DNA of 64,000 nucleotides. It comes from Sinomonas cyclohexanicum. Lineage in GTDB: Bacteria; Actinomycetota; Actinomycetes; Actinomycetales; Micrococcaceae. Where the stretch lies: positions 2,108,001 through 2,172,000 of the forward strand of contig NZ_AP024525.1 in the NCBI RefSeq assembly GCF_020886775.1, written 5' to 3'. Below the pieces are notes generated by a model. The model saw only the letters and a list, made by a program, of their open reading frames with translations. It made no database searches and was not told the origin of the DNA. A program made the position numbers and the translations under genes. This document shows, in pieces, positions 1-64,000 of the stretch (position 1 is the stretch's first letter; each line of letters opens with the position of its first letter).

Positions 1-1295
1 CCGAGATCGCCCAACTCTTTATTTGCTTCGCGGTCATATATTACTTCGAAATATGATGAGAATAGTTGGTGCCGACTCTGAGGAAGCTTCTGGCGCTTTG
101 CCATCAGGATCGTCATTATCGTAAGCTGCAGCGGTGTCGTCATGAGTTTAGCGGTCGCTGCGCTCATGAACGCGCTGTTGAGGTGGCCTCCAATCCTTCT
201 TACAGCGTCAGGATCACTGCCATAACGCACGTTCGTAAGTTGATTGACGTATGCCCGAGCTCGTGACTGGTCCAACGGCATGAGTTGGAGGTGTTGGTAT
301 ACGTCCGGGCTCATTTCGTCCGTGTACCCGTGTGGTCTTGTAGTCGCCACAATGAATACGTCGTACCCTTCTGCACGACAGTCTGTGAGAAAATTCTCCA
401 GTGTGGTCACGATTCGATCGCGTGCAAACATCGATGGCACTTCGTCAAGCCCGTCCAAGACGAGCAACCATGGCCATGTCCGTAGCCACTCTTTTAGGCC
501 GGCCGGATCCACCGAGCTGTCCTGGCCGGTTTCGTTTATTTTCTTGGCAATGAATTTTAGAAGGCTATCGGCACCGCCGTGGACGATTTCGTCGCTGAAT
601 TCAGAGAGCCTAAGGTGAATGGGCCAGCGTTTGTTTCTTGGCTCGGGCACTCTCAGAGTATCGAATATATGGGCGTCAAGCGACTTGATGAGCTCTTTCT
701 GTCTGAAATCGAGCGCATTCGGGTCCCGGTCGCGCAAGATGGAGATGCGGTACGCCTGACAAATCAGCTGACTTAGCGTTGATTTCCCTTGCCCAGGGCC
801 CCCCACAATCACCACATGGGACTTGTCCTCCACTGACTGCTGGGCTCGAACGGGGTGATCTGCTTTGGGGATTATCCATGAAATGGCCGAGACCAAAGGT
901 TGCTGTGCTGGGTCCAGATTGGGGTCTTGGGCGCCCCTAACAGTCGCTGGCAGATCGATTGCTACTTTGGAAAGCTGCAACCGCTCTGAGGTTTCCCCAC
1001 CCGATTGATCGAGCTTTATCCACTGCTCATGGTTGAGGCACTTGAGAGTGTACCCTTCGATGATCGATTTTAGAGCACGTCTGCTCTTGAGAAGATTCTC
1101 TTGTATTTCATGCAGAATGTCGCCCGATGTCAAGAATCCCGCATATGTGGTGCGTACTGCCGCATTCTGGTCAAGTAGGGTGGTCAGATGGTTGGCGTCC
1201 CATATATCCCAGCCCTTGACCCTCAGTGGTCGTAGTGCCTCTGCTATCTCCCGCCGGACAGTATCGTAGCCTCCAGAGGACGCATTGCCGCTTAA
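1..1295 (-). pseudogene. NACHT NTPase, C-terminal part of an interrupted defence gene (runs off the left edge)
   Basis: This is an open minus-strand reading frame of about 430 codons that continues past position 1. Walker A (GGPGQGKST) lies at 777-803 and Walker B (LLVLDGLDE) at 441-467. An ATTRPHGY segment follows, typical of NACHT and related STAND NTPases. Upstream of the P-loop is a helical segment containing WDIWDANHLTTLLDQN. The frame has no start of its own: it begins at the TTAA target duplication (1292-1295) of the IS1380-family element. Its first 120 codons lie on the far side of that element at 2965-3325, and joining the two across one TTAA keeps the frame. GC content is visibly much lower than in the flanking genes, which suggests transfer. 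NACHT proteins are known bacterial anti-phage sensors. The C-terminal sensor domain is outside the window. The gene is probably inactive in this strain. Confidence 0.85.
1292..1295. repeat. TTAA target-site duplication, left copy
   Basis: The TTAA directly abuts the left end of the IS1380-family element. The matching copy is at 2965-2968. Confidence 0.8.
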
Positions 1296-2964
1296 CCCGG
1301 ATCGTTCACGGGGCGGCGGCCTGATCGGCGCGTAGAAACACCGAAGTGCCCTCTGACCGGGGGAAACTTGGACTTGTCTAAGGTCCCAGGTTGCCCAGCA
1401 GAAAGCACTCGGTAGGTGAAGCGTACTCTGTGGTCGTCGGGTCTGTCCGTGTCCGCTGACGGTGTCGGCGTGGTGGCCCACTCGGGTGGCGTCGCGTTGC
1501 GTCTGATGGCGGACCGGTCCGGGCTCACGGCTGGACTGTCCAAGGCGTTGGCACGCCGTTCCTTCTCCCCGATCCACGACCGCGGCCGGGTGCTGGCCGA
1601 CGTGGCGGTGATGATCGCCGGTGGCGGGGAGGCGATCGCGGACATCGATGTCCTCAGGCATCAGGCTGACGTGCTCGGCCCGGTCGCGTCGCCCCCGACC
1701 GTCTGGAGGGCGCTGGACGAGGTCACCCCGTCGCGGCTGAAGCGGATCCAGGCCGCCCGGGCACGCGCGCGCCGGCACGTGTGGGCCCAGTTCCCCGCCG
1801 GCGTGCCGGCCAGCCGGGCCGCGGGCGCCGACCTCGGCAAGGACGTGGTGGTCCTGGACGTGGATGCCACGATCGTGGTGGCCCATTCCGAGAAGGAGCA
1901 GGCCTCCCCGACATTCAAGAAGACCTTCGGCTTCCACCCGATCGGGGTCTGGTGCGACAACACCTCCGAGTTCCTCGCGGGCATGCTGCGCACCGGCAAG
2001 GCCGGATCGAACACCGCAGCCGATCACATCGCGGTCCTCTCCGATGCGATCAGCCAGGTCCCCGCCGCCTATCGCAGGCGCCTGCTGATCCGCTCCGACG
2101 GCGCCGGGGCCTCCCACCGCCTGCTGGACTGGCTCACCGAGCAGGGCAGGGTCCGCGGGCGCAGCCTGGAGTACAGCGTGGGGTTCGCGGTCACCGAGCC
2201 TATCCGCCACGCCATCGCCAACGTCCCCGAACAGATCTGGACCCCGGCGCTGGACGCCGACGGCGGGGTGCGCGAAGGCGGCGACGTCGCCGAGCTCACC
2301 GGGCTGCTCGACCTGGCCGCGTGGCCGGAGGGGATGCGGATCATCGTCCGACGCGAACGCCCCCACCCGGGCGCGCAGCTGTCGCTGTTCGAAGAGGCCG
2401 ACGGCTGGCGCTACCAGGCCTTCGCGACCAACACCACGAGCGGACAGCTGGCGTTCCTGGAGGCCCGCCACCGGGCCCACGCCCGGGTCGAGGACCGCAT
2501 CCGCCACGCCAAGGACACCGGCCTGGGCCGGTTCCCGTCCCGCGAGTTCGCCATCAACCAGACGTGGCTGGCGCTGGCCGGCATCGCGGCGGACCTCGTG
2601 GCCTGGACCAGGCTCGTGGGAATGGTCGGAGACGCCAAGGTGCTCGCCGCCTGCGAGCCCAAGGCACTGCGCTATCGATTCCTGCACGTCCCGGCCCGCC
2701 TCACCCACGGCGCCCGCCGTCGACGGCTGCGGATCCCGGAGACCTGGCCTTGGGCAGCAGCGATCGTCGCGGTCTTCGCCAACATCGCCGCCATCCCACA
2801 ACCAGCCTGAACGAACCTGTCCGCCCACGACCCGAGGAACCCGGAGAACCGCCAACCGGCAGCGCCAGCCGGCGCTCCCATGCACCCAACGGACGACGTC
2901 CAAGCACTCAGCCCCGATCAAGACATATAGCCCCGCACCCGACCCGACTCGTGAAAGACCGAGG
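1296..2964 (+). mobile_element. IS1380-family insertion sequence, 1,669 bp
   Basis: The element is bounded by direct TTAA repeats (1292-1295 and 2965-2968). Its ends are imperfect terminal inverted repeats: CCCGGATCGTTCACGGGG on the left against CCTCGGTCTTTCACGAGT read inward from the right. It holds one transposase gene, about 120 bp of non-coding DNA on the left and 150 bp on the right. Length, single DDE transposase and 4-bp duplication fit the IS1380 family. It lies opposite in orientation to the NACHT gene it interrupts, after codon 120 of that gene. No additional decay is visible in either flank, so the insertion looks recent. Confidence 0.85.
1416..2810 (+). CDS. IS1380-family DDE transposase
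   Basis: A 464-residue protein with a GTG start. Acidic residues fit the DDE catalytic core: an LDVDATIV segment near residue 150, RSDGAG near residue 228, and RVEDRIRHAKDTGLGRFPSREF near residue 360, the last typical of the IS1380 C-terminal catalytic block. The length is usual for the family and no frameshift is seen, so the enzyme could be active. No good Shine-Dalgarno precedes the GTG, so the exact start is uncertain by a few codons. Confidence 0.9.
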   Translation: MKRTLWSSGLSVSADGVGVVAHSGGVALRLMADRSGLTAGLSKALARRSFSPIHDRGRVLADVAVMIAGGGEAIADIDVLRHQADVLGPVASPPTVWRALDEVTPSRLKRIQAARARARRHVWAQFPAGVPASRAAGADLGKDVVVLDVDATIVVAHSEKEQASPTFKKTFGFHPIGVWCDNTSEFLAGMLRTGKAGSNTAADHIAVLSDAISQVPAAYRRRLLIRSDGAGASHRLLDWLTEQGRVRGRSLEYSVGFAVTEPIRHAIANVPEQIWTPALDADGGVREGGDVAELTGLLDLAAWPEGMRIIVRRERPHPGAQLSLFEEADGWRYQAFATNTTSGQLAFLEARHRAHARVEDRIRHAKDTGLGRFPSREFAINQTWLALAGIAADLVAWTRLVGMVGDAKVLAACEPKALRYRFLHVPARLTHGARRRRLRIPETWPWAAAIVAVFANIAAIPQPA

Positions 2965-3325
2965 TTAACCGGACATTGGTCACGAAGAGAATGTATTGGG
3001 GGATCCGGCCCTTCTGCCTCCGGGTGCTCTTCGGATTGGTCCAGTTTCTGATTTCGGTCTTGAGCTGAGACAGAATCCAATTTGTGTCAGGGGTTCGCGT
3101 GGATGGCAGCTTGTATTTTGCCTGTAGGATCCCGTATCCGTCCCATGTGCCACCCTTAGGTTCGGGTGCAGGATAGTTAACCTTGCCACGGAACTCAGCT
3201 TCCCGTCCGCCGTCAGGTCCTGGCCCGAATGGATGCAGCGCAGGCCCCAGCACAGAACTAGCAAGGGCCCTAGCGAGGTGCTCGAATTCGGTATCTCCCA
3301 GTGCGTCAAAGTTGTAGAATGGCAT
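2965..3325 (-). pseudogene. PD-(D/E)XK nuclease domain, N-terminal part of the interrupted NACHT gene
   Basis: The frame starts at ATG 3325, three bases after the hsdR stop codon, so it is the next gene of the hsd operon and probably translationally coupled. It encodes 120 native residues before entering IS1380 sequence. The motif PDGGREAEF (Asp38) followed by LQAKYK (Gln68 and Lys70) is the Mrr-like variant of the PD-(D/E)XK nuclease core. The segment ends in ILFVTNVRL, whose last Leu codon (TTA) is formed by the target site. Joined to the fragment at 1-1295 it reads on in frame through SGNASSGGYDTVRREI into the NACHT part. The intact protein would therefore be nuclease, then NACHT, then a sensor domain outside the window. 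Confidence 0.85.
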
Positions 3326-3328
3326 CGC

Positions 3329-6300
3329 CTAAACCGCCTTCTCGGAGTACCGCCCCGCCATCGTCTCCATCTGCTCCATCACGAGCTTGATGGCGCCGGG
3401 CTGCTTGTCCGGCGGGTAGCCGTTCTTGACGAGCAGCCGCTTGATGGAGGTCCGCAGCTTCGACCGGACGTCCTCGCGCACCGTCCAGTCCGTGCGCACG
3501 TCCCGCCGCATGACCTGGACGAGCTGCCGCGCGATTTCGGCCAGCACGCCCTCGCCCTGTACCTCCACTGCGGATTCGTTCTGCGCCACCGCGTCGTAGA
3601 ACGCGAGCTCGTCCGAGTTCAGCGGGGGAGTGAACCGTGCCCCGCGGTTGCCCTCGGCCGCGACCTCGGCCGCCATCGCGAGCAGCTCCGCGATCACCTC
3701 CGCGGAGGTCAGCTGCTGGTTCGTGTACTTGCGCATGAGCTCGGTGATCCGCTCCGAGAAGGCCCGCTGCCGCACGATGTTGTTCCGCGTCGCCCGCGCC
3801 GACTCTTCGGCCACGAGCTTCCGCAGCGCCTCGAGCGCGAGCTGCGGGTTCCGCGCATGCCGCGTCTTCGCCATGAACTCGGGAGTGAGGTCGTCTAGCG
3901 ACGGCTTGGGCATGCCGGCGGCGTCGTAGATGTCCAGCACCTCACCGGACGCGGTCGCCGTCGCGATCAGTTCCCCGAGCATCCGCTCGATCTCCTCGGG
4001 AACCGGTTGGCCGGAGGCCTGGCGGTCGGCGGCGTCGAACTTCGCCATCCAGACGCGCACTTCCTCGTAGAAGCGGATCTCGGGCCGCAGCTCCGCAAGT
4101 GTCTGCGCCCCGGAGCACAGCGCCCAGGCCCGCGCGAGCTGTCCGGCCAGCTTCCGGTACCGAGCCCCGAGCGAATCCGGCCCGGTTCCGTGCCCCGGCT
4201 GCCGCAGGTACGACGTCGCCCCGGTCGCCGCGTTGAGGAAGGCCCGGGGCGACGGCGTCGCGAGCTCGGCCCTCCAGTCGTACCCGGCGAGCAGCCCGCG
4301 CAGCTGCTCCACGAGCGCCACGGTCAGCGCCACGGCCTCGTCCACATTCCGCCCCACGGGCTTCCGCGCCTGGTCGGTGACCGTGTACTCCTCGAGCGCC
4401 TTCGCGAGGTTGTCCGCGAGCGGCGCGTACGCCACGAGCAGCCCGTCCTCCTTGCCCCGGAACGTCCGGTTCACGCGCGCGAGCGTCTGCATCAGCAGCG
4501 CGCCCTTGAGCGGCCGGTCTAGGTACAGGGTGTGCAGGGGAGGGGAGTCGTACCCGGTGAGCATCATGTCCTTGACGATCACGATCTCGAGCTCGTCGTC
4601 CGGGTCCTTGAGCCGCTCCTTGATCGCGGCGTTCTGCGAGTCCCGCCGCACGTGGTCGGCTACGGGCGGCTGGTCGGCTGCGGTCCCGGAGTAGACCACC
4701 TTGATCCGGCCGCGGTCCAGCTCGTCCGCGTGCCAGTCCGGCCGCAGCTCCACGATCGCCGCGTATAGCTTCGCGCAGATCTCCCGGGTCGCCCCGACGA
4801 TCAGCGCCTTGCCGGGGACCTCGATGAACTTCTGCATCTGGGCCCGCCGGCCCTCCCAGTGCGCCACGAGGTCCGCGGCGAGCGCCCGGATTCGCTCCGG
4901 CGCGCCGTAGATCGCATTGACGACGGCGACGCTCGCCTCGATGCGCGCCCGCTCGGTGTCGTCGATGCCCACCGTGGCCTCGTCGGCGGCGAGGTCCAGC
5001 GCGTCGTCGTCCACCTGCTTGTCGACCTTGATGAGGCGCGGCTCGAAGTACACGGGCACGGTTGCGCCGTCGTCCACGGCCCGGGAGAGGTCGTAGATAT
5101 CGATGTATTCGCCGAACACGTCGCGGGTGTTGCGCTCGTCGAACGAGATGGGCGTTCCGGTGAACGCGATGAGCGTCGCGTGGGGGAGGGCGTCGCGGAG
5201 GTGCCGGGCGTAGCCGTCGAGGTCGTCGTAGTGGCTGCGGTGCGCCTCGTCGACCACCACGATGATGTTCTTCCGGTCCGAGAGCAGAGGGTGGTCAGCA
5301 CCGGCGTCCTTCTCGGCCTTGCTGAGCCCGAACTTCTGCAGCGTGGTGAAGTAGATCCCGCCGGTGGTGCGCTGGGACAGCTCCTCGCGCAGCTCGGCGC
5401 GGCGCCGGATCTGCTTCGGCTTCTCGGGCAGCAGGAGGCTGCGGTCGAACCCGGAGAACAGCTGCCCGTCCAGCTCGTTGCGGTCGGTGATCACCACGAC
5501 AGTGGGGTTCCGCAACCGCCGGTGGTGCATCACGAGGTTCGTGTACAGCTCCATCTCCATGGACTTGCCCGAGCCCTGCGTGTGCCAGACGACCCCGGCC
5601 TTGCCGTTGCTCTCGACCGCCTGGACAGTGGACCCGACGGCCTTGGTCACGGCGAAGTACTGGTGCGGCTTGGCGATGCGCTTCACGAGGCCCTCGGCCC
5701 CGCCGTCGAACGCGGTGAACCAGCGCATCAGCTGGAGGAACCGCTCCTGGTTGTACAGGCCGTTCAGGGCGGTCTCGAGTGGGGTGACCGCGTCGCCGTC
5801 GAGGGTCGCGTCCGGTGGGACGGGCACGCCGTCGTCGTCCACGTTCCATGGCGAGAAGTGGTTCAGCGGCGTGAACGGGGTGCCGTACTTCGCGTCGAGC
5901 CCGTCCGAGGCGAGGTTCACCACGGTGAAGCGGAACGCGAGCGGGAACTCGCGCAGGTAGGTCTGCAGCTGGGCGTGCGCGGTGGCGACGGTGGCCTCCT
6001 CGGCGCCGGCGGCCTTGAGCTCGACGACGCTCACCGGCAGGCCGTTGCAGTAGAGGACCAGGTCGAAGCGGCGGCGGTAGTCGCCCTGCGCGATGGTGAC
6101 CTGGTTGACGACGAGCCAGTCGTTCTGGTCGGGGTCGTCGTGCACGAGCCGGATGGTTGGGTTCCGCTCCGTGCCGTCCGCGTCGAGGTAGGTCAGCCGG
6201 TACCCGTGGACGAGGAACTCGTGCGCTCGGTGGTTCTCCGCGATCGCGTCCTGGGACGCGGGCGCCGCGAGCTCGGCGAGGGCCTGCCTGAGGTAGGGGA

Positions 6301-6496
6301 CCGGGACCTCGGGGTTGAACCGCTGCATCGCCGTGAGCAGCCGCGGCCGGATGAGCAGGTCGTCCCAGGTCTCGCGCTCGCCCGAGCCGGGCGCGATCTC
6401 CTCGCCGTTCCTGGGCGCCCAGCCGAGCTCGGCGAGCGACTCCTTCGCGAGGCCCTCCCAGTCGGCCTCGGTGAACGGTGCTGACGTCGTAGTCAT
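3329..6496 (-). CDS. hsdR: Type I restriction enzyme, HsdR subunit
   Basis: A 1,055-residue motor and nuclease subunit of a Type I restriction-modification complex. The N-terminal PD-(D/E)XK domain shows Asp145 and the ELK motif (Glu159, Lys161). The SF2 translocase has Walker A (HTQGSGKS) at 305-312, a DEAH box at 416-419, an LIAFTGTP motif and a TLARVNRTFRGK motif VI. ATG 6496 was chosen because a GGGGGA Shine-Dalgarno lies just upstream and the family N-terminus starts there; an in-frame codon 44 residues earlier lacks support. GC content resembles the core genome, unlike the neighbouring hsdS, DUF3800 and NACHT genes. It lies 238 bp downstream of the DUF3800 gene and three bases upstream of the NACHT gene. 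Confidence 0.95.
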   Translation of the reverse strand: MTTTSAPFTEADWEGLAKESLAELGWAPRNGEEIAPGSGERETWDDLLIRPRLLTAMQRFNPEVPVPYLRQALAELAAPASQDAIAENHRAHEFLVHGYRLTYLDADGTERNPTIRLVHDDPDQNDWLVVNQVTIAQGDYRRRFDLVLYCNGLPVSVVELKAAGAEEATVATAHAQLQTYLREFPLAFRFTVVNLASDGLDAKYGTPFTPLNHFSPWNVDDDGVPVPPDATLDGDAVTPLETALNGLYNQERFLQLMRWFTAFDGGAEGLVKRIAKPHQYFAVTKAVGSTVQAVESNGKAGVVWHTQGSGKSMEMELYTNLVMHHRRLRNPTVVVITDRNELDGQLFSGFDRSLLLPEKPKQIRRRAELREELSQRTTGGIYFTTLQKFGLSKAEKDAGADHPLLSDRKNIIVVVDEAHRSHYDDLDGYARHLRDALPHATLIAFTGTPISFDERNTRDVFGEYIDIYDLSRAVDDGATVPVYFEPRLIKVDKQVDDDALDLAADEATVGIDDTERARIEASVAVVNAIYGAPERIRALAADLVAHWEGRRAQMQKFIEVPGKALIVGATREICAKLYAAIVELRPDWHADELDRGRIKVVYSGTAADQPPVADHVRRDSQNAAIKERLKDPDDELEIVIVKDMMLTGYDSPPLHTLYLDRPLKGALLMQTLARVNRTFRGKEDGLLVAYAPLADNLAKALEEYTVTDQARKPVGRNVDEAVALTVALVEQLRGLLAGYDWRAELATPSPRAFLNAATGATSYLRQPGHGTGPDSLGARYRKLAGQLARAWALCSGAQTLAELRPEIRFYEEVRVWMAKFDAADRQASGQPVPEEIERMLGELIATATASGEVLDIYDAAGMPKPSLDDLTPEFMAKTRHARNPQLALEALRKLVAEESARATRNNIVRQRAFSERITELMRKYTNQQLTSAEVIAELLAMAAEVAAEGNRGARFTPPLNSDELAFYDAVAQNESAVEVQGEGVLAEIARQLVQVMRRDVRTDWTVREDVRSKLRTSIKRLLVKNGYPPDKQPGAIKLVMEQMETMAGRYSEKAV

Positions 6497-6654
6497 GAAT
6501 CCCCCATAACTGTGCTGCGCTTCCCCAATGGTGCAGCAGCCCCTTGCACAAATTCGATTGCATTCGACGGCGCATCGTCGCCCTGGCTGCTCGTCACCAG
6601 CCCAATCGACAGGGCCACCTTCGCACAAGCTCGCGTAGCGACCCTCTGGGGTGA

Positions 6655-6730
6655 TAGCCTGTTGGTGCAGGACGCGGCAACGCCTCCCGCACCTCCGAAG
6701 CCCCGCGGCAAGCGGGGCTTCGCGTTTCTT
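6655..6730 (+). ncRNA. Possible short transcript with hairpin terminator between hsdR and the DUF3800 gene
   Basis: On the plus strand, opposite to the operon, a TAGCCT box (6655-6660) is followed about 35 nt later by a perfect 11-bp hairpin (6695-6705 with 6711-6721). The tail after it (cgtttctt) is T-rich only in the plus direction. This fits a small RNA of about 65 nt, or simply a terminator near the 3' end of the minus-strand DUF3800 gene. No RNA family is recognised. The rest of 6497-6734 shows no convincing gene. Confidence 0.3.
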
Positions 6731-6734
6731 ACGG

Positions 6735-7475
6735 TCATGTCGGGGCCCAAATGTACCTGTAGCGCGTTACCGACTTAAGTCGTTTCTCGATCTCCGCCAT
6801 TACCTTCACGGCGTTCTTATGGTTCTCCGTGACCGTTAGATACCGGTTGGTAAAAAACGTCGCGATATCGGCCGCTTGCAGGAGACGACTATGGTCGGAT
6901 GGGCCAAAATAGATGGTATCCAGGAGATTCGACAGCTGGACATTCGTGAAACCCGATAACGCGTCGATCTTCATGCTCCTGAAGCGGCTGCGGCTATCCG
7001 GTGCACTGTGGTGTTCGTCGGCGAGGACGAGCGCATGCTCCGAGGGTGTGAAATCGCTAGTGATTACGCGTTGCACTGATTCCAAGGCGTGGCAGAGCGC
7101 TAGATCGTGGGGCTCGTGGGGTCTGACATACTTGCGCCTAACGGCGTGGATGTCAATCCCGCGAAATATGAATTTGGCACCTGAGTCTTCAATGCTCTTG
7201 ACGAGCAGTCTCGAAAGGCGAACGCGCAGCGAAACAGGCACTCTCTCCCACGCACCTTCGCCGTGGAACAATTCATAGGCGTGGAACTCTGTCGTCGGAT
7301 GAAGCCCTCGAACCTGCTTTGCTGCAAGGTCTCCAATCTTGTTAAAGCTTCGCTCGATGGCCAATGCTTCGGAGGTTCCGACGATGAGCGCGCCCATGTA
7401 GTAGTACTGCTGGCCTCGGGCTGATTCATCGATGAACGCTAGCAGCAACGGACCCACCCATACCACGGATCGCAC
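6735..7475 (-). CDS. DUF3800 domain protein
   Basis: A 246-residue protein of the DUF3800 family (PF12686). It shows the N-terminal AFIDES motif, a VLADEHHS segment near residue 150 and the C-terminal SRLLQAADIATFF motif. These acidic positions are the family signature and resemble an RNase H-like metal site, but no biochemical role is established. DUF3800 genes are often found in defence islands and prophages. Here the gene lies inside the hsd operon between hsdS and hsdR. The start is uncertain: GTG 7475 is the longest, while a TTG a few codons later has a better upstream purine stretch. GC content is lower than in hsdR and hsdM. Confidence 0.8.
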   Translation of the reverse strand: MRSVVWVGPLLLAFIDESARGQQYYYMGALIVGTSEALAIERSFNKIGDLAAKQVRGLHPTTEFHAYELFHGEGAWERVPVSLRVRLSRLLVKSIEDSGAKFIFRGIDIHAVRRKYVRPHEPHDLALCHALESVQRVITSDFTPSEHALVLADEHHSAPDSRSRFRSMKIDALSGFTNVQLSNLLDTIYFGPSDHSRLLQAADIATFFTNRYLTVTENHKNAVKVMAEIEKRLKSVTRYRYIWAPT

Positions 7476-7645
7476 GCGCAGCGCTGAGCCAGTTGTGAAG
7501 GCGGCGCTCCTACAACCTGTCGTGTCCCCCGTGCCTGTTGAGCAGGTACCTTCAAATCACGGCCCCTATCTCTGCGCCGAGTCTCGACACCTACTTGGTA
7601 TTCGTTCTCGAACGCGGTGTGACCGGGCTGTCTTCTCGTTGTCAT
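7439..7645 (-). CDS. Possible 68-residue small protein upstream of the DUF3800 gene
   Basis: An ATG at 7645 follows a strong GGGAGGG Shine-Dalgarno at ideal spacing, and the frame runs 68 codons to overlap the DUF3800 gene by 37 bp. The product is Arg-rich and matches nothing I recognise. It may be a leader peptide coupling translation into the DUF3800 gene, or a chance frame. The remaining gap to hsdS (7646-7707) shows nothing. Confidence 0.22.
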   Translation of the reverse strand: MTTRRQPGHTAFENEYQVGVETRRRDRGRDLKVPAQQARGTRQVVGAPPSQLAQRCACDPWYGWVRCC

Positions 7646-7707
7646 TGAACCCTCCCGGTCACTGAGTGCGTGCTTCCATAATGCTAGTTGCCTCCGGCGG
7701 AAGTTGC

Positions 7708-8919
7708 TCACACGATATCCGAGACCAGAGTCGCAGCGTCCTTGACTCGTAGCTTCCCCGACATGAGCTGGGGGAGCAGGGCGTCGCGGGTGGATGAAAG
7801 TGCTTGGTTCTGACGCAGCGCTTCGCGCGCCACGGCATGTAGCGATTCAGCGGATCGAGCGAATTCGGACATCGTCTGTTGGTCTGCGAGCCGAACTTCG
7901 AACTTCTTGAAGTTGCCTCGGCCCAACTCGAGAAATGTTGCGCCGTTGGCCATAGAAATGAACTCATCGACTCTGTCGCGCATCTCGTGGAACAGCCAAT
8001 ACTTGAGGGTTGGGTCGAGAGGCTGAACCGCGATGAACCCTTGATTCACCGCGGTGTCAACTTGGGCGATGGCAAACGCGCCTATAGTCGCGCGCGACGT
8101 CATAAGGATTGTGCCTGACCGGTAGAGGGACGAGGCGCACGAAGATAGGCCCTCGGCGGTGATGCATCTTGAGGTTGACTCGAGATAGGGACCCGCAAGT
8201 CCTGTCACGTCGGTCGGCGTCGCCCAGGGGATCGTGCCGTCCCAGTAGTCAGAGACCTTGGTGCTCGGTGTACCGCCCCCGCCAACCGTTGCCAGATCAG
8301 CGAAGGTGGAACCGTTGAAGCTCGCGCTAAGCACCGCCCGGTGGAAGTTTGTGTGCGCCAGCTCGAGCGCAGTCGCCGAGATTTTGGTGTTGGCGACGAT
8401 CTTGTCGTCGAGGGCGCCCAGGACCTCCGCGATGGCCCGCTGCTCTCTCACATCAGGGATGGTGGCGACGAAGTCCTCGATCCGGCTCGGGCTCGTGTGT
8501 CGGACCGTGCTTCCGCTCGCAGTCCCGACGATGTGGTTGCGGTAGACGGAAGTGCGGAGGTAATAGGCAAGAAAGTCTTGCCGCAGAAGGTCCGGTCGTT
8601 TGATGAGGACCTTCCCGATTCGCTGATTGTGAAGATATCGCGCACCGGTAGGCACGACGGCCGGAAGGCCAAGCGTGTCGACATTTCGGCTCAGATCAGT
8701 CATGGTAAGGATCAGATCCCCCGCGTCGAGCTCGTAACCTGCCGGGATGTCTCCCGCGAAAGTCTTAGGGCGAGTTGTCTGAAATCCTCCGCCGATAGCA
8801 AAGTTGCCGGGCGTCACGAGGGTAGGGAATTTCTCTTCCTCGCTGAATAGTTCGCCTGGAAATGCGAAGCCGTGCTTTACGGAGATTGCCTCTCCGAGGC
8901 GCAGGTGGCGTGTGGTCAC
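7708..8919 (-). CDS. hsdS: Type I restriction enzyme specificity subunit, HsdS
   Basis: A 403-residue protein with two target recognition domains, each followed by a conserved helical spacer. The central spacer includes IPDVREQRAIAEVLGALDDKIVANTKI and the distal one ends with LLPQLMSGKLRVKDA. The second recognition domain shows the usual RATIGAFAIA and AVNQGF segments. The start is GTG 8919, which overlaps the hsdM stop (GTGA), a typical coupled junction. The open frame extends far upstream of this GTG, but there it is antisense-like sequence inside hsdM. GC content is lower than in hsdM, as expected for a swapped specificity gene. Confidence 0.93.
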   Translation of the reverse strand: MTTRHLRLGEAISVKHGFAFPGELFSEEEKFPTLVTPGNFAIGGGFQTTRPKTFAGDIPAGYELDAGDLILTMTDLSRNVDTLGLPAVVPTGARYLHNQRIGKVLIKRPDLLRQDFLAYYLRTSVYRNHIVGTASGSTVRHTSPSRIEDFVATIPDVREQRAIAEVLGALDDKIVANTKISATALELAHTNFHRAVLSASFNGSTFADLATVGGGGTPSTKVSDYWDGTIPWATPTDVTGLAGPYLESTSRCITAEGLSSCASSLYRSGTILMTSRATIGAFAIAQVDTAVNQGFIAVQPLDPTLKYWLFHEMRDRVDEFISMANGATFLELGRGNFKKFEVRLADQQTMSEFARSAESLHAVAREALRQNQALSSTRDALLPQLMSGKLRVKDAATLVSDIV

Positions 8920-10541
8920 GACACCCTCCCCAGCTGCTCCCGCACCACGGCCGCGAGCCGCTCCGACTCCTGGAACTGCTCGAACAGCTCCTTCTTGAGC
9001 CGCGCGATCTTCTCCTCGATCGGCTCGCCGTCGTCCTCGACTTCGGCGGCGCCGACGTATCGCCCGGGCGTGAGCGCGTAGTCGGCGGCCTTGATCTCCG
9101 CGAGGGAGGCCGAGAAGCAGAAGCCCGGCTCGTCGTCGTACGCCAATCCCGCCTCCACAGCGGAAGGCTTGCCGCGCCACGCGTGGTAGGTGCCCGCGAT
9201 CTTGGCGATGTCCTCGTCGGAGAGCGCGCGCTCGGCCCGATCCACCATGTGCCCCATGTTCCGCGCATCGATGAAGAGCACCTGCCCGCGCCTGTCCACG
9301 GAGCCCTGCGCCCCGGCCGACTTGTCCTTCGCGAAGAACCACACGCACACCGGGATGCCGGTGGAGCGGAACAGCTGGGTCGGAAGCGCGACCATGCAGG
9401 AGACCATGTCCGCCTCGACGATCTGAGCCCGGATGTCGCCCTCGCCGCCCGAGTTCGAGGACATGGACCCGTTGGCCATGACCACGCCCGCGGACCCGCC
9501 GGGGGCGAGCTTGGACAGGATGTGCTGGATCCACGCGTAGTTCGCGTTCCCGGCCGGCGGGACGCCGTACGCCCATCGCGGGTCGGACTCGTTGCGCGCC
9601 CAGTCCTTGATGTTGAACGGCGGGTTGGCCATCACGAAGTCGGCCATCATGTCCGGGTGCTGGTCCCGAGCGAACGTGTCGCCCCAGCGCGAGGCCAGGT
9701 TCCCGTTGAGGCCGTGGATCGCGAGGTTCATCTTCGCCATCCGCCACGTGCGCTCGTTGAGCTCCTGCCCGTACACGGAAATGGCCGTCCGGTCGCGGTG
9801 GTGTGCGTCGAGGAACTTCTCGGCCTGCACGAACATGCCGCCCGAGCCGCAGCACGGGTCGTAGACGCGCCCGTGGTCCGGCTCGAGCACCTCCACGAGC
9901 ACCCGCACCACGCCGGCGGGCGTGTAGAACTCCCCGCCACGCTTGCCCTCAGCGCGCGCGAACTTCTCGAGGAAGTACTCGTACACCTCCCCGAGCAGGT
10001 CGCGGGCCCGCCGCGCCCCCGCGCCGGCGAACGAGAGGTTGCGCGCGTTGAACAGGTCGATCAACTCGCCCAGGCGCTTCTGGTCCACATTGTCCCGGTT
10101 GTAGATGCGCGGGAGCGTGCCCTGGAGCGACTCGTTGGAGACCATGAGCTTCTCCATCGCCTCGTCCACGAGCTGCCCGATCGACTTCGGCGCCGCCCCG
10201 TCGATCGCCGGCAGCCCCTTCGCGTGCTCGGCGAGGTACTCCCACCTCGCGTGCCACGGCACCCAGAACACGCTGTGCCCCGTGTACTCGTCCACGTCGT
10301 CCGTGAACTGGCCGATCTGGTCCTCGCTCATGCCCTCGGCACGCAGCTCGGCCTCGATCTGCGCCCGGCGCTCCTCGTACGCGTCCGAGACGTACTTGAG
10401 GAACACGAGGCCGAGGATCACGTCCTTGTACTGCGACGCGTCCATGGAGCCGCGCAGCTTGTCCGCGGCCTTCCACAGGGTGTCCTTGAGCTCCTTCATG
10501 GTCGACGGCGCGGCCTCGGCCTTCGCTTTGCGCGGTGGCAT
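8916..10541 (-). CDS. hsdM: Type I N6-adenine DNA methyltransferase, HsdM
   Basis: A 541-residue methyltransferase. It has the HsdM N-terminal helical domain (residues 10-180), the EFYTPAG approach, SAM motif I (DPCCGSGG, 228-235) and catalytic motif IV (NPPF, 306-309). All key residues are present. Its ATG overlaps the TGA of the upstream gene by one base (TGATG), and its own stop overlaps the hsdS GTG, so three genes are translationally coupled. It methylates the host recognition site and with two HsdR subunits forms the restriction complex. Confidence 0.96.
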   Translation of the reverse strand: MPPRKAKAEAAPSTMKELKDTLWKAADKLRGSMDASQYKDVILGLVFLKYVSDAYEERRAQIEAELRAEGMSEDQIGQFTDDVDEYTGHSVFWVPWHARWEYLAEHAKGLPAIDGAAPKSIGQLVDEAMEKLMVSNESLQGTLPRIYNRDNVDQKRLGELIDLFNARNLSFAGAGARRARDLLGEVYEYFLEKFARAEGKRGGEFYTPAGVVRVLVEVLEPDHGRVYDPCCGSGGMFVQAEKFLDAHHRDRTAISVYGQELNERTWRMAKMNLAIHGLNGNLASRWGDTFARDQHPDMMADFVMANPPFNIKDWARNESDPRWAYGVPPAGNANYAWIQHILSKLAPGGSAGVVMANGSMSSNSGGEGDIRAQIVEADMVSCMVALPTQLFRSTGIPVCVWFFAKDKSAGAQGSVDRRGQVLFIDARNMGHMVDRAERALSDEDIAKIAGTYHAWRGKPSAVEAGLAYDDEPGFCFSASLAEIKAADYALTPGRYVGAAEVEDDGEPIEEKIARLKKELFEQFQESERLAAVVREQLGRVS

Positions 10542-12532
10542 CAGCGTCCTTCCTCTCGTACTGCTGGTTCCGGAAACTCGAGGGCGAGCGCGCCGCTGGT
10601 GACGGCGTCCGCCAGAACTCTGTTGAGCTCGGTGAGCCTCTCCAGCCGGCGGCGCACCTCGGCCTGTTCACGCACGACGGCGCCCATCGCCTCGGCGAGA
10701 GGGCGCCGCTGGGACTCGGGGAGCCGTCGGACGCGCCACTGCTTCCAGCGGCGGTCGCCGGGCTCGCGGGCGTTGATGTCCGCCGCGAGCAGCGCGGGGG
10801 AGAGGCCTCCCGGGTCGGCCTGGCTGATCCGCAGGATCCGCGCCGGGAAGGGCACCACTGATGCCCCCTCCTCATCCACCATGGCGGCAGGCCGCGGGCT
10901 CGTGCAGAAGACGACGTCGCCGGGATCGGTGAGCCGCGCGCCGGGATGACGGGCGACGAACTCGAGCAGGTCCACGGTCCGGACCCTAGCCGCGGCATCC
11001 GACACTTCTGCCGCGCCCAGCACCCGGGTGCCGTCTCCGCGGAAGGAGGCCTCGCCGTCGTCCATGCGGATTCCCGGCAGGCACGCGAGGTTCCCGGCAG
11101 CCATCAGCCGCTCCAGCGTCTCCGCTGCTGGCGCCTGCCCGGTGCCCTGCGCGAGCGCAAGGCACAACCCCAGCTCGCCGATCAGCTCCTCGAGCCGCAG
11201 CTGCAGCTCCGCCGGCCGTCCCGACGCCAGCGGGGACGCAACCGCGAGCTGGACCAGCGAATCCCGCGCCGCCAGGAGCTTGCGCGTGTATGCAATGCGG
11301 GCGAACCGGTAGGAGTGCGTGAAGATCGCGTCCCGCTCGAGCAGCGACGCCGCGATGTCTCCCACGAGGTCCTCGCGGACGTCCCGCGTGAGGCTGCGGC
11401 CGGTCAGGTCGGCCACGAGAGTCCAGCGGTCGGCGAGCGCAACGTCCGCGTGCCCGGGCCCGAGGATCCACAGCGCCTGAGCCTCCCGCGGCCTCGCCGG
11501 GAGCGTCCCCTCCGGCAGCCGCACGACGGCGCGCACCCGTCCGCCGCGCAGCAGGTCGCCGCGGATCGCCGAGGCCGCCTTGTCCGTCAGCGCATCCGTG
11601 AGAGCTCGCGCGGGGGCCAGGACCACGGCGCGCTGCTGGTCGTCCATCTGGAGCGCGATGCCGTCCAGGCGGCTCAGGACCTGCTCGGGATCCGTGCCCG
11701 GCAGGTGCGCGACGATGACCGCCTGCCCGGCGACGTCGAACTCCCCGCTCCTTCCGACAGCGAGCGCCTCCGGGTGCGCGCCGTGGACGAGCAGCCGGCG
11801 GCGCGCCGCGCGGCAGGAGGGCGCGCCGTCGTCCGCAAGGAGCAGGCGCGGCTCCGCACCTTCGGGGAGGGCCCGGACGACGGCGAGCGGCAGCTCGCTG
11901 CTGCCCGGAACCGGATCCGCGAGCGCGGCGCCTGAACCGAGCCCCCGCAGGAGTTCGGCGGCGGCCGACGCGACCAGCCGCACGGTGTCTGTGCTCGGCA
12001 GGTCGGATCGCTCGCGCTGCGCTGCCGTAAGCCGCTCGAAGGCCTCGGCGGGGTTGTAGGCGGCGTCGATGAGGCGGCGGGCGTAGCGGGCCGCGGTCGT
12101 GAGGTTGTCGCCCAGGGACTCGAGTTCGGACCAGAGGGCGGTATCACCGGGGTCGGCGTCGTCGGCCTCGTCGAGGAGCTCGTCCGAGGGGAGCGAGTCG
12201 AGGGGGAGACCTGCGATCGCGGCGAGCGCAAGGAGCGCCTCGAGGCCCTCCGCGATGCGAGGCGTGCCCTGGTCCAGGGCGCTGCGGATGCTGAACGCGT
12301 CGGCGTCCGCGAGCGCCTCGGGGTTCTTGCCGCGGTGGGTCGCGGCGAGCCACGCGCCGACCTCGCGGGCGTCGAACAGCTCCTGACCGGCGCGCGTGCC
12401 GCGGGGGGCCGGGAACGGCTGATCGGTGCCGGCCGCGCGGGTGCGCCAGACCGAAACGACCGGGCGCTGGACCCTCGCGAGCCGGGCGACGTCGGGGAGG
12501 GTCAGCAGCGGTGCTTCGAGATGCTGCGCCAT
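10541..12532 (-). CDS. Degenerate N6-methyltransferase and specificity-like protein, first gene of the hsd operon
   Basis: A 663-residue protein starting at ATG 12532 behind GGGAGGGGG. Residues 10-75 look like a MerR/excisionase-type helix-turn-helix. The middle follows the layout of an HsdM fold, including helices like AFSIRSALDQGTPRIAEGLEALL and a late block RAVVLAPARALTD...LLRGGRVRAVVRLPEG. The SAM motif is replaced by DPVPGSSE, and the NPPF position reads AHLPGTD, so catalysis is unlikely. The last 150 residues resemble half an HsdS: a target-recognition-like segment with PGDVVFCTSP, then a coiled coil. It may be a pseudo-methyltransferase DNA-binding partner or regulator of the system. 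The fold assignment is inference from motif order. Confidence 0.6.
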   Translation of the reverse strand: MAQHLEAPLLTLPDVARLARVQRPVVSVWRTRAAGTDQPFPAPRGTRAGQELFDAREVGAWLAATHRGKNPEALADADAFSIRSALDQGTPRIAEGLEALLALAAIAGLPLDSLPSDELLDEADDADPGDTALWSELESLGDNLTTAARYARRLIDAAYNPAEAFERLTAAQRERSDLPSTDTVRLVASAAAELLRGLGSGAALADPVPGSSELPLAVVRALPEGAEPRLLLADDGAPSCRAARRRLLVHGAHPEALAVGRSGEFDVAGQAVIVAHLPGTDPEQVLSRLDGIALQMDDQQRAVVLAPARALTDALTDKAASAIRGDLLRGGRVRAVVRLPEGTLPARPREAQALWILGPGHADVALADRWTLVADLTGRSLTRDVREDLVGDIAASLLERDAIFTHSYRFARIAYTRKLLAARDSLVQLAVASPLASGRPAELQLRLEELIGELGLCLALAQGTGQAPAAETLERLMAAGNLACLPGIRMDDGEASFRGDGTRVLGAAEVSDAAARVRTVDLLEFVARHPGARLTDPGDVVFCTSPRPAAMVDEEGASVVPFPARILRISQADPGGLSPALLAADINAREPGDRRWKQWRVRRLPESQRRPLAEAMGAVVREQAEVRRRLERLTELNRVLADAVTSGALALEFPEPAVREEGR

Positions 12533-12616
12533 CCGGTCCCCCTCCCATGCCTGCGCCGCGGACGCGGTGCTGAGGTACAGCCTAGGCGGATCGGGGCCAC
12601 TTTTCGGCTGATCACC

Positions 12617-12632
12617 GATAAGGGGGGTTATC
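12617..12632. promoter_or_regulatory. Candidate operator in the divergent region before the hsd operon
   Basis: The region 12533-12708 separates the leftward hsd operon from a rightward membrane-protein gene. It contains a perfect inverted repeat, GATAA, six G, TTATC, about 85 bp from each start codon. It could bind a dimeric repressor such as the HTH protein encoded by the first operon gene. There is no direct evidence. Confidence 0.35.
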
Positions 12633-12708
12633 AGCGATTTCGAAGCGGCGTGGGGCGGGCCGGTCCTAGCGTCATCACCAACGCCAGAACGCACTGAAGG
12701 AGCACCCA

Positions 12709-13233
12709 GTGAGCACTACGCCAGAGGAACCCACGGCACCGGAGTTCGCCGCGCCGTCCAGCATCCCAGCGCCACCCAACTCTCCCATGATGGCCAGTGA
12801 GCCCGACGACGCAGCGCCGCCCCGCCGCCGTCATGCGTGGCTCCGCCCGGCCGCCGGGGCGCTGGGCTGCGTTGTCTTGGGCGGCGTGCTCGGGTTCGGC
12901 GTCGCGCAGATCGAATGGCCGGCAGCGCACCCCATCGAGGATGCGCTCAAGACGTGCGCGGTCGAGAACAGCGCCTACTTCGAGCTCGGAGACGAGGGCA
13001 CGTCGCTCACGATCGAGACGGTCGGCTCCAAAAAGTCCTACGGTGCCAAGATCAGCGACGTCAACTGCGTGCTGCGCGAGCTCAAGACGCCCGACTCGAC
13101 GATCTCCCGCATGGGCCAGACCCGTGCCCTCGATGGCCGCCAGACCGCGACGTGGCACGGCTATTCCGCGTCGTGGGGCTACCACCCCGAGGACGGCATG
13201 AACCTCGTCGTCGAGACCGCCCCATCCCGCTGA
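12709..13233 (+). CDS. Membrane-anchored extracytoplasmic protein of unknown function
   Basis: A 174-residue protein with a GTG start behind AAGGAG. It has a Pro/Ala-rich cytoplasmic N-terminus (1-40), one transmembrane segment (about 48-66, LRPAAGALGCVVLGGVLGFGV), then an exported domain of about 100 residues with two Cys. I recognise no family. It is followed after 75 bp by a lipoprotein gene in the same direction, so the two may be cotranscribed. Confidence 0.75.
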   Translation: MSTTPEEPTAPEFAAPSSIPAPPNSPMMASEPDDAAPPRRRHAWLRPAAGALGCVVLGGVLGFGVAQIEWPAAHPIEDALKTCAVENSAYFELGDEGTSLTIETVGSKKSYGAKISDVNCVLRELKTPDSTISRMGQTRALDGRQTATWHGYSASWGYHPEDGMNLVVETAPSR

Positions 13234-13308
13234 CCGCAGACTCCCGTCCCGGGTGCATTGGGGGCATCCGGGGCGGGTTCCCCTTCACAACATCTCAGGA
13301 GAAACACC

Positions 13309-13917
13309 ATGAAGAAGATCATCCTCGCTTCGACCGCTGCGCTGGCGCTCGCAGGCTCGCTGACCGCATGTGGCCCCACCGCGGCCGGAACCCCGACCTC
13401 GACGCCGTCGGTGGCCCAGGCGGCGGCCGGGGAGGCAGCGCCCGGTGCGTCGGCGCCGTCGTCCGCTCCGGCTGGCGAGAAGAGCAGCCGCGGCAACCTC
13501 ATCAAGAAGGTGGGCGAGCCGGCCAGCCAGACCTACAACGGCGAAACGGTGGCGACGTTCGTCGTGAAGTCGATCGACGCGGGGGCGGCGTGCACCGCCC
13601 AGTACGCGCAGCAGCCGAAGAACGGACAGATCGTCGTCGCGACGTTCGATGTCGAGACGACCGCGGCCCTCGCCAAGACCATCACGAAGGACTTCTCGCT
13701 GAACATGTTCGGCTGGAAGGCCATCGCCGGGAACGGGACGACTGTGAACGGGAACATCGTGCCGTTCATGTGCCTGGACTCGGCCGAAGCGCTGCCCTCG
13801 CAGATGGGCCCGGGCGAGAAGGCTACCGGCAAGATCGCCTTCGACGTGCCCGCCGGAGCCGGGACCCTCGTCTACACGGCACCGGGCGCTCCCGCGGGCT
13901 GGGAGTGGAGCTACTGA
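13309..13917 (+). CDS. Putative lipoprotein with a DUF4352-like domain
   Basis: A 202-residue protein starting at ATG 13309 behind AGGAG. The signal peptide ends in the lipobox LTAC (Cys21), so it should be anchored on the outer face of the membrane. A Thr/Ala/Ser-rich linker runs to about residue 60. The remaining domain (GETVATFVVKSI through VYTAPGAPAGWEWSY) has the beta-sandwich rhythm of DUF4352/telokin-like lipoproteins, which is a tentative match. A hairpin terminator follows. Confidence 0.8.
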   Translation: MKKIILASTAALALAGSLTACGPTAAGTPTSTPSVAQAAAGEAAPGASAPSSAPAGEKSSRGNLIKKVGEPASQTYNGETVATFVVKSIDAGAACTAQYAQQPKNGQIVVATFDVETTAALAKTITKDFSLNMFGWKAIAGNGTTVNGNIVPFMCLDSAEALPSQMGPGEKATGKIAFDVPAGAGTLVYTAPGAPAGWEWSY

Positions 13918-13941
13918 CAGTGGCTTGCGCTTTCAAGAGCC

Positions 13942-13980
13942 GGGCGGCGCCGTTCACATGGGGGCGGCGCTGCCCTTCTT
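13942..13980 (+). terminator. Hairpin terminator after the lipoprotein gene
   Basis: An 11-bp stem (13942-13952 with 13965-13975, one G-T pair) is followed by a short T-rich tail. Confidence 0.5.
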
Positions 13981-14010
13981 GACAGTCAGCTCACTTGTCC
14001 TCCACAGGGG

Positions 14011-14046
14011 TGGACGGGAGTGCGGTGCTCGAATAGAATCGAACAC
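14011..14046 (+). promoter_or_regulatory. Displaced promoter of the DUF222-HNH gene
   Basis: A TAGAAT box (14034-14039) stands 7 nt before an ATG at 14047, with TGGACG 17 bp upstream as a weak -35. This is the leaderless layout seen for many genes here. The ATG belongs to the left target duplication of the IS1595-family element; after it the frame reads only ATG TAT TAG. The promoter is thus cut off from the gene it originally drove at 15671. Confidence 0.6.
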
Positions 14047-14050
14047 ATGT
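14043..14050. repeat. 8-bp target-site duplication ACACATGT, left copy
   Basis: Identical to 15667-15674 on the other side of the IS1595-family element. It contains the ATG of the interrupted gene. Confidence 0.85.
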
Positions 14051-14137
14051 ATTAGGTATCTGCTTAGCTGAAGTAGCTCGGGTGCGCCTCCGCTGCTGCT
14101 GGGGTAGACCGTCGAAAGGCCGCATAGGCTTTGCCCT

Positions 14138-14629
14138 ATGCAGACAGCACGCTGCGCGACATGTGGGCGCCCTCTTGATGAACACGATCGTCACGTCCGG
14201 TTTGTAATGCCCGATCCAGTCCTTGATGCCGGTTTCCAGCAAGGTAACCCGGATCTGTGGATGAGCGGCCCCAACGCAAATGAGTCGGTCATGATGGAGG
14301 TCCGCAACCTCGGGGCCTTCGTGCGCGCGCTTCTGCCGGTGAGGCTCTCGGGCGGTTACTCGGTGACCTTCGGCGTCTGGGTTGCGATCAACCCCCGCGA
14401 GATTCGGCGCGTTTTCGATGTTTGGTGGGCGCCGGAGTATGAGCAACTCGTTCTCGAAGGCTATATCGCAAACGATGTCATGCCTTGGGGCCTGCTTGGT
14501 GCTCCAGTGACGCTCCGGGTTCGCGACGTTGACCAAACCCCCTACTGCGACTCCAGCGACGAAGGCCGGCTCAGTCACGTTCTCTCAGCCGAATGGGATC
14601 ACGACGAAGTGCTCGCGTCCCTGCCCTGA
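14138..14629 (+). CDS. DUF2199 protein, passenger gene of the IS1595-family element
   Basis: A 163-residue protein with an N-terminal CATCG zinc-like pair and the DUF2199 layout: a short Cys motif, an RHVRFVMPDPVLD segment, then a beta-rich domain with FGVWVAINPREI. Its function is unknown. A TAGGCT box (14125-14130) 7 nt before ATG suggests a leaderless transcript starting inside the element, so the gene travels with its own promoter. It lies within the inverted repeats and converges with the transposase gene, 45 bp apart. GC content is lower than in the core genes. Confidence 0.8.
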   Translation: MQTARCATCGRPLDEHDRHVRFVMPDPVLDAGFQQGNPDLWMSGPNANESVMMEVRNLGAFVRALLPVRLSGGYSVTFGVWVAINPREIRRVFDVWWAPEYEQLVLEGYIANDVMPWGLLGAPVTLRVRDVDQTPYCDSSDEGRLSHVLSAEWDHDEVLASLP

Positions 14630-14674
14630 ACTGACGCATCTCGGGGCCGGGCCGATGGGCGGTCAGGCCTGTTC

Positions 14675-15631
14675 TTACTCTCCTTTCCAGATGACGAGGT
14701 CCTTCAGGGGCGCGGGATCGGTGTTCGTGGCCTGTTGGAGGAGCCGGTAGAACAACAGTCCGCGGCTGGTGGAGGTGCGGCGGTTGAACCGGAAGGTGAA
14801 CTCGTCGAGATAGTAGGCCAGCTGTTCCCTTGAGATGCCCTGGTGCAGGGTGCCGTCGATCCAGCGCTTGAGCTGGGAAGCGGCCATGTGCACGGCCGGC
14901 ATGTTCACGTGTGCCGGGATGTCCGAGCCGAGCTGGGTGAAGTACTCGTGCTGGTAGCCCAGGTCGGCGAAGCGACGCAACTGCCTCGCCCCGTCGGTGC
15001 GGATCGTCGAGCCCGGTGCGACGACTCGCTGACCGAACTTCACCAGCGCGAGCCTGCGATCAGTAGGCCCTGGCTCGAGGCGGATGCGTCCGATCCGGTT
15101 GTGACCCAGGTGCTCGGCAGCGATCAGGACCGAGATCTTGTCGGACCCGAGACCGGGCATGTCGCGGTGGACGCCGCCGATGAAGCTCTCGTCGACCTCG
15201 ACCAGCCCAGAGAGCAGTTCCCGCTCGGGGCGGACCATGGCGCGGCGGAGCTTGTGCATCCACGCCCACGCCGTCTCATATGAACTCAGCCCCAGAACGC
15301 GCTGCAGGCCGAGGGCGGACACGCCGTTCTTCTGCGAGGTCACGAACCACACCGCAGCGAACCATGTCCGCAGTGGGGTGCGGGTGCGGTCGAAGATGGT
15401 TCCTGCCGTCACTGAGGTCCGGCGCGAGCACGCCTTGCACATCCAGAGGCCTGCGCCCGTCCGCCAGTACTCGCGGCCGCCGCACTTCGGGCAGACGAAT
15501 CCCTCCGGCCACCGCAGCGTCGCAAGATACTCGAAGCAGGCCTCATCGGTGGCGAACCAGTCTTGGAACTGCCCGAAAGTCTTCGGGTAGTCCACCCCGG
15601 CACGAGGCATGTGCGGCACGAAGTCGGCCAT
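14675..15631 (-). CDS. IS1595-family transposase
   Basis: A 318-residue DDE-type transposase with the family's N-terminal zinc ribbon (CPKCGG near residue 48, then CKAC near 70). The catalytic core includes VEVDESFIGG (Asp/Glu near 145) and the late helix with ASQLKRWIDGTLHQGI. Its ATG is 6 nt after a TAGTCT box (complement of 15638-15643) embedded beside the right inverted repeat. The frame is intact, so the element may be mobile. Confidence 0.93.
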   Translation of the reverse strand: MADFVPHMPRAGVDYPKTFGQFQDWFATDEACFEYLATLRWPEGFVCPKCGGREYWRTGAGLWMCKACSRRTSVTAGTIFDRTRTPLRTWFAAVWFVTSQKNGVSALGLQRVLGLSSYETAWAWMHKLRRAMVRPERELLSGLVEVDESFIGGVHRDMPGLGSDKISVLIAAEHLGHNRIGRIRLEPGPTDRRLALVKFGQRVVAPGSTIRTDGARQLRRFADLGYQHEYFTQLGSDIPAHVNMPAVHMAASQLKRWIDGTLHQGISREQLAYYLDEFTFRFNRRTSTSRGLLFYRLLQQATNTDPAPLKDLVIWKGE

Positions 15632-15666
15632 GCCTTCAGACTACTTCAGCTAAGCAGATACCCAAT

Positions 15667-15674
15667 ACACATGT
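15667..15674. repeat. 8-bp target-site duplication ACACATGT, right copy
   Basis: It restores the ATG (15671) of the DUF222-HNH gene on the right side of the insertion. Confidence 0.85.
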
Positions 15675-17158
15675 TCGAAGAGGTGGCGAGGGCGGAGCCC
15701 CTCGAGAGGCCTGCAGGGGTGGCGCTTCCGCACGATCCTGCCGACTTCTCGCGGGTCCTCGCGGGTGTCGTCTCTGAACTGGGCGTGGGCGGAAGCCCGA
15801 CGGTGGCGGAGGTCACCTCGTGGACGACCACGCTCGGCACGCCATTCGATGAGGACGCCGCGCTGGGCGAGGCCGAGCTCGTGGACCGGATTGCCGCCAC
15901 GGAGCGGCTCAAGGCCGCAGCCGCGGCACGGCAGGCGCGGGACACGGTGCTCCTCGAGAAGCGGATCCGCGAGCGTCGCACGGCTGAGGCGGCCGGGGCC
16001 CCGGTGCCGTCGGGGGAGCAAATCGGCAAGGGGCCCCGGGAGGTGGATCCTGGCATCGAGGCCGGCCAAGCGGTCGCCTTGGCCCGCTGCGAGTCGCCAT
16101 CAAGGGGCGGCCGGCTGGTCGGCCTCGCGAAGGCGCTCGTCAACGAGATGCCCCACACCCTCAACGCACTGGCCAGCGGACGGACCAACGAATGGCGGGC
16201 TACTCTCATGGCCCGAGAGACGGCATGCCTGAGCGTCGAGGACCGTGTCCGGGTCGATGAGGCCATGGTGCCGGTATACGCGCGTGGCGGCGTAGGGGAC
16301 CGTCAGCTGGTTGCGGAGGCGCGCGCCCATGCGCAGCGTCTGGACCCCGCCGCTGCCGTCAAGCGTGCCCGCAGGGCCGAATCCGAGCGGCGCGTGACCG
16401 TGAGGCCGGCGCCGGATTCGATGGCGGTTCTCTCGTGCCTGCTCCCGGCGGCTCAGGCGATCGCGGCCTACAAGGCGCTGACGGCGGCGGCGGACTCGGC
16501 GCGGGCCGAAGGGGCGGATGAGCTCGACGGCCGGACCCGTGACCAGTTCATGGCGGACACTGTGGTCGAGCGGCTGACGGGGCAGTGCAACGCCAAGGAC
16601 GTCCGGATCGAGGCGAACGTGGTCATCACCGATGCCTCCCTCCTCGGTGGGTCCGCGGATCCGGCAGTGCTTACAGGTTATGGGATGATCCCGGCTCAAG
16701 TGGGGAGGGACCTCATCGGCAATGCGACGGCCGAGGGCCGAGCCGCCCTCCGCCGGCTCTACACGAAGCCAGGAGCCGGGGCGCTGGTCGCGATGGAATC
16801 GCGCTCGCGGGCGTTCCCGGACGGCCTCAAGCAGTTCATCGCCACGCGGGACGTGACCTGTCTGAATCCGTGGTGCGATGCACCCATCCGGCAGTTCGAT
16901 CACGTCATTCCGGCGGCGCGAGGCGGCCCCACCACCGTGGAGAACGGCCAGGGCCTGTGCGAACACTGCAACCAGGCCAAGGAAGCGCCCGGGTGGCATG
17001 AGACGACTACTCCGGCCACCCGGCATACAGTCACGGTGACTACACCAACTGGCCATCGCTACACGTCCACGGCGCCGCCTCTGCCAGGCAACCGGGAGAT
17101 CGTGGGCCACCGAGTGGAGTTCCCCGGCGGAGAGTATGTCTTCCACACGGCGGCCTGA
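15671..17158 (+). CDS. DUF222 and HNH endonuclease domain protein (13E12 family), promoter severed by an IS
   Basis: A 495-residue protein of the actinobacterial 13E12/REP-type family: a DUF222 region over most of the length and a C-terminal HNH nuclease domain (CLNPWCD, then FDHVIPAARGG, then N...LCEHCNQAKE, about residues 397-438), complete in its Cys and His residues. Its biological role is unsettled. The ATG at 15671 survives only because the IS1595-family insertion duplicated ACACATGT. The native TAGAAT box now lies 1.6 kb upstream beyond the element. A poor TACCCA box (15659-15664) at the IS end is the only near candidate promoter, so expression is doubtful although the coding sequence is intact. 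Confidence 0.88.
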   Translation: MFEEVARAEPLERPAGVALPHDPADFSRVLAGVVSELGVGGSPTVAEVTSWTTTLGTPFDEDAALGEAELVDRIAATERLKAAAAARQARDTVLLEKRIRERRTAEAAGAPVPSGEQIGKGPREVDPGIEAGQAVALARCESPSRGGRLVGLAKALVNEMPHTLNALASGRTNEWRATLMARETACLSVEDRVRVDEAMVPVYARGGVGDRQLVAEARAHAQRLDPAAAVKRARRAESERRVTVRPAPDSMAVLSCLLPAAQAIAAYKALTAAADSARAEGADELDGRTRDQFMADTVVERLTGQCNAKDVRIEANVVITDASLLGGSADPAVLTGYGMIPAQVGRDLIGNATAEGRAALRRLYTKPGAGALVAMESRSRAFPDGLKQFIATRDVTCLNPWCDAPIRQFDHVIPAARGGPTTVENGQGLCEHCNQAKEAPGWHETTTPATRHTVTVTTPTGHRYTSTAPPLPGNREIVGHRVEFPGGEYVFHTAA

Positions 17159-17221
17159 GAACGGCGATGGACACCGACCGCCTGACAGCGGCCAGCCGCT
17201 CCCCGCAGCTCAGACAAGAGA

Positions 17222-17254
17222 GCGCCGCCGCCCACCGGTGGTGAGCGGCGGCGC
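17222..17254. terminator. Hairpin between convergent genes
   Basis: A perfect 10-bp GC stem (17222-17231 with 17245-17254) lies between the ends of the DUF222 gene and the alcohol dehydrogenase gene. No T-tract follows. Confidence 0.45.
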
Positions 17255-17314
17255 CGTCGTACGCGGGATTCGAGCCGCCAGTCTCTTCGGGCGGGGCCGG
17301 CCCGAGACGACGGT

Positions 17315-17346
17315 TTATTCGTACGTCGCGTTATTCGTACATCGCG
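17315..17346. repeat. 16-bp tandem duplication at the 3' end of the alcohol dehydrogenase gene
   Basis: TTATTCGTACGTCGCG (17315-17330) is followed at once by TTATTCGTACATCGCG, differing at one base. Each copy contains the gene's last codons and stop. Confidence 0.8.
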
Positions 17347-18284
17347 ATGAACCGGCCGATCACGCCGCCGGCGCGCAGCTTGTCGATGGCGTCGGGGATG
17401 TCGGCCTGCGTGATGATGTTCATCGGCGGGTTCAGCTTGCCGGTCTTCATGAGCTCATAGATGCCCTCGAGGTCCTCGCGCGTGCCGGACTTGGACCCCT
17501 TGATGGTGAGCTGGTTGATGATGATCGGGTACGTGTTGATGGTTGCCTCGAGGCGGCCCATTCCCACCTGGACGAGCGTGCCGAACTCGCCGAGCGTCTC
17601 GATGGCCGCAGCTGTCGTCGTGCCGAATCCGGCATAGTCCACGATGAGCTCGAGCTTCTTGTCCTTGAAGGCGTCGATCGAGTCGGCGACGCCCGAGAGG
17701 CCGATCTCGTCGGCGAGCTTCTGGGTCTCGGGGTTGACCTCGGCACCATACACCTCGGCACCGGCGAGGACCGCCGAGCGGGCGCCAATGTAGCCGAGCC
17801 CTCCGAGCCCGATCACCCCGACCTTCATGCCCGCCTTCGCCCCGCCGGCGGTCATCATTGCGTGATAGGCGGTCAGACCGGCGTCCGTCGCCATGGCGCC
17901 CAGGTCGAACGGCACCTCGTCGGGCAGCCTGACGAGGTTGTCCGAGGTCGCGACGAGCTTCGGGCCGAATCCGCCGTCCCACTTGCCGTAGCCAAGTGCG
18001 TCTCCGTCGCTCATGACGGGAGCGAGGCCCACCCGGTCGCCGACCTTCCACTGCTCCATCCCCTCGCCGACCTCGGTGATGACCCCGGCATTCTCGTGGC
18101 CCATCGTGCGGGGGAGCTCGGGGAAGAGCGGCATCCAGCCCGGATCGTCCAGGGCGGTGACGTCCGAGTGGCACACGCCCGCGGCCTTCACCTCCACGAC
18201 GACCTGGCCCGGCCCGGCGTGCGGCTCCGGAACCTCGTTGAACTCGAGTGGCTTGTTGGTGCCGGTGAACTGCCATGCCTTCAT
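17331..18284 (-). CDS. Zinc-dependent alcohol dehydrogenase (MDR family)
   Basis: A 317-residue medium-chain dehydrogenase oxidising an alcohol with NAD(P). The catalytic zinc ligands Cys38 and the GHEN motif (His62, Glu63) are present, with His39 and Asp41 nearby. The nucleotide fold has VIGLGGLGYIGA near residue 160. The four Cys of the structural zinc loop are missing and the chain is about 20-30 residues shorter than the usual form. ATG 18284 follows AAGGAG. An IS630 element begins only 46 bp upstream, so the original promoter has probably been altered. The substrate cannot be told. Confidence 0.88.
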   Translation of the reverse strand: MKAWQFTGTNKPLEFNEVPEPHAGPGQVVVEVKAAGVCHSDVTALDDPGWMPLFPELPRTMGHENAGVITEVGEGMEQWKVGDRVGLAPVMSDGDALGYGKWDGGFGPKLVATSDNLVRLPDEVPFDLGAMATDAGLTAYHAMMTAGGAKAGMKVGVIGLGGLGYIGARSAVLAGAEVYGAEVNPETQKLADEIGLSGVADSIDAFKDKKLELIVDYAGFGTTTAAAIETLGEFGTLVQVGMGRLEATINTYPIIINQLTIKGSKSGTREDLEGIYELMKTGKLNPPMNIITQADIPDAIDKLRAGGVIGRFIAMYE

Positions 18285-18329
18285 GGAAATCTCCTTCGGA
18301 TCAATCCCCTGTGGACACTGCTCACTCTA

Positions 18330-19451
18330 GTGTTCCGTGTCGTTAGTTCCTGAATGGTTGGTGCGCTGGGAGAATTGGCTATGGCGAATTCTCCGGCTGC
18401 TGCATTGCGTCTGTTCGAGGGTGACGAGCCGGAGCTGCGGCGGTGGATGCGCGCGACCACGGTCCGGGCGGGGCTGGTGAAGCGGGCGCGGATTGTGCTC
18501 CTGGCGTCGGAAGGCGTCGCGAACACGCGGATCGCCGAGCTCGCCGGCGCCTCGGTGGTGACGGTGCTGAAGTGGCGGTCCCGGTACGAGGAAGCGGGGA
18601 TCGCCGGCCTCGATGACGCGGAGCGTTCGGGGCGCCCGCGGGAGCTGGATCACGCCGAGATCGTGGCGACGACCCTGACTCCGCCGCCGAAGAAGTATGG
18701 GGTGACGCACTGGTCCTCGCGGCTGCTCGCGTCGCACCTGAAGGTGGGCAATGCGACGATCGCGAGGGCGTGGCGCGAGTACGGGGTGCAGCCCTGGCGG
18801 TCGGAGACGTTCAAGTTCTCCACCGACCCCGAGCTGGTGGGCAAGGTCACCGATGTCGTCGGGCTGTACCTGGCGCCGCCGGAGAACGCGATCGTGCTGT
18901 GCGTGGACGAGAAGTCGCAGATCCAGGCACTGGACCGGACGGCGCCGATGCTCCCGATGCGGCCAGGCGACGCGGAGAAGCGCACCCATGACTACACGCG
19001 GCACGGCACGACGACACTGTTCGCCGCGCTCGAGATCGCGACAGGGCACGTCACCGGGGCGGTCAAGCCGAAGCACCGCAGGCAGGAGTTCCTCAGCTTC
19101 CTCCGACAGCTCGATCGCGCATACCCCGAGGTCGAGCTGCACCTGGTGATGGACAACTACGCGACCCACAAGACCCCGGAGGTCAAGGCGTGGCTGGAGA
19201 AGCACCCTCGCTTCCGCGTGCACTTCACCCCGACCTCGGGGTCGTGGCTGAACCTCGTCGAGGTCTGGTTCGGGATCATCGACCGCCAGGCAATCCGCCG
19301 CGGAATCTTCACCAGCGTCAAAGACCTCAACGCCAAGATCCGGCAATTCATCACCGGCTGGAACGACCGCAAACACGCCTTCGTCTGGACCAAGACCGCC
19401 GACGAAGTCCTCAAGAAGGCGAACCATCAGCCAACTTCAGAAACACGACAC
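18330..19451 (+). mobile_element. IS630-family insertion sequence, about 1.12 kb
   Basis: TA dinucleotides at 18328-18329 and 19452-19453 flank the element, as expected for IS630/Tc1 transposition. The ends carry imperfect inverted repeats beginning GTGTTCCGTGTCG and GTGTCGTGTTTCTG. It holds a single transposase gene. It separates the alcohol dehydrogenase gene from the DNA upstream of it. Confidence 0.82.
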
Positions 19452-19454
19452 TAG
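18381..19454 (+). CDS. IS630-family DDE transposase
   Basis: A 357-residue protein. Its N-terminal helix-turn-helix runs from about residue 30 to 75. The catalytic triad is visible in LCVDEKSQIQA, LVMDNYATHK and SWLNLVEVWFGIIDR. ATG 18381 has GGGAGAA at good spacing and is preferred over an in-frame GTG 27 bp earlier. The TAG stop is created partly by the flanking target TA (19452-19453), so every insertion supplies its own stop. The frame is intact. Confidence 0.92.
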   Translation: MANSPAAALRLFEGDEPELRRWMRATTVRAGLVKRARIVLLASEGVANTRIAELAGASVVTVLKWRSRYEEAGIAGLDDAERSGRPRELDHAEIVATTLTPPPKKYGVTHWSSRLLASHLKVGNATIARAWREYGVQPWRSETFKFSTDPELVGKVTDVVGLYLAPPENAIVLCVDEKSQIQALDRTAPMLPMRPGDAEKRTHDYTRHGTTTLFAALEIATGHVTGAVKPKHRRQEFLSFLRQLDRAYPEVELHLVMDNYATHKTPEVKAWLEKHPRFRVHFTPTSGSWLNLVEVWFGIIDRQAIRRGIFTSVKDLNAKIRQFITGWNDRKHAFVWTKTADEVLKKANHQPTSETRH

Positions 19455-19513
19455 GTCGGGGAAGGGCGCCGGACATGGGGCGTTCTGCCCAATGGAATAG
19501 CGGCCGAGACGAC

Positions 19514-19543
19514 GGAAGCCCCGGTCCGAAGACCGGGGCTTCC
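19514..19543 (-). terminator. Terminator of the first tRNA-Leu gene
   Basis: A perfect 13-bp stem with a 4-nt loop begins just past the CCA end of the tRNA in the minus direction. Confidence 0.7.
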
Positions 19544-19545
19544 AG

Positions 19546-19632
19546 TGGTGCGCGGAGGGGGACTTGAACCCCCACGCCCTATTCGGGCACTAGCACCTCA
19601 AGCTAGCGCGTCTGCCATTCCGCCACCCGCGC
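19546..19632 (-). tRNA. tRNA-Leu, anticodon GAG, CCA encoded
   Basis: The minus strand folds as a class II tRNA: acceptor GCGCGGG paired with CCGCGC plus A and encoded CCA; anticodon stem CTAGC/GCTAG with loop TTGAGGT; a long variable arm (TGCCCGAATAGGGCG); and T arm GGGGGTTCAAGTCCCCC. The anticodon GAG reads CUC and CUU. The sequence is identical to the copy at 19867-19953. Confidence 0.95.
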
Positions 19633-19833
19633 AGGCGACACCGGGGATTACGCATCATGCGTTTCCGTTCCCGGCAGCGATATACAACCATACACCATGC
19701 GGGGGTCGCCGAAGACCATGGCCCCCGGCCGATCATCTGCATCATCGACCCCGGCACCGTTTGGGGACTCTCCGAGCGTGCACCTCGGAATCGCCGGGCT
19801 CGCGCGCGTAGTGGCCGGAATCGGGGAAACCAC

Positions 19834-19863
19834 GAAGGCCCCGGTCGTGTGACCGGGGCCTTC
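19834..19863 (-). terminator. Terminator of the second tRNA-Leu gene
   Basis: A perfect 13-bp stem with a GTGT loop just past the CCA end. It is similar in design to, but different in sequence from, the one at 19514-19543. The 200 bp between this hairpin and the other tRNA show no gene. Confidence 0.7.
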
Positions 19864-19866
19864 AGC

Positions 19867-19953
19867 TGGTGCGCGGAGGGGGACTTGAACCCCCACGCCC
19901 TATTCGGGCACTAGCACCTCAAGCTAGCGCGTCTGCCATTCCGCCACCCGCGC
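19867..19953 (-). tRNA. tRNA-Leu, anticodon GAG, second copy
   Basis: Identical along its whole length to the tRNA at 19546-19632, with encoded CCA and its own hairpin terminator. The two genes are 321 bp apart start to start, in the same direction. Confidence 0.95.
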
Positions 19954-20093
19954 AGGTGACATGTCCGTGAGAGGAAGCGATGAATCGTTTCCCTCCCGGG
20001 CAGCGAGAAAGACTCTACACGATTCGGCACCGGAGCCGAAATCGGAGGGCGGGACTAGGCTGGAGCCACCGCCAGCAGCTTCAGGAGGATCCC

Positions 20094-21416
20094 GTGACCG
20101 ACCGCGCCCCCGTGAACCCCATCACCGCCGAGGACGAGGTGGTGGGAATCTGCCAGGATCTCATCCGCTTCGACACGTCGAACTACGGCGACGGCTCGGG
20201 CCCGGGGGAGCGCTCCGCGGCGGAGTACGCCGCGGGGCTCCTCGCGGAAGTCGGCCTCGAGCCGGAACTGTTCGAATCGGCACCTGGGCGCGCCAACGTC
20301 GTCGTGCGTCTTGAGGGCACCGACCCGGGCGCCGGTGCCCTCGTGGTGCACGGCCACCTCGACGTGGTGCCGGCGCAGAAGGAGGACTGGAGCATCGACC
20401 CGTTCTCCGCCGAGCTCAAAGATGGGCTCATCTGGGGGCGCGGCGCCGTGGACATGAAGGACATGGACGCCATGATCCTGTCCGTGGTCCGGCAGATGCA
20501 GCGCACCGGGACCAAGCCCAAGCGGGACCTCGTCATCGCACTCTTCGCCGATGAGGAGGCCGGCGGCGCATACGGCGCGCGCTGGGCCGTCGACAACCGT
20601 CCCGAGCTGTTCGACGGCGCCACCGAGGCCATCAGCGAAGTGGGCGGCTACTCCGCCTACATCGGCGGCAAGCGCGCCTACATGCTGCAGACCGCAGAGA
20701 AGGGCCTCGGCTGGCTCCGGCTCAGGGCCTCTGGCCGCGCCGGCCACGGTTCCCAGATCAACGACGACAACGCCGTGACCCGTCTTGCGCGCGCCGTGGC
20801 CCGGATCGGCGACTACGAGTGGCCGATCGAGCTCACCGACACCACGGGCCGGTTCCTCGACGGCGTCACAGAGCTCACCGGCGTCGAGTTCGACCCTGAC
20901 AACCCCGACATCCTGCTCAAGGAGCTCGGCACGGTGGCGCGGTTCGTGGGGGCAACCCTGCGCAACACGTCGAACCCGACCGTCCTCACGGCCGGCTACA
21001 AGGACAACGTCATCCCGGGGTCGGCCGAGGCGCGCATCGACACCCGCACACTGCCCGGTCAGGACGAGCTCGTGCTCGCCAAGCTCAAGGAACTCGCCGG
21101 AGACGGCGTCGAGTTCGACTACATCCACCACGACGTCTCCCTCGAGACCCCGTTCGAGGGCCCGCTTGTGGACGCCATGGTCGGCGCCCTCCATGCCGAG
21201 GACCCTGGCGCCGCCGTGCTCCCGTACACGCTCTCCGGCGGGACCGACAACAAGTCGCTGAGCCGCCTGGGCATCACCGGGTACGGCTTCGCCCCGCTCC
21301 AGCTCACCCCGGACCTCGACTTCCCGGCCATGTTCCACGGGGTCGACGAGCGGGTCCCCGCCGAGGCGCTCACGTTCGGCGCCCGCGTGCTGCGCAGACT
21401 GCTGACCACGTACTGA
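20094..21416 (+). CDS. M20 family metallopeptidase or deacylase
   Basis: A 440-residue cytoplasmic di-zinc hydrolase of the M20/ArgE/DapE group. The metal site shows VVHGHLDVVP near residue 85, GRGAVDMKD near 120 and ADEEAGG near 155, followed by the dimerisation lid. It probably cleaves a dipeptide or N-acyl amino acid. GTG 20094 is preferred because AGGAGG sits 6 nt upstream; a TAGGCT box at 20056-20061 gives a short leader. The acyl-CoA dehydrogenase-like gene follows 33 bp later, so the two probably form an operon. Confidence 0.9.
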   Translation: MTDRAPVNPITAEDEVVGICQDLIRFDTSNYGDGSGPGERSAAEYAAGLLAEVGLEPELFESAPGRANVVVRLEGTDPGAGALVVHGHLDVVPAQKEDWSIDPFSAELKDGLIWGRGAVDMKDMDAMILSVVRQMQRTGTKPKRDLVIALFADEEAGGAYGARWAVDNRPELFDGATEAISEVGGYSAYIGGKRAYMLQTAEKGLGWLRLRASGRAGHGSQINDDNAVTRLARAVARIGDYEWPIELTDTTGRFLDGVTELTGVEFDPDNPDILLKELGTVARFVGATLRNTSNPTVLTAGYKDNVIPGSAEARIDTRTLPGQDELVLAKLKELAGDGVEFDYIHHDVSLETPFEGPLVDAMVGALHAEDPGAAVLPYTLSGGTDNKSLSRLGITGYGFAPLQLTPDLDFPAMFHGVDERVPAEALTFGARVLRRLLTTY

Positions 21417-21449
21417 GCCGCCAGAGACCCCGCAACGGAGGAAGCCGCG

Positions 21450-22610
21450 ATGCCCCTTGATCCCGAGTCCGTCCTGCCGGAGGCGCTGATCGAGGCGATC
21501 CGCTCCCGCGCCTCCGGCTACGACGAGCGCAATGAGTTCTTCCAGGACGACTTCGACACCCTCGTGGCCGCCGGTTACCTCAAGGCGTTCGTCCCCGAAG
21601 GCGAGGGAGGGCTGGGAGCCGGCCTGGCCGACGTCGTGCGCCTCCAGCGCCGCCTCGCTCAGGCGGCGCCTGCCACGGCACTCGCGGTCAACATGCACCT
21701 CGTCTGGACGGGCGTGGCCAAGGTCCTCGCGGACCGCGGCGACGACTCGCTCGGGTTCGTGCTCGAAGAGGCGGCGGCGGGGGAGGTGTTCTCGTTCGGC
21801 GTCTCCGAGGCGGGCAATGACGCGGTGCTTTTCGACTCGGTCACCGAGGCGGCCCCGCAGCCCGACGGCGGCTACAGCTTCACCGGTACCAAGGTCTTCA
21901 CGAGCCTGGCGCCCGCGTGGACGCGCATGGGCACTTTCGGCAAGGACACCACCGGGGACGAGGACCAGCTCGTGTGGGGCTTCATCCGCCGGGACCGGCC
22001 CGGCTGGCGGCACCTCGATGACTGGAACACGCTCGGCATGCGCGCGAGCCAGTCCCGGACCACCGTGCTGGAGGGCGCGACGGCGCCCGCGGACCGGATC
22101 GTGCGCCGGCTCCCGGTTGGTCCGAACCCTGACCTGCTGATCTTCGGGATCTTCTCGGTCTTCGAGACGCTGCTCGCTGCCGTCTACACGGGCATCGCCG
22201 AGCGCGCACTGGTCCTCGCGGTCGACGCCGCGCACCGCCGACGCTCCTACCGCAACGGCGGTCGGCCCTACTCGCAAGACCCGGACATCCGCTGGCAGAT
22301 TGCGGAGCTCGGCATGTCCGTGGACGCCATCCTTCCGCAGCTGGACGCCGTGGCGCGGGACATCGACGGCCTCGTCGACAGGGGCTCGGCCTGGTTCCGC
22401 GCCCTGAGCGGCCTCAAGCACCGCGCCACGGAGACGGCGAAAACCGTGGTAGACGGCGCGATGCGCGTCGGCGGGGGCGGCGGCTACTTCCGCGGCAGCG
22501 AGCTCGAGCGCCTGTACCGGGACGTGCTCGCCGGCCTCTACCACCCCTCTGACCCGGAGTCCGCGCACGCTACCGTCGCGACCAACCTGCTGGGCCCGAT
22601 CGAGGAGTGA
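21450..22610 (+). CDS. Acyl-CoA dehydrogenase family flavoprotein
   Basis: A 386-residue protein with the three parts of the acyl-CoA dehydrogenase fold. The N-terminal helices include AGYLKAFVPEGEGGLGAGL. The middle beta domain has FSFGVSEAGND and FTGTKVFTSLAP. The C-terminal helices end in GAMRVGGGGGYFRGSELERLYRDVLAG. The catalytic glutamate cannot be placed with confidence, so it may instead be a flavin monooxygenase of the DszC/HpaA-like branch. It lies just downstream of the M20 peptidase. Confidence 0.85.
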   Translation: MPLDPESVLPEALIEAIRSRASGYDERNEFFQDDFDTLVAAGYLKAFVPEGEGGLGAGLADVVRLQRRLAQAAPATALAVNMHLVWTGVAKVLADRGDDSLGFVLEEAAAGEVFSFGVSEAGNDAVLFDSVTEAAPQPDGGYSFTGTKVFTSLAPAWTRMGTFGKDTTGDEDQLVWGFIRRDRPGWRHLDDWNTLGMRASQSRTTVLEGATAPADRIVRRLPVGPNPDLLIFGIFSVFETLLAAVYTGIAERALVLAVDAAHRRRSYRNGGRPYSQDPDIRWQIAELGMSVDAILPQLDAVARDIDGLVDRGSAWFRALSGLKHRATETAKTVVDGAMRVGGGGGYFRGSELERLYRDVLAGLYHPSDPESAHATVATNLLGPIEE

Positions 22611-22859
22611 CTACGCCGTCCGCTCGACGAGCATGACCTTGCGCCGCAGCAGGTACTGCCGGCCGCCGCCGATGTACAGCCGACTCCGCTCGAGCTCCCA
22701 TTTGCCGTATTCGGAGTGCTCGCGCACCCGCTGGCGTGCCTCGGCCACCGAGTCGCCCGGCCCCACCGAGAGGACCAGATACTCGTAGGCTCGACCCGGT
22801 CCGGCGGACCGCGTCCCGAGGCCGGGAGACTCGGCGGTGGAGAGGATCCGTTCCTTCAT
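22611..22859 (-). CDS. DUF5703 family small protein
   Basis: An 82-residue protein with the actinobacterial DUF5703 signature: EYLVLSVGPGDSVAEARQ, HSEYGKWELERSRLYIGGGRQYLLRRKVM. Its function is unknown. ATG 22859 follows GCGAGGG. It converges with the acyl-CoA dehydrogenase gene, their stops being adjacent. Confidence 0.85.
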   Translation of the reverse strand: MKERILSTAESPGLGTRSAGPGRAYEYLVLSVGPGDSVAEARQRVREHSEYGKWELERSRLYIGGGRQYLLRRKVMLVERTA

Positions 22860-22950
22860 GGCCCTCGCTTCCTCGTGCTGTGGCGGCGCGTCACCGGAGC
22901 CTGTCCGACTCCCTAGGCACGCCCACTGATTTCAGACTACCGTGGCACCC

Positions 22951-23283
22951 ATGAGCATTGATCCGCGCGTCGCCCTTGGTTCGCTCACGGCTGCATTGGA
23001 GGAGCACCTCGCCGCCGCCTCGAACCGGCGCGGGGACGAGGATCCGGCCGTCGAGTCGGCCTTCTTCGCCGTCGCCGACGCGTTCGAGGCCTATGCCGAC
23101 GCCCTCTATGACGCCTACGGCGAAGACCTTCCGATGGACCTCCTCGACTCGGACGACGACGAGGATGACGATGACGACGACGAGGAAGACGACGGCGAGG
23201 AAGACGACGGCGACGGCGACAACGACGAGGACGACGAGAACGCCGACGACGGCGAGGACGCGCTCGCCGGCCGCGACTTCTAG
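22951..23283 (+). CDS. Small acidic protein of unknown function
   Basis: A 110-residue protein. The first 60 residues are a helical domain ([51 protein letters not shown]). The rest is an almost pure Asp/Glu tail of about 40 residues. Such proteins are common in Micrococcaceae with no assigned role; the tail suggests DNA mimicry or protein binding. ATG 22951 is chosen because TACCGT (22938-22943) stands 7 nt upstream in a leaderless arrangement. Confidence 0.75.
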
Positions 23284-23354
23284 GAAGGCCAGGGAGCCCG
23301 CCGGCTCCCAGCGGATTCACAGAAACATCCCACCTGCCACGTAGAGTGGCAGGC

Positions 23355-24194
23355 GTGCAATTCCTCGAAGCCGCGTTCCTCGGTCTCATTCAGGGCCTGA
23401 CCGAGTTCCTGCCCGTCTCCTCGAGCGCCCACCTGCGGATCGTGGGGGAGTTCCTGCCCAACGCCCAGGACCCGGGCGCGGCGTTCACCGCCATCACCCA
23501 GCTGGGGACCGAGTCCGCCGTGATCATCTACTTCTGGCGGGACATCGTGCGGATCGCGCGGGCGTGGTTCGGCTCCCTCGTGGGCCGTGTGCCGCGCAGC
23601 GACCCGGACGCCCGGATGGGCTGGTTCGTGATCATCGGCAGCATCCCGATCGTGGTGCTGGGCCTCCTGTTCCAGGACCAGATCGAGACGGTGCTCCGGT
23701 CGCTGTGGATCACGGCGACGACTCTGATCGTGTTCGGCCTCATCCTCGCCGTGGCGGACGCCACGGGTCGCCACGCACGCACCCTGGACCACCTCAGCAC
23801 GCGGCACGGCATCATCTACGGATTCGCCCAGGCGCTCGCGCTCATCCCGGGCGTCTCACGCTCCGGCGGCACCATCACCGCGGGCCTGTTCATGGGCTAC
23901 ACCCGCGAGGCGGCGGCCCGGTACTCGTTCCTCCTCGCGATCCCCGCCGTGTTCGGCTCCGGCCTGTACCAGCTGTACAAGAGCCTCAAGGGCGGGTTCG
24001 ACGGCGGCCCCTACGGGCTCGCCGAGACAGCGGTGGCCACTGTCATCGCGTTCGTCGTGGGGTACATCATCATCGGCTGGTTCCTGAAGTACGTCTCGCA
24101 CAACTCGTACCGCCTCTTCGTCTGGTACAGGATCGCGCTCGGCGCGCTCCTGTATGTCCTCCTCGGATTCGGGGTCATCTCGGCCGGGCACTAG
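23355..24194 (+). CDS. uppP: Undecaprenyl-diphosphate phosphatase (UppP/BacA)
   Basis: A 279-residue polytopic membrane enzyme that regenerates undecaprenyl phosphate for cell-wall synthesis and confers bacitracin tolerance. Both signature motifs are present: [15 protein letters not shown] at the N-terminus, with the catalytic Glu and the Ser run, and [10 protein letters not shown] in the middle, with the catalytic Arg. About eight hydrophobic segments are visible. GTG 23355 is preferred over the GTG 9 bp earlier, because TAGAGT (23342-23347) stands 7 nt before it. Confidence 0.95.
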
Positions 24195-24203
24195 AGTGGA
24201 CAG

Positions 24204-25481
24204 GTGAAAACCTGGAGGCAGACCCCCGTCCCTCAGCTGCCCGGCGCCGCCGGCCCCGTCCGGCTCTTCGACACCCAGCTGCGCGACACCGTCGAGATCC
24301 CGACTGCCCCCGAGCAGTCCATGTACGTCTGCGGCATCACTCCGTACGACGCGACGCATCTCGGGCACGCCTCCACATATCTCGCCTTCGACCTGCTGAA
24401 CCGGATCTGGCGCGACGCCGGAAGCACCGTCAGCTACGTGCAGAACACCACCGACGTCGACGACCCGCTCCTCGAGCGCGCGGACGCCACCGGGGTGGAC
24501 TGGCGGACGCTGGCCCACCAGCAGATCGACCTGTTCCAATCCGACATGGAGGCCCTGCGGGTCCTCGCCCCGGACCACTACATCGGTGCCGTCGAGTCGA
24601 TCCCGTGGATCATCCCCGAGGTCGAACGGCTCCTCGAGGAAGGCCTCGCCTACCAGCTTGCCGGCGCCGAGGGCGAGCCCGACGCCGACGTCTACTACGA
24701 CGTCACCGAGGCCACGCGCCGCGCGGACTCGCCCGAGGCCTGGCGTCTCGGCACGGTCTCGCACCTCACGGTCGCCGAGATGATCGAGGTCTTCGGCGAG
24801 CGCGGCGGCGACCCCGAGCGCCCCGGCAAGCACAGCCCGCTCGACCCCATCCTCTGGCGCGAGGCCCGCCTCGGCGAGCCCCACTGGGATGGCGGCACCC
24901 TCGGCCCCGGCCGCCCGGGCTGGCACATCGAATGCACCGTCATCGCGCAGAAGTTCCTGCCCGCCCCGTTCACCGTCCAGGGCGGCGGCTCAGACCTCGC
25001 CTTCCCGCACCACGAGATGGGCGCCGGGCACGCATGGAGCCTGCACCACGTGCCGCTCGCCAAGCACTTCGCCCACACCGGCATGGTGGGGCTCGACGGC
25101 GAGAAGATGAGCAAGTCCCGCGGCAACCTCGTCCTCGTCTCGAAGCTCCGCGCGGCGGGCGTCGACCCCGCGGCCATCCGCCTCGCGGTCCTCGCCAACC
25201 ACTACCGCTCGGACTGGGAGTGGACGCAGGAGCTCCTGGACGCCTCGGTGCGCCGCCTCGAGAACTGGCGGAGCGCCGTCGTGCGTGCGCTTCCCGGCTC
25301 CGGGGAGCCCCTCCTGGCGGAGATCCGCGGCGCCATCACCGATGACCTGGACGCGCCGCGCGCACTCGCCGCGGTGGACAAGTGGGCCGAAGACTCGCGT
25401 GCGGTCGACGATGCCAGCGCGCACGACGGCGATCTGGTCGCCTCCGCGGTCGACGCCCTGCTCGGCGTCCCGCTGAGCTAG
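24204..25481 (+). CDS. mshC: Cysteine:GlcN-inositol ligase of mycothiol synthesis, MshC
   Basis: A 425-residue ATP-dependent ligase that joins Cys to GlcN-Ins, the third step of mycothiol synthesis. It is related to cysteinyl-tRNA synthetase. The zinc Cys43 in [17 protein letters not shown] and the HLGH (HIGH-type) motif at 52-55 are present, as are WHIECTVIA and the KMSKS loop (KMSKSRGN near 294). It lacks the tRNA-binding C-terminal domain of CysS. The GTG start is 6 nt after a TAGAGT box (24192-24197), so the mRNA is probably leaderless. Confidence 0.96.
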
Positions 25482-25506
25482 GCCCTTCCGCTCTGGCCCC
25501 CGGGCC

Positions 25507-26409
25507 CTAGCTCTCCCTGCCGGGGTTTTCCTTGCCACGCCGCTTGAGGTAGCGCTCGAACTCGCGCGCGATCGACTCGCCGGTAGCCTCGGGCAGCTCC
25601 GCCGTGTCCTTGGCCTCCTCGAGCTGGTGGATGTAGGCGGCGACCTCCGGGTCCTCCGTGGCGAGTTCGTTCACGCCGCGCTCCCACGCCTCTGCGTCCT
25701 CGGCGAGGTCGTTCGTGTCCAGTGGGACCTGGAGGAGCTCCTCGATGCGGTGCAGGAGGGCCAGCTGCGCCTTGGGCGAGGGCGCCTGTGCCACGTAGTG
25801 CGGAACGGCAGCCCAGAGGGAGACCGTCGGGGTGCCATGGTGGTCCGCCGCATCGGCGAACACGCCGACGATCCCGGTGGGCCCCTCGTAGTGGGAGGCC
25901 TCGAGGTTGAGCCGTTCGCGCACCTCGTCGTTCTCGCTCGTCGCCGTGACGGGGATCGGGCGAGAGTGCGGCACATCCGCGAGCAGCGCACCTACCACGA
26001 CGAGGTAGTCCACGTTGAGGTCGTCGACGTACTCGATCAGCTCATCGGTGAACGCCCGCCACCGGTAGGACGGCTCCGTGCCCTGGACGAACACGAGGTC
26101 CACGGGATGCCCCTCGACGCGGGCCGTGGAAACCTTCGTGGTGGGCCACTTGATGCGGCGGCGGCCGGAGCCGGTCTGGCGCACGGTGGGGCGGGTGAAC
26201 TGGAAGTCATAGAAGTCGTCGGCGTCGATGGCGCCCACGCGTTGGGCGCCAAAGGCACGGCGCAGGTAGCGCACCGCGTCGCTCGCCGCCTCGCCCGCAT
26301 CGTTCCAGCCTTCGAACGCCGCGAGCATGACGGTGACCCTCTCGCCCTCAGCGGGCGTCGGGAAGAGGCCGGGGTGGGGCGCCGGGGCGTCTGCGTCGAA
26401 CTCGTTCAT
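25507..26409 (-). CDS. PAC2 family protein
   Basis: A 300-residue protein of the PAC2 (proteasome assembly chaperone 2-like) superfamily. It shows FEGWNDAGEAASDAVRYL, the VDLVFVQGTEPSYRWRAFTDELIEY stretch and VVVGALLADVPHSRPIPVTATS. Its role in Actinobacteria is not established, but it is found here 3 kb from the proteasome locus. ATG 26409 is 6 nt after TAGGCT (complement of 26416-26421), a leaderless layout. It is divergent from the HAD gene. Confidence 0.88.
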   Translation of the reverse strand: MNEFDADAPAPHPGLFPTPAEGERVTVMLAAFEGWNDAGEAASDAVRYLRRAFGAQRVGAIDADDFYDFQFTRPTVRQTGSGRRRIKWPTTKVSTARVEGHPVDLVFVQGTEPSYRWRAFTDELIEYVDDLNVDYLVVVGALLADVPHSRPIPVTATSENDEVRERLNLEASHYEGPTGIVGVFADAADHHGTPTVSLWAAVPHYVAQAPSPKAQLALLHRIEELLQVPLDTNDLAEDAEAWERGVNELATEDPEVAAYIHQLEEAKDTAELPEATGESIAREFERYLKRRGKENPGRES

Positions 26410-26415
26410 CGGACC

Positions 26416-26460
26416 AGCCTAACGCCCGCGGCCAGAGGCGCCCGGGAGCCCCCGTAGACT
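26416..26460. promoter_or_regulatory. Divergent leaderless promoters of the PAC2 and HAD genes
   Basis: The minus-strand -10 box TAGGCT (26416-26421) lies 6 nt before the PAC2 ATG. The plus-strand box TAGACT (26455-26460) lies 7 nt before the HAD ATG. The two boxes are 33 bp apart. Confidence 0.6.
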
Positions 26461-26467
26461 GGTCCAT

Positions 26468-27252
26468 ATGCGTCTGCCCGCCGATGATCCCACCGATGAT
26501 CCGACAGTGAACAGTGCTGCCAGTGTGCCCCCGGAGGCCGTCGCCCAGGATGGCGCCGCGCCCCTGCGGGCCGTCCTGTGGGACATGGACGGGACGCTCG
26601 TGGACACAGAGCCCTACTGGATCACCGCCGAGCGCGAGCTCGTGGAGCGGTTCGGCGGCGTGTGGACGCACGAGGAGGCGATGCGCCTCGTGGGCCAGGC
26701 CCTCCCCACCTCCGCCCGTCTCCTCCAGGAGGGCGGCGTGGACCTGGGGGTACGGGAGATCATCGATACGCTCACCGGCCGCGTCGTCGAGCAGCTCGGC
26801 GAGTCCGTGCCCTGGCGCCCCGGGGCGCGAGAGCTGCTCGCGGCGCTCGCGGCGGACGGCATCCCGTGCGCGCTCGTGACCATGTCCGAGGCGCCCATGG
26901 CCCACCGCATCATCGACCACCTGCCCGGGGGACGTTCGCCGCCGTCGTGACAGGGGACGCCGTGACGCGCGGCAAGCCGGACCCGGAGCCGTACCAGCTG
27001 GGCTTCGAGCGGCTCGCCCAGGCCAGGCCCGGACTTGCCTTGGCGGAGTGCGTCGCGGTGGAGGACTCGACCCCCGGCGCGACCGCCGCGGTCGCCGCGG
27101 GCCTCGCGACCGTCGTCGTGCCCAACGCGCTCGCGGTGCCGGTCCACCTCGGCGCAGTGCACTGGGACACCCTCGCGGGACGGGAGCCCGCCGACCTCGC
27201 CGAGGCCCTCCGGACCTCGCTCGCGTCCGCCCACGCGGGGAGCACCGCGTGA
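26468..27252 (+). pseudogene. HAD family hydrolase, frameshifted
   Basis: The frame starting at ATG 26468 gives the HAD nucleophile motif LWDMDGTLVDTEP (near residue 40), the cap domain and CALVTMSEAP, then runs to a premature stop at residue 160. The rest of the enzyme (GTFAAVVTGDAVTRGKPDPEPY with the conserved Lys, then CVAVEDSTPGATAA with the acidic metal site) continues in the -1 frame to 27252. The break is at a CCCGGGGG run (26924-26931); one missing base would explain it. Rejoined, the protein would be about 261 residues, close to a beta-phosphoglucomutase-like phosphatase. This may be a true mutation or a base-calling error in the G run. The next gene overlaps its stop (GTGA), which argues that the gene was functional until recently. 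Confidence 0.8.
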
Positions 27253-28397
27253 GCGGCGGCCACGAGGCGGAGAGCAGGCGCGAGGGCATCTCGCTCGGGC
27301 GCATCGCCGGCGTCCCGGTCATCCTGGCGTACTCGTGGTTCATCGTGGCTGCGTTCACCGTGATCGTGTACGGGCCCACCCTCCAGCTGCGGCAGCCGCA
27401 GCTCGGTGTGGCCGCCTACTTCGTCGCCTTCGCGTACGCCGTGCTGCTGCTGCTCTCGGTGCTCGTGCACGAGCTCGCGCACGCCCTCACGGCACGCGCG
27501 TTCGGGTGGCCCAGCCAGAAGATCGTCCTGAACCTGTGGGGCGGGCACACCCAGTTCGAGGCCTTCACCGCCTCGCCGGGCCGTTCGGTCGTGGTGGCGC
27601 TCGCGGGGCCAGCCGCGAACTTCGTGCTCGCGGCCGCAGCGTGGTTCGTCGTCACCGGCGTGACCCTGACTGGCGTCGCGGACATCCTGGTCAACATCTT
27701 CATGTGGGCCAACTTCCTCATCGCCGTCTTCAACGTCCTGCCCGGCCTCCCGCTCGACGGCGGGCGCATTGTGGAGAGCGCCGTGTGGAAGGCCACCGGA
27801 TCCCAGGAGAAGGGCACCATCGCGGCCGGCTGGACCGGACGCGCGATCGTCGTGGCGATCGTGGTCTTCACCGTCGCGATCCCGCTCGCCCAGGGCCAGC
27901 AGCTGGATCTGCCATTCACGATGATCACGCTCCTCGTCGCCGCGTTCCTGTGGCAGGGCGCGTCGGCGTCGATCCGCCACGCAGGATTCCGGTCGCGGCT
28001 GCCCGACGTGGTCGCGGGCCGCCTCGCCCGGCCGGCCGTCGGCGTGCCGAACTACGCGACCGTGGACGAGGCGGTGCGCGCGGGCGCGGAGTCCGGAGTC
28101 GCCGTCGTGCTCTGCTCGCCCGAGGGCAAGCCGCAGGGCGTGGTCGACCCCTCGGCGATCTCGCGCGTGCCCGAGGCGGCCCGGAGCACGACGCCGGTCA
28201 CCGCCGTGGGCTATGCTCTCGCCCCGGGTGCCTACGTGCCCGAGACCGCGTCCGGCCAGGAGCTGATCCAATACCTTGCGCAGCTCGCCGGTACCGAATA
28301 CGCCGTCGTGGACTCCACCGGGCGCATCGTGGGGCTCTTGAGCCAGCGCGACGTCGTCGCGGTCATCTCCGGCCGTCCCGTCCGCCCCGCCCGTTAG
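27249..28397 (+). CDS. Site-2 protease family (M50) intramembrane metalloprotease
   Basis: A 382-residue polytopic membrane protease. It carries the zinc motif HELAH (74-78) in a transmembrane helix and the second active-site motif NVLPGLPLDGGR (Asp ligand). The C-terminal 120 residues look like a CBS-type regulatory domain (ending VVDSTGRIVGLLSQRDVVAVISG). It may cleave membrane-bound regulators. The start GTG overlaps the HAD stop as GTGA, and trmI follows 16 bp later, so the three appear to share a transcript. Confidence 0.92.
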   Translation: MSGGHEAESRREGISLGRIAGVPVILAYSWFIVAAFTVIVYGPTLQLRQPQLGVAAYFVAFAYAVLLLLSVLVHELAHALTARAFGWPSQKIVLNLWGGHTQFEAFTASPGRSVVVALAGPAANFVLAAAAWFVVTGVTLTGVADILVNIFMWANFLIAVFNVLPGLPLDGGRIVESAVWKATGSQEKGTIAAGWTGRAIVVAIVVFTVAIPLAQGQQLDLPFTMITLLVAAFLWQGASASIRHAGFRSRLPDVVAGRLARPAVGVPNYATVDEAVRAGAESGVAVVLCSPEGKPQGVVDPSAISRVPEAARSTTPVTAVGYALAPGAYVPETASGQELIQYLAQLAGTEYAVVDSTGRIVGLLSQRDVVAVISGRPVRPAR

Positions 28398-28413
28398 CCC
28401 TCGAGAGGACACT

Positions 28414-29418
28414 ATGAGCTCCACCCCCCAGGCCACCACGACGGACGGACCCACCGGGGCATCCTCCCGGCGCGGACCCTTCCGCGCCGGCGAGCGCGTG
28501 CAGCTGACCGACGAGCGCGGCCGCATGAACACCATCACCCTCGCCGAAGGCGGGGCCTTCCACACCCACAAGGGCTTCCTCAACCACTCCGAGATCATCG
28601 GGAAGCCGGACGGCTCGGTCGTGACGAACACCGCCGGGCACCAGTACCAGACCCTCCGCCCGCTCCTGAGCGACTTCGTCCTGTCCATGCCGCGCGGCGC
28701 CGCCGTGGTCTACCCGAAGGACGCAGGGCAGATCGTGACGATGGCGGACATCTTCCCGGGCGCGCGGGTCGTCGAGGCCGGCGTCGGCTCCGGCGCGCTC
28801 TCGATCTCGCTCCTGCGTGCCGTGGGCGACGGCGGCTACCTCCACTCGTTCGAGCGCCGCCAGGAGTTCGCAGACATCGCCCAGGGCAACGTCGAGACGA
28901 TCTTCGGCGGCCCGCACCCGGCGTGGCGGATCTCGATCGGCGACTTCCAGGACGAAGTGCTCAGGACCGAGGAGCCCGGCAGCGTAGACCGGGTGGTCCT
29001 TGACATGCTCGCCCCCTGGGAGTGCCTCGACGCGGTCGCCACGGTCCTCGCCCCCGGCGGGGTGTGGATCAACTACGTCGCGACCGCGACCCAGCTCTCC
29101 CGCACTGCGGAGGCCATCAGGGCGGACGGCCGGTTCACGGAGCCGGACGCGTGGGAGTCGATGGTCCGCGGCTGGCACCTCGAGGGCCTGGCGGTGCGGC
29201 CCGAGCACCGCATGGTGGGCCACACGGGCTTCCTGCTCGTGACCCGCCGCCTGGCCGAGGGGGTCGAGCCGCTCGTGCGCAAGAAGCGCAACAAGTCGGA
29301 GTTCAGCGAGGAGGACCTCAACGCCTGGACCCCCGAGTCCGTCGGCGAGCGCGCCGTCTCGGACCGCAAGCTGCGCCGCGCCGCACGCGACGCGAGGGCC
29401 GGCAGCGCGGAGGCCTGA
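28414..29418 (+). CDS. trmI: tRNA (adenine-58-N1)-methyltransferase, TrmI type
   Basis: A 334-residue SAM-dependent enzyme that methylates A58 in the T loop of tRNAs. The N-terminal domain has HTHKGFLNHSEIIGKPDGSVV; the SAM motif is ARVVEAGVGSGALS; the acidic VVLDMLAPWE motif and GHTGFLLVTRR follow. The extra basic C-terminal tail is typical of actinobacterial versions. It usually sits just upstream of the proteasome locus in Actinobacteria, as here. ATG follows GAGAGGA. Confidence 0.93.
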   Translation: MSSTPQATTTDGPTGASSRRGPFRAGERVQLTDERGRMNTITLAEGGAFHTHKGFLNHSEIIGKPDGSVVTNTAGHQYQTLRPLLSDFVLSMPRGAAVVYPKDAGQIVTMADIFPGARVVEAGVGSGALSISLLRAVGDGGYLHSFERRQEFADIAQGNVETIFGGPHPAWRISIGDFQDEVLRTEEPGSVDRVVLDMLAPWECLDAVATVLAPGGVWINYVATATQLSRTAEAIRADGRFTEPDAWESMVRGWHLEGLAVRPEHRMVGHTGFLLVTRRLAEGVEPLVRKKRNKSEFSEEDLNAWTPESVGERAVSDRKLRRAARDARAGSAEA

Positions 29419-29432
29419 CCCGTTCGCTCCAC

Positions 29433-29471
29433 CATGTGGAAACCCGTATGTAACTGTTCGGTTTCCACGTG
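29433..29471. promoter_or_regulatory. Inverted repeat between trmI and mpa
   Basis: Arms of 12 bp (29433-29444 and 29460-29471, one mismatch) with CATGTGGAAACC as the left arm. It could be the trmI terminator or an operator. A possible -10 (TTATAC) lies near 29513-29518, before mpa. Confidence 0.45.
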
Positions 29472-29591
29472 ATGCGAACGCATCCTGAGAACATCTGGCG
29501 CGCTAGTGTCGTTATACGAGGTGCGAGGTGGCATCGGCCCCTTGCACCGGGCGGCACCAGGGGCCGCCCGAGCGAAGAGGATGTGGTTGCG

Positions 29592-31343
29592 ATGGTCGAG
29601 AACGGACAGGCAGGCAACGGCCCCGAGGCCCTGCCTCCGAGCGCACATGCGGAACAGCTGAGCATCGCCGAGCGGCAGATCAACGTGCTCCGGGACAAGC
29701 TGCGTGCCGTCGACCGGCAGCTCGCCGCCGCGACCGGGAACAACACGCGCATGACCGAGATGCTCAAGACCGCCAAGGCGGAGATCCTCCGGCTCAAGGC
29801 TGCACTCGAACACGAGGGACAGCCGCCGTACTCGTTCGGAAGCATCGTCCAGCTCAACCGCAAGCGGCCCGCCGGCGGCGCCTCGGCCGCGGTCACCGAC
29901 GAGAGCGTCGACGTCGTCACGAGCGGCCGGAAGATGCGGGTCGGGCTCAGCCCGCTCGTGGCCCTCGCCGAGCTCGCCGTGGGCCAGGAGGTGCTCCTCA
30001 ACGAGGCCTTCGAAGTCGTCGCGGGACTCGGCTACGAGCGGTCCGGCGAGCTCGTCACGATCAAGGAGCTCCTCGGGAACGACAGGATCCTCGTGATCGG
30101 CCGGGGCGACGAGGAGCGGGTCCTGAGGCTCTCTGGCCCCCTCCAGCTTGAGCGGCTCCGCGTCGGCGACGCCGTCTCCGTGGACAACCGCACCGGCTAC
30201 GCGCTCGAGAAGGTGCCCCGCTCCGAGGTGGAGAACCTGGTCCTCGAAGAGGTCCCGGACATCAGCTACCAGGACATCGGCGGCCTGGCCTCGCAGATCG
30301 AGCAGATCCGCGACGCGGTCGAGCTGCCGTTCCTCCACCCGGACCTCTACCGGGAGCATGGCCTCAAGGCGCCGAAGGGCATCCTGCTCTACGGCCCGCC
30401 CGGATGCGGCAAGACGCTCATCGCAAAGGCGGTGGCCAACTCGCTCGCGGCCCGGGCCATGGAGCGGGCAGGCAACGCCGACATCAAGAGCTACTTCCTG
30501 AACATCAAGGGACCGGAGCTCTTGGATAAGTACGTGGGGGAGACCGAGCGGCACATCCGGCTCATCTTCTCCCGTGCCCGGGAGAAGGCCTCGGACGGCA
30601 GCCCGGTGGTCGTCTTCTTCGACGAGATGGACTCGCTGTTCCGCACGCGCGGCACCGGCGTCTCCTCCGATGTCGAGACGACGATCGTGCCGCAGCTGCT
30701 GAGCGAGATCGACGGCGTCGAGCGGCTCGACAACGTGATCGTCATCGGAGCCTCCAACCGCGAGGACATGATAGACCCGGCGATCCTGCGCCCGGGGCGC
30801 CTTGACGTGAAGATCAAGATCCAGCGCCCGGATGCTGAGGCGGCCGCGGACATCTTCTCGAAGTACCTCACGGATGACCTCCCGATCCACGCCTCCGATC
30901 TGGCCGAGCACCACGGCGACACCGCCGCGACGGTTGCCGCGATGATCCAGCGCACGGTCGAGGCGATGTACGCGGCGGACAAGTCGACCGAGTACCTCGA
31001 GGTCACGTACGCGAATGGCGACACCGAGATCCTGTACTTCAAGGACTTCAACTCCGGCGCGGTGATCCAGAATGTCGTGGACCGTGCCAAGAAGGCGGCG
31101 ATCAAGGATCTCCTCACTACGGGCTCGAAGGGTCTGCGCATGGATCACCTGCTCCGCGCCGTGGCCGACGAGTTCCGGGAGCACGAAGACATGCCGAACA
31201 CCACGAATCCTGACGACTGGGCTCGGATCTCCGGCAAGAAGGGCGAGCGGATCACGTACATCCGCACGATCGTGCAGGGCAAGGGCGGAGCCGAACCCGG
31301 CCGGACGATCGAGACGACGCCCAGCACCGGGCAGTACCTGTAG
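29592..31343 (+). CDS. mpa: Proteasome-associated AAA+ ATPase, Mpa/ARC
   Basis: A 583-residue hexameric unfoldase that recognises Pup-tagged proteins and feeds them into the 20S proteasome. The N-terminal coiled coil (about 20-73) binds Pup; two OB domains follow (about 80-215); the AAA module has Walker A GPPGCGKT (268-275), DEMD (344-347) and sensor GASNRED. The C-terminus ends GQYL, with the penultimate Tyr used to dock into the proteasome. An in-frame GTG three codons upstream (29583) is also possible. dop starts 8 bp after the stop. Confidence 0.96.
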
Positions 31344-31351
31344 GGGGTGCG

Positions 31352-32989
31352 GTGAGCAGCGATGTGAGCTCCGGTCTCGCGGTCGGGGGAGCCCAGCGCG
31401 TCATGGGGTCGGAGACCGAGTTCGGCGTCCACGCGCCGAATTCGCCCGGCGCCAACGCGACCTACCTGTCCTCGCAGGTCATTGCGGCGTACGCCCGCCT
31501 GACGCGGTCCAGGCCCGCCGATCCCGGCACGAGCTGGGACTACACGGACGAGACCCCGCTCCGCGACGCGCGCGGCTGGTCAGTATCCCGCGCCAAGGCG
31601 CACCCGGACCAGCTGACTGACGAGCCGATCCTCACCGCCGAGGCGGTGGCCCTCGCCCACGGCCCGGCGGAGATCGAGCTCGACGGCGACCAGGAGCCCG
31701 CCCTCATGAACCTCGTGCTCGGCAACGGCGCCCGGCTCTACGTGGACCATGCGCACCCCGAGTACTCGTCACCCGAGGTGACGAATCCCCGCGACGCGCT
31801 GCTGTGGGACCTCGCAGGCGACGTGGTCGCGCTGTCCACGGTGCGCGCGCTCGCCGCGGACCACGACCGGGAACCCGTGAACCTGTACAAGAACAACACG
31901 GACGGCAAGGGGGCCTCCTACGGCTCGCACGAGAACTATCTCGTGCCGCGGTCCGTGTCGTTCGCCGACCTCATCACCGGACTCACGCCCTTCTTCGTCT
32001 CGCGGCAGCTGATCTGCGGTTCGGGGCGCGTCGGCCTGGGCCAGGACGGCTCTGCGCCCGGCTATCAGGTGAGTCAGCGGGCGGACTACTTCGAGGCCGA
32101 GGTGGGGCTCGAGACGACGATGCGCCGACCCATCATCAACACGCGCGACGAGCCCCATGCCGTCGCAGACAAGTACCGCCGCCTCCACGTGATCGTCGGG
32201 GACGCCAACGTCAGCCACGTGGCCAACTACCTCAAGTTCGGTACCACCGCCCTCGTCCTGAGCCTCATCGAGGCGGGGAAGGCGCCCCAGGTCGAGGTCC
32301 ATGAGCCGGTCACGACGCTGCACCGCCTCAGCCACGACACGGACCTGGTGGAGAAGGTGCGCCTCCTCGACGGGAGGTACGTGACGGGCCTCGAGCTGCA
32401 GTGGATGTACTTCGAGGCCGCGGCCAAGCTCGCCGCCGACTCGGGAGTCGCCTCCGCACACGGCGGCGACGGCCATACGGCGGAGGTCCTCCGCCGGTGG
32501 GAGCAGGCCCTCACCGATCTGGCGAGCGATCGGGACGCCGCGGCCGGCTACGTCGAATGGCTTGCGAAGCTCCGGGTACTCGAGGGCTACCGGAACCGTG
32601 ACGGCCTCGCGTGGGGCGACGCACGGCTGGGTCTGGTGGACATCCAGTGGTCGGACGTGCGGCCCGAGCGGGGGATCGCGCTCCGCCTCGCCGCGCGCGG
32701 CGCGCTCGAGACGATGGCCGACGCCGCATCGGTCGCCTCCGCGGTCACGGAGCCGCCCGCGGACACCCGCGCCTGGTTCCGCGGGACGAGCATCAAGCGC
32801 TTCCCGGGCAGTGTGGTGAGCGCGAGCTGGGACTCTGTAGTGTTCGCCCAACCGGGCAGCTACCGGCTCCAGCGGGTACCGACCCGCGAGCCGCTGAGGG
32901 GTACCAAGGCCCTCACTCAAGCGCTGTTCGACGAGCACGCCCACATCGAGGACTTCCTCGCGGCCCTGCTCGGCGAGCGGCGCACGTAG
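31352..32989 (+). CDS. dop: Deamidase/depupylase of Pup, Dop
   Basis: A 545-residue enzyme that deamidates the C-terminal Gln of Pup to Glu and also removes Pup from substrates. It shares the glutamine-synthetase-like fold with PafA: GSETEFGVHAP (Glu21, Glu23), the DHAHPEYSSPEV segment, [23 protein letters not shown] and [11 protein letters not shown]. It is longer than PafA by the Dop-loop insertion after residue 45 (SRPADPGTSWDYTDETPLRDARGWS). The GTG start has AGGGGG upstream. Confidence 0.96.
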   Translation: MSSDVSSGLAVGGAQRVMGSETEFGVHAPNSPGANATYLSSQVIAAYARLTRSRPADPGTSWDYTDETPLRDARGWSVSRAKAHPDQLTDEPILTAEAVALAHGPAEIELDGDQEPALMNLVLGNGARLYVDHAHPEYSSPEVTNPRDALLWDLAGDVVALSTVRALAADHDREPVNLYKNNTDGKGASYGSHENYLVPRSVSFADLITGLTPFFVSRQLICGSGRVGLGQDGSAPGYQVSQRADYFEAEVGLETTMRRPIINTRDEPHAVADKYRRLHVIVGDANVSHVANYLKFGTTALVLSLIEAGKAPQVEVHEPVTTLHRLSHDTDLVEKVRLLDGRYVTGLELQWMYFEAAAKLAADSGVASAHGGDGHTAEVLRRWEQALTDLASDRDAAAGYVEWLAKLRVLEGYRNRDGLAWGDARLGLVDIQWSDVRPERGIALRLAARGALETMADAASVASAVTEPPADTRAWFRGTSIKRFPGSVVSASWDSVVFAQPGSYRLQRVPTREPLRGTKALTQALFDEHAHIEDFLAALLGERRT

Positions 32990-33017
32990 CGGGCCCGGTG
33001 CGCTCGGGCGCGTCCGG

Positions 33018-33048
33018 GTGACACGGCCTTGAAAAGTGACAGTATAGG
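33018..33048 (+). promoter_or_regulatory. Weak candidate promoter upstream of pup
   Basis: GTGACA (33018-33023) and TATAGG (33043-33048) lie in the 117-bp gap between dop and pup, but the 19-bp spacing is long. It may allow extra pup transcription over the upstream genes. Confidence 0.3.
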
Positions 33049-33106
33049 GATCAGACGACCTAGCAGGGACGGCCCCAGTCAGGGGCCCCAACGCAAGGAG
33101 GCGGCC

Positions 33107-33316
33107 ATGGCCGGTCAGGAGCAGAAGAGCACGGAGCCCCGGGGCGAGGAGGAGGCTGTCGACGTCGACGTCCCCGCGCCGGCGGCCGCACCGGGCGGCG
33201 CCCAGGACACCGAGAGCACCCAGGGCGTCGACGATCTCCTCGACGAGATCGACAACGTCCTCGAGACCAACGCCGAGGAGTTCGTGCGCGGCTTTGTCCA
33301 GAAGGGCGGGCAGTAG
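33107..33316 (+). CDS. pup: Prokaryotic ubiquitin-like protein Pup
   Basis: A 69-residue, acidic, largely disordered tag. The C-terminal half shows the Mpa-binding helix ([23 protein letters not shown]) and ends QKGGQ. The final Gln must be deamidated by Dop before PafA can ligate it to lysines. ATG 33107 follows AAGGAGG and gives the standard size; a longer TTG-started frame at 33029 is rejected. prcB begins 7 bp later. Confidence 0.96.
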
Positions 33317-33323
33317 GCCACAC

Positions 33324-34145
33324 ATGAACGACTTCCTCGCCGAGCGCGTTGTGTCCGCCGCGACCTCGTCCTTCACCGAGCACCTCGCGGCCACCCGGCC
33401 AGACCTCCTGCCCTTCAACCGGAGCCTGCCGGCCGACGCCTCGGCGGCGGTCGCGCATGCCGCCCCGCAGGCGACGACGATCGTTGCCCTGGCGTTCGCC
33501 GGCGGCGTGCTCATGGCGGGTGATCGCCGCGCGACCATGGGGAACATGATCGCGAGCCGGCACATCGAGAAGGTCTTCCCGGCCGATCGTTTCTCGGTGC
33601 TGGGCATCGCCGGGACGGCGGGCATCGCGATCGACATCGCCCGCCTGTTCCAGGTCGAGCTCGAGCACTACGAGAAGATCGAGGGCACGCTCCTGAGCCT
33701 TGAGGGCAAGGCAACGCGACTCGGCGCGATGATCCGGGGGAACCTGCCGCTGGCACTACAGGGCCTCGCGGCGGTCCCCCTCTTCGCCGGCTTCGACCTC
33801 GAGACCGGCGTCGGCCGCCTCTTCTCCTACGATGTCACGGGCGGACGGTATGAGGAGCTCGAGCACCACTCCGTGGGCTCGGGATCGGTCTTCGCCCGGG
33901 GCGCCCTGAAGAAGCTGTGGAGCCCCGGCCTCGCAGAGCAGGACGCCGTGCGTGTGGCACTTGAGGCCCTGTACGACGCCGCCGATGACGACTCGGCGAC
34001 CGGCGGACCCGACCCCGTGCGGCAGGTCTGGCCCGTCGTCTACACCGTGACCCGGCTCGGTGGGCGCCGCGTGGCAGAGCGCGAGCTGGGGACCATTGCC
34101 GAGGCCATCCTCGCCGAACGCACCATCGCCCGACGGGAGGCCTGA
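33324..34145 (+). CDS. prcB: 20S proteasome beta subunit PrcB
   Basis: A 273-residue Ntn-hydrolase precursor. The propeptide is about 50 residues and the catalytic threonine is Thr51 in [26 protein letters not shown]. The nucleophile is followed by the usual Asp and Lys-equivalent region (GDRR, then RHIEKVF). The residue before Thr51 is Ala, where the mycobacterial protein has Gly; self-cleavage is still plausible. It forms the two inner rings with PrcA. The prcA ATG comes one base after the stop. Confidence 0.95.
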
Positions 34146-34146
34146 G

Positions 34147-34854
34147 ATGACCCAGCAGTTCTACGTCTCGCCCGAACAGCTCATGAAGGACCGGGCCGAC
34201 TTCGCCCGGAAGGGCATTGCCCGCGGCCGCTCCGTCGTGGTCCTCAGCTGCCGGGACGGCATCGCGCTCGTCGCGGAGAACCCCTCGCCCTCGCTCCACA
34301 AGATCGGCGAGATCTACGACAAGATTGCGTTCGCCGCCGTCGGCAAGTACAACGAGTTCGAGAGCCTCCGCCAGGCCGGCGTCAGGTACGCAGACGTACG
34401 TGGGTACTCCTACGACCGCGAGGACGTCACGGGCCGTGGCCTCGCGAGCGTGTATGCCCAGAGCCTGGGCGCGGTCTTCACGGCCGAGCAGAAGCCCTTC
34501 GAGGTCGAGCTCACGGTGGCCGAGGTGGGCGGCGACGTCGACCACGATCACCTCTTCAGGCTCACATTCGACGGCTCGATCGCCGACGAGCGGCGCTTCG
34601 TGGTGATGGGAGGCAACGCGGAGCGCGTCGCGGAGGCGGTGATCGACGGCTGGACCTCCCAGGCCGCGTTGGACGAGGCGATCCGGCTCGCGGCGCGCGC
34701 CCTGCAGGAGGACCGGACCGAGCCTGTGACCCTCGAGGTGGCAGTCCTCGACCGGGATTCCGAGACGACGCGCGGGAGCCGCAGGGCCTTCCGCCGGATC
34801 GGCCCGGACGAGCTGCGCGCGATCCTCGACGGCACCGCAGAGCAGGCGGTCTGA
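34147..34854 (+). CDS. prcA: 20S proteasome alpha subunit PrcA
   Basis: A 235-residue alpha subunit forming the outer gating rings. The N-terminus ([45 protein letters not shown]) matches the actinobacterial gate segment; the body has [21 protein letters not shown]. No catalytic Thr, as expected. ATG 34147 gives the family length; an upstream GTG in prcB is rejected. pafA follows after 4 bp. Confidence 0.95.
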
Positions 34855-34858
34855 GGCC

Positions 34859-36235
34859 ATGGACCGGCGCATCTACGGGGTTGAGACCGAGTTTGGCATC
34901 GCCTATTCGAGCCCCCAGGGACGTCCGCTTGCCCCCGAGGAGGTCGCCCGGTACCTCTTCCGCAAGGTGGTCAGCTGGGGGCGCTCCTCCAACGTCTTCC
35001 TGGGCAACGGCTCCCGCCTCTACCTAGACGTCGGGTCACACCCCGAGTACGCGACGGCGGAATGCGACGACGTCGCGCAGCTCATCGCGCACGACCGCGC
35101 GGGGGAGCGGATCCTCGTGGACCTCATCGCGGAGGCGGAGCACCGGCTCGCCGAGGAGGGCTTCGACGGGCACGTCTACCTCTTCAAGAACAACACCGAC
35201 ACCGCCGGCAACTCCTACGGGAGCCACGAGAACTACCTCATCCCGCGGCGCACCGAGTTCTCGCGCCTGGCCGAGGTGCTCATCCCCTTCCTCGTCACAC
35301 GCCAGCTCTTGTGCGGTGCCGGCAAGGTGCTGCGCACGGCCCAGGGACCCCTGTACGCGTTCTCCCAGCGCGCAGACCACATCTGGGAAGGGCTATCCTC
35401 CGCGACGACGCGGTCCCGGCCGATCATCAACACCCGGGACGAGCCCCACGCTGACGCCGAGCACTACCGGCGCCTCCACGTGATCGTGGGCGACTCCACG
35501 ATGGCCGAGACGACCACCATGATGAAGCTGGGCACCGTGGACCTCATCCTGCGGATGATCGAGGCCGGCACCGTCATGCGGGACGCACGGATGGAGAACC
35601 CGATCCGCAGCATCCGGGAGGTTTCCCACGACCTCACCGGCACGGCCCCGGTGCGGCTCGCGAACGGCCAGCAGTCGACCGCACTGGCCCTGCAGCAGAT
35701 GTACCTCGAAAAGGCCAGGGACTTCGTGGCCACGAACGGCGCGCACACGCCCCACGTGGAGCGCATACTCGACCTGTGGGAACGAACGCTCGAGGCCATT
35801 GAGTCCCAGGACACGCGCGCCATCGAGACCGAGGTGGACTGGGCGATCAAGAAGAAGCTCATCGACCGGTACCGCGAGAGCCACGGCGTGGACCTCGATT
35901 CCGCCCGGATCGCCCAGATCGACCTGACCTACCACGACATCAGCCCGGACAGGGGCCTCTTCTTCCTACTCCAGCGCCGCGGCGCGGTGGCGCGGGTCGT
36001 GGATGAGGCGGCGATCTCGCAAGCGGTCACGACGCCGCCGCAGAGCACGCGTGCCCGCCTGCGGGGCCGCTTCGTCAAGGCGGCCCAAGCGGCCGGCGTC
36101 GACTACACGGTCGACTGGGTCCACCTCAAGCTCAACGACCGCGCGCACCACACCATCCTGTGCAAGGATCCGTTCGCCAACGAGGACCCGCGGGTGGATG
36201 AGCTACTCGACACCCTCAGGCCCTTCACAGGCTGA
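34859..36235 (+). CDS. pafA: Pup ligase PafA
   Basis: A 458-residue ATP-dependent ligase that forms an isopeptide bond between the Pup C-terminal Glu and a substrate lysine. The family N-terminus [17 protein letters not shown] carries the metal-binding Glu9 and Glu11. The [16 protein letters not shown] segment includes the catalytic Asp. [23 protein letters not shown] and [23 protein letters not shown] are also conserved. It lacks the Dop-loop. It closes the dop-pup-prcB-prcA-pafA run. Confidence 0.96.
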
Positions 36236-36314
36236 CCCGGTAGCCTAGGGGAGGCCTCTTCGGCCCGTCCGCCGCCACGCACCCGTGGCGGGATCCCCCA
36301 CAGGAAGTTGACCA

Positions 36315-37244
36315 GTGCGCCGTCTTCTCGCCCTGCTGCTGCCGCTTGCCCTGTTCGTGGCCGGCTGCGGAAGCACCCCCTCGCAGTCCACCCCGACGCC
36401 GTCGAACGCCGGCCAGGTGGCCGCCTTCGACCAGCTCAAGGTGACCCCGGGGGACAAGGCCCCGGCGGTGGACTTCCCGAAGCCGCTGTCCGTCAAGGAC
36501 GAGACGATCAAGATCCTCCAGGAGGGTACCGGGGACGCGGCCAAGGCGGGCCAGACCGTCGAGATCGGGTACGTGGCGCTCAACGGTGCCGATGGGTCCG
36601 TCCTCGAGGACACGTTCAGCAAGGGCACGTCCGAGAAGGTCGAGCTCAACGACCAGCTCAAGCAGGGCAGCGCGGCCGTCTACAACGGCCTCGTCGGCGC
36701 GAAGGTAGGCTCGTACGTCGCGTACGCGACCCCCGCCCAGCCCACGAGCGAGGATCCCGAGTCCGCGGCGTCGACCCTCCTCGTGATCAAGATCCTCTCG
36801 GTCAAGGACACGGTTCAGCCGCTGACCAAGCCCGAGGGGGACGCCGTGACCAACCTCCCGGCCGGCCTTCCCAAGGTCACGGTCGACGGCAAGGGCGTGC
36901 CGCAGATCGACGTCAAGGGCGCCGACAAGCCCAAGGACGTCGTCGCGCAGGACCTCATCACCGGGCACGGGGACAAGGTCAAGGAGACGGACACGATCGT
37001 CGCGAACTACGTCGGCGTGAACCTTTCCGACGGGACCAAGTTCGACTCGAGCTTCGACCGCGGCCAGCCCGCGACATTCAGCCTCCAGGGCGTCATCCCG
37101 GGCTGGACCAAGGGCCTCGCCGGCAAGACCGTCGGATCCCGCGTGCTCCTGGTCATCCCCGCCGCCCAGGCCTACGGCGATCAGGCCCAGGGCCAGGCCA
37201 AGGGCGACCTCGTGTTCGTCGTCGACATCCTCGGCGTCAAGTAG
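36315..37244 (+). CDS. Lipoprotein FKBP-type peptidyl-prolyl isomerase with two domains
   Basis: A 309-residue exported protein. The signal peptide ends in the lipobox VAGC (Cys18). The first FKBP-like domain (about 60-175) is degenerate. The second (about 205-309) has VNLSDGTKFDSSFDRGQPATFSL, VIPGWTKGLAGKTVGSRVLLVIPAAQAYGD and VFVVDILGV, the usual substrate-binding set. It probably helps fold exported proteins. It lies between pafA and a second, cytoplasmic FKBP. Confidence 0.9.
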   Translation: MRRLLALLLPLALFVAGCGSTPSQSTPTPSNAGQVAAFDQLKVTPGDKAPAVDFPKPLSVKDETIKILQEGTGDAAKAGQTVEIGYVALNGADGSVLEDTFSKGTSEKVELNDQLKQGSAAVYNGLVGAKVGSYVAYATPAQPTSEDPESAASTLLVIKILSVKDTVQPLTKPEGDAVTNLPAGLPKVTVDGKGVPQIDVKGADKPKDVVAQDLITGHGDKVKETDTIVANYVGVNLSDGTKFDSSFDRGQPATFSLQGVIPGWTKGLAGKTVGSRVLLVIPAAQAYGDQAQGQAKGDLVFVVDILGVK

Positions 37245-37293
37245 GGTTGCTTCGCGTCAGGCAACCGCACCACTACCGTAAGCAGGAGGCACC

Positions 37294-37689
37294 ATGTCCT
37301 TCGGACAGCGCCAGTATGACCGCCAGAAGCCCGAGATCGAGTTCCCGGAGGGCGACGTCCCCACGGAGCTGAAGATCGTCGACCTCATTGAGGGCGACGG
37401 CCGCGAGGCCGCGGCAGGCGACACCGTCTCGACCCACTACGTCGGCGTGGCCTGGTCCACGGGCGAGGAGTTCGACTCCTCGTGGAACCGCGGCACGCCG
37501 CTGGACTTCCGCGTCGGCGTCGGCCAGGTCATCCAGGGCTGGGACCAGGGGCTTCTGGGCATGAAGGTCGGCGGCCGGCGCCGCCTCGAGATCCCCTCGG
37601 AGCTCGCCTACGGCTCGCGCGGCGCGGGCGGCGCGATCAAGCCGAATGAGGCCTTGATCTTCGTCGTCGACCTCGTCGGCGTCCGCTGA
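37294..37689 (+). CDS. Cytoplasmic FKBP-type peptidyl-prolyl isomerase
   Basis: A 131-residue single-domain FKBP with no signal peptide: STGEEFDSSWNRGTPLDFRVGVGQVIQGWDQGLLGMKVGGRRRLEIPSELAYGSRG and IFVVDLVGV. The conserved aromatic pocket is present. ATG follows AGGAGG. A strong terminator follows. Confidence 0.95.
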   Translation: MSFGQRQYDRQKPEIEFPEGDVPTELKIVDLIEGDGREAAAGDTVSTHYVGVAWSTGEEFDSSWNRGTPLDFRVGVGQVIQGWDQGLLGMKVGGRRRLEIPSELAYGSRGAGGAIKPNEALIFVVDLVGVR

Positions 37690-37709
37690 CGCTCACCACG
37701 CACGACGCC

Positions 37710-37741
37710 GGGCGGCGGGCAGCATCTGCTGCCCGCCGCCC
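37710..37741 (+). terminator. Terminator after the FKBP gene
   Basis: A perfect 15-bp GC-rich inverted repeat (37710-37724 with 37727-37741) ends the FKBP transcript before the pafBC promoter. Confidence 0.65.
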
Positions 37742-37783
37742 GCTCGCATCACCGCCCTCGAAATTGCCGATAGCCTGCTGACT

Positions 37784-39778
37784 GTGTCCGAAGCGAAGAC
37801 CTCCCGACTGCTGAACCTCCTCATCGCGCTGCTCCACACAGAGCTGGGCCTGTCGAGGGACAGGATCCTCCGGGACGTCTACGGGCACTCCATGCCGTAC
37901 GGGCAGGCGGCCGATGACGAGGACCCGGAAACGGCCGCCGTGCTGCGCAAATTCGAGCGGGACAAGGCAGATCTGCGCGACATGGGCGCCGTGATCGTCG
38001 AGGAGGTCGGATTCGAGCGCTGGGACAGCGACGAACGGGTCACGAAGTACCGCATCGACCCGAAGGGCTTCCGGCTCCCGCCGCAGGAGTTCACCCCCGA
38101 GGAGGCCACCTGGCTGGCCCTCGCGGCCCTCGCGTGCGACGACGCTGTGGCCGGCGCGGACGCGCAGCGGGCCCTCCACCGGCTGGAGGCTGCCGGCGCC
38201 CTGCCTGAGACTCCGCCATCCCAGATCCAGCCCCGGGTCCGTCTCGATCCGCACTGGGTCGCATTCTCCGACGCGGCGACCCGCGGCGCCGAGGTTTCGT
38301 TCGATTACCACGCGAGCAGCACGGGGGAGACCCGCCGTCGCCGGGTCCAGCCGTGGGGGCTCGGCCAGCGCTATGGGCAGTGGTACCTCGCCGGGCATGA
38401 CGTGGACCGCGGCGGCCTGCGGGTGTTCAGGCTCTCGCGCGTGCGCGGCGACGTCGTGGTCGGCGAGCCTGACGCGTTCGATCCGCCGGGGGAGGGCGCG
38501 GTCCATGAGGCGCTCAACGGCCTCGACGTGCTCCCTGTGCGGACCGCGACCCTGCGGATCGCGGAGAACCGCGCGCTCGACCTGCGCCGCGAGTGGGCGC
38601 AGTCGGGCGCCGGGTCCGACGGCTTCGACGAGGGCACTTTCGCATTCCGGGACCTCTCGGTCGTCGCGGAGCGTCTGGCCGGCTTCGGCGACGCGGTCGT
38701 CGTCGTGGGTCCGGATGAGCTCGCGGACCGGGTGGCAGCGAGGCTCCGCGGCGCGCTGGACGCCCTCGGCACGCCGGGAGCCGAGGAGGTCCAGCCCCGC
38801 CAGGAGGCCCGCAAGGTCACGTCGGGCCAAGAGCGCCTCGAGCGCCTCATGGACCTCGTACCCTTCCTCGTCGCCGGCCCGGTGACGGTGGAGGAGATCG
38901 CCGAGCGCTTCGGGATGAGCGCCCGGCGCGTCCGCCAGGAGCTCCAGCTGCTCGCCGAGGCAGGGCCGATCGACTCGGCAGGCTTCCAGAGCTATATCGA
39001 CGTGACGGAGGACGACGGCGTGGTCACCCTCGCCAACGCCGAGGAGCTCTCCGTGCCCAAGAGGCTGTCCCCCGGGGAGGCCGTGGCCCTCCAGCTGGGG
39101 CTGAAGGCCCTCCTGCCGCTGGCTCCGCGCGAGTCGGCCGGGGCCCTCCTGAGGCTCGCGGACCGCGTCGGAGCGAGCGCAGTGGAGGGCGGCCGGGGCC
39201 TGCCCCAGGTGGACGTCCGCGCGGAGCCCCAGCGCAATGCCGAGCTGCTCCCCATGCTCGCCGACGCGGCCGCCGCCGGGCGGTCCGTCAGGCTCCGCTA
39301 CCTCAACCCCACCAAGGACGAGGTGACCGAGCGCCTCATCAGCCCCTTGGGGATCTTTTCCGACGCGGACCGCTGGTACGTCAACAGCTACTGCCACCGC
39401 GCGGCGGGCCGCCGGATCTTCCGCGTCGACCGCATCGTCGCCGCCGAGCCCGCGGATGCGGTCCCCGTGCCGGAAGGCTTCGACGCGGGCGGGGACGCCC
39501 TGTTCATGCGCGGACCCAGCGACCTCGACGTCACCGTGCGCTTCGCGCCGGAGGCGCGCTGGGCGGAAACGAGCTTCGACTCCCACGACGGCCGCGACCT
39601 CGCCGACGGCGGCCGCCGCGTGACACTTCACGTGGCGGACCTCAACTGGCTGCCCTCCTTCCTCGCCCAGTTCGGCGGCGCGGTCGCCCTCGAGGGGCCC
39701 GCTGAGGCCGTCGAGGCCAGCCGGGCGTGGCTCGAGCGGGCGCTGGCCGCGTATCCTGCGCCGACCGAGACCCGCTAG
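37784..39778 (+). CDS. pafBC: PafBC, fused WYL-domain DNA-damage transcription activator
   Basis: A 664-residue protein in which PafB and PafC are one chain, as known for Arthrobacter. It has two copies of winged helix, WYL domain and C-terminal domain. The first copy (1-330) begins [23 protein letters not shown], and its WYL region includes [18 protein letters not shown]. The second (about 345-664) begins [30 protein letters not shown], with [21 protein letters not shown]. PafBC drives RecA-independent DNA-damage genes in mycobacteria. GTG is 7 nt after TAGCCT (37771-37776), leaderless. Confidence 0.95.
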
Positions 39779-39788
39779 GCTGGCAGGC

Positions 39789-40172
39789 GTGCCGTGGTGG
39801 TCGTGGGTCCTCATCTGGGTGGCGCTGGTCGCCTGCACCCTCGTGGTGCTCCTGCTCGGTGGGATACACCTGTTCCGCAAGGGGGTCGCGCTCGCGCGAG
39901 GTGCGGGCGAGGCGCTCGATCAGCTCACCGCGCGTCCGTCTGCCCGTACCCCGACCCTCGCCGATGCGCACGACGGCGACGCCGCGCCCCACGCTCCTGC
40001 GGCGGCCCCTGCCCGGCGGCCCGGCAGCGCCGTGTTCGCCGATCCTGCCCAGATGCGCAGGGAGTACGAGGACGGGCGGGAGCAGCGCCGGCTGGCGCGT
40101 CGGGACCGGCGCGTCGCGCGGAGGCGAGCACGGGGGCAGATGCAGTCGCTGCGTGACCTCGGCCTCAACTAG
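39789..40172 (+). CDS. Small membrane protein of unknown function
   Basis: A 127-residue protein with one N-terminal transmembrane segment ([26 protein letters not shown]). A variable Ala/Pro linker follows, then a very basic C-terminal helix ([20 protein letters not shown]). It is conserved at this place between pafBC and tatA in related genomes as far as I recall, with no known role. GTG follows TAGGCT (39776-39781) by 7 nt, leaderless. Confidence 0.75.
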
Positions 40173-40197
40173 ACTTGTAGCAACGAAAGGATTCCTC

Positions 40198-40497
40198 GTG
40201 GGACGACTCTTCGATGGCCCATGGCCCATCGTCATCATCATCATCGTGGCGCTGCTCCTCTTTGCGGCGCCCAAGCTTCCGGCCATGGCCCGCGCCCTCG
40301 GCCAGTCGATGCGCATCCTCAAGTCCGAGGTCAAGGAGATGAAGAACGACGGCAAGGACGCCTCCGCGTCCGGGCAGTCCTCGGCCCCGGACGGCGAGCA
40401 GCCGTTCGAGGGCAAGGTCATCCCGCCGAAGGCGACCGGCACTACCGACGGTAGCGGCCAGGCCGACGGCAGCGCTGGTCCTTCCTCGCGCGCCTGA
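40198..40497 (+). CDS. tatA: Twin-arginine translocase subunit TatA
   Basis: A 99-residue protein with a short N-terminal transmembrane helix ([21 protein letters not shown]), the FGAxKLP-type hinge read here as FAAPKLP, and an amphipathic helix ([19 protein letters not shown]). A disordered acidic tail follows. GTG 40198 has GAAAGG upstream. tatC begins one base after the stop. It forms the protein-conducting ring of the Tat pathway. Confidence 0.93.
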
Positions 40498-40498
40498 G

Positions 40499-41335
40499 GT
40501 GGCCAGCGGCAAGGGGAGGAAGGCCAACCCCGAGGGGCGGATGCCGCTCCTGGAGCACCTGAGGGAGCTCAAGAACAGGCTCATCAAGGCCGCCATCGGC
40601 GTGGCCATCGGCACCGTCGGCGGATGGTTCCTCTATGACCCGATCCTGGTCCAGCTCCAGAAGCCCGTCGAGAACATCTCCCACCTGACGGGCGGGACGT
40701 CCTCGGTCAATTTCTCCACGATCGCGTCCCCGTTCGACTTCAAGCTCCAGCTTGCGATCCAGATCGGTCTCGTGATCTCGAGCCCCGTCTGGATCTACCA
40801 GGTCTGGGCGTTCATCATGCCCGGCCTCACCGTCAAGGAGAAGCGGTACACGTTGGGCTTCATGGTCGCCGCCGTTCCGCTGTTCCTCGCGGGCGTGTGG
40901 GTCGGGTGGATGGTGACTCCGCAGGTGGTCCGGGCCCTGACCCAGTTCACCCCGGCGGGCTTCTCGAACATCATCGACGGCCGCGAGTACGTGGACTTCG
41001 TCACGCATATGCTCCTGTTCCTCGGGTTCGCGTTCCTCGTTCCCGTGATCCTCGTGGGCGTCAACATGGCGGGCGTCCTGCCCGGCAGGACGATCCTCAA
41101 GGCGTGGCGGATCACGGTCTTCCTCGTGTTCGTCCTTGCTGCCATCGCCGCGCCTGGCGCGGACGCGATCTCGATGTTCATGCTCGCGGTGCCGCTGCTC
41201 GCGCTGTTCTTCGCCGCAATCGGCGTCTGCATGGTCAATGATCGCCGGCGCGCCCGCCGGATCGAGAAGCATGCCGCGGAGACCGACGCGACGGCCGACA
41301 CCCCGACCCCGCGCAGCGACCTCGAGAACCTCTGA
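40499..41335 (+). CDS. tatC: Twin-arginine translocase subunit TatC
   Basis: A 278-residue protein with six transmembrane segments that binds twin-arginine signal peptides. The signature MPLLEHLRELKNRLIKA at the N-terminus and SPFDFKLQLAIQIGLVISSPVWIYQVWAFIMPGLTVKEKR in the middle are typical. Substrates in this window include the arylsulfotransferase-like protein at 58140. The GTG start lies one base after tatA, so translation is coupled. Confidence 0.96.
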   Translation: MASGKGRKANPEGRMPLLEHLRELKNRLIKAAIGVAIGTVGGWFLYDPILVQLQKPVENISHLTGGTSSVNFSTIASPFDFKLQLAIQIGLVISSPVWIYQVWAFIMPGLTVKEKRYTLGFMVAAVPLFLAGVWVGWMVTPQVVRALTQFTPAGFSNIIDGREYVDFVTHMLLFLGFAFLVPVILVGVNMAGVLPGRTILKAWRITVFLVFVLAAIAAPGADAISMFMLAVPLLALFFAAIGVCMVNDRRRARRIEKHAAETDATADTPTPRSDLENL

Positions 41336-41362
41336 GCCCGGCGCGGGGACTAGGCTGGTGGC

Positions 41363-44350
41363 ATGTCCACCCCCGCCGAGAGCATGTCCCCCGCCGAGCG
41401 CTACGCGGCGGACGCGAAGCGCAGGGCGTTGGCCAAGACGGAGCTCGGCGCGTTCTCCGCGACCATTGACTTCCCGCTCGACGACTTCCAGGTGGAGGCG
41501 TGCCGAGCCCTCGAGGCGGGCCGTGGGGTGCTCGTCGCCGCCCCGACCGGGGCGGGGAAGACGATCGTCGGAGAGTTCGCCATCCACTTGGCCCTGAGCC
41601 AGGGGCTCAAGGCGTTCTACACGACCCCCATCAAGGCCCTGTCCAACCAGAAGTACAGCGAGCTCGCTGCCGTCCACGGCGCGGAAAGGGTCGGCCTCCT
41701 CACCGGGGACACGACCCTCAACGGCGAGGCACCCATCGTGGTGATGACCACCGAGGTCCTGCGGAACATGCTCTACGCGGACTCGGACACCCTCGCCGGG
41801 CTCGGTTACGTGATCATGGACGAGGTCCACTACCTCGCGGACCGGTTCCGCGGCGCCGTGTGGGAAGAGGTGATCATCCACCTGCCCCGCAGCGTCCGGC
41901 TCGTCTCGCTGAGCGCCACTGTCTCCAACGCCGAGGAATTCGGGGCGTGGCTGGACACGGTGCGCGGCGAGACGGACATCATCGTCTCCGAGCACCGTCC
42001 CGTGCCCCTGTGGCAGCACGTGCTGGTGGGACGCCAGCTCGTGGACCTGTTCTCGACGCGCCAGCAGTTCGAGGCACTCGCGGACGTGCACGACCACGAT
42101 GGTGCCGAGCACGACGGCGCGGCAGCGTCCCCCGCAGGCGAGCGGCCGGCGTCGCCCGCGGCTGCGTCCACCGTCGTGCCGCACGGCGAGGCGAGCGTCT
42201 CCGAGCTCACGGCCGTCAATCCCGAGCTCGTCCAGCTCGCGCGCCGCGAGTCGCAGCAGCAGTACCGGGGAAGGTTCGGGCACGGCGGGCGCGCACGACG
42301 GCGCGAGGAGCGCCAGCGAGGCGAGAAGCAGTCCCAGCGCGGCGGCAGGCCCGGGGACGCCGCGCCATTGCCCGGAACCCGCGCGAGCCGCCCCCAAATG
42401 GTCCAGGCGCTCGAGCGCCGCGGGCTCCTCCCCGCCATCGACTTCATCTTCTCCCGTGCGGGCTGCGACGCCGCCGTCCAGCAGTGCCTCGACGCGGGCC
42501 TTGACCTCACCACGCCCGCCGAGAAGGCCGAGATCGCCGCCACCGTCGAGGCCGCGGCCGCGGACATCCCGCCCGCGGACCTGCCCGTGCTGGGTTTCTG
42601 GGGCTGGCGCGACGGCCTCACGCGCGGGCTCGCGGCACACCACGCGGGCCTCCTCCCCACGTTCAAGGAGACGGTGGAGAAGCTCTTCGCCGCTGGCCTC
42701 GTCAAGATGGTGTTCGCCACCGAGACCCTCGCGCTCGGCATCAACATGCCTGCCAAGAGCGTGCTCATCGAGAAGCTCGAGAAGTTCAACGGCGAGGCGC
42801 ACGTGGACATCACGGCGGGGGAATACACCCAGCTCACCGGCCGCGCCGGGCGGCGAGGCATCGATGTCGAGGGGCACGCCGTGGTCCAGTGGCGGCCGGG
42901 ACTCGACCCCGCGGCTCTCGCTGGCCTCGCATCGCGCCGCACGTACCCGCTGAACTCGAGCTTCCGGCCCACGTACAACATGAGCATCAACCTCGTGGCG
43001 CAGTTCGGACGCGAGAGGGCCCGCGACATTCTCGAGAGCTCCTTCGCCCAGTTCCAGGCTGATAGGTCCGTCGTGGGGCTCGCGCGGCAGGTCCGCAGCC
43101 GGGAGGAGTCCCTCGCGGGCTACGAGAAGGCCATGACGTGCCACCTCGGGGACTTCGCTGAGTACTCGAGGATCCGGCAGGAGCTGAACGACGCGGAGAA
43201 GTTCGCCTCGCGCGAGGCCGGGCGAGCGCGGCGTGCCATGACCGTGGACTCCCTCGCGCGGCTGTCACCCGGGGACGTCGTGGAGATCGGCGAGGGGCGC
43301 CTCGCCGGCAGCGCCGTGGTGCTCAACGCCGACACCAATGCGCGCGAGCCGCGGCCCCAGGTGCTGACCTTCGACCGGAACCTCCGGCGCATCGGCCTGC
43401 ACGACGTCCCGGGGCCCGTCGAGCCGATCGCCCGCATCCGGATACCGAAGCAATTCGACGCGAAGCGGCCCAAGGACCGCCGGGACCTCGCCGCGTCGCT
43501 GCGGCACGCCGTCGAGCGCGCCCGCCTCGACGGGCCCGAGGAAGGAGCGAAGACCCGCCGCTCCCGGCGTGATTTCGCCTTCGCGGGCGGGTACGAGGAC
43601 TCCGAGAAGCGGATCACCGAGCTGCGGCGCCGGCTCCGCGCCCACCCGTGCCACGGGTGTGCCGAGCGGGAGGACCACGCCCGGTGGGCCGAGCGCTGGC
43701 TCAAGCTCCGCCGCGAGACGGACCGCCTCGTCGAGCAGATCCAGGGCCGCACCAACACGATCGCCAAGACGTTCGACCGCGTATGCGAGGTCCTCGAGGC
43801 CTACGGCTGCCTGGCCAGCGGACCCGACGGGCTCGAGGTGACCGCCTCCGGGCAGCAGCTGCGCCGCATCTACGGCGACAAGGACATGCTCACCGCACTT
43901 GCACTCCGCCACGGCGCGTTCGACGACGTCGACGCCGCCGAGCTCGCCGCGCTCGTGAGCACGCTCGTGTACCAGGCCAAGCGCGAGGAGCGCGGCCTCA
44001 CCCCGAAGATGCCGAGCATTTCCCTCGACGTCGCCGTGGACATCGTGCTGCGCGAGTGGTCCCAGCTTGAGGACGCCGAGGAGCAGCACCGCCTCCCGCG
44101 CACCTCCGAGCCGGACTTCGGGCTCGTGTGGCCGCTGTACAAGTGGGCGCGCGGACGCGAGCTGCAGAACGTGCTCTCGGGCACCGAGCTGGCCGCCGGC
44201 GACTTTGTCCGGTGGGTCCGTCAGGTCATCGACCTGCTCGACCAGCTGGCCGATGTGCCGGACATCGAGCCGCGGATCACGCGCCTGTGCCACGAGGCCA
44301 TCGGGCTGCTGCGCCGCGGGGTCGTCGCGTATTCGGCCGTGTCCGACTAG
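41363..44350 (+). CDS. helY: Ski2-like DEAD/DEAH RNA helicase (HelY type)
   Basis: A 995-residue superfamily 2 helicase. Walker A is AAPTGAGKTIVGEF (near residue 55-63), the DEVH box follows in VIMDEVHYLADRFRG, and LVSLSATVSN and TQLTGRAGRRGIDVEG are the later motifs. A basic, Gln/Arg-rich insertion sits between the RecA domains (about 295-330). The C-terminal arch and DSHCT domains end the chain. The protein is like mycobacterial HelY and yeast Ski2/Mtr4, so RNA unwinding is likely. ATG is 6 nt after TAGGCT (41351-41356), leaderless. Confidence 0.92.
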   Translation: MSTPAESMSPAERYAADAKRRALAKTELGAFSATIDFPLDDFQVEACRALEAGRGVLVAAPTGAGKTIVGEFAIHLALSQGLKAFYTTPIKALSNQKYSELAAVHGAERVGLLTGDTTLNGEAPIVVMTTEVLRNMLYADSDTLAGLGYVIMDEVHYLADRFRGAVWEEVIIHLPRSVRLVSLSATVSNAEEFGAWLDTVRGETDIIVSEHRPVPLWQHVLVGRQLVDLFSTRQQFEALADVHDHDGAEHDGAAASPAGERPASPAAASTVVPHGEASVSELTAVNPELVQLARRESQQQYRGRFGHGGRARRREERQRGEKQSQRGGRPGDAAPLPGTRASRPQMVQALERRGLLPAIDFIFSRAGCDAAVQQCLDAGLDLTTPAEKAEIAATVEAAAADIPPADLPVLGFWGWRDGLTRGLAAHHAGLLPTFKETVEKLFAAGLVKMVFATETLALGINMPAKSVLIEKLEKFNGEAHVDITAGEYTQLTGRAGRRGIDVEGHAVVQWRPGLDPAALAGLASRRTYPLNSSFRPTYNMSINLVAQFGRERARDILESSFAQFQADRSVVGLARQVRSREESLAGYEKAMTCHLGDFAEYSRIRQELNDAEKFASREAGRARRAMTVDSLARLSPGDVVEIGEGRLAGSAVVLNADTNAREPRPQVLTFDRNLRRIGLHDVPGPVEPIARIRIPKQFDAKRPKDRRDLAASLRHAVERARLDGPEEGAKTRRSRRDFAFAGGYEDSEKRITELRRRLRAHPCHGCAEREDHARWAERWLKLRRETDRLVEQIQGRTNTIAKTFDRVCEVLEAYGCLASGPDGLEVTASGQQLRRIYGDKDMLTALALRHGAFDDVDAAELAALVSTLVYQAKREERGLTPKMPSISLDVAVDIVLREWSQLEDAEEQHRLPRTSEPDFGLVWPLYKWARGRELQNVLSGTELAAGDFVRWVRQVIDLLDQLADVPDIEPRITRLCHEAIGLLRRGVVAYSAVSD

Positions 44351-44376
44351 AAGAAGACATCAGCGAAGGAACCTCC

Positions 44377-46017
44377 ATGCCCGACGAGCGCACGCTCACC
44401 CTGTACCGCAACGGCTCGGTCTACTCCGCGGCCGACCCGTTCGCCTCCGCGATCCTTGTGGACGGCGACACGGTGGCGTGGATCGGCTCGGAGCAGGCCG
44501 CCACGTCCATCGTGGACAGCCGCATGGACGTCGTGGACCTCGACGGCGCGCTCGTCGCCCCCGGGTTCATCGACTCCCATGTCCACGTGACCGACACGGG
44601 ACTCAGGCTCACGTCCCTCGACCTCGCCCCGGCGCATTCCGCCGCGGAGCTGCTCGACGCCGTCGCCCGTGAAGCATCCGCACTGCCCGCCGGTGCCGTG
44701 CTCCGCGGCTTCGGTTGGGACGAGGCCGGCTGGAACGATCCCACCCTGCCGGGGGCCGAGGAGCTCGCCCGGGCGGCGGGCGGGCGGCCCGCGTTCCTCA
44801 ACCGGGTGGACGTCCACTCCGCCCTCGTCTCGCCCGCTCTGGCTGAGGCCGCGGGGATCGTCGGGGCACCCGGTCTCGACGGCGCGCTGGCCCGCGGGGA
44901 GGCCCTGTACGCCGCGCGGGAGGCGGCGCGGCCGTCCGCCCAGGAGATCCGGCACCTGCACGCGCGCGCCCTCAAGCACGCGGCCTCGCGCGGCTATGTG
45001 GGGCTCGTCGAGCAGGCCGCTCCGGGGCTCGCGGGGCCCGACGACCTCCGGTTGCTCCTCGGGCCGGACAATGCCTCGGGGCCCGAGGTCATCGCGTACT
45101 GGGGGCAGGCTGTCTCCTCGGCCGAGGAGGCCAGGGAGGTGCTTGCCGACTTGGGCGTGCCGGTGCGCGGGCTCGCGGGGGACCTCAATATCGACGGGTC
45201 GATCGGCAGCCGCACCGCACTGCTGTCCGAGCCGTACACGGATGCGCAGGACACCCGCGGGCGGGCATTCCTCACCGCCGAGCAGATCGGGGCGCACCTC
45301 GCGGCCGTCTCGGCGATCGGCGTGCAGGGCGGCTTCCACGTGATCGGCGACGCCGGCCTGCGGCTCGCGCTCGAGGGCCTCCGGATCGCGTCGGAGGCGG
45401 TCGGCCTCTCTGCTGTGCGCGCGGCCGGCCACCGGCTCGAGCACGTCGAGATGGCCAGCGAGGCCGACGCGGAGGCGCTGGCGGGCTACGGCGTGACCGT
45501 GAGCGCCCAGCCCCTCTTCGACGCCGTATGGGGCGGCCCCGGTGGCCTGTATGAGCGGCGGCTTGGGGCCCGGCACGCCGGAATGAACCCGTTCCTGCGC
45601 TTCCACTCGGCAGGCGTGCCGCTTGCGTTCGGCTCCGACTCGCCCGTCTGCGCGCCCTCGCCGTGGGAGAGCATCCGGGCCTGCCTGACGCACTCGGACC
45701 CCGACCAGCGCATCTCGGCGCGCGCTGCCTTCATCGGGCATACGCGTGCCGGCTGGCGTGCGGTGAAGCACCGCAACCCGCTCATGGGCCAGCTCGCGCC
45801 GGGGGCACCGGCGAGCTTCGCGGTGTGGCGCGTGGACGAGCTCATGGTCCAGGTGGCCGACGAGCGGGTCCAGGCCTGGAGCACCGATCCGCGCGCCCGG
45901 ACCCCGCTTCTTCCGGCGCTCGACACAGAGAGACTCCCCGAGTGCCTGCAGACGGTCCACGAGGGCCGGGAGCTGTTCCGCAGCGAATCCTTCGACGCCG
46001 GTCTGGCCCGCCGCTGA
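44377..46017 (+). CDS. Amidohydrolase (YtcJ-like, amidohydrolase 3 family)
   Basis: A 546-residue metal-dependent hydrolase with the TIM-barrel amidohydrolase pattern. It has GALVAPGFIDSHVHVTDTG (metal His pair), QGGFHVIGDAG, AGHRLEHVEM and LAFGSDSPVCAPSPW (metal Asp). The YtcJ group often acts on N-substituted formamides, but the substrate here is unknown. ATG 44377 follows GAAGGA. It lies 26 bp after helY. Confidence 0.9.
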   Translation: MPDERTLTLYRNGSVYSAADPFASAILVDGDTVAWIGSEQAATSIVDSRMDVVDLDGALVAPGFIDSHVHVTDTGLRLTSLDLAPAHSAAELLDAVAREASALPAGAVLRGFGWDEAGWNDPTLPGAEELARAAGGRPAFLNRVDVHSALVSPALAEAAGIVGAPGLDGALARGEALYAAREAARPSAQEIRHLHARALKHAASRGYVGLVEQAAPGLAGPDDLRLLLGPDNASGPEVIAYWGQAVSSAEEAREVLADLGVPVRGLAGDLNIDGSIGSRTALLSEPYTDAQDTRGRAFLTAEQIGAHLAAVSAIGVQGGFHVIGDAGLRLALEGLRIASEAVGLSAVRAAGHRLEHVEMASEADAEALAGYGVTVSAQPLFDAVWGGPGGLYERRLGARHAGMNPFLRFHSAGVPLAFGSDSPVCAPSPWESIRACLTHSDPDQRISARAAFIGHTRAGWRAVKHRNPLMGQLAPGAPASFAVWRVDELMVQVADERVQAWSTDPRARTPLLPALDTERLPECLQTVHEGRELFRSESFDAGLARR

Positions 46018-46054
46018 TCTGGGACAACGCGAGAAACCCCAGATGAACGGACGG

Positions 46055-46082
46055 TTGACACCGGTGTGTGACCCCGTAGGAT
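46055..46082 (+). promoter_or_regulatory. Consensus sigma-70-type promoter
   Basis: TTGACA (46055-46060), a 16-bp spacer and TAGGAT (46077-46082) make a near-consensus promoter 230 bp before the mannose synthase gene. Transcription should start near 46089. Confidence 0.65.
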
Positions 46083-46088
46083 CGAGGG

Positions 46089-46250
46089 AACGGGCTTTCG
46101 TGAGTCCGGGGCAGGCCCGGTTCGCCGAGCACCATCGGGGGATCTAGGCGTCAGGGCAGGCCCGTGCGTCCGTAGAAAACAGTGCGAAGGACCGTCCAGC
46201 TGCCGGCCCTGCGTCTCTGGCCCGAAGACGCACGGGCCTGTCAGGCCAAG
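46089..46250 (+). ncRNA. Possible structured leader or small RNA before the mannose synthase gene
   Basis: Downstream of a good promoter there is no reading frame, but a perfect 14-bp inverted repeat (46157-46170 with 46227-46240) encloses 56 nt. A second box, TATAAT, lies at 46254-46259 and could drive the next gene separately. No known riboswitch or RNA family is recognised. Confidence 0.3.
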
Positions 46251-46253
46251 CTG

Positions 46254-46259
46254 GCTATA
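46254..46259 (+). promoter_or_regulatory. Perfect -10 box TATAAT before the mannose synthase gene
   Basis: The box lies 55 bp before the GTG. No matching -35 is evident, but the TGGC just upstream may act as an extended element. Confidence 0.45.
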
Positions 46260-46313
46260 ATGGGCCTTTGCGCCTCGTGGCGCGCCGCCTGACCCCGCCC
46301 CGAAAGGCCCTTC

Positions 46314-47051
46314 GTGCGCATCCTCACGATCATCCCCACCTACAACGAGCTCGATTCGCTGCCCAAGACCCTCGGCCGCCTGCGGTCTGCCGTGCCGGCG
46401 TCGGACGTGCTCGTGGCGGATGACAACAGCCCCGACGGCACCGGCGCCCTCGCCGACCGGATCGCGGCGGAGGACCCGCAGGTGCATGTGCTGCACCGGA
46501 AGGGCAAGGAAGGCCTCGGCGCCGCATACATCGCGGGCTTCCGCTGGGCGCTCGAGCGGGCCTACGACGTCGTCGTCGAGATGGACGCGGACGGCTCGCA
46601 CCGGCCCGAGCAGCTCCCGGCGCTCCTCGCCGCCGTCGAGGACGGCGCGGACCTCGTGATCGGCTCCCGCTGGGTGAAGGGCGGTTCGGTGGTCAACTGG
46701 CCGTTCTACCGCCAGCTCATCTCCCGCACTGGCAGCACGTACGCCCGCCTCATGCTGGGGCTCCAGCTCAAGGACATCACCGCCGGCTACCGGGCCTTCC
46801 GACGCACGACCCTCGAGAAGCTCGACTTCGACGCGATCGAGTCCCGGGGCTATGGCTTCCAGGTGGACCTCGCATGGCGGGTGGCGAAGATGGGCCTCAA
46901 GGTCGTCGAGGTCCCCGTGACGTTCGTGGAGCGCGAGCTGGGAAGCTCCAAGATGAGCGGGAACATCGTGGTCGAGGCCATGCTGAACGTCACCAAGTGG
47001 GGCCTCGCGGAGCGCTGGGGCCAGCTCACGCGCCGCGGTGGCCAGCGCTAG
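46314..47051 (+). CDS. ppm1: Polyprenol monophosphomannose synthase
   Basis: A 245-residue GT2 glycosyltransferase that transfers mannose from GDP-mannose to polyprenyl phosphate for lipoglycan synthesis and protein mannosylation. It shows IPTYNELDSLPKTL, the nucleotide site VADDNSPDGTG, the DxD-type EMDADGSHRPEQLP, and RVAKMGLKVVEVPVTFVERELGSSKMSG. No membrane domain is attached, so an Lnt-like partner would be encoded elsewhere. GTG 46314 is the only start that keeps the family N-terminus. Confidence 0.92.
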   Translation: MRILTIIPTYNELDSLPKTLGRLRSAVPASDVLVADDNSPDGTGALADRIAAEDPQVHVLHRKGKEGLGAAYIAGFRWALERAYDVVVEMDADGSHRPEQLPALLAAVEDGADLVIGSRWVKGGSVVNWPFYRQLISRTGSTYARLMLGLQLKDITAGYRAFRRTTLEKLDFDAIESRGYGFQVDLAWRVAKMGLKVVEVPVTFVERELGSSKMSGNIVVEAMLNVTKWGLAERWGQLTRRGGQR

Positions 47052-47066
47052 GCGCCCCGGGAACAA

Positions 47067-47114
47067 GCAGACGCGAAGGGCGGGAACCATCCGGTTCCCG
47101 CCCTTCGCGTCTGC
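47067..47114. terminator. Bidirectional terminator between ppm1 and rbpA
   Basis: A perfect 22-bp inverted repeat (47067-47088 with 47093-47114) and a 4-nt loop lie between the stops of these two convergent genes. Confidence 0.8.
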
Positions 47115-47130
47115 TGTGGTGCTTACTGCG

Positions 47131-47475
47131 TCAGCTGGTGCGCTCTCCGCGCTTGCTGCGCAGGAGGTCGAGCCGGTCCGCGAGGATCTGCTCGAGCTCG
47201 GGGATCGAGCGGCGTTCGAGGAGCATGTCCCAATGGGTCCGGACGGCCTTGGCGTTGGGGTCGGTGGGCCGCTCGCCATCCACCAGGAAGGCCTCCTTGC
47301 CGGTCTTGGACGTCCAGACCGGGGGAATCTCCGCCTCCGAGGAGAACGTCACGAACACCTGCTCGCCGTCCTCGCACCGGTACTCGACGCGCTGGCGGGG
47401 CGCCGGCTCGACTCCGGCCTCGGTCTCCATGGACTGTGCGCCCAGACGCATTCCGCGCAGGCTGCGGTCGCTCAT
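47131..47475 (-). CDS. rbpA: RNA polymerase-binding protein RbpA
   Basis: A 114-residue actinobacterial transcription factor that binds RNA polymerase and the housekeeping sigma factor and stabilises open complexes. The core domain (LRGMRLGAQSMETEAGVEPAPRQRVEYRCEDGEQ) is followed by the sigma-interacting helix THWDMLLERRSIPELEQILADRLDLLRSKR, nearly invariant in the family. ATG has GAGGGAG upstream. A TATAAT box in the minus direction (47580-47585) gives a leader of about 100 nt. Confidence 0.96.
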   Translation of the reverse strand: MSDRSLRGMRLGAQSMETEAGVEPAPRQRVEYRCEDGEQVFVTFSSEAEIPPVWTSKTGKEAFLVDGERPTDPNAKAVRTHWDMLLERRSIPELEQILADRLDLLRSKRGERTS

Positions 47476-47579
47476 CTCTACTCCCTCACGTTCTGCCGGT
47501 CGTGCACGTCCGACGCATATCCCAACGCGCGTCCGGGGCGGGCTGTTCCCGCGGCCCGGAACGGCTTGGCCGACCTCCC

Positions 47580-47585
47580 ATTATA
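47580..47585 (-). promoter_or_regulatory. -10 box TATAAT of rbpA
   Basis: Reading leftward, a perfect TATAAT lies about 105 bp before the rbpA ATG. No clear -35. Confidence 0.5.
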
Positions 47586-47609
47586 GGCGGCCGGCCAGCG
47601 CCGCGCTCG

Positions 47610-48782
47610 TCAGGCAGGCCCATGGCCCGTCGGTGGATCCTGTGGATCGGGGGTATCGAGGTCCGGCACGTCCAGATCGGGGATACCGGCCACGGTCCCG
47701 TCCGGATTCGTGACTCCGCCATGGTGCTGCAGGATGCGCTCCGCCTCGGCGTCGAGCTCCGAGCGGCGCGCCGCCTCCTCCTCGAAGGCCCGCGCGTCCG
47801 CCTCAAGCCGGTCGACGGACTCGATCTCGCCGGGCGAAGACGGCGCGTCCGCCGACGGCCCCGACCGCGCGCCGGGGACCTCGGCGCCGGCCGCCGACTG
47901 CCCGACGTTGCCGATCACGCCGCCGATGCCCTTGAGCGCCTCGCCGACCTCGCTCGGGATGATCCAGAGCTTGTTCGAGGTGCCCTCGGCGATCTTCGGG
48001 AGTGTCTGGAGGTACTGGTAGGCGAGCAGCTTCGGATCCGGGTCGCCTCGGTGGATGGCCTCGAAGACCTTCTGGATGGCCTGTGACTCGCCGTCGGCCC
48101 GGAGGACGGCGGCCTTCGCCTGCCCCTCGGCCTTGAGGATCTGGGCCTGCCGCTCGCCCTCGGCGGTGAGGATCGCCGACTGCTTCGTGCCCTCGGCTGT
48201 CAGGATCAGGGCGCGCCGATCGCGCTCGGCGCGCATCTGCTTCTCCATCGAGTCCTGGATCGAGTGGGGCGGGTCGATCGCCTTGAGCTCGACGCGCGAG
48301 ACACGCAGGCCCCAGCGGCCGGTGGCCTCGTCGAGGACTCCGCGCAGCTGGCCGTTGATCTGGTCTCGGGAGGTCAGGGCCTCCTCGAGGTTGAGGCCGC
48401 CGACCACGTTGCGCAGGGTGGTGATGGTCAGCTGCTCGACGGCCTGGATGTAGTTGGCGATCTCGTACGTCGCGGCCCGGGGGTCGGTCACCTGGAAGTA
48501 GACGACCGTGTCGATCGAGACGACGAGGTTGTCCGACGTGATGACGGGCTGGGGCGGGAACGAGACGACCTGCTCGCGAAGGTCGAGCAGCGGCAGGAGC
48601 CGGTCGACGAACGGGATGAGGATGGTGAGTCCCGGGTTGAGCGTCCGGGCGTACTTGCCGAGCCGCTCGACGACGCCGGCCCGCGCCTGGGGGATGATCC
48701 TCACCGACTTCACGAGCACCGTGGCGACGAAGAGGATGATGGCGATGACGACGACGAGCAGGAGGATGGCTCCGGCGTCCAT
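47610..48782 (-). CDS. SPFH/Band 7 membrane protein (QmcA/stomatin type)
   Basis: A 390-residue protein with one N-terminal transmembrane helix (LLLVVVIAIILFVATVLV), the SPFH domain (about 25-200, with RAGVVERLGKYARTLNPGLTILIPFVDR) and a long helix rich in Ala and Glu (AERDRRALILTAEGTKQSAILTAEG). A Pro/Asp-rich tail ends it. Such proteins build oligomeric membrane scaffolds. It is paired with an NfeD gene 30 bp upstream, a well-known association. ATG follows AGGGGG. Confidence 0.93.
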   Translation of the reverse strand: MDAGAILLLVVVIAIILFVATVLVKSVRIIPQARAGVVERLGKYARTLNPGLTILIPFVDRLLPLLDLREQVVSFPPQPVITSDNLVVSIDTVVYFQVTDPRAATYEIANYIQAVEQLTITTLRNVVGGLNLEEALTSRDQINGQLRGVLDEATGRWGLRVSRVELKAIDPPHSIQDSMEKQMRAERDRRALILTAEGTKQSAILTAEGERQAQILKAEGQAKAAVLRADGESQAIQKVFEAIHRGDPDPKLLAYQYLQTLPKIAEGTSNKLWIIPSEVGEALKGIGGVIGNVGQSAAGAEVPGARSGPSADAPSSPGEIESVDRLEADARAFEEEAARRSELDAEAERILQHHGGVTNPDGTVAGIPDLDVPDLDTPDPQDPPTGHGPA

Positions 48783-48812
48783 GGACTTGCCCCCTTGGGA
48801 GTAGTGGTAGGC

Positions 48813-49277
48813 CTAGCTTCGGTATGGCGACGTGGTGCCGCTGGGAGCGACGACCGCGGTGGCGCCGTCGATCGCGACGACCTTGACCACGTCGCCCGGG
48901 AGGAACTCGCCCCGCTCCGCGCGGGCGGTCCAGACGTCGCCTCCGATCTTCACGAGTCCCCGGCCGGTGTCCACGGGCTCGACGACGGTCGCGGACGTGC
49001 CGATGAGGCGGTCGACGTTGGTGCGGGCATCCTCGATGCTCGGACGCATGTGCTTGACGGCGACCGGGCGGACGAACGCGATCATCGCGACGGAGACGAC
49101 GGCGAAGATCACGCCCTGCAGCCACGCCGGTCCGCCCAGGAGGGCCGTCACGAGGGCGGCGAGGGCGCCGCCGGAGAGCATGACGAAGACGAGGCTGAGG
49201 CTGAGCATCTCGATCCCGCCCAGGACGAGGGCCAGCACGAGCCACACCATCCAGGCGTTGTGTTCGAACCAGTCCAT
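48813..49277 (-). CDS. NfeD-like membrane protein
   Basis: A 154-residue protein with three or four transmembrane segments (MVWLVLALVLGGIEMLSLSLVFVMLSGGALAALV and LQGVIFAVVSVAMIAFV). A C-terminal OB-fold domain follows (SATVVEPVDTGRGLVKIGGDVWTARAERGEFLPGDVVKVVAIDGATAVV). NfeD partners SPFH proteins such as the next gene. ATG 49277 has GGGAGGGACGGG upstream and is favoured over an earlier codon. Confidence 0.9.
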   Translation of the reverse strand: MDWFEHNAWMVWLVLALVLGGIEMLSLSLVFVMLSGGALAALVTALLGGPAWLQGVIFAVVSVAMIAFVRPVAVKHMRPSIEDARTNVDRLIGTSATVVEPVDTGRGLVKIGGDVWTARAERGEFLPGDVVKVVAIDGATAVVAPSGTTSPYRS

Positions 49278-49391
49278 CCCGTCCCTCCCGGCGCAGCGGA
49301 CTCCTGCTTCCACACTAGCCCAGCGGACGCGGGCCGAGGGGGTCGCGAGGGTTGCGGTTCGGCAACCAAGCCCCTTTCCGGGGCGGGAGCC

Positions 49392-50789
49392 TCACACCGC
49401 CACGAGCGGCGCCTCAACGGGGCCCACCGGGCTGTCTTCGGCCGCCTCCCGCAGTGCCCGGACCGCCGTGCGCAGCTCGTCCGGGGAGGCGGTGAACGGC
49501 AAGCGGAGCCGGTGCTCGAACGCGCCGTCGATCCCGAAGCGCGGCCCGGCGGTGAGGGCGACCCCATGCGACCGCACCGCCGTCACGAGCCGGGACGATG
49601 ACAGGGGCGAGCAGTCCGCCCAGACCGCCATGCCGCCGTCGGGCGCGGGGACGCGCCACCGCGGGAAGTGCTCCGCGAGGGCAGACGTGAGCGCATGGAG
49701 GCCCTCGCGCAGCCGCGCGGATCGCTCGGCCACGAGGGCGTCCTCCTGCGCGAGCAGCTCGGCGACGACCAACTGCTCGAGGACGGGCGTGCCCAGGTCG
49801 AGGCCCGTGCGGGCCTGGGCGAGGCGGGCCACGAGCGTGCGGGGTGCACGGATCCACCCGATGCGGAGGCCGCCCCACGCGAGCTTCGACGGGCCGCCGA
49901 GCGTCACGGCGGACGGGGCGATGGCCGCGAGCGGCGGAAGGGGTCCACGGGCGATGTCCAGGAGCGCCGTCGTCTCGTCCGCGACAAGCAGGGTGCCGTG
50001 CCTCGCCGCGCTCCGCGCGAGGGCCTCGCGCCCCGCGACACTCAGGCTGGCCCCGGTCGGATTCTGGAAGTCCGGCATGACATACGCCAGGACCGGCGAG
50101 CTGGCACGCAGGGCGGCCGCCGCGGCGTCGAGGTCCCAGCCTGACGGATCCACCGGGAGGGGGACGAGCCGGGCCCGGGCCGCGAGCAGCGTGTCCATGG
50201 CATGGGGATAGGTGGGCTGCTCGACCGCCACCCTGTCGCCGGGGGCGACGAGCGTGCGCGCGAGGAGTGCGATCGCGTGCTGGACGCCGTTCGTGATCAT
50301 GATCTGGTCGGGATCCGTGGGCAGCCCTCGCCGCGCGAAGTGCTCCGCCACGGCCACGCGCAGCCCGGGAAGGCCCACAAGCTCATACCCCGAACGGCCC
50401 AGCTCGGGTCCGAGCGCGTCCACCGCGCGGCCGACGCACTCTGCCACGAGGCTTGCCGCCGGCATCGCGGCCTTCGTCAGATCGAGGATCCCGCCGGCGT
50501 CCGGCGCCGGCACGGCCGGCGGCGCCGGGATGACGATGTAGCTGCCTGACCCGCGCACGCTGTCGAGGCAGCCCAGCTCGCGCAGACGCGCGTAGGCGGC
50601 GGCGATCGTGGTGCGGGAGAGCCCGAGGCCCGCGGCGAGGTTGCGCTCGGCCGGGAGCCGCGTCCCCTCGGGCAGGCGGCCGTCGAGGGCGAGGAGGCGG
50701 AGCCGCTCGGCGAGCTCGGAGTAGGCGGGGCCCGGTCCGGCCCATGCGCCGAGGAGGGTAGCGAGCCGTTGGGACGTGACGCGCGTCAT
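49392..50789 (-). CDS. MocR/PdxR-type transcription regulator (GntR HTH and aminotransferase fold)
   Basis: A 465-residue regulator. The N-terminal GntR winged helix (about 20-85) includes PAERNLAAGLGLSRTTIAAAYARLRELG. The aminotransferase-like part has the PLP lysine in LGGPSKLAWGGLRIGW, with MPDFQNPTG and VADETTALLD before it. It is divergent from a YczE-type membrane protein gene, a pairing known for YczR regulators, so it probably controls that gene. ATG is 6 nt after TAAGGT (complement of 50796-50801). Confidence 0.9.
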   Translation of the reverse strand: MTRVTSQRLATLLGAWAGPGPAYSELAERLRLLALDGRLPEGTRLPAERNLAAGLGLSRTTIAAAYARLRELGCLDSVRGSGSYIVIPAPPAVPAPDAGGILDLTKAAMPAASLVAECVGRAVDALGPELGRSGYELVGLPGLRVAVAEHFARRGLPTDPDQIMITNGVQHAIALLARTLVAPGDRVAVEQPTYPHAMDTLLAARARLVPLPVDPSGWDLDAAAAALRASSPVLAYVMPDFQNPTGASLSVAGREALARSAARHGTLLVADETTALLDIARGPLPPLAAIAPSAVTLGGPSKLAWGGLRIGWIRAPRTLVARLAQARTGLDLGTPVLEQLVVAELLAQEDALVAERSARLREGLHALTSALAEHFPRWRVPAPDGGMAVWADCSPLSSSRLVTAVRSHGVALTAGPRFGIDGAFEHRLRLPFTASPDELRTAVRALREAAEDSPVGPVEAPLVAV

Positions 50790-50795
50790 GAGGCC

Positions 50796-50831
50796 ACCTT
50801 AGCTGAATTGGCCCTGTTGAAAGAGGCCAAT
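50796..50831. promoter_or_regulatory. Divergent control region of the MocR and yczE genes, with candidate operator
   Basis: The inverted repeat ATTGGCC (50807-50813) and GGCCAAT (50825-50831), separated by 11 bp, fills the 60-bp gap beside the MocR -10 box (50796-50801). It is the natural site for the MocR protein to regulate both genes. Confidence 0.5.
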
Positions 50832-50850
50832 CGTGCCGAGGATGGAACCC

Positions 50851-51489
50851 ATGACCCGGTTCCCCAGACTCTTCCTCGGCCTCTTCCTGTACGGGATCGC
50901 GATCGCGCTCCTGCTGCGCTCCGGACTCGGCTCTTCTCCCTGGGACGTGCTCTCCCAAGGCGTGGCCCGCGTGAGCGGGCTGAGCTTCGGCGCGACCACC
51001 GTCGCCATCAGCATCGTGGTGCTCGCGGGCTGGATCCCCCTGCGGCAGCGGCCCGGCTGGGGCACCCTCTTCAACACGCTGCTCATCGGACCGTTCGCGG
51101 ACCTCGGGCTCGCGTGCATCCCCGTCGCGCACGACGTCGCGTGGCAGGCTGCCGCGCTCGCCGGCGGCCTCGTGCTCCTCGCCTTCGCCTCCGCGCTGTA
51201 CATCGGCGCCGGCCTGGGTCCCGGCCCGCGGGACGGGCTCATGACCGGCCTCGTGGCGCGCACCGGGCGGCCCGTGTGGATCGTGCGCTCGGCGATCGAG
51301 CTCTCGGTCGTGGCATTGGGCTGGGTCCTCGGCGGGACGGTGGGCATCGGCACAGCGATCTTCGCGTTCGGCATCGGGCCGCTCATCCAGCTGGCGATGA
51401 GGGCGCTGCGCGTGGACCTCGCGCCGGCCCGACCCGTCCGGGTCCCTGAGCCCGCGGGCGCGGCGGTCAGCGCCGGGCCAGGACGCTGA
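50851..51489 (+). CDS. yczE: YczE/YitT-like integral membrane protein
   Basis: A 212-residue protein with about five transmembrane segments and the YczE motifs LLLRSGLGSSPWDVLSQGVARVSGLSFG, TLFNTLLIGPFADLGL and YIGAGLGPGPRDGLMTGL. Its transport or enzymatic role is unknown. ATG 50851 follows GAGG; another ATG three codons earlier is possible. Its last 23 bp overlap the 3' end of the rlmA-type gene on the other strand. Confidence 0.85.
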   Translation: MTRFPRLFLGLFLYGIAIALLLRSGLGSSPWDVLSQGVARVSGLSFGATTVAISIVVLAGWIPLRQRPGWGTLFNTLLIGPFADLGLACIPVAHDVAWQAAALAGGLVLLAFASALYIGAGLGPGPRDGLMTGLVARTGRPVWIVRSAIELSVVALGWVLGGTVGIGTAIFAFGIGPLIQLAMRALRVDLAPARPVRVPEPAGAAVSAGPGR

Positions 51490-52360
51490 GCTCGACGGCG
51501 GCGGTCGCCGCGAGCTCGTCCGCGCCGGCCAGGCGCTCGAGGTCCTCGCGCGCGGTGTGGTGCCCGGCGGGGCCCATCTGGACGAGGTCTGCCGCCGCCT
51601 CCGGGGTCAACCGGATCGGGAAGCGCAGCTCGGCCCGGGACACCGGCGTGTAGTCCTCAGCCGCGGCATGCTCGAGCGCCTCGGCCTTGCCGGCTGGGAC
51701 GTCGAGGAGGGGCAGCCGCCCGCGGAGCTCCGCGAGGTGGTCGGGCAGCGGCGTCACGGCGACGAGGAGCCCACCCGGCCGCGTCACCCGGGCGAACTCG
51801 GGCAGGTTCCGCGGTGCGAAGACGTCCAGGACCGCGTCGACCCCGCCGGCAGCGAGCGGGAGGGGGCGCCAGAGGTCCCAGACGGCCGCCGTGACTCCCT
51901 CGATCCGGGCGGCCCTGCGCAGCGCGTGCGCCGAGAGGTCGAGCGCGACGGCGCGTGGCCGGCGTCGTGCGCTGCCGCTGCCGGTTCCCCCGGAATCGGT
52001 GTCCTCCGCACCGGCGCCCGAGGCGAGCCGGTCCAGCACGGCTGCGAGGTAGTAGCCGGTGCCGGCGCCGGCATCGAGGACGGCCGCGTCCGCGGGGAGG
52101 GCCGCGCAGGCGTCCGCGAGCGCGGACGCGATCGGGGCGTAGTGCCCGGCGCCGAGGAACCGGTCACGGGCCGCGACCATGTCCGCGGTGTCCGGCGTGA
52201 ACCGGCTCCGGCGGCCGGTGAGGAAGTTGACGTAGCCCTGCCGCGCGGCGTCGTACCGGTGGCCCTCTGCGCACACGAGGACGTGCGGCCCGCTCGCCGC
52301 CGGGTTCCAGTCGGCGCCGCAGTGCGGGCACAGCATCAGGTCCAGGGCATCGGTGAGCAC
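51467..52360 (-). CDS. 23S rRNA (guanine-N1)-methyltransferase, RlmA type
   Basis: A 297-residue SAM-dependent methyltransferase with the N-terminal zinc ribbon CPHCGADW, then CAEGHRYDAARQGYVNFL, and SAM motif VLDAGAGTGYYLAA. RlmA(I) and TlrB (RlmA(II)) modify G745 or G748 in helix 35 of 23S rRNA; TlrB-type enzymes give macrolide resistance. Which base is modified cannot be told. GTG 52360 is preferred to ATG 52369 because TACGAT (complement of 52368-52373) lies 7 nt before it. A low-complexity Gly/Ser loop interrupts the domain near residue 120. Confidence 0.88.
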   Translation of the reverse strand: MLTDALDLMLCPHCGADWNPAASGPHVLVCAEGHRYDAARQGYVNFLTGRRSRFTPDTADMVAARDRFLGAGHYAPIASALADACAALPADAAVLDAGAGTGYYLAAVLDRLASGAGAEDTDSGGTGSGSARRRPRAVALDLSAHALRRAARIEGVTAAVWDLWRPLPLAAGGVDAVLDVFAPRNLPEFARVTRPGGLLVAVTPLPDHLAELRGRLPLLDVPAGKAEALEHAAAEDYTPVSRAELRFPIRLTPEAAADLVQMGPAGHHTAREDLERLAGADELAATAAVELSVLARR

Positions 52361-52367
52361 GGCTCCC

Positions 52368-52406
52368 ATCGTATCGGCGCCGGTCCCCGCACGGGGTGCG
52401 TAGTAT
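52368..52406. promoter_or_regulatory. Divergent leaderless promoters of the RlmA-type and S9 peptidase genes
   Basis: The leftward box TACGAT (52368-52373) and the rightward box TAGTAT (52401-52406) each stand 7 nt from a start codon. Confidence 0.55.
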
Positions 52407-52413
52407 CCGTTTC

Positions 52414-54459
52414 ATGCTTCCCAAACACGTGGACCTCATCCGCTCCCTCTCGGCGCCCGCCGTGCACCCCGCGGCGGACCGCTGTGCCGTTGGCGTGACC
52501 CGGCCGGACTTCCGCGCCGACTCCGCCGTCGGCCAGATCTGGGAGGTGCCGCTCGACGGCGGCGCGCCCCGCCTCCTCACGCGCGGCTTCCGGGACACGG
52601 CGCCCCAATACTCCCCGGACGGCCGCCTGCTGGCGTTCCTCCGCGCGGAGCCCGAGGGCAAGCCGCAGCTCGCGGTCGTCGACGCGCGCGGCGGGGAGCC
52701 GCTCGCGCTGACCGACGCGCCGCTCGGCGTGTCCCAGTTCGCGTTCTCGCCCGACGGCGCGCGGATCGCCTACACCGCGCGGGTGCCGGAGAAGGGCCGG
52801 TACGGCTCGACCGACGGCGTGCGGCCAGGCGCCGAGGACCCGCGCCTCATCCGTGACCTCAATTACCGCATGAACGGGGTCGGCTACACGGGCGACCAGC
52901 GGACGCGACTGTTCGTCCTCGACCTCCCTGCCCTCGAGACCGAGCCGTTCGTCGCGGCCCGCGGGCGGGCCGCCGAGGCCGAGGCCGAGGGGGCGAAGGC
53001 CGCAGGCAAGGCGCCCACCGGACTGCCCGAGTCCCGCGAGCTCACCGACGGCACCGTCGACCACGCCGAGCCGCGGTTCAGCGCCGATGGGGCGTGGGTC
53101 TACACCGTCTCGGGCTTCGATCCCTCGGCGGTGGACACGCTCGGCAGCCGCGCCGTGCGGACCCCGGTGGCCGGCGGGACCGGAGAGGCCCTCGACCTCG
53201 GTGCCGACGCGGCCTCTGTCGGGGCCGCGGCCGAGGCTGCGGACGGCTCGGGCGTGTTCGTGGTCGCGGCGTCCCTCGGCGAATCGGGGACCGACTTCAT
53301 CGGCCGATCGGCCCACCTGTTCTGGCACACGCCCACCGACGGCTCGACGGTGCGCCTCACCGCGGACGGCGACGACCTCGGCGAGGCGCCCGGCGCCCTC
53401 CGCGTGACTGCGGACGGACGCGCGCTCGTGCTGGCCCGCACACGAGGGAGCGTGAAGCTGCTCGCCTTCGCACCCGACGGCACCCGCGAGGAGCTGACCG
53501 GTGTGCCGCTCGTGGTGACAGGGGTGGGCTCGGCAGGACGCGGGGTGGGCCGGACGGGAGATCAGGAGGAGACCGCCGGCGCCGTCGTGCTTGCTGCGGC
53601 CGACGCCGGCGGGCCGGGCGAGCTGTACCGGCTTGCCGAGGGCTCGGGCCTTGAACGGCTGACGGACTTCAACGCGCCGCTCCGGGAGGTCGCTGCGCCC
53701 TACGCGCCGCGCGAGCTCACCGGCACGAGTGCGGACGGAAGCGACGTGCACGGCTGGGTCGTGCTGCCAGAGGGCGAGGGGCCGCACCCGACGCTGCTCA
53801 TGATCCACGGCGGCCCCTTTGCGCAGTACACCGGGGCCTGGTTCGACGAGGCGCAGGTGCTCGCGGGCGCCGGCTACGGCGTGGCGATGTGCAACCCCCG
53901 CGGCGCAGCGGGCTACGGCGAGGACCACGGTCGGGCCATCACGGGGCGCATGGGCACGGTGGACTACGAGGACGTCCTCGGCTTCCTCGACTCCGCGCTC
54001 GCGGCCCACCCGCAGCTGGACGGGGAACGCCTCGGCATCCTCGGCGGCTCGTACGGCGGCTACCTCACGGCGTGGACGATCGCCCATGACCACCGGTTCA
54101 AGGCCGCCGTCGTCGAGCGCGGCTTCCTGGACCCCGTCAGCTTCATCGGCTCCAGCGACATCGGCTGGTTCTTCCCCGGCGAGTACAACGGCTGGGGCCC
54201 CGAGGCGATGCGCGCGCAGAGCCCCATGGCATGCGTGGGGGACGTGCGGACCCCGACGCTCGTGGTCCACTCCGAGGAGGACTGGCGCTGCCCGATCGAG
54301 CAGGCCCAGCGCTACTACACGGCGCTCAAGCTCGGCGGCGTGGAGACCGAGCTGCTCGTCTTCCCCGGCGAGAACCACGAGCTCTCCCGCTCCGGCACGC
54401 CGCACCACCGCAGGGCCCGCTTCGAGCACATCCTGCGCTGGCTGAGCCAGCACGTGTGA
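52414..54459 (+). CDS. S9 family peptidase (acylaminoacyl/prolyl oligopeptidase type)
   Basis: A 681-residue cytoplasmic serine peptidase. The N-terminal beta propeller (to about residue 420) shows repeated YSPDGRLLAF-like blades. The alpha/beta-hydrolase domain has the triad Ser546 (GGSYGG), Asp623 (SEEDWRCP) and His655 (ENHELS). It probably trims oligopeptides released by the proteasome and other proteases. ATG 52414 follows TAGTAT by 7 nt; an in-frame GTG 18 bp earlier is less likely. Confidence 0.93.
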   Translation: MLPKHVDLIRSLSAPAVHPAADRCAVGVTRPDFRADSAVGQIWEVPLDGGAPRLLTRGFRDTAPQYSPDGRLLAFLRAEPEGKPQLAVVDARGGEPLALTDAPLGVSQFAFSPDGARIAYTARVPEKGRYGSTDGVRPGAEDPRLIRDLNYRMNGVGYTGDQRTRLFVLDLPALETEPFVAARGRAAEAEAEGAKAAGKAPTGLPESRELTDGTVDHAEPRFSADGAWVYTVSGFDPSAVDTLGSRAVRTPVAGGTGEALDLGADAASVGAAAEAADGSGVFVVAASLGESGTDFIGRSAHLFWHTPTDGSTVRLTADGDDLGEAPGALRVTADGRALVLARTRGSVKLLAFAPDGTREELTGVPLVVTGVGSAGRGVGRTGDQEETAGAVVLAAADAGGPGELYRLAEGSGLERLTDFNAPLREVAAPYAPRELTGTSADGSDVHGWVVLPEGEGPHPTLLMIHGGPFAQYTGAWFDEAQVLAGAGYGVAMCNPRGAAGYGEDHGRAITGRMGTVDYEDVLGFLDSALAAHPQLDGERLGILGGSYGGYLTAWTIAHDHRFKAAVVERGFLDPVSFIGSSDIGWFFPGEYNGWGPEAMRAQSPMACVGDVRTPTLVVHSEEDWRCPIEQAQRYYTALKLGGVETELLVFPGENHELSRSGTPHHRRARFEHILRWLSQHV

Positions 54460-54498
54460 GGCGGCACCAGCGCGTGTGAGGCGCCCGGAGGCCGGGCT

Positions 54499-55176
54499 CT
54501 AGAACCCCAGCGCCCGGGCCGCCCTCTCGGGCGTGGGCTGGGCCCAGCGCGCCGTGTACTCCTCGTTCGAGCACAGTGAGCGAGGCTCGGCCTTGTCCAG
54601 GTACAGCGTCCCGCCGAGGTGGTCCGTCTCGTGCTGGACGATCCGCGCCTGCCAGCCGGTGAACTCGCTCGCGCGCCCCGAGCCGTCGGGGGCGGTCCAG
54701 CGGGCCTCGACGCGCTCGGGCCGCCGCACGACCGCCGTGTAGCCCCGCACCGAGAGGCAGCCCTCGAAGAATCCGGGCCGCTCGGGACCGATCGGCACGT
54801 AGGCCGGGTTGAGCATCGCGACGAACGGCAGGGGAGACCTGCCCCGCGCCGCAGCGATGCCCTCGTCCGCGGCCCACGTGTCCTCGAGCACGGCCAGCCG
54901 CAGTGGCAGGCCGATCTGCGGGGCAGCGAGCCCCACGCCGGGCGCGGTGTGCATGGTCCGGCGCATCACGAGGATCAGGGCGTCGAGCAACTCGGGGTCG
55001 AGCTGTCCGTCGAACGCGACGGCCGCGGTCCTGAGGACGGGGTGCCCGGCCTGGACGATCGGCGGGAGCTCATCTCCGGCCACGATCCCGGCGGCGGCCT
55101 CGGCGATCCGTGCTGCGGACCAGTCGCTGGCGGGCGCCAGCGCGCCGGCTGCGGGGGTACGGGGTGCGGCAGTCAT
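54499..55176 (-). CDS. def: Peptide deformylase
   Basis: A 225-residue metalloenzyme that removes the formyl group from nascent proteins. All three motifs are present: GVGLAAPQIG (80-89), EGCLSV (138-143) and QHETDHL with HETDH at 182-186. The extra 35 N-terminal residues are an actinobacterial extension. ATG is 6 nt after TAGGCT (complement of 55183-55188), leaderless. Confidence 0.96.
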   Translation of the reverse strand: MTAAPRTPAAGALAPASDWSAARIAEAAAGIVAGDELPPIVQAGHPVLRTAAVAFDGQLDPELLDALILVMRRTMHTAPGVGLAAPQIGLPLRLAVLEDTWAADEGIAAARGRSPLPFVAMLNPAYVPIGPERPGFFEGCLSVRGYTAVVRRPERVEARWTAPDGSGRASEFTGWQARIVQHETDHLGGTLYLDKAEPRSLCSNEEYTARWAQPTPERAARALGF

Positions 55177-55238
55177 GCGCTCAGCCTAGCGATGGGGCCC
55201 GGCGTCGCGAGCTGGCGCGGCGGCCACGCGGAGGCGGA

Positions 55239-56060
55239 TCACCCGGTCGGCCACCCACAGGCTGCGGCGACGAACGCGTAGATGGCCGCCCGCAGCCCGG
55301 GCGGCGCGGCGAGCTTCACGACCCCCGTCTGCCCGCTCGCCGCGAGGGTGAGCGGCAGCACCGTGCCGACCTTGTCCTCAGCGACGGCATGCGGGTCGCA
55401 CCGGGCAGGCCGAACGGCGAGCCTCACCTCTGTGCCGGGGGAGAGCACGACGCCGCGCGGCCACGGCTGCCCGGGGTCCTCGTCCAGGAGGGTGGTTCCG
55501 GATACGGACGTGAGGATCGGCGATGCCGCGGGCGGCGGGCCGGGGGGCGCGCCCGCGCGGACGGTCAGGATGGCGACCCCGGGCTCCGGGCCGGGAGCGA
55601 GCGCGTCATCGAGGCTGAGGGAGGCGTGGGAGGCCACCCTCGCGGCGAAGCAGCCGTCCGGGTGGATCCGGGCCAGCACCCCGTGGGGGTCGTCGGCGGC
55701 CACGCGGCGCTCCGTGCCATCGGCGAGCCCGACGCGGACGGTGGGTGCGGCGTCCTGGGAGCCGTCGCACCGGGGCGCTGCGGCGACTGCGGGCAAGCTG
55801 ATGGTCTGCCCCGGCGCGAACTGGGTCGAGCCGGCCCAGGCCGTGCCATCCGAGAACCGCGGGTCGCTGAGGGCGGCGCTCACCACCGTGAACTCCGCCG
55901 AGCCGGTGTCCGTGAGCTGCAGGACGATGGTCCCGGTCGCGTACCCGTCTCGGAACTGGTCCACCGTGGCCCGCAGGCCCGGCCCCGCCGTCGAGCAGGA
56001 ACTCGCCGCGAGGACCGTGAGGACTGCGAGCTGTGCGAGGACCCTGCCCGCTGACCGCAT
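55239..56060 (-). CDS. Putative lipoprotein of unknown function
   Basis: A 273-residue protein with a signal peptide ending in a lipobox-like AASSC. The remainder is beta-rich (QFRDGYATGTIVLQLTDTGSAEFTVVSAALSDPRF), with four further Cys that may form disulfides. No family is recognised. ATG 56060 is 6 nt after TACGCT (complement of 56067-56072). It lies 4 bp after the LysR gene stop, in the same direction. Confidence 0.75.
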   Translation of the reverse strand: MRSAGRVLAQLAVLTVLAASSCSTAGPGLRATVDQFRDGYATGTIVLQLTDTGSAEFTVVSAALSDPRFSDGTAWAGSTQFAPGQTISLPAVAAAPRCDGSQDAAPTVRVGLADGTERRVAADDPHGVLARIHPDGCFAARVASHASLSLDDALAPGPEPGVAILTVRAGAPPGPPPAASPILTSVSGTTLLDEDPGQPWPRGVVLSPGTEVRLAVRPARCDPHAVAEDKVGTVLPLTLAASGQTGVVKLAAPPGLRAAIYAFVAAACGWPTG

Positions 56061-56064
56061 GGAC

Positions 56065-56952
56065 CTAGCGTACGGCCGCGACGATCTCGAGGAACTCACG
56101 CGCCGGCCCCTCGAGCGGCGTGCCCGCGTGCCACACCGCGCGCAGCACGCGCGCCAACTGCATTTCCGGCGTCGGGACCTCCACGAGCCGACCGCCGCGC
56201 AGGGCGCCCTGGACCGCGAGCCTGCTCACGACGCCGGGGCCCAGGCCCGCGGCCACGCTCGCCGCGAGCGCGGCGTTGCTGCCCACCTCGAAGCGCGGCC
56301 CGGTGCCGAACGGTGCGAGGGCCAGATCTGCCGTCTGCCGAGTCCCCGACCCCGGCTCCCGCACCACGAGCCCCGCCGCGGCGACAGCGCGCGGCGCGAT
56401 GTCGCCGTCGTGCGCCCAGGGATGGTCCGGGCGCACGATCACCACGAGCTCGTCCCGCCCCACGTCGAGGTACCGGAACCCGGTCTGGACGGTGGGGCCC
56501 TCGACGAAGCCCAGATCGGCCGCGCCGGAGCGGACGCGGTCGAAGACCTCGTCGGAGTTGCCCACGTCGAGGGTCGTCGTCACCCCGGCGAGGCGCTGCT
56601 GGGCGGTGGCGAGCCACCCGGGCATGAGGTGCTCGGCCACGGTGAGGGACGCGCACAGGTGCAGGGAGCCGCGGCCGCCCTCGAGGGCTGCGACTGCGCG
56701 CGTGAGGCTCTCCGCCGCCTCGACGACCTCGGCGGCGAGGCCGGCCACGACCCGGCCGCGGTCCGTGAGGCTCGTGCCGCGCGGGGTCCGGCGCGCGAGC
56801 GGAAAGCCCGCCGAACGCTCCATCTGCTCGAGGAGCCGCGATGCGTTCGGCTGCGCCATGTCCGTGGCCCTCGCCGCGGCCCCGATGCTGCCCTCGGCGG
56901 CGAGGGCCGCGAGGAAGCGGTAGTGCCGGAGGTCCCAGTCGCGCACAGCCAT
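56065..56952 (-). CDS. LysR-type transcription regulator
   Basis: A 295-residue regulator. The winged helix near residues 6-65 contains FLAALAAEGSIGAAARATDMAQPNASRLLEQMERSAGFPLARRTPRG. The effector domain starts near 90. It is divergent from a YeiH family transporter gene, a common pairing, and is likely its regulator. ATG 56952 is 6 nt after TATGCT (complement of 56959-56964); a longer frame upstream is rejected. Confidence 0.92.
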   Translation of the reverse strand: MAVRDWDLRHYRFLAALAAEGSIGAAARATDMAQPNASRLLEQMERSAGFPLARRTPRGTSLTDRGRVVAGLAAEVVEAAESLTRAVAALEGGRGSLHLCASLTVAEHLMPGWLATAQQRLAGVTTTLDVGNSDEVFDRVRSGAADLGFVEGPTVQTGFRYLDVGRDELVVIVRPDHPWAHDGDIAPRAVAAAGLVVREPGSGTRQTADLALAPFGTGPRFEVGSNAALAASVAAGLGPGVVSRLAVQGALRGGRLVEVPTPEMQLARVLRAVWHAGTPLEGPAREFLEIVAAVR

Positions 56953-56958
56953 ATCGTC

Positions 56959-57018
56959 AGCATATGGGATGCATGCCGGATCGGCGGCTACTGGCCGTGC
57001 ACGGTCGCCGGGAGGATG
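56959..57018. promoter_or_regulatory. Divergent control region of the LysR and YeiH genes
   Basis: It contains the LysR -10 box (56959-56964), a perfect palindrome CCGTGCACGG (56995-57004) and the GGAGG of the transporter gene. The palindrome is a candidate LysR site. Confidence 0.45.
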
Positions 57019-57023
57019 GAACC

Positions 57024-58058
57024 ATGCCAGCCACAGGATCCAGCACAGCGACCCAGAGCCAGATCCCCCGCACACCGGTGCCCGGGACGGTTCTGCGGAT
57101 CGTCCCGGGGCTCGCGGTCGCGCTCGCCGGGGCGCTGGCCGCCGTCGGCACGGCCGCGCTGATCCCGGGCCTGAGCCCGCTCCTGGTCGCGATCGTGCTC
57201 GGCATCGCCGCGCGCAACATGGGCCTCCTGCCGGAACGGCTCGCGCCCGGACTCGCGTTCGCCGGGCGGGTGCCGCTGCGCCTCGGGATCGTGGTGCTCG
57301 GCCTCCAGCTGTCCCTCAAGGACCTCGCGTCCCTGGGCTGGGGCGTCCCGGCGCTCGCGGTGTGCGTCGTGGTCGTCGGCATCCTCGCCACGGTGCTGCT
57401 TGGGCGGCTGCTCCGCGTGCCGCGCCGGCAGGCCCTGCTCGTGGCCTGCGGCTTCTCGATCTGCGGGGCGGCCGCAGTGGCCGGCGTCGAATCCGTCGTG
57501 GACGCCGACGAGGAGGAGACCGTGACCGCCGTCGCCCTCGTGGTCCTGTTCGGCACGCTCATGATCCCGATCGTCCCGGTCCTTGCGGGACTGATCGGCC
57601 TCGATTCCCGGGTCGGCGCGGTGTGGGCCGGGGCAAGTGTGCACGAGGTCGCCCAGGTTGTCGCGGTGGGCGGCCTGCTCGGCGGCGGCGCGCTCGGGGT
57701 CGCCGTGACCGTCAAGCTGGCCCGGGTCCTCATGCTTGCACCCGTCGCCGCGGTCCTGTCCTGGCGGCAGCGGCGCAGCGGGCCCGCAGGCGGCAGGCGC
57801 CCGCCGCTTGTGCCGCTGTTCGTGCTCGGGTTCGTCGCGCTCGTCGCAGTGCGCAGCCTCATGCCCCTTCCCGCGGGGGCCCTCGGCGCGGCCTCAGGCG
57901 TGCAGGCCTTCCTGCTCACGACGGCGATGTTCGGCCTAGGTGCCGGCGTCCGGATCCGATCCCTCGTGGCTCGCGGCGGACGCACCCTCGCGCTCGCCGC
58001 CTGTTCCACGCTCGTGGTGGGCACTGTGGGCCTCGTCGGGGCCCTGGCGATCGCCTGA
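57024..58058 (+). CDS. YeiH family putative sulfate exporter
   Basis: A 344-residue membrane protein with about ten hydrophobic segments and the family motifs LLVAIVLGIAARNMG, LRLGIVVLGLQLSLKDL, FSICGAAAVAGVESVV and AVWAGASVHEVAQVVAVGG. YeiH proteins are annotated as sulfate exporters with limited experimental support. ATG 57024 follows GGAGG. It is probably under control of the divergent LysR protein. Confidence 0.9.
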   Translation: MPATGSSTATQSQIPRTPVPGTVLRIVPGLAVALAGALAAVGTAALIPGLSPLLVAIVLGIAARNMGLLPERLAPGLAFAGRVPLRLGIVVLGLQLSLKDLASLGWGVPALAVCVVVVGILATVLLGRLLRVPRRQALLVACGFSICGAAAVAGVESVVDADEEETVTAVALVVLFGTLMIPIVPVLAGLIGLDSRVGAVWAGASVHEVAQVVAVGGLLGGGALGVAVTVKLARVLMLAPVAAVLSWRQRRSGPAGGRRPPLVPLFVLGFVALVAVRSLMPLPAGALGAASGVQAFLLTTAMFGLGAGVRIRSLVARGGRTLALAACSTLVVGTVGLVGALAIA

Positions 58059-58139
58059 CACCTCGCGATCGCCTGACGCTCAGCTGGGCCACAGCTGGGA
58101 GCTCTCTGGCGCATAGGCCCCGTCCTTACGCTGGGGCAC

Positions 58140-59651
58140 ATGATCAGGGTCAGCCGCCGCCATTTCATCCAGGGTGCCGGACTCGCCGTCGTCGGCGCGG
58201 TAGCCGGCGCGGGCGTCGCCCGCTCGAGCATCTTCCCCCTGCCGCAAAGCGCCGCCGCAGCGACGCCCGCTCCCTCCGCCTCGCCGTCCGCGTCCCCCGC
58301 CGCGGCCACCGGACTCCCGGACCGGACCTTCATGAGCACCAAGCTCACCGCGCCTCACGTGAGCATCTGGAACGACTCCGCGACGGCTCCGGGGCTGCTC
58401 TTCACGGGGCCCATGGGCCATGGGACCAACGGGCTCATCATGGACAACGCCGGCACGCCCGTGTGGATGGAACCCACCGGCGCCGGGGTCACCGACCTGC
58501 GCGTCCAGAGCTACAGAGGCCAGCCCGTCCTGACGTACTGGAGCGGGAAGGGGATCGGCGGCCACGGCGAGGGCGTGGGCATCATCAAGGACTCCACATA
58601 CACGACCATCGCCCAGGTCTCCACCGGCGGCGGCCTCAAGGCAGACCTGCACGAGTTCACGCTCACCCAGGCTGGAACCGCGCTCATGACCTCGTACCCG
58701 ACGGTGCAGGCCGACCTCACGTCCGTGGGCGGGCCTGCCACTGGATACTTCTTCGACTGCCGGGTGCAGGAGGTGGACGTCGCCACGGGCGGGGTCCTCT
58801 TCGACTGGACCGCGTCCGAGCACATCGACTTCGCCGAGTCGTTCATCAGGCCCTCGGACGATCCGGCCGCCAACGGCACGTCGGCGGCCAAGGCCTACGA
58901 CCCGTTCCACGTCAATTCGGTGGACCGCCGGGCCGACGGGTATCTCGTCTCGTCGCGCCACACCCACACGGCATACCTCGTCACCCCGGCCGGCGAGATC
59001 ATCTGGCGCCTCGGCGGGAAGCGGAGCGACTTCGCCATCCCCGCCGAGGCGGCCTTCGCATGGCAGCACGACGTGCGGCAGCGGCCCAACGGCGTCGTGA
59101 GCATGTTCGACAACCACTTCAAGGACGGGACGACCGGCACCTCGCGAGGACTCATCCTCGCCGTGGACGAGAAGGCACGGACCGTCACGCTCAAGCTCGC
59201 CCTCGCCCACGGCGGCCACCGTGGCAACGCCATGGGCAACGTGCAGTTCCTCGACAACGGGCACTACATGGTCGGATGGGGATCCGATCCGGCCGCGACG
59301 GAGTTCGCGGCGGACGGCACCGCCATCGCGGAGGCCACCGGGATCGGAGGCGGCTGCTACCGGGCCTACCGCCACGAATGGACGGCCACGCCCACGACTC
59401 CGCCCGAGGTCGCCGTGGTGCACGGCAACGGGTCCACGATGCAGGCCTACGCGAGCTGGAACGGGGCCACCGAGGTGTCTAGCTGGCGGTTCCTCACCGG
59501 CCCGGACCCCGCGTCGCTCTCGGAGGCCGCGGTCATCAGGAAGCGCGGATTCGAGACGAACGCGGCCGTGGCCGCGGCGCCGCACCTCGCCGTCCAGGCG
59601 CTCGACACGAAGGGCGACGTGCTGGCCACGTCGGTGGTCATCGCGGCGTAG
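58140..59651 (+). CDS. Tat-exported arylsulfotransferase-like (ASST) protein
   Basis: A 503-residue exported protein. A twin-arginine signal (VSRRHFIQGAGLAVVGAVAGAG) and an Ala/Ser/Pro linker precede the domain. The body (about 75-400) shows the beta-propeller pattern of arylsulfotransferase proteins, with DLHEFTLTQAGTALMTSY, DPFHVNSVDRRADGYLVSSRHTHTAYLV and WQHDVRQRPNGVVSMFDN. The conserved His residues (HE, HVN, RHTH, QHD) fit the active site, but the donor is unknown. ATG is 7 nt after TACGCT (58127-58132). Confidence 0.88.
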   Translation: MIRVSRRHFIQGAGLAVVGAVAGAGVARSSIFPLPQSAAAATPAPSASPSASPAAATGLPDRTFMSTKLTAPHVSIWNDSATAPGLLFTGPMGHGTNGLIMDNAGTPVWMEPTGAGVTDLRVQSYRGQPVLTYWSGKGIGGHGEGVGIIKDSTYTTIAQVSTGGGLKADLHEFTLTQAGTALMTSYPTVQADLTSVGGPATGYFFDCRVQEVDVATGGVLFDWTASEHIDFAESFIRPSDDPAANGTSAAKAYDPFHVNSVDRRADGYLVSSRHTHTAYLVTPAGEIIWRLGGKRSDFAIPAEAAFAWQHDVRQRPNGVVSMFDNHFKDGTTGTSRGLILAVDEKARTVTLKLALAHGGHRGNAMGNVQFLDNGHYMVGWGSDPAATEFAADGTAIAEATGIGGGCYRAYRHEWTATPTTPPEVAVVHGNGSTMQAYASWNGATEVSSWRFLTGPDPASLSEAAVIRKRGFETNAAVAAAPHLAVQALDTKGDVLATSVVIAA

Positions 59652-59684
59652 GCTGGGGCCCTGAAGCTCACCTCCGGAGGCCCC

Positions 59685-60662
59685 ATGACCGCCGCCCGCC
59701 ACGACCACGGGTTGGGTGTGGCCTGCGTGCTCGGCGCCTCGATCCTGTGGGGCACCACCGGGACCGCCTCCGCGCTCGCGCCCACGGTGCCGCCCCTCGC
59801 GGTCGGTTCCGCGTCCATGGGCTTTGGTGGGCTCCTGCTCGCCGCGACGTCCGCGCCCCGGATCGTGCGGAGCCGCTCGCAGGTGGCACGATCGTGGCGC
59901 CTCGTCGCGATCGGGGCCCTCGCGGTTCTCGTGTACGCCCTCGCGTTCTACACGTCGATGCGGCTCGCCGGCGTGGCGGTGGGGACGGCCGTCTCGATCG
60001 GTGGAGCGCCCGTGGCCGCGGCGCTGCTCGAGCGTATCCTCGACGGCCGCAGGCTCTCGGGCCGCTGGGCCGCGGGCGCCGCACTGGGCATCGCGGGAGC
60101 GGTGGTCCTGTGCCTGGCCCGCGGCGGCGTCCCCTCAGATGCAGCAGCCGGCGCTGCCGCGTCCGGCGAGGCGGCCCAGACGGTGGCCGGCGTTGCCCTC
60201 GGAGCGGTCGCCGCGGCGTCGTACGCGCTGTACTCCTTCACGAGCCACCGCCTCATCCGCGCCGGGCTGTCCTCACGCGCCGCGGTCGGCGCGACGTTCG
60301 GCGTGGCCGCCCTCGGCCTGCTCGTGGTCCTCGCCGCAACGGGCGGGGCGTTGCTCGAGTCCTGGCGGAACGTCGCGGTCGGCGCCTACCTCGCCGGGAT
60401 CCCGATGTTCCTCGGCTACATCCTGTTCGGGTGGGGCCTCAGCCGCGTCTCCGCGAGCACCGCGACGACCGTCTCGCTCGCGGAGCCCGTAGTCGCCGCT
60501 GCGCTCGCCGTTGCCGTGGTGGGGGAGAGGCTGCCCATACTCGGATGGTTCGGGATGGTGCTCATCGTCGGGTGTCTGGCCGTCCTGACGCTGCCGCTGC
60601 CAGACTGGTCGCGACGGCGCCGCCGCGGGTTCGGGCCCGCCGAGGCGGAAGCGGAGGGGTAG
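59685..60662 (+). CDS. EamA family (DMT superfamily) transporter
   Basis: A 325-residue protein with ten transmembrane segments in two EamA repeats, the first from about 8 to 145 and the second from about 170 to 310. GASILWGTTGTASALAP and STATTVSLAEPVVAAALAVAVVGERL are typical. It probably exports a small metabolite or amino acid. ATG follows GGAGG. It is followed 2 bp later by the PHP gene. Confidence 0.9.
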   Translation: MTAARHDHGLGVACVLGASILWGTTGTASALAPTVPPLAVGSASMGFGGLLLAATSAPRIVRSRSQVARSWRLVAIGALAVLVYALAFYTSMRLAGVAVGTAVSIGGAPVAAALLERILDGRRLSGRWAAGAALGIAGAVVLCLARGGVPSDAAAGAAASGEAAQTVAGVALGAVAAASYALYSFTSHRLIRAGLSSRAAVGATFGVAALGLLVVLAATGGALLESWRNVAVGAYLAGIPMFLGYILFGWGLSRVSASTATTVSLAEPVVAAALAVAVVGERLPILGWFGMVLIVGCLAVLTLPLPDWSRRRRRGFGPAEAEAEG

Positions 60663-60664
60663 CG

Positions 60665-61693
60665 GTGGATCCTGTCGAGGCGCTGCGTGAGATCGCGTTC
60701 TGGCTCGAGCGGGAGCAGGCAGAGGGGTACCGCGTGCGTGCGTTCCGCACCGCCGCCGGCATCGTCGCGGGGATGGAGCCCGAAGACGTCGCGGAGCGTG
60801 CCCGCGACGGGCGGCTGCGGCGGGTCAAGGGCATCGGCGACAGGACCTTCGCGGTGGTCCGCGAGGCGGTCGACGGCGGTGTTCCCGCCTATCTGGCCGA
60901 GCTGCGGCAACGCTCCGGCGAGCCCCTGGCCGGGAGTGAAGGCGGCGCGGGACTGCACGCGCTCCTCCTCGGGGACCTCCACTCGCACACGGACGCCTCG
61001 GATGGCACGGCGCCGCTGGAGGAGATGGCGCAGGCCGCGCGCTGGCTGGGCCGGTCCTACCAGGCAGTGACTGACCACTCGCCGAGCCTCACGATCGCCC
61101 ACGGGCTCGACGCCGAACGGCTCGCACGGCAGCTCGACGATGTCGCGGAGGCCAATGAGTCTTCCGAGGACGGGTTCCGGCTGCTGGCCGGAATCGAGGT
61201 GGACATCCTCGAGGACGGCGCCCTCGACCAGACCCCGGCGATGCTCGGGCGGCTCGATGTGGTCGTGGCGAGCGTCCACTCGAAGCTCCGCTCCGAGTCC
61301 GGGCCCATGACACGGCGGATGCTCGCTGCCATCGAGGACCCGCACACGGACGTGCTCGGGCACTGCACCGGCCGGCTCGTCCAGGGCTCGCGCGGGACGC
61401 GCCCCGAGTCGCAGTTCGATGCAGGCCGTGTCTTCGCGGCGTGCGCCGCGAACGGCGTGGCAGTGGAGGTCAACTCGCGGCCCGAGCGGCAGGACCCGCC
61501 GGACCGCCTCATCCAGGCCGCGCTCGACGCCGGCTGCCTGTTCAGCATCGACACCGACGCCCACGCCCCCGGGCAGCTGGACTTCCTGCACTACGGCGCC
61601 GCGAGGGCGGCGGCGAACGGGGTCCCCGCCGAGCGGATCGTCACGACGTGGCCCGTGGAGCAGCTGCTCGCATGGACTGCGCGGCGGCGCTAG
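60665..61693 (+). CDS. PHP domain metal-dependent phosphoesterase with N-terminal helix-hairpin-helix domain
   Basis: A 342-residue protein. The N-terminal 90 residues (REIAFWLEREQAEGYRVRAFRTAAGIVAGM... RLRRVKGIGDRTFAVVREA) resemble the 8-kDa helix-hairpin-helix domain of DNA polymerase X. The PHP domain follows: DLHSHTDASDG, VTDHSPSLTIAHG, GIEVDIL, HCTGRL and IDTDAHAPGQLDFLHYG, with all metal ligands. This is the layout of bacterial PolX without its polymerase domain. It may be a nuclease in DNA repair or a phosphatase. The stop codon lies inside a nested palindrome. Confidence 0.88.
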   Translation: MDPVEALREIAFWLEREQAEGYRVRAFRTAAGIVAGMEPEDVAERARDGRLRRVKGIGDRTFAVVREAVDGGVPAYLAELRQRSGEPLAGSEGGAGLHALLLGDLHSHTDASDGTAPLEEMAQAARWLGRSYQAVTDHSPSLTIAHGLDAERLARQLDDVAEANESSEDGFRLLAGIEVDILEDGALDQTPAMLGRLDVVVASVHSKLRSESGPMTRRMLAAIEDPHTDVLGHCTGRLVQGSRGTRPESQFDAGRVFAACAANGVAVEVNSRPERQDPPDRLIQAALDAGCLFSIDTDAHAPGQLDFLHYGAARAAANGVPAERIVTTWPVEQLLAWTARRR

Positions 61694-61755
61694 ACCGGTA
61701 CGTCATACTTTCTGTGGAGTCGGTCACAGAAAGGTTACGAACCGTACCGGTCTAG
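61690..61755. repeat. 66-bp nested palindrome at the end of the PHP gene
   Basis: The outer arms are a perfect 13-bp inverted repeat (CTAGACCGGTACG at 61690-61702, complement at 61743-61755). Inside lies a perfect 9-bp repeat (CTTTCTGTG at 61708-61716 with 61725-61733) around an 8-nt loop. As RNA it is a stable two-part hairpin with an asymmetric internal loop (5 and 9 nt). No T-tract follows, so a simple intrinsic terminator is unlikely. Confidence 0.85.
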
Positions 61756-61829
61756 ATATCATGATCAGGCAGGCTCAACGAGGAGTCGGCCGGGGCCACG
61801 CTCCTGACAGAAGAGAAAGCTTGAGACGC

Positions 61830-62006
61830 ATGACCTTTGACTCGCATTCCGTGACCCTCAAGATCTGGGATCCCTCGACCGTGGACCACACGCTCGAAGA
61901 GGCGATTTCCCATGTTTCCACGACCGCCGGTGCCCACCGCGACCACGTCAAGGTCACGCGCAGTGGCCCGGACGTCTTCACCGTGCACGTCGGCGACCTC
62001 GTCTGA
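61830..62006 (+). CDS. Small conserved-looking protein of unknown function
   Basis: A 58-residue soluble protein (MTFDSHSVTLKIWDP...VHVGDLV) with no recognised family. ATG 61830 has a weak AGAGAAAG upstream; an in-frame ATG at 61761 would add 23 residues and start just after the nested palindrome. A strong terminator follows, which supports a real transcript. Confidence 0.6.
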   Translation: MTFDSHSVTLKIWDPSTVDHTLEEAISHVSTTAGAHRDHVKVTRSGPDVFTVHVGDLV

Positions 62007-62021
62007 CGCTCCCGCGGCTTC

Positions 62022-62062
62022 GCGAGGGCGCCGTTCCAGCTGGGCTGGGACGGCGCCCTCGC
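62022..62062 (+). terminator. Strong hairpin terminator
   Basis: A 19-bp stem (62022-62040 with 62044-62062, one G-T pair) with a 3-nt loop lies just after the small gene. Confidence 0.7.
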
Positions 62063-62125
62063 TGTCTGACCGGGTGAGGCCGAATGGCACTTCCGCCGGG
62101 CCCTCAGGACGGCCACCGTTGAGCC

Positions 62126-63172
62126 ATGGCCGAGTCCGGGGGCGGTTCTGACGCACGACGGCGCCGGGTCCGCTCGCGCCTGATTCTCGCCGCCGTCACG
62201 CTCCTCGTCGTCGTGGGGGCGGCGGTGGGCACGTTCGTGCTCATGACCCCGCGCGGGGCGCCGGGCGAGGGAACCGCTCCCGGCCCCTCGGCGTCGGCCG
62301 GCCCGTCTGCGAGCGCGTCCGCGTCGCTCCCGGCGGTGGAGTCCGGCCCGCTGAACATCCTCGTGATGGGCAGCGACATCCGCGGGAACGCCCGCGAGGC
62401 GATCGCGGGCCAGCAGGCCAACGGCGGGGTCGCGGACCAGCGGGCGGACATGATCATGCTCATCCACGTCCAGGCCGACCACCGCAGGATCTTCGGCATC
62501 TCGATCATGCGGGACCTGTGGGTGGACATCCCCGGCCACGGTCCGTCGAAGATCAACGCTGGCCTCGCCCTCGCCGGCCCGCAGCTCGTGGCCGAGACGG
62601 TCAGCTCCCTGCTATCGGTCCGGATCGACCACTGGGCCCTTCTCGACTTCGACGGCTTCAAGGCCGTCACGGATGCGCTCGGGGGTGTGGACGTGAACGT
62701 CCCGGTCGCGTTCACCGCCACGTTCGACACGCACCACACGTTCTCCCAAGGCGTCAACCACCTCGATGGCCAAGCGGCGCTCGAGTTCGTCCGCGAGCGG
62801 TACGCCTTCCCCGATGGCGACTACCAGCGGGTGCGGGATCAGCAGGCCTTCGTTCGCAGTCTCGTCGCGCAGCTGCTTGCCACCGGTCGCGTGCGGGGCC
62901 CCGCCGAGGCGATGGGCGTCGTCGGCCTCGCCATGCCGTACGTGATCACGGACCCGGGCCTCGACGCGACGGGCCTCGCGGCCCTCGGATATGCGCTGCG
63001 CGAGGTCGATGCGTCGTCGAGCGCCTTCTTCACGCTGCCGACATCGGGCACCGGCACCTCGGCGGACGGCCAGTCGATCGTCGTACCGGACTACACGGGC
63101 ATCGCCGACGTCGCGAGGGCCCTTGGGTCCGACGCGCTGGGGGAGTACGCCGCGGCCCACGGGCTCTCGTAG
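62126..63172 (+). CDS. LytR-CpsA-Psr (LCP) family wall polymer ligase
   Basis: A 348-residue membrane protein with a cytoplasmic basic N-terminus, one transmembrane segment (about 18-40), a Ser/Ala linker and the LCP domain (about 75-280). The key Arg residues are seen in ISIMRDLWVDIPG and in VRERYAFPDGDYQRVRDQQAFV. LCP enzymes attach polyprenyl-linked glycopolymers to peptidoglycan or, in Actinobacteria, arabinogalactan-like polymers. No clear Shine-Dalgarno; start placed at ATG 62126. Confidence 0.92.
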   Translation: MAESGGGSDARRRRVRSRLILAAVTLLVVVGAAVGTFVLMTPRGAPGEGTAPGPSASAGPSASASASLPAVESGPLNILVMGSDIRGNAREAIAGQQANGGVADQRADMIMLIHVQADHRRIFGISIMRDLWVDIPGHGPSKINAGLALAGPQLVAETVSSLLSVRIDHWALLDFDGFKAVTDALGGVDVNVPVAFTATFDTHHTFSQGVNHLDGQAALEFVRERYAFPDGDYQRVRDQQAFVRSLVAQLLATGRVRGPAEAMGVVGLAMPYVITDPGLDATGLAALGYALREVDASSSAFFTLPTSGTGTSADGQSIVVPDYTGIADVARALGSDALGEYAAAHGLS

Positions 63173-63203
63173 CCTCCGGCGCCCGCCCGCCTAGACTGGC
63201 GCC

Positions 63204-64000
63204 ATGCATGCAGCCGACAGCCATGACCTGATCCGTGTCCGGGGCGCACGCGAGAACAACCTCAAGGACGTCAGCCTCGACCTGCCCAAGCGGCGGCTGA
63301 CGGTCTTCACCGGCGTCTCGGGCTCGGGGAAGAGCTCACTTGTCTTCGCCACGATTGCCGCCGAGTCGCAGCGCATGATCAACGAGACCTACTCGTCCTT
63401 CGTGCAGACCTTCATGCCCACGATGGCCCGGCCCGACGTCGACCTCCTCGAGGGGCTCACCACGGCGATCATCGTGGACCAGGAGCGCATGGGCGCGAAC
63501 ATCCGCTCGACCGTCGGCACCGTCACGGATGCCAACGCCATGCTCCGCATGCTGTTCAGCCGGCTCGGCCAGCCGCATATCGGCTCTCCGCAGGCGTTCT
63601 CCTTCAACGTCCCGTCCGTGTCGGGTGCCGGGGCGATCAAGACTGCCACCGGGAAGTCCGAGAAGCGCACCTTCAGCATCACGGGCGGAATGTGCCCTCG
63701 CTGCGAGGGCACCGGCCAGGTGAGTGACTTCGACCTCACCGCGCTCTACGACGGCAGCAAGTCCCTGGCCGGCGGCGCGATCAGCGTCCCCGGCTACAGC
63801 ATGGACGGCTGGTACGGGCGCATCTTCGCCGGGTCCGGCTACTTCGACATGGCCAAGCCCGTCGGCACGTTCACCACCAAGGAACTGCACGACCTGCTCT
63901 ACCGGGAACCGACCAAGATCAAGGTCGAGGGGATCAACCTCACCTACGAGGGCCTCATCCCCAAGATCCAGAAGTCCATGCTCTCCAAGGACAAGGAGGC
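63204..64000 (+). CDS. UvrA-like ABC ATPase, N-terminal part (runs off the right edge)
   Basis: At least 265 residues. Walker A is FTGVSGSGKSSLVF (near residue 36) in the UvrA setting RVRGARENNLKDVSLDLPKRRLTV. A zinc module begins with CPRCEGTGQV near residue 160. The insertion after it (GYSMDGWYGRIFAGSGYFDMAKP) and the absence of the long UvrB-binding insert point to the class II group (UvrA2/DrrC-like), linked to drug tolerance or accessory repair. ATG is 6 nt after TAGACT (63192-63197), leaderless. The gene is cut by the window end. Confidence 0.9.
   Translation, partial: MHAADSHDLIRVRGARENNLKDVSLDLPKRRLTVFTGVSGSGKSSLVFATIAAESQRMINETYSSFVQTFMPTMARPDVDLLEGLTTAIIVDQERMGANIRSTVGTVTDANAMLRMLFSRLGQPHIGSPQAFSFNVPSVSGAGAIKTATGKSEKRTFSITGGMCPRCEGTGQVSDFDLTALYDGSKSLAGGAISVPGYSMDGWYGRIFAGSGYFDMAKPVGTFTTKELHDLLYREPTKIKVEGINLTYEGLIPKIQKSMLSKDKE

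Follow-up and report, generated by a model that had tools for sequence, protein, structure and literature searches.

A probable defence gene of the nuclease-NACHT kind, last in a Sinomonas cyclohexanicum type I restriction operon, is split by an IS1380-family element

In Sinomonas cyclohexanicum, an IS1380-family insertion sequence interrupts the gene that closes a type I restriction operon, and we consider it very likely that this gene encoded a 977-aa PD-(D/E)XK-NACHT protein that acted as a single-gene defence system until the insertion inactivated it. The gene lies at the left edge of the window, by which we mean the whole 64,000-nucleotide stretch analysed here (2108001–2172000 of a genome that is a single contig of 4,413,566 bases with four 16S genes; window G+C 69.9%), and extends about 1.3 kb outside it.

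Within the window the gene consists of two minus-strand fragments, at 2969–3325 and 1–1295, with the insertion sequence between them. The N-terminal fragment starts with an ATG at 3325 and encodes 119 aa, including the motifs GPDGGRE (with D38) and QAK; by reference to a homologue structure model, it comprises the PD-(D/E)XK domain through β4. Its open reading frame (2918–3325, 135 aa) continues for 16 codons into the insertion sequence. The C-terminal fragment encodes 858 aa and runs from genome position 2109295 (window 1295) until a stop codon at 2106719 (about −1281 in window numbering); it contains the motifs GGPGQGKS and LLVLDGLDE, and its part within the window holds the end of the nuclease domain, a linker, the NACHT module and the start of a helical C-terminal region. 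The insertion sequence itself (1296–2964, plus strand, 1,669 bp) has imperfect terminal inverted repeats, encodes a 464-aa transposase (1416–2810, plus strand; DDE_Tnp_1_4, PF13701, 3.2e-61) and is flanked by TTAA on the left (1292–1295) and on the right (2965–2968). This bears out the original prediction that the gene is interrupted by an element of the IS1380 family which duplicated 4 bp of its target, and so does the reading frame: removing 1296–2968 in silico, that is, the element and one TTAA, yields the in-frame junction NVRL-SGNASS and a protein of 977 aa up to the natural stop, which gives a single match to a profile of the family. The additional claim that the C-terminal fragment has no start codon and would be missed by annotation did not hold. 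Its first 54 codons contain no in-frame start, but there are TTG codons at positions 55, 106 and 134 and a GTG at 155, and the frame is open across the antisense strand of the element to form a 1,453-aa open reading frame with a TTG at window 3080; a gene caller could thus call something here, and a shorter C-terminal product, initiated internally or from the element, is possible.

To weigh a single-gene origin against the joining of two unrelated genes, we used a profile built from 69 homologues with the split gene itself left out (E-values are for a search of three sequences). The N-terminal fragment scored 143.4 bits (E 1.4e-45) over profile positions 5–116 and the C-terminal fragment 749.8 bits (E 8.6e-229) over positions 117–869, so that the two ranges abut, and the joined protein scored 916.6 bits (E 3.5e-279) as one domain spanning positions 5–869. 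When 16 homologous loci were searched by tblastn, both halves lay on one strand in all 16 and shared a frame in 15, with the two matches at most 28 bases apart in 12 of these and separated by 110–145 in-frame bases in the other three. The sixteenth, on a plasmid of Rhodococcus qingshengii RL1, is a copy of the gene split by a 1,264-bp IS3 element with TTG flanks, at a site about 13 codons upstream of the insertion site in the window; as there are two events only, we take the closeness of the two sites as coincidence. The copy in R. erythropolis BG43 has an in-frame stop inside its tblastn match, before the match end. More broadly, the matched stretch was stop-free in 78 and contained one stop in each of two of the best 80 among at least 275 stretches encoding relatives in a one-genome-per-species collection. 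Keeping the top-scoring matches biases this list towards intact copies, and L119, one of the 78, begins at a contig end and lacks the N-terminus. Single-gene ancestry had been set beforehand as the point on which the original prediction could be refuted, and it came through: the joined frame gives one match, and the homologous loci are overwhelmingly stop-free and in one frame. The idea that a rearrangement joined leftovers of two distinct genes is rejected on the profile ranges, the stop-free loci and the tblastn frames. We found nothing in its favour, and with matching TTAA on both sides and the single open reading frame of the homologues we give it practically no chance. Judged from these alignments, the window fragments are halves of one nuclease-NACHT gene.

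The PD-(D/E)XK core has an α-β-β-β-α-β arrangement with a conserved D and an (E/Q)xK motif. This fold is present in the homologue model, the D and QxK residues are conserved, and the protein thus belongs to the PD-(D/E)XK superfamily by core and motif. The model shows the nuclease mounted on an NLR-like NACHT body with a mostly helical C-terminal region, and it matches NOD2, NLRP3 and NLRC4; the best solved match of its nuclease domain is the Avs4 nuclease. The NACHT module is recognized directly in the C-terminal fragment (PF05729, 31.4 bits against a cut-off of 26.7), and falls below the Pfam cut-off in all four scanned homologues. With the conserved residues, the modelled fold and the PF05729 match, the proposal that one gene encoded both a PD-(D/E)XK nuclease and a NACHT module is upheld. 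Other searches gave less. The N-terminal fragment had no Pfam match and no match in a sequence search of solved structures, where the profile found chiefly P-loop proteins and weak NLRC4 matches; Foldseek alone returned no nuclease match at E < 0.001. Mrr, the kind of nuclease suggested in the original prediction, was absent from the matches listed for the modelled nuclease domain, an absence that does not exclude an Mrr relationship. No Pfam, NCBIfam or PADLOC model covers the scanned proteins end to end, and for EruA, a weak NCBIfam match, the literature searched held no paper linking it with NACHT. In PADLOC, both fragments match PDC-S73, over short stretches only (profile positions 1–41 and 183–215), and in the homologues the match is confined to its first 40 positions or absent.

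Elements of the IS1380 family are marked by a transposase of the DDE_Tnp_1_4 type, a 4-bp target duplication and short, imperfect inverted repeats that open with CC. The element in the window shows this transposase, inverted repeats and 4-bp duplication, and relatives of its transposase on plasmids (about 74% identity) are, where annotated, named IS1380 family transposases. There are four letter-for-letter identical copies in the genome, and because they are identical the insertion looks recent. Their target duplications are TTAA, TTAA, TTAG and CTAG; this makes YTAR the target, of which TTAA is one form. The predicted TTAA duplications stand for both flanks here, and strict TTAA targeting is rejected. 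Flanking G+C is 0.53–0.67 for three of the copies, but the fourth lies in DNA of 0.69–0.70 G+C, where it splits an ordinary alkaline phosphatase gene, and the notion that the element always seeks low-G+C DNA holds only in part. Separately, a transposase stretch close by has 88.8% likeness to a counterpart on a Sinomonas atrocyanea plasmid, and the best match of the 16S gene in the plasmid collection is to Arthrobacter, at 95.2%, which fits a host in the Micrococcaceae.

The genomic setting of the gene is a type I operon on the minus strand, comprising hsdM (methylase, 8916–10541), hsdS (specificity subunit, 7708–8841), a DUF3800 protein gene (6735–7475) and hsdR (restriction subunit, 3329–6493), with the upstream hsdM, hsdS and hsdR frames intact. 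The hsdR stop (TAG) is followed by GCG and then by the ATG of the nuclease-NACHT gene, and because of this 3-bp gap we place the latter as the last gene of the operon. Its G+C is 0.54–0.56, against 0.70 for hsdR and for the window (DUF3800, 0.55; hsdS, 0.60), and on account of this low G+C the gene was probably acquired. It has 9.2 YTAR sites per kb, compared with 0.76 per kb in window 13001–64000, and five TTAA sites, compared with none in those 51 kb; these densities fit an acquired, A+T-rich target for the element, though one copy sits in 70% G+C DNA.

For seven of 14 congeners we compared the DNA that adjoins the conserved left flank. The flanks of a 17.5-kb region that holds the gene are nearly adjacent in four of the seven: in one (G005) only 58 bases separate the two conserved stretches, of which one ends at position 2106160 of the S. 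cyclohexanicum genome and the other starts at 2123669, and in three (G002, G003 and G009) the flanks are separated by about 100–250 bases. One further congener (G011) has other DNA between the flanks, and in another (G014) only the left flank matched. The near-adjacency of the flanks shows the 17.5 kb to be a variable region. The seventh congener (G004) has a restriction operon at the same place, where a different open reading frame, of 637 aa and with no Pfam or PADLOC match, overlaps the hsdR stop. Neither the adjacency to hsdR nor the variable region had been part of the original prediction.

The nuclease-NACHT gene is absent from all 14 congeners. Matches were found in eight of 294 further family genomes (four of them at E < 1e-100), eight of 395 others in an order sample (E ≤ 1e-20) and 20 of 393 others in a class sample, where the samples overlap and the counts include nuclease-only and partial matches. 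Single-sequence scans of genome and viral collections found no relative; an alignment-based scan did. We also looked for partner genes by clustering open reading frames of at least 120 aa that lay between 4 kb upstream and 5 kb downstream of any of the 80 homologues. No cluster occurred at more than eight of the 80 loci, so a conserved partner is rejected and the gene looks solitary. The restriction operon fails as a constant partner as well: among the five operon proteins of the window only hsdM had relatives, at two of 96 loci (E ≤ 1e-8; L036 and L040, the latter from Arthrobacter sp. AQ5-06, both count among the 96 but are one contig), and the link to restriction–modification is thus local.

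Could the position after hsdR nevertheless be a site where defence genes are exchanged? Homologues of hsdR (E ≤ 1e-200) occur in 58 of 295 family genomes, including this one and the congener with the 637-aa frame; leaving out a match at a contig end and those below 71% identity, we compared the downstream side of 38 further homologues in 37 genomes. At 30 of these 38 loci an open reading frame of at least 80 aa begins no more than 150 bases from the hsdR stop, and at 15 no more than 57 bases from it; some of the 30 are probably chance frames, and two or more pairs have similar starts. Neither the nuclease-NACHT profile nor the 637-aa frame found a match among the 30. From these, nine were scanned with Pfam and 10 with PADLOC, picked by size and closeness. 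Five of the 10 belong to defence families (one GajA, two AAA_13/PDC-S06, one of these with a weak PrrC match, and two GmrSD-type), one is RelA/SpoT-like with a match to the candidate defence model PDC-S33, and four had no match. Without a control set, we regard defence genes after hsdR as a lead and not as an established enrichment. PrrC is triggered once phage anti-restriction disables restriction–modification. A bolder reading would make the place after hsdR in Micrococcaceae type I operons a swappable slot for second-line defence genes, in which the nuclease-NACHT protein served as a PrrC-like guard of the restriction enzyme and was later switched off by an element preferring low-G+C defence DNA; this is speculative, and we rate it as rather improbable.

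What the protein did is suggested by known systems. As described in PMC12169576, bNACHT25 and bNACHT32 (clade 6) are single proteins with an N-terminal PD-(D/E)XK DNase, a central NACHT module and a C-terminal part, the layout found here; phage proteins activate them through DnaJ, leading to DNA degradation, and a D48A substitution abolishes defence. Of the features that mark bNACHT proteins, a NACHT module and an N-terminal effector domain are present in our protein, while the C-terminal region, where a sensor would lie, is mostly helical in the model and is assigned to no family. The likeness is one of domain layout. No NACHT C-terminal model such as NCH1 matched here; NCH1 was not among the Pfam matches of the host fragments and four homologues, in a library that may lack an NCH1 model. 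The Avs proteins differ as well: their chains are longer (1,534 residues in Avs4 and 2,028 in Avs3, against 977), the match to Avs4 concerns the nuclease domain, NOD2 and NLRP3 rank above Avs3 against the whole homologue model, and no Avs model is among the PADLOC matches. By analogy with bNACHT25/32 and Avs, the nuclease-NACHT family would defend against phage, although our search of the open-access literature found no defence test of this exact family.

We propose that the ancestral protein carried a PD-(D/E)XK DNase at its N-terminus, a NACHT module as the switch in its centre and, behind it, a helical C-terminal portion as the probable sensor of infection. A phage cue would cause the NACHT module to oligomerize, as in bNACHT25 and Avs, and this would turn on the nuclease, which would cut DNA and stop the phage at a cost to the cell. 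The gene, probably acquired, would have sat directly after hsdR at the operon end when the IS1380-family element inserted at TTAA, in a loop predicted to lie just past β4 of the nuclease. The insertion would part the catalytic core from the remainder of the nuclease domain and from the NACHT module, and for this reason the protein should be inactive.

Two other readings would keep the locus functional, and we hold both to be unlikely, to about the same degree. The halves might act together as a two-part system, one being a short nuclease chain and the other a NACHT chain that starts in the element or at an internal TTG or GTG. Such starts exist, both halves are stop-free and the C-terminal frame is open through the whole antisense element; yet long antisense frames are expected in 70% G+C DNA, and with identical copies pointing to a recent insertion this openness is no sign of selection. 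Moreover, the cut falls after β4 and leaves one helix and one strand of that nuclease domain on the far side. Alternatively, the element might excise precisely and restore the gene, so that populations would mix on and off cells; the reversible knock-out named in the original prediction is a conjecture of this sort. The empty site does restore the frame exactly, although any target-duplicating insertion gives a restorable frame on paper; the homologue in RL1 is a second copy split, about 13 codons away; and piggyBac transposons are known for precise excision. In PMC10813416, IS1380 transposases serve as the outgroup to the piggyBac superfamily, most members of which have TTAA duplications. We found no precise excision of an IS1380 element, however, and the copy in the alkaline phosphatase gene shows that an identical element also splits an ordinary gene. 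PMC10359306, which reports insertion sequences in cas genes and IS1 or IS10 in 12 other defence gene clusters, interprets insertions into defence genes as loss. Our case shares with these an insertion sequence within a defence gene and differs in being an IS1380-family element in a nuclease-NACHT gene.

Inactivation of a single-gene nuclease-NACHT system by the insertion thus remains the reading we favour, and the gene belongs to two known kinds, the NLR-like nuclease-NACHT genes and the defence genes lost to insertion sequences; the literature searched yielded no account of either the family or the insertion. The split gene adds to the bacterial NLR-like proteins a widespread nuclease-NACHT family, with at least 275 relatives and no end-to-end model in the libraries searched, and it offers a clean natural case of a probable defence gene lost to an insertion sequence next to a restriction operon whose frames are open. 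Should the slot after hsdR turn out to be general, new defence genes could be sought there at little cost.

Defence-like genes hold or border three of the four copies of the IS1380-family element in this genome, namely those at the nuclease-NACHT gene and in the stretches L011 and L012. In L012 a Pycsar-cyclase-like ORF on the minus strand (L012:563-1372; PADLOC PycC, 4.3e-27) has an identical copy of the element (L012:1501-3169; genome positions 2177559-2179230) on its upstream side, 128 bp away, and is itself adjoined by an ORF with an E2 match. The L011 copy sits within an ImmA/IrrE-like ORF (Pfam M78, 5.5e-15; PADLOC capP, 1.2e-15). The fourth copy (genome positions 4269432-4271104) interrupts an alkaline phosphatase gene in stretch L009 (L009:1133-4317), the two halves of which correspond to Pfam positions 1-71 and 81-423.

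The variable region around the split gene has at its right edge a zinc-ribbon transposase-like ORF (window 14675-15631, minus strand), probably of the IS1595 family; this ORF shares 88.8% identity across 979 bp with the Sinomonas atrocyanea plasmid pSA01. Two minus-strand tRNA genes with equal Rfam scores (window 19549-19632 and 19870-19953), their starts 321 bases apart, lie near the right conserved flank. By the left edge we noted a direct repeat of 159 nt with 72% identity (15064-15222 and 16287-16445 of the same-genome stretch L003). Within the region, a 665-aa ORF (window 10541-12538, minus strand) overlaps hsdM and had no match in the Pfam, NCBIfam or PADLOC scans.

Across Micrococcaceae type I loci, the gene that follows hsdR varies from one locus to the next, as seen in L171 (2618-4531, minus strand) and the 38 loci L204-L241. 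Five of ten scanned post-hsdR genes, drawn from the 38, belong to defence families, an uncontrolled count; the families seen are GajA, AAA_13/PDC-S06 and GmrSD-type.

The homologue on a plasmid of Rhodococcus qingshengii RL1 is interrupted by an IS3 element (5693-6956 of plasmid stretch L028) with a TTG duplication; its position in the gene differs by approximately 13 codons from that of the insertion in the window. Plasmid pUSK13_2 of Rhodococcus sp. USK13 carries two homologue copies in opposite orientation (12006-14870 and 21409-24273 of stretch L031), both inside one mirrored gene stretch. Finally, two genomes of the same class (L140 and L143) have the same nuclease module, spanning approximately positions 1-196 of the homologue profile, fused to nSTAND1 NTPases (PF20703).
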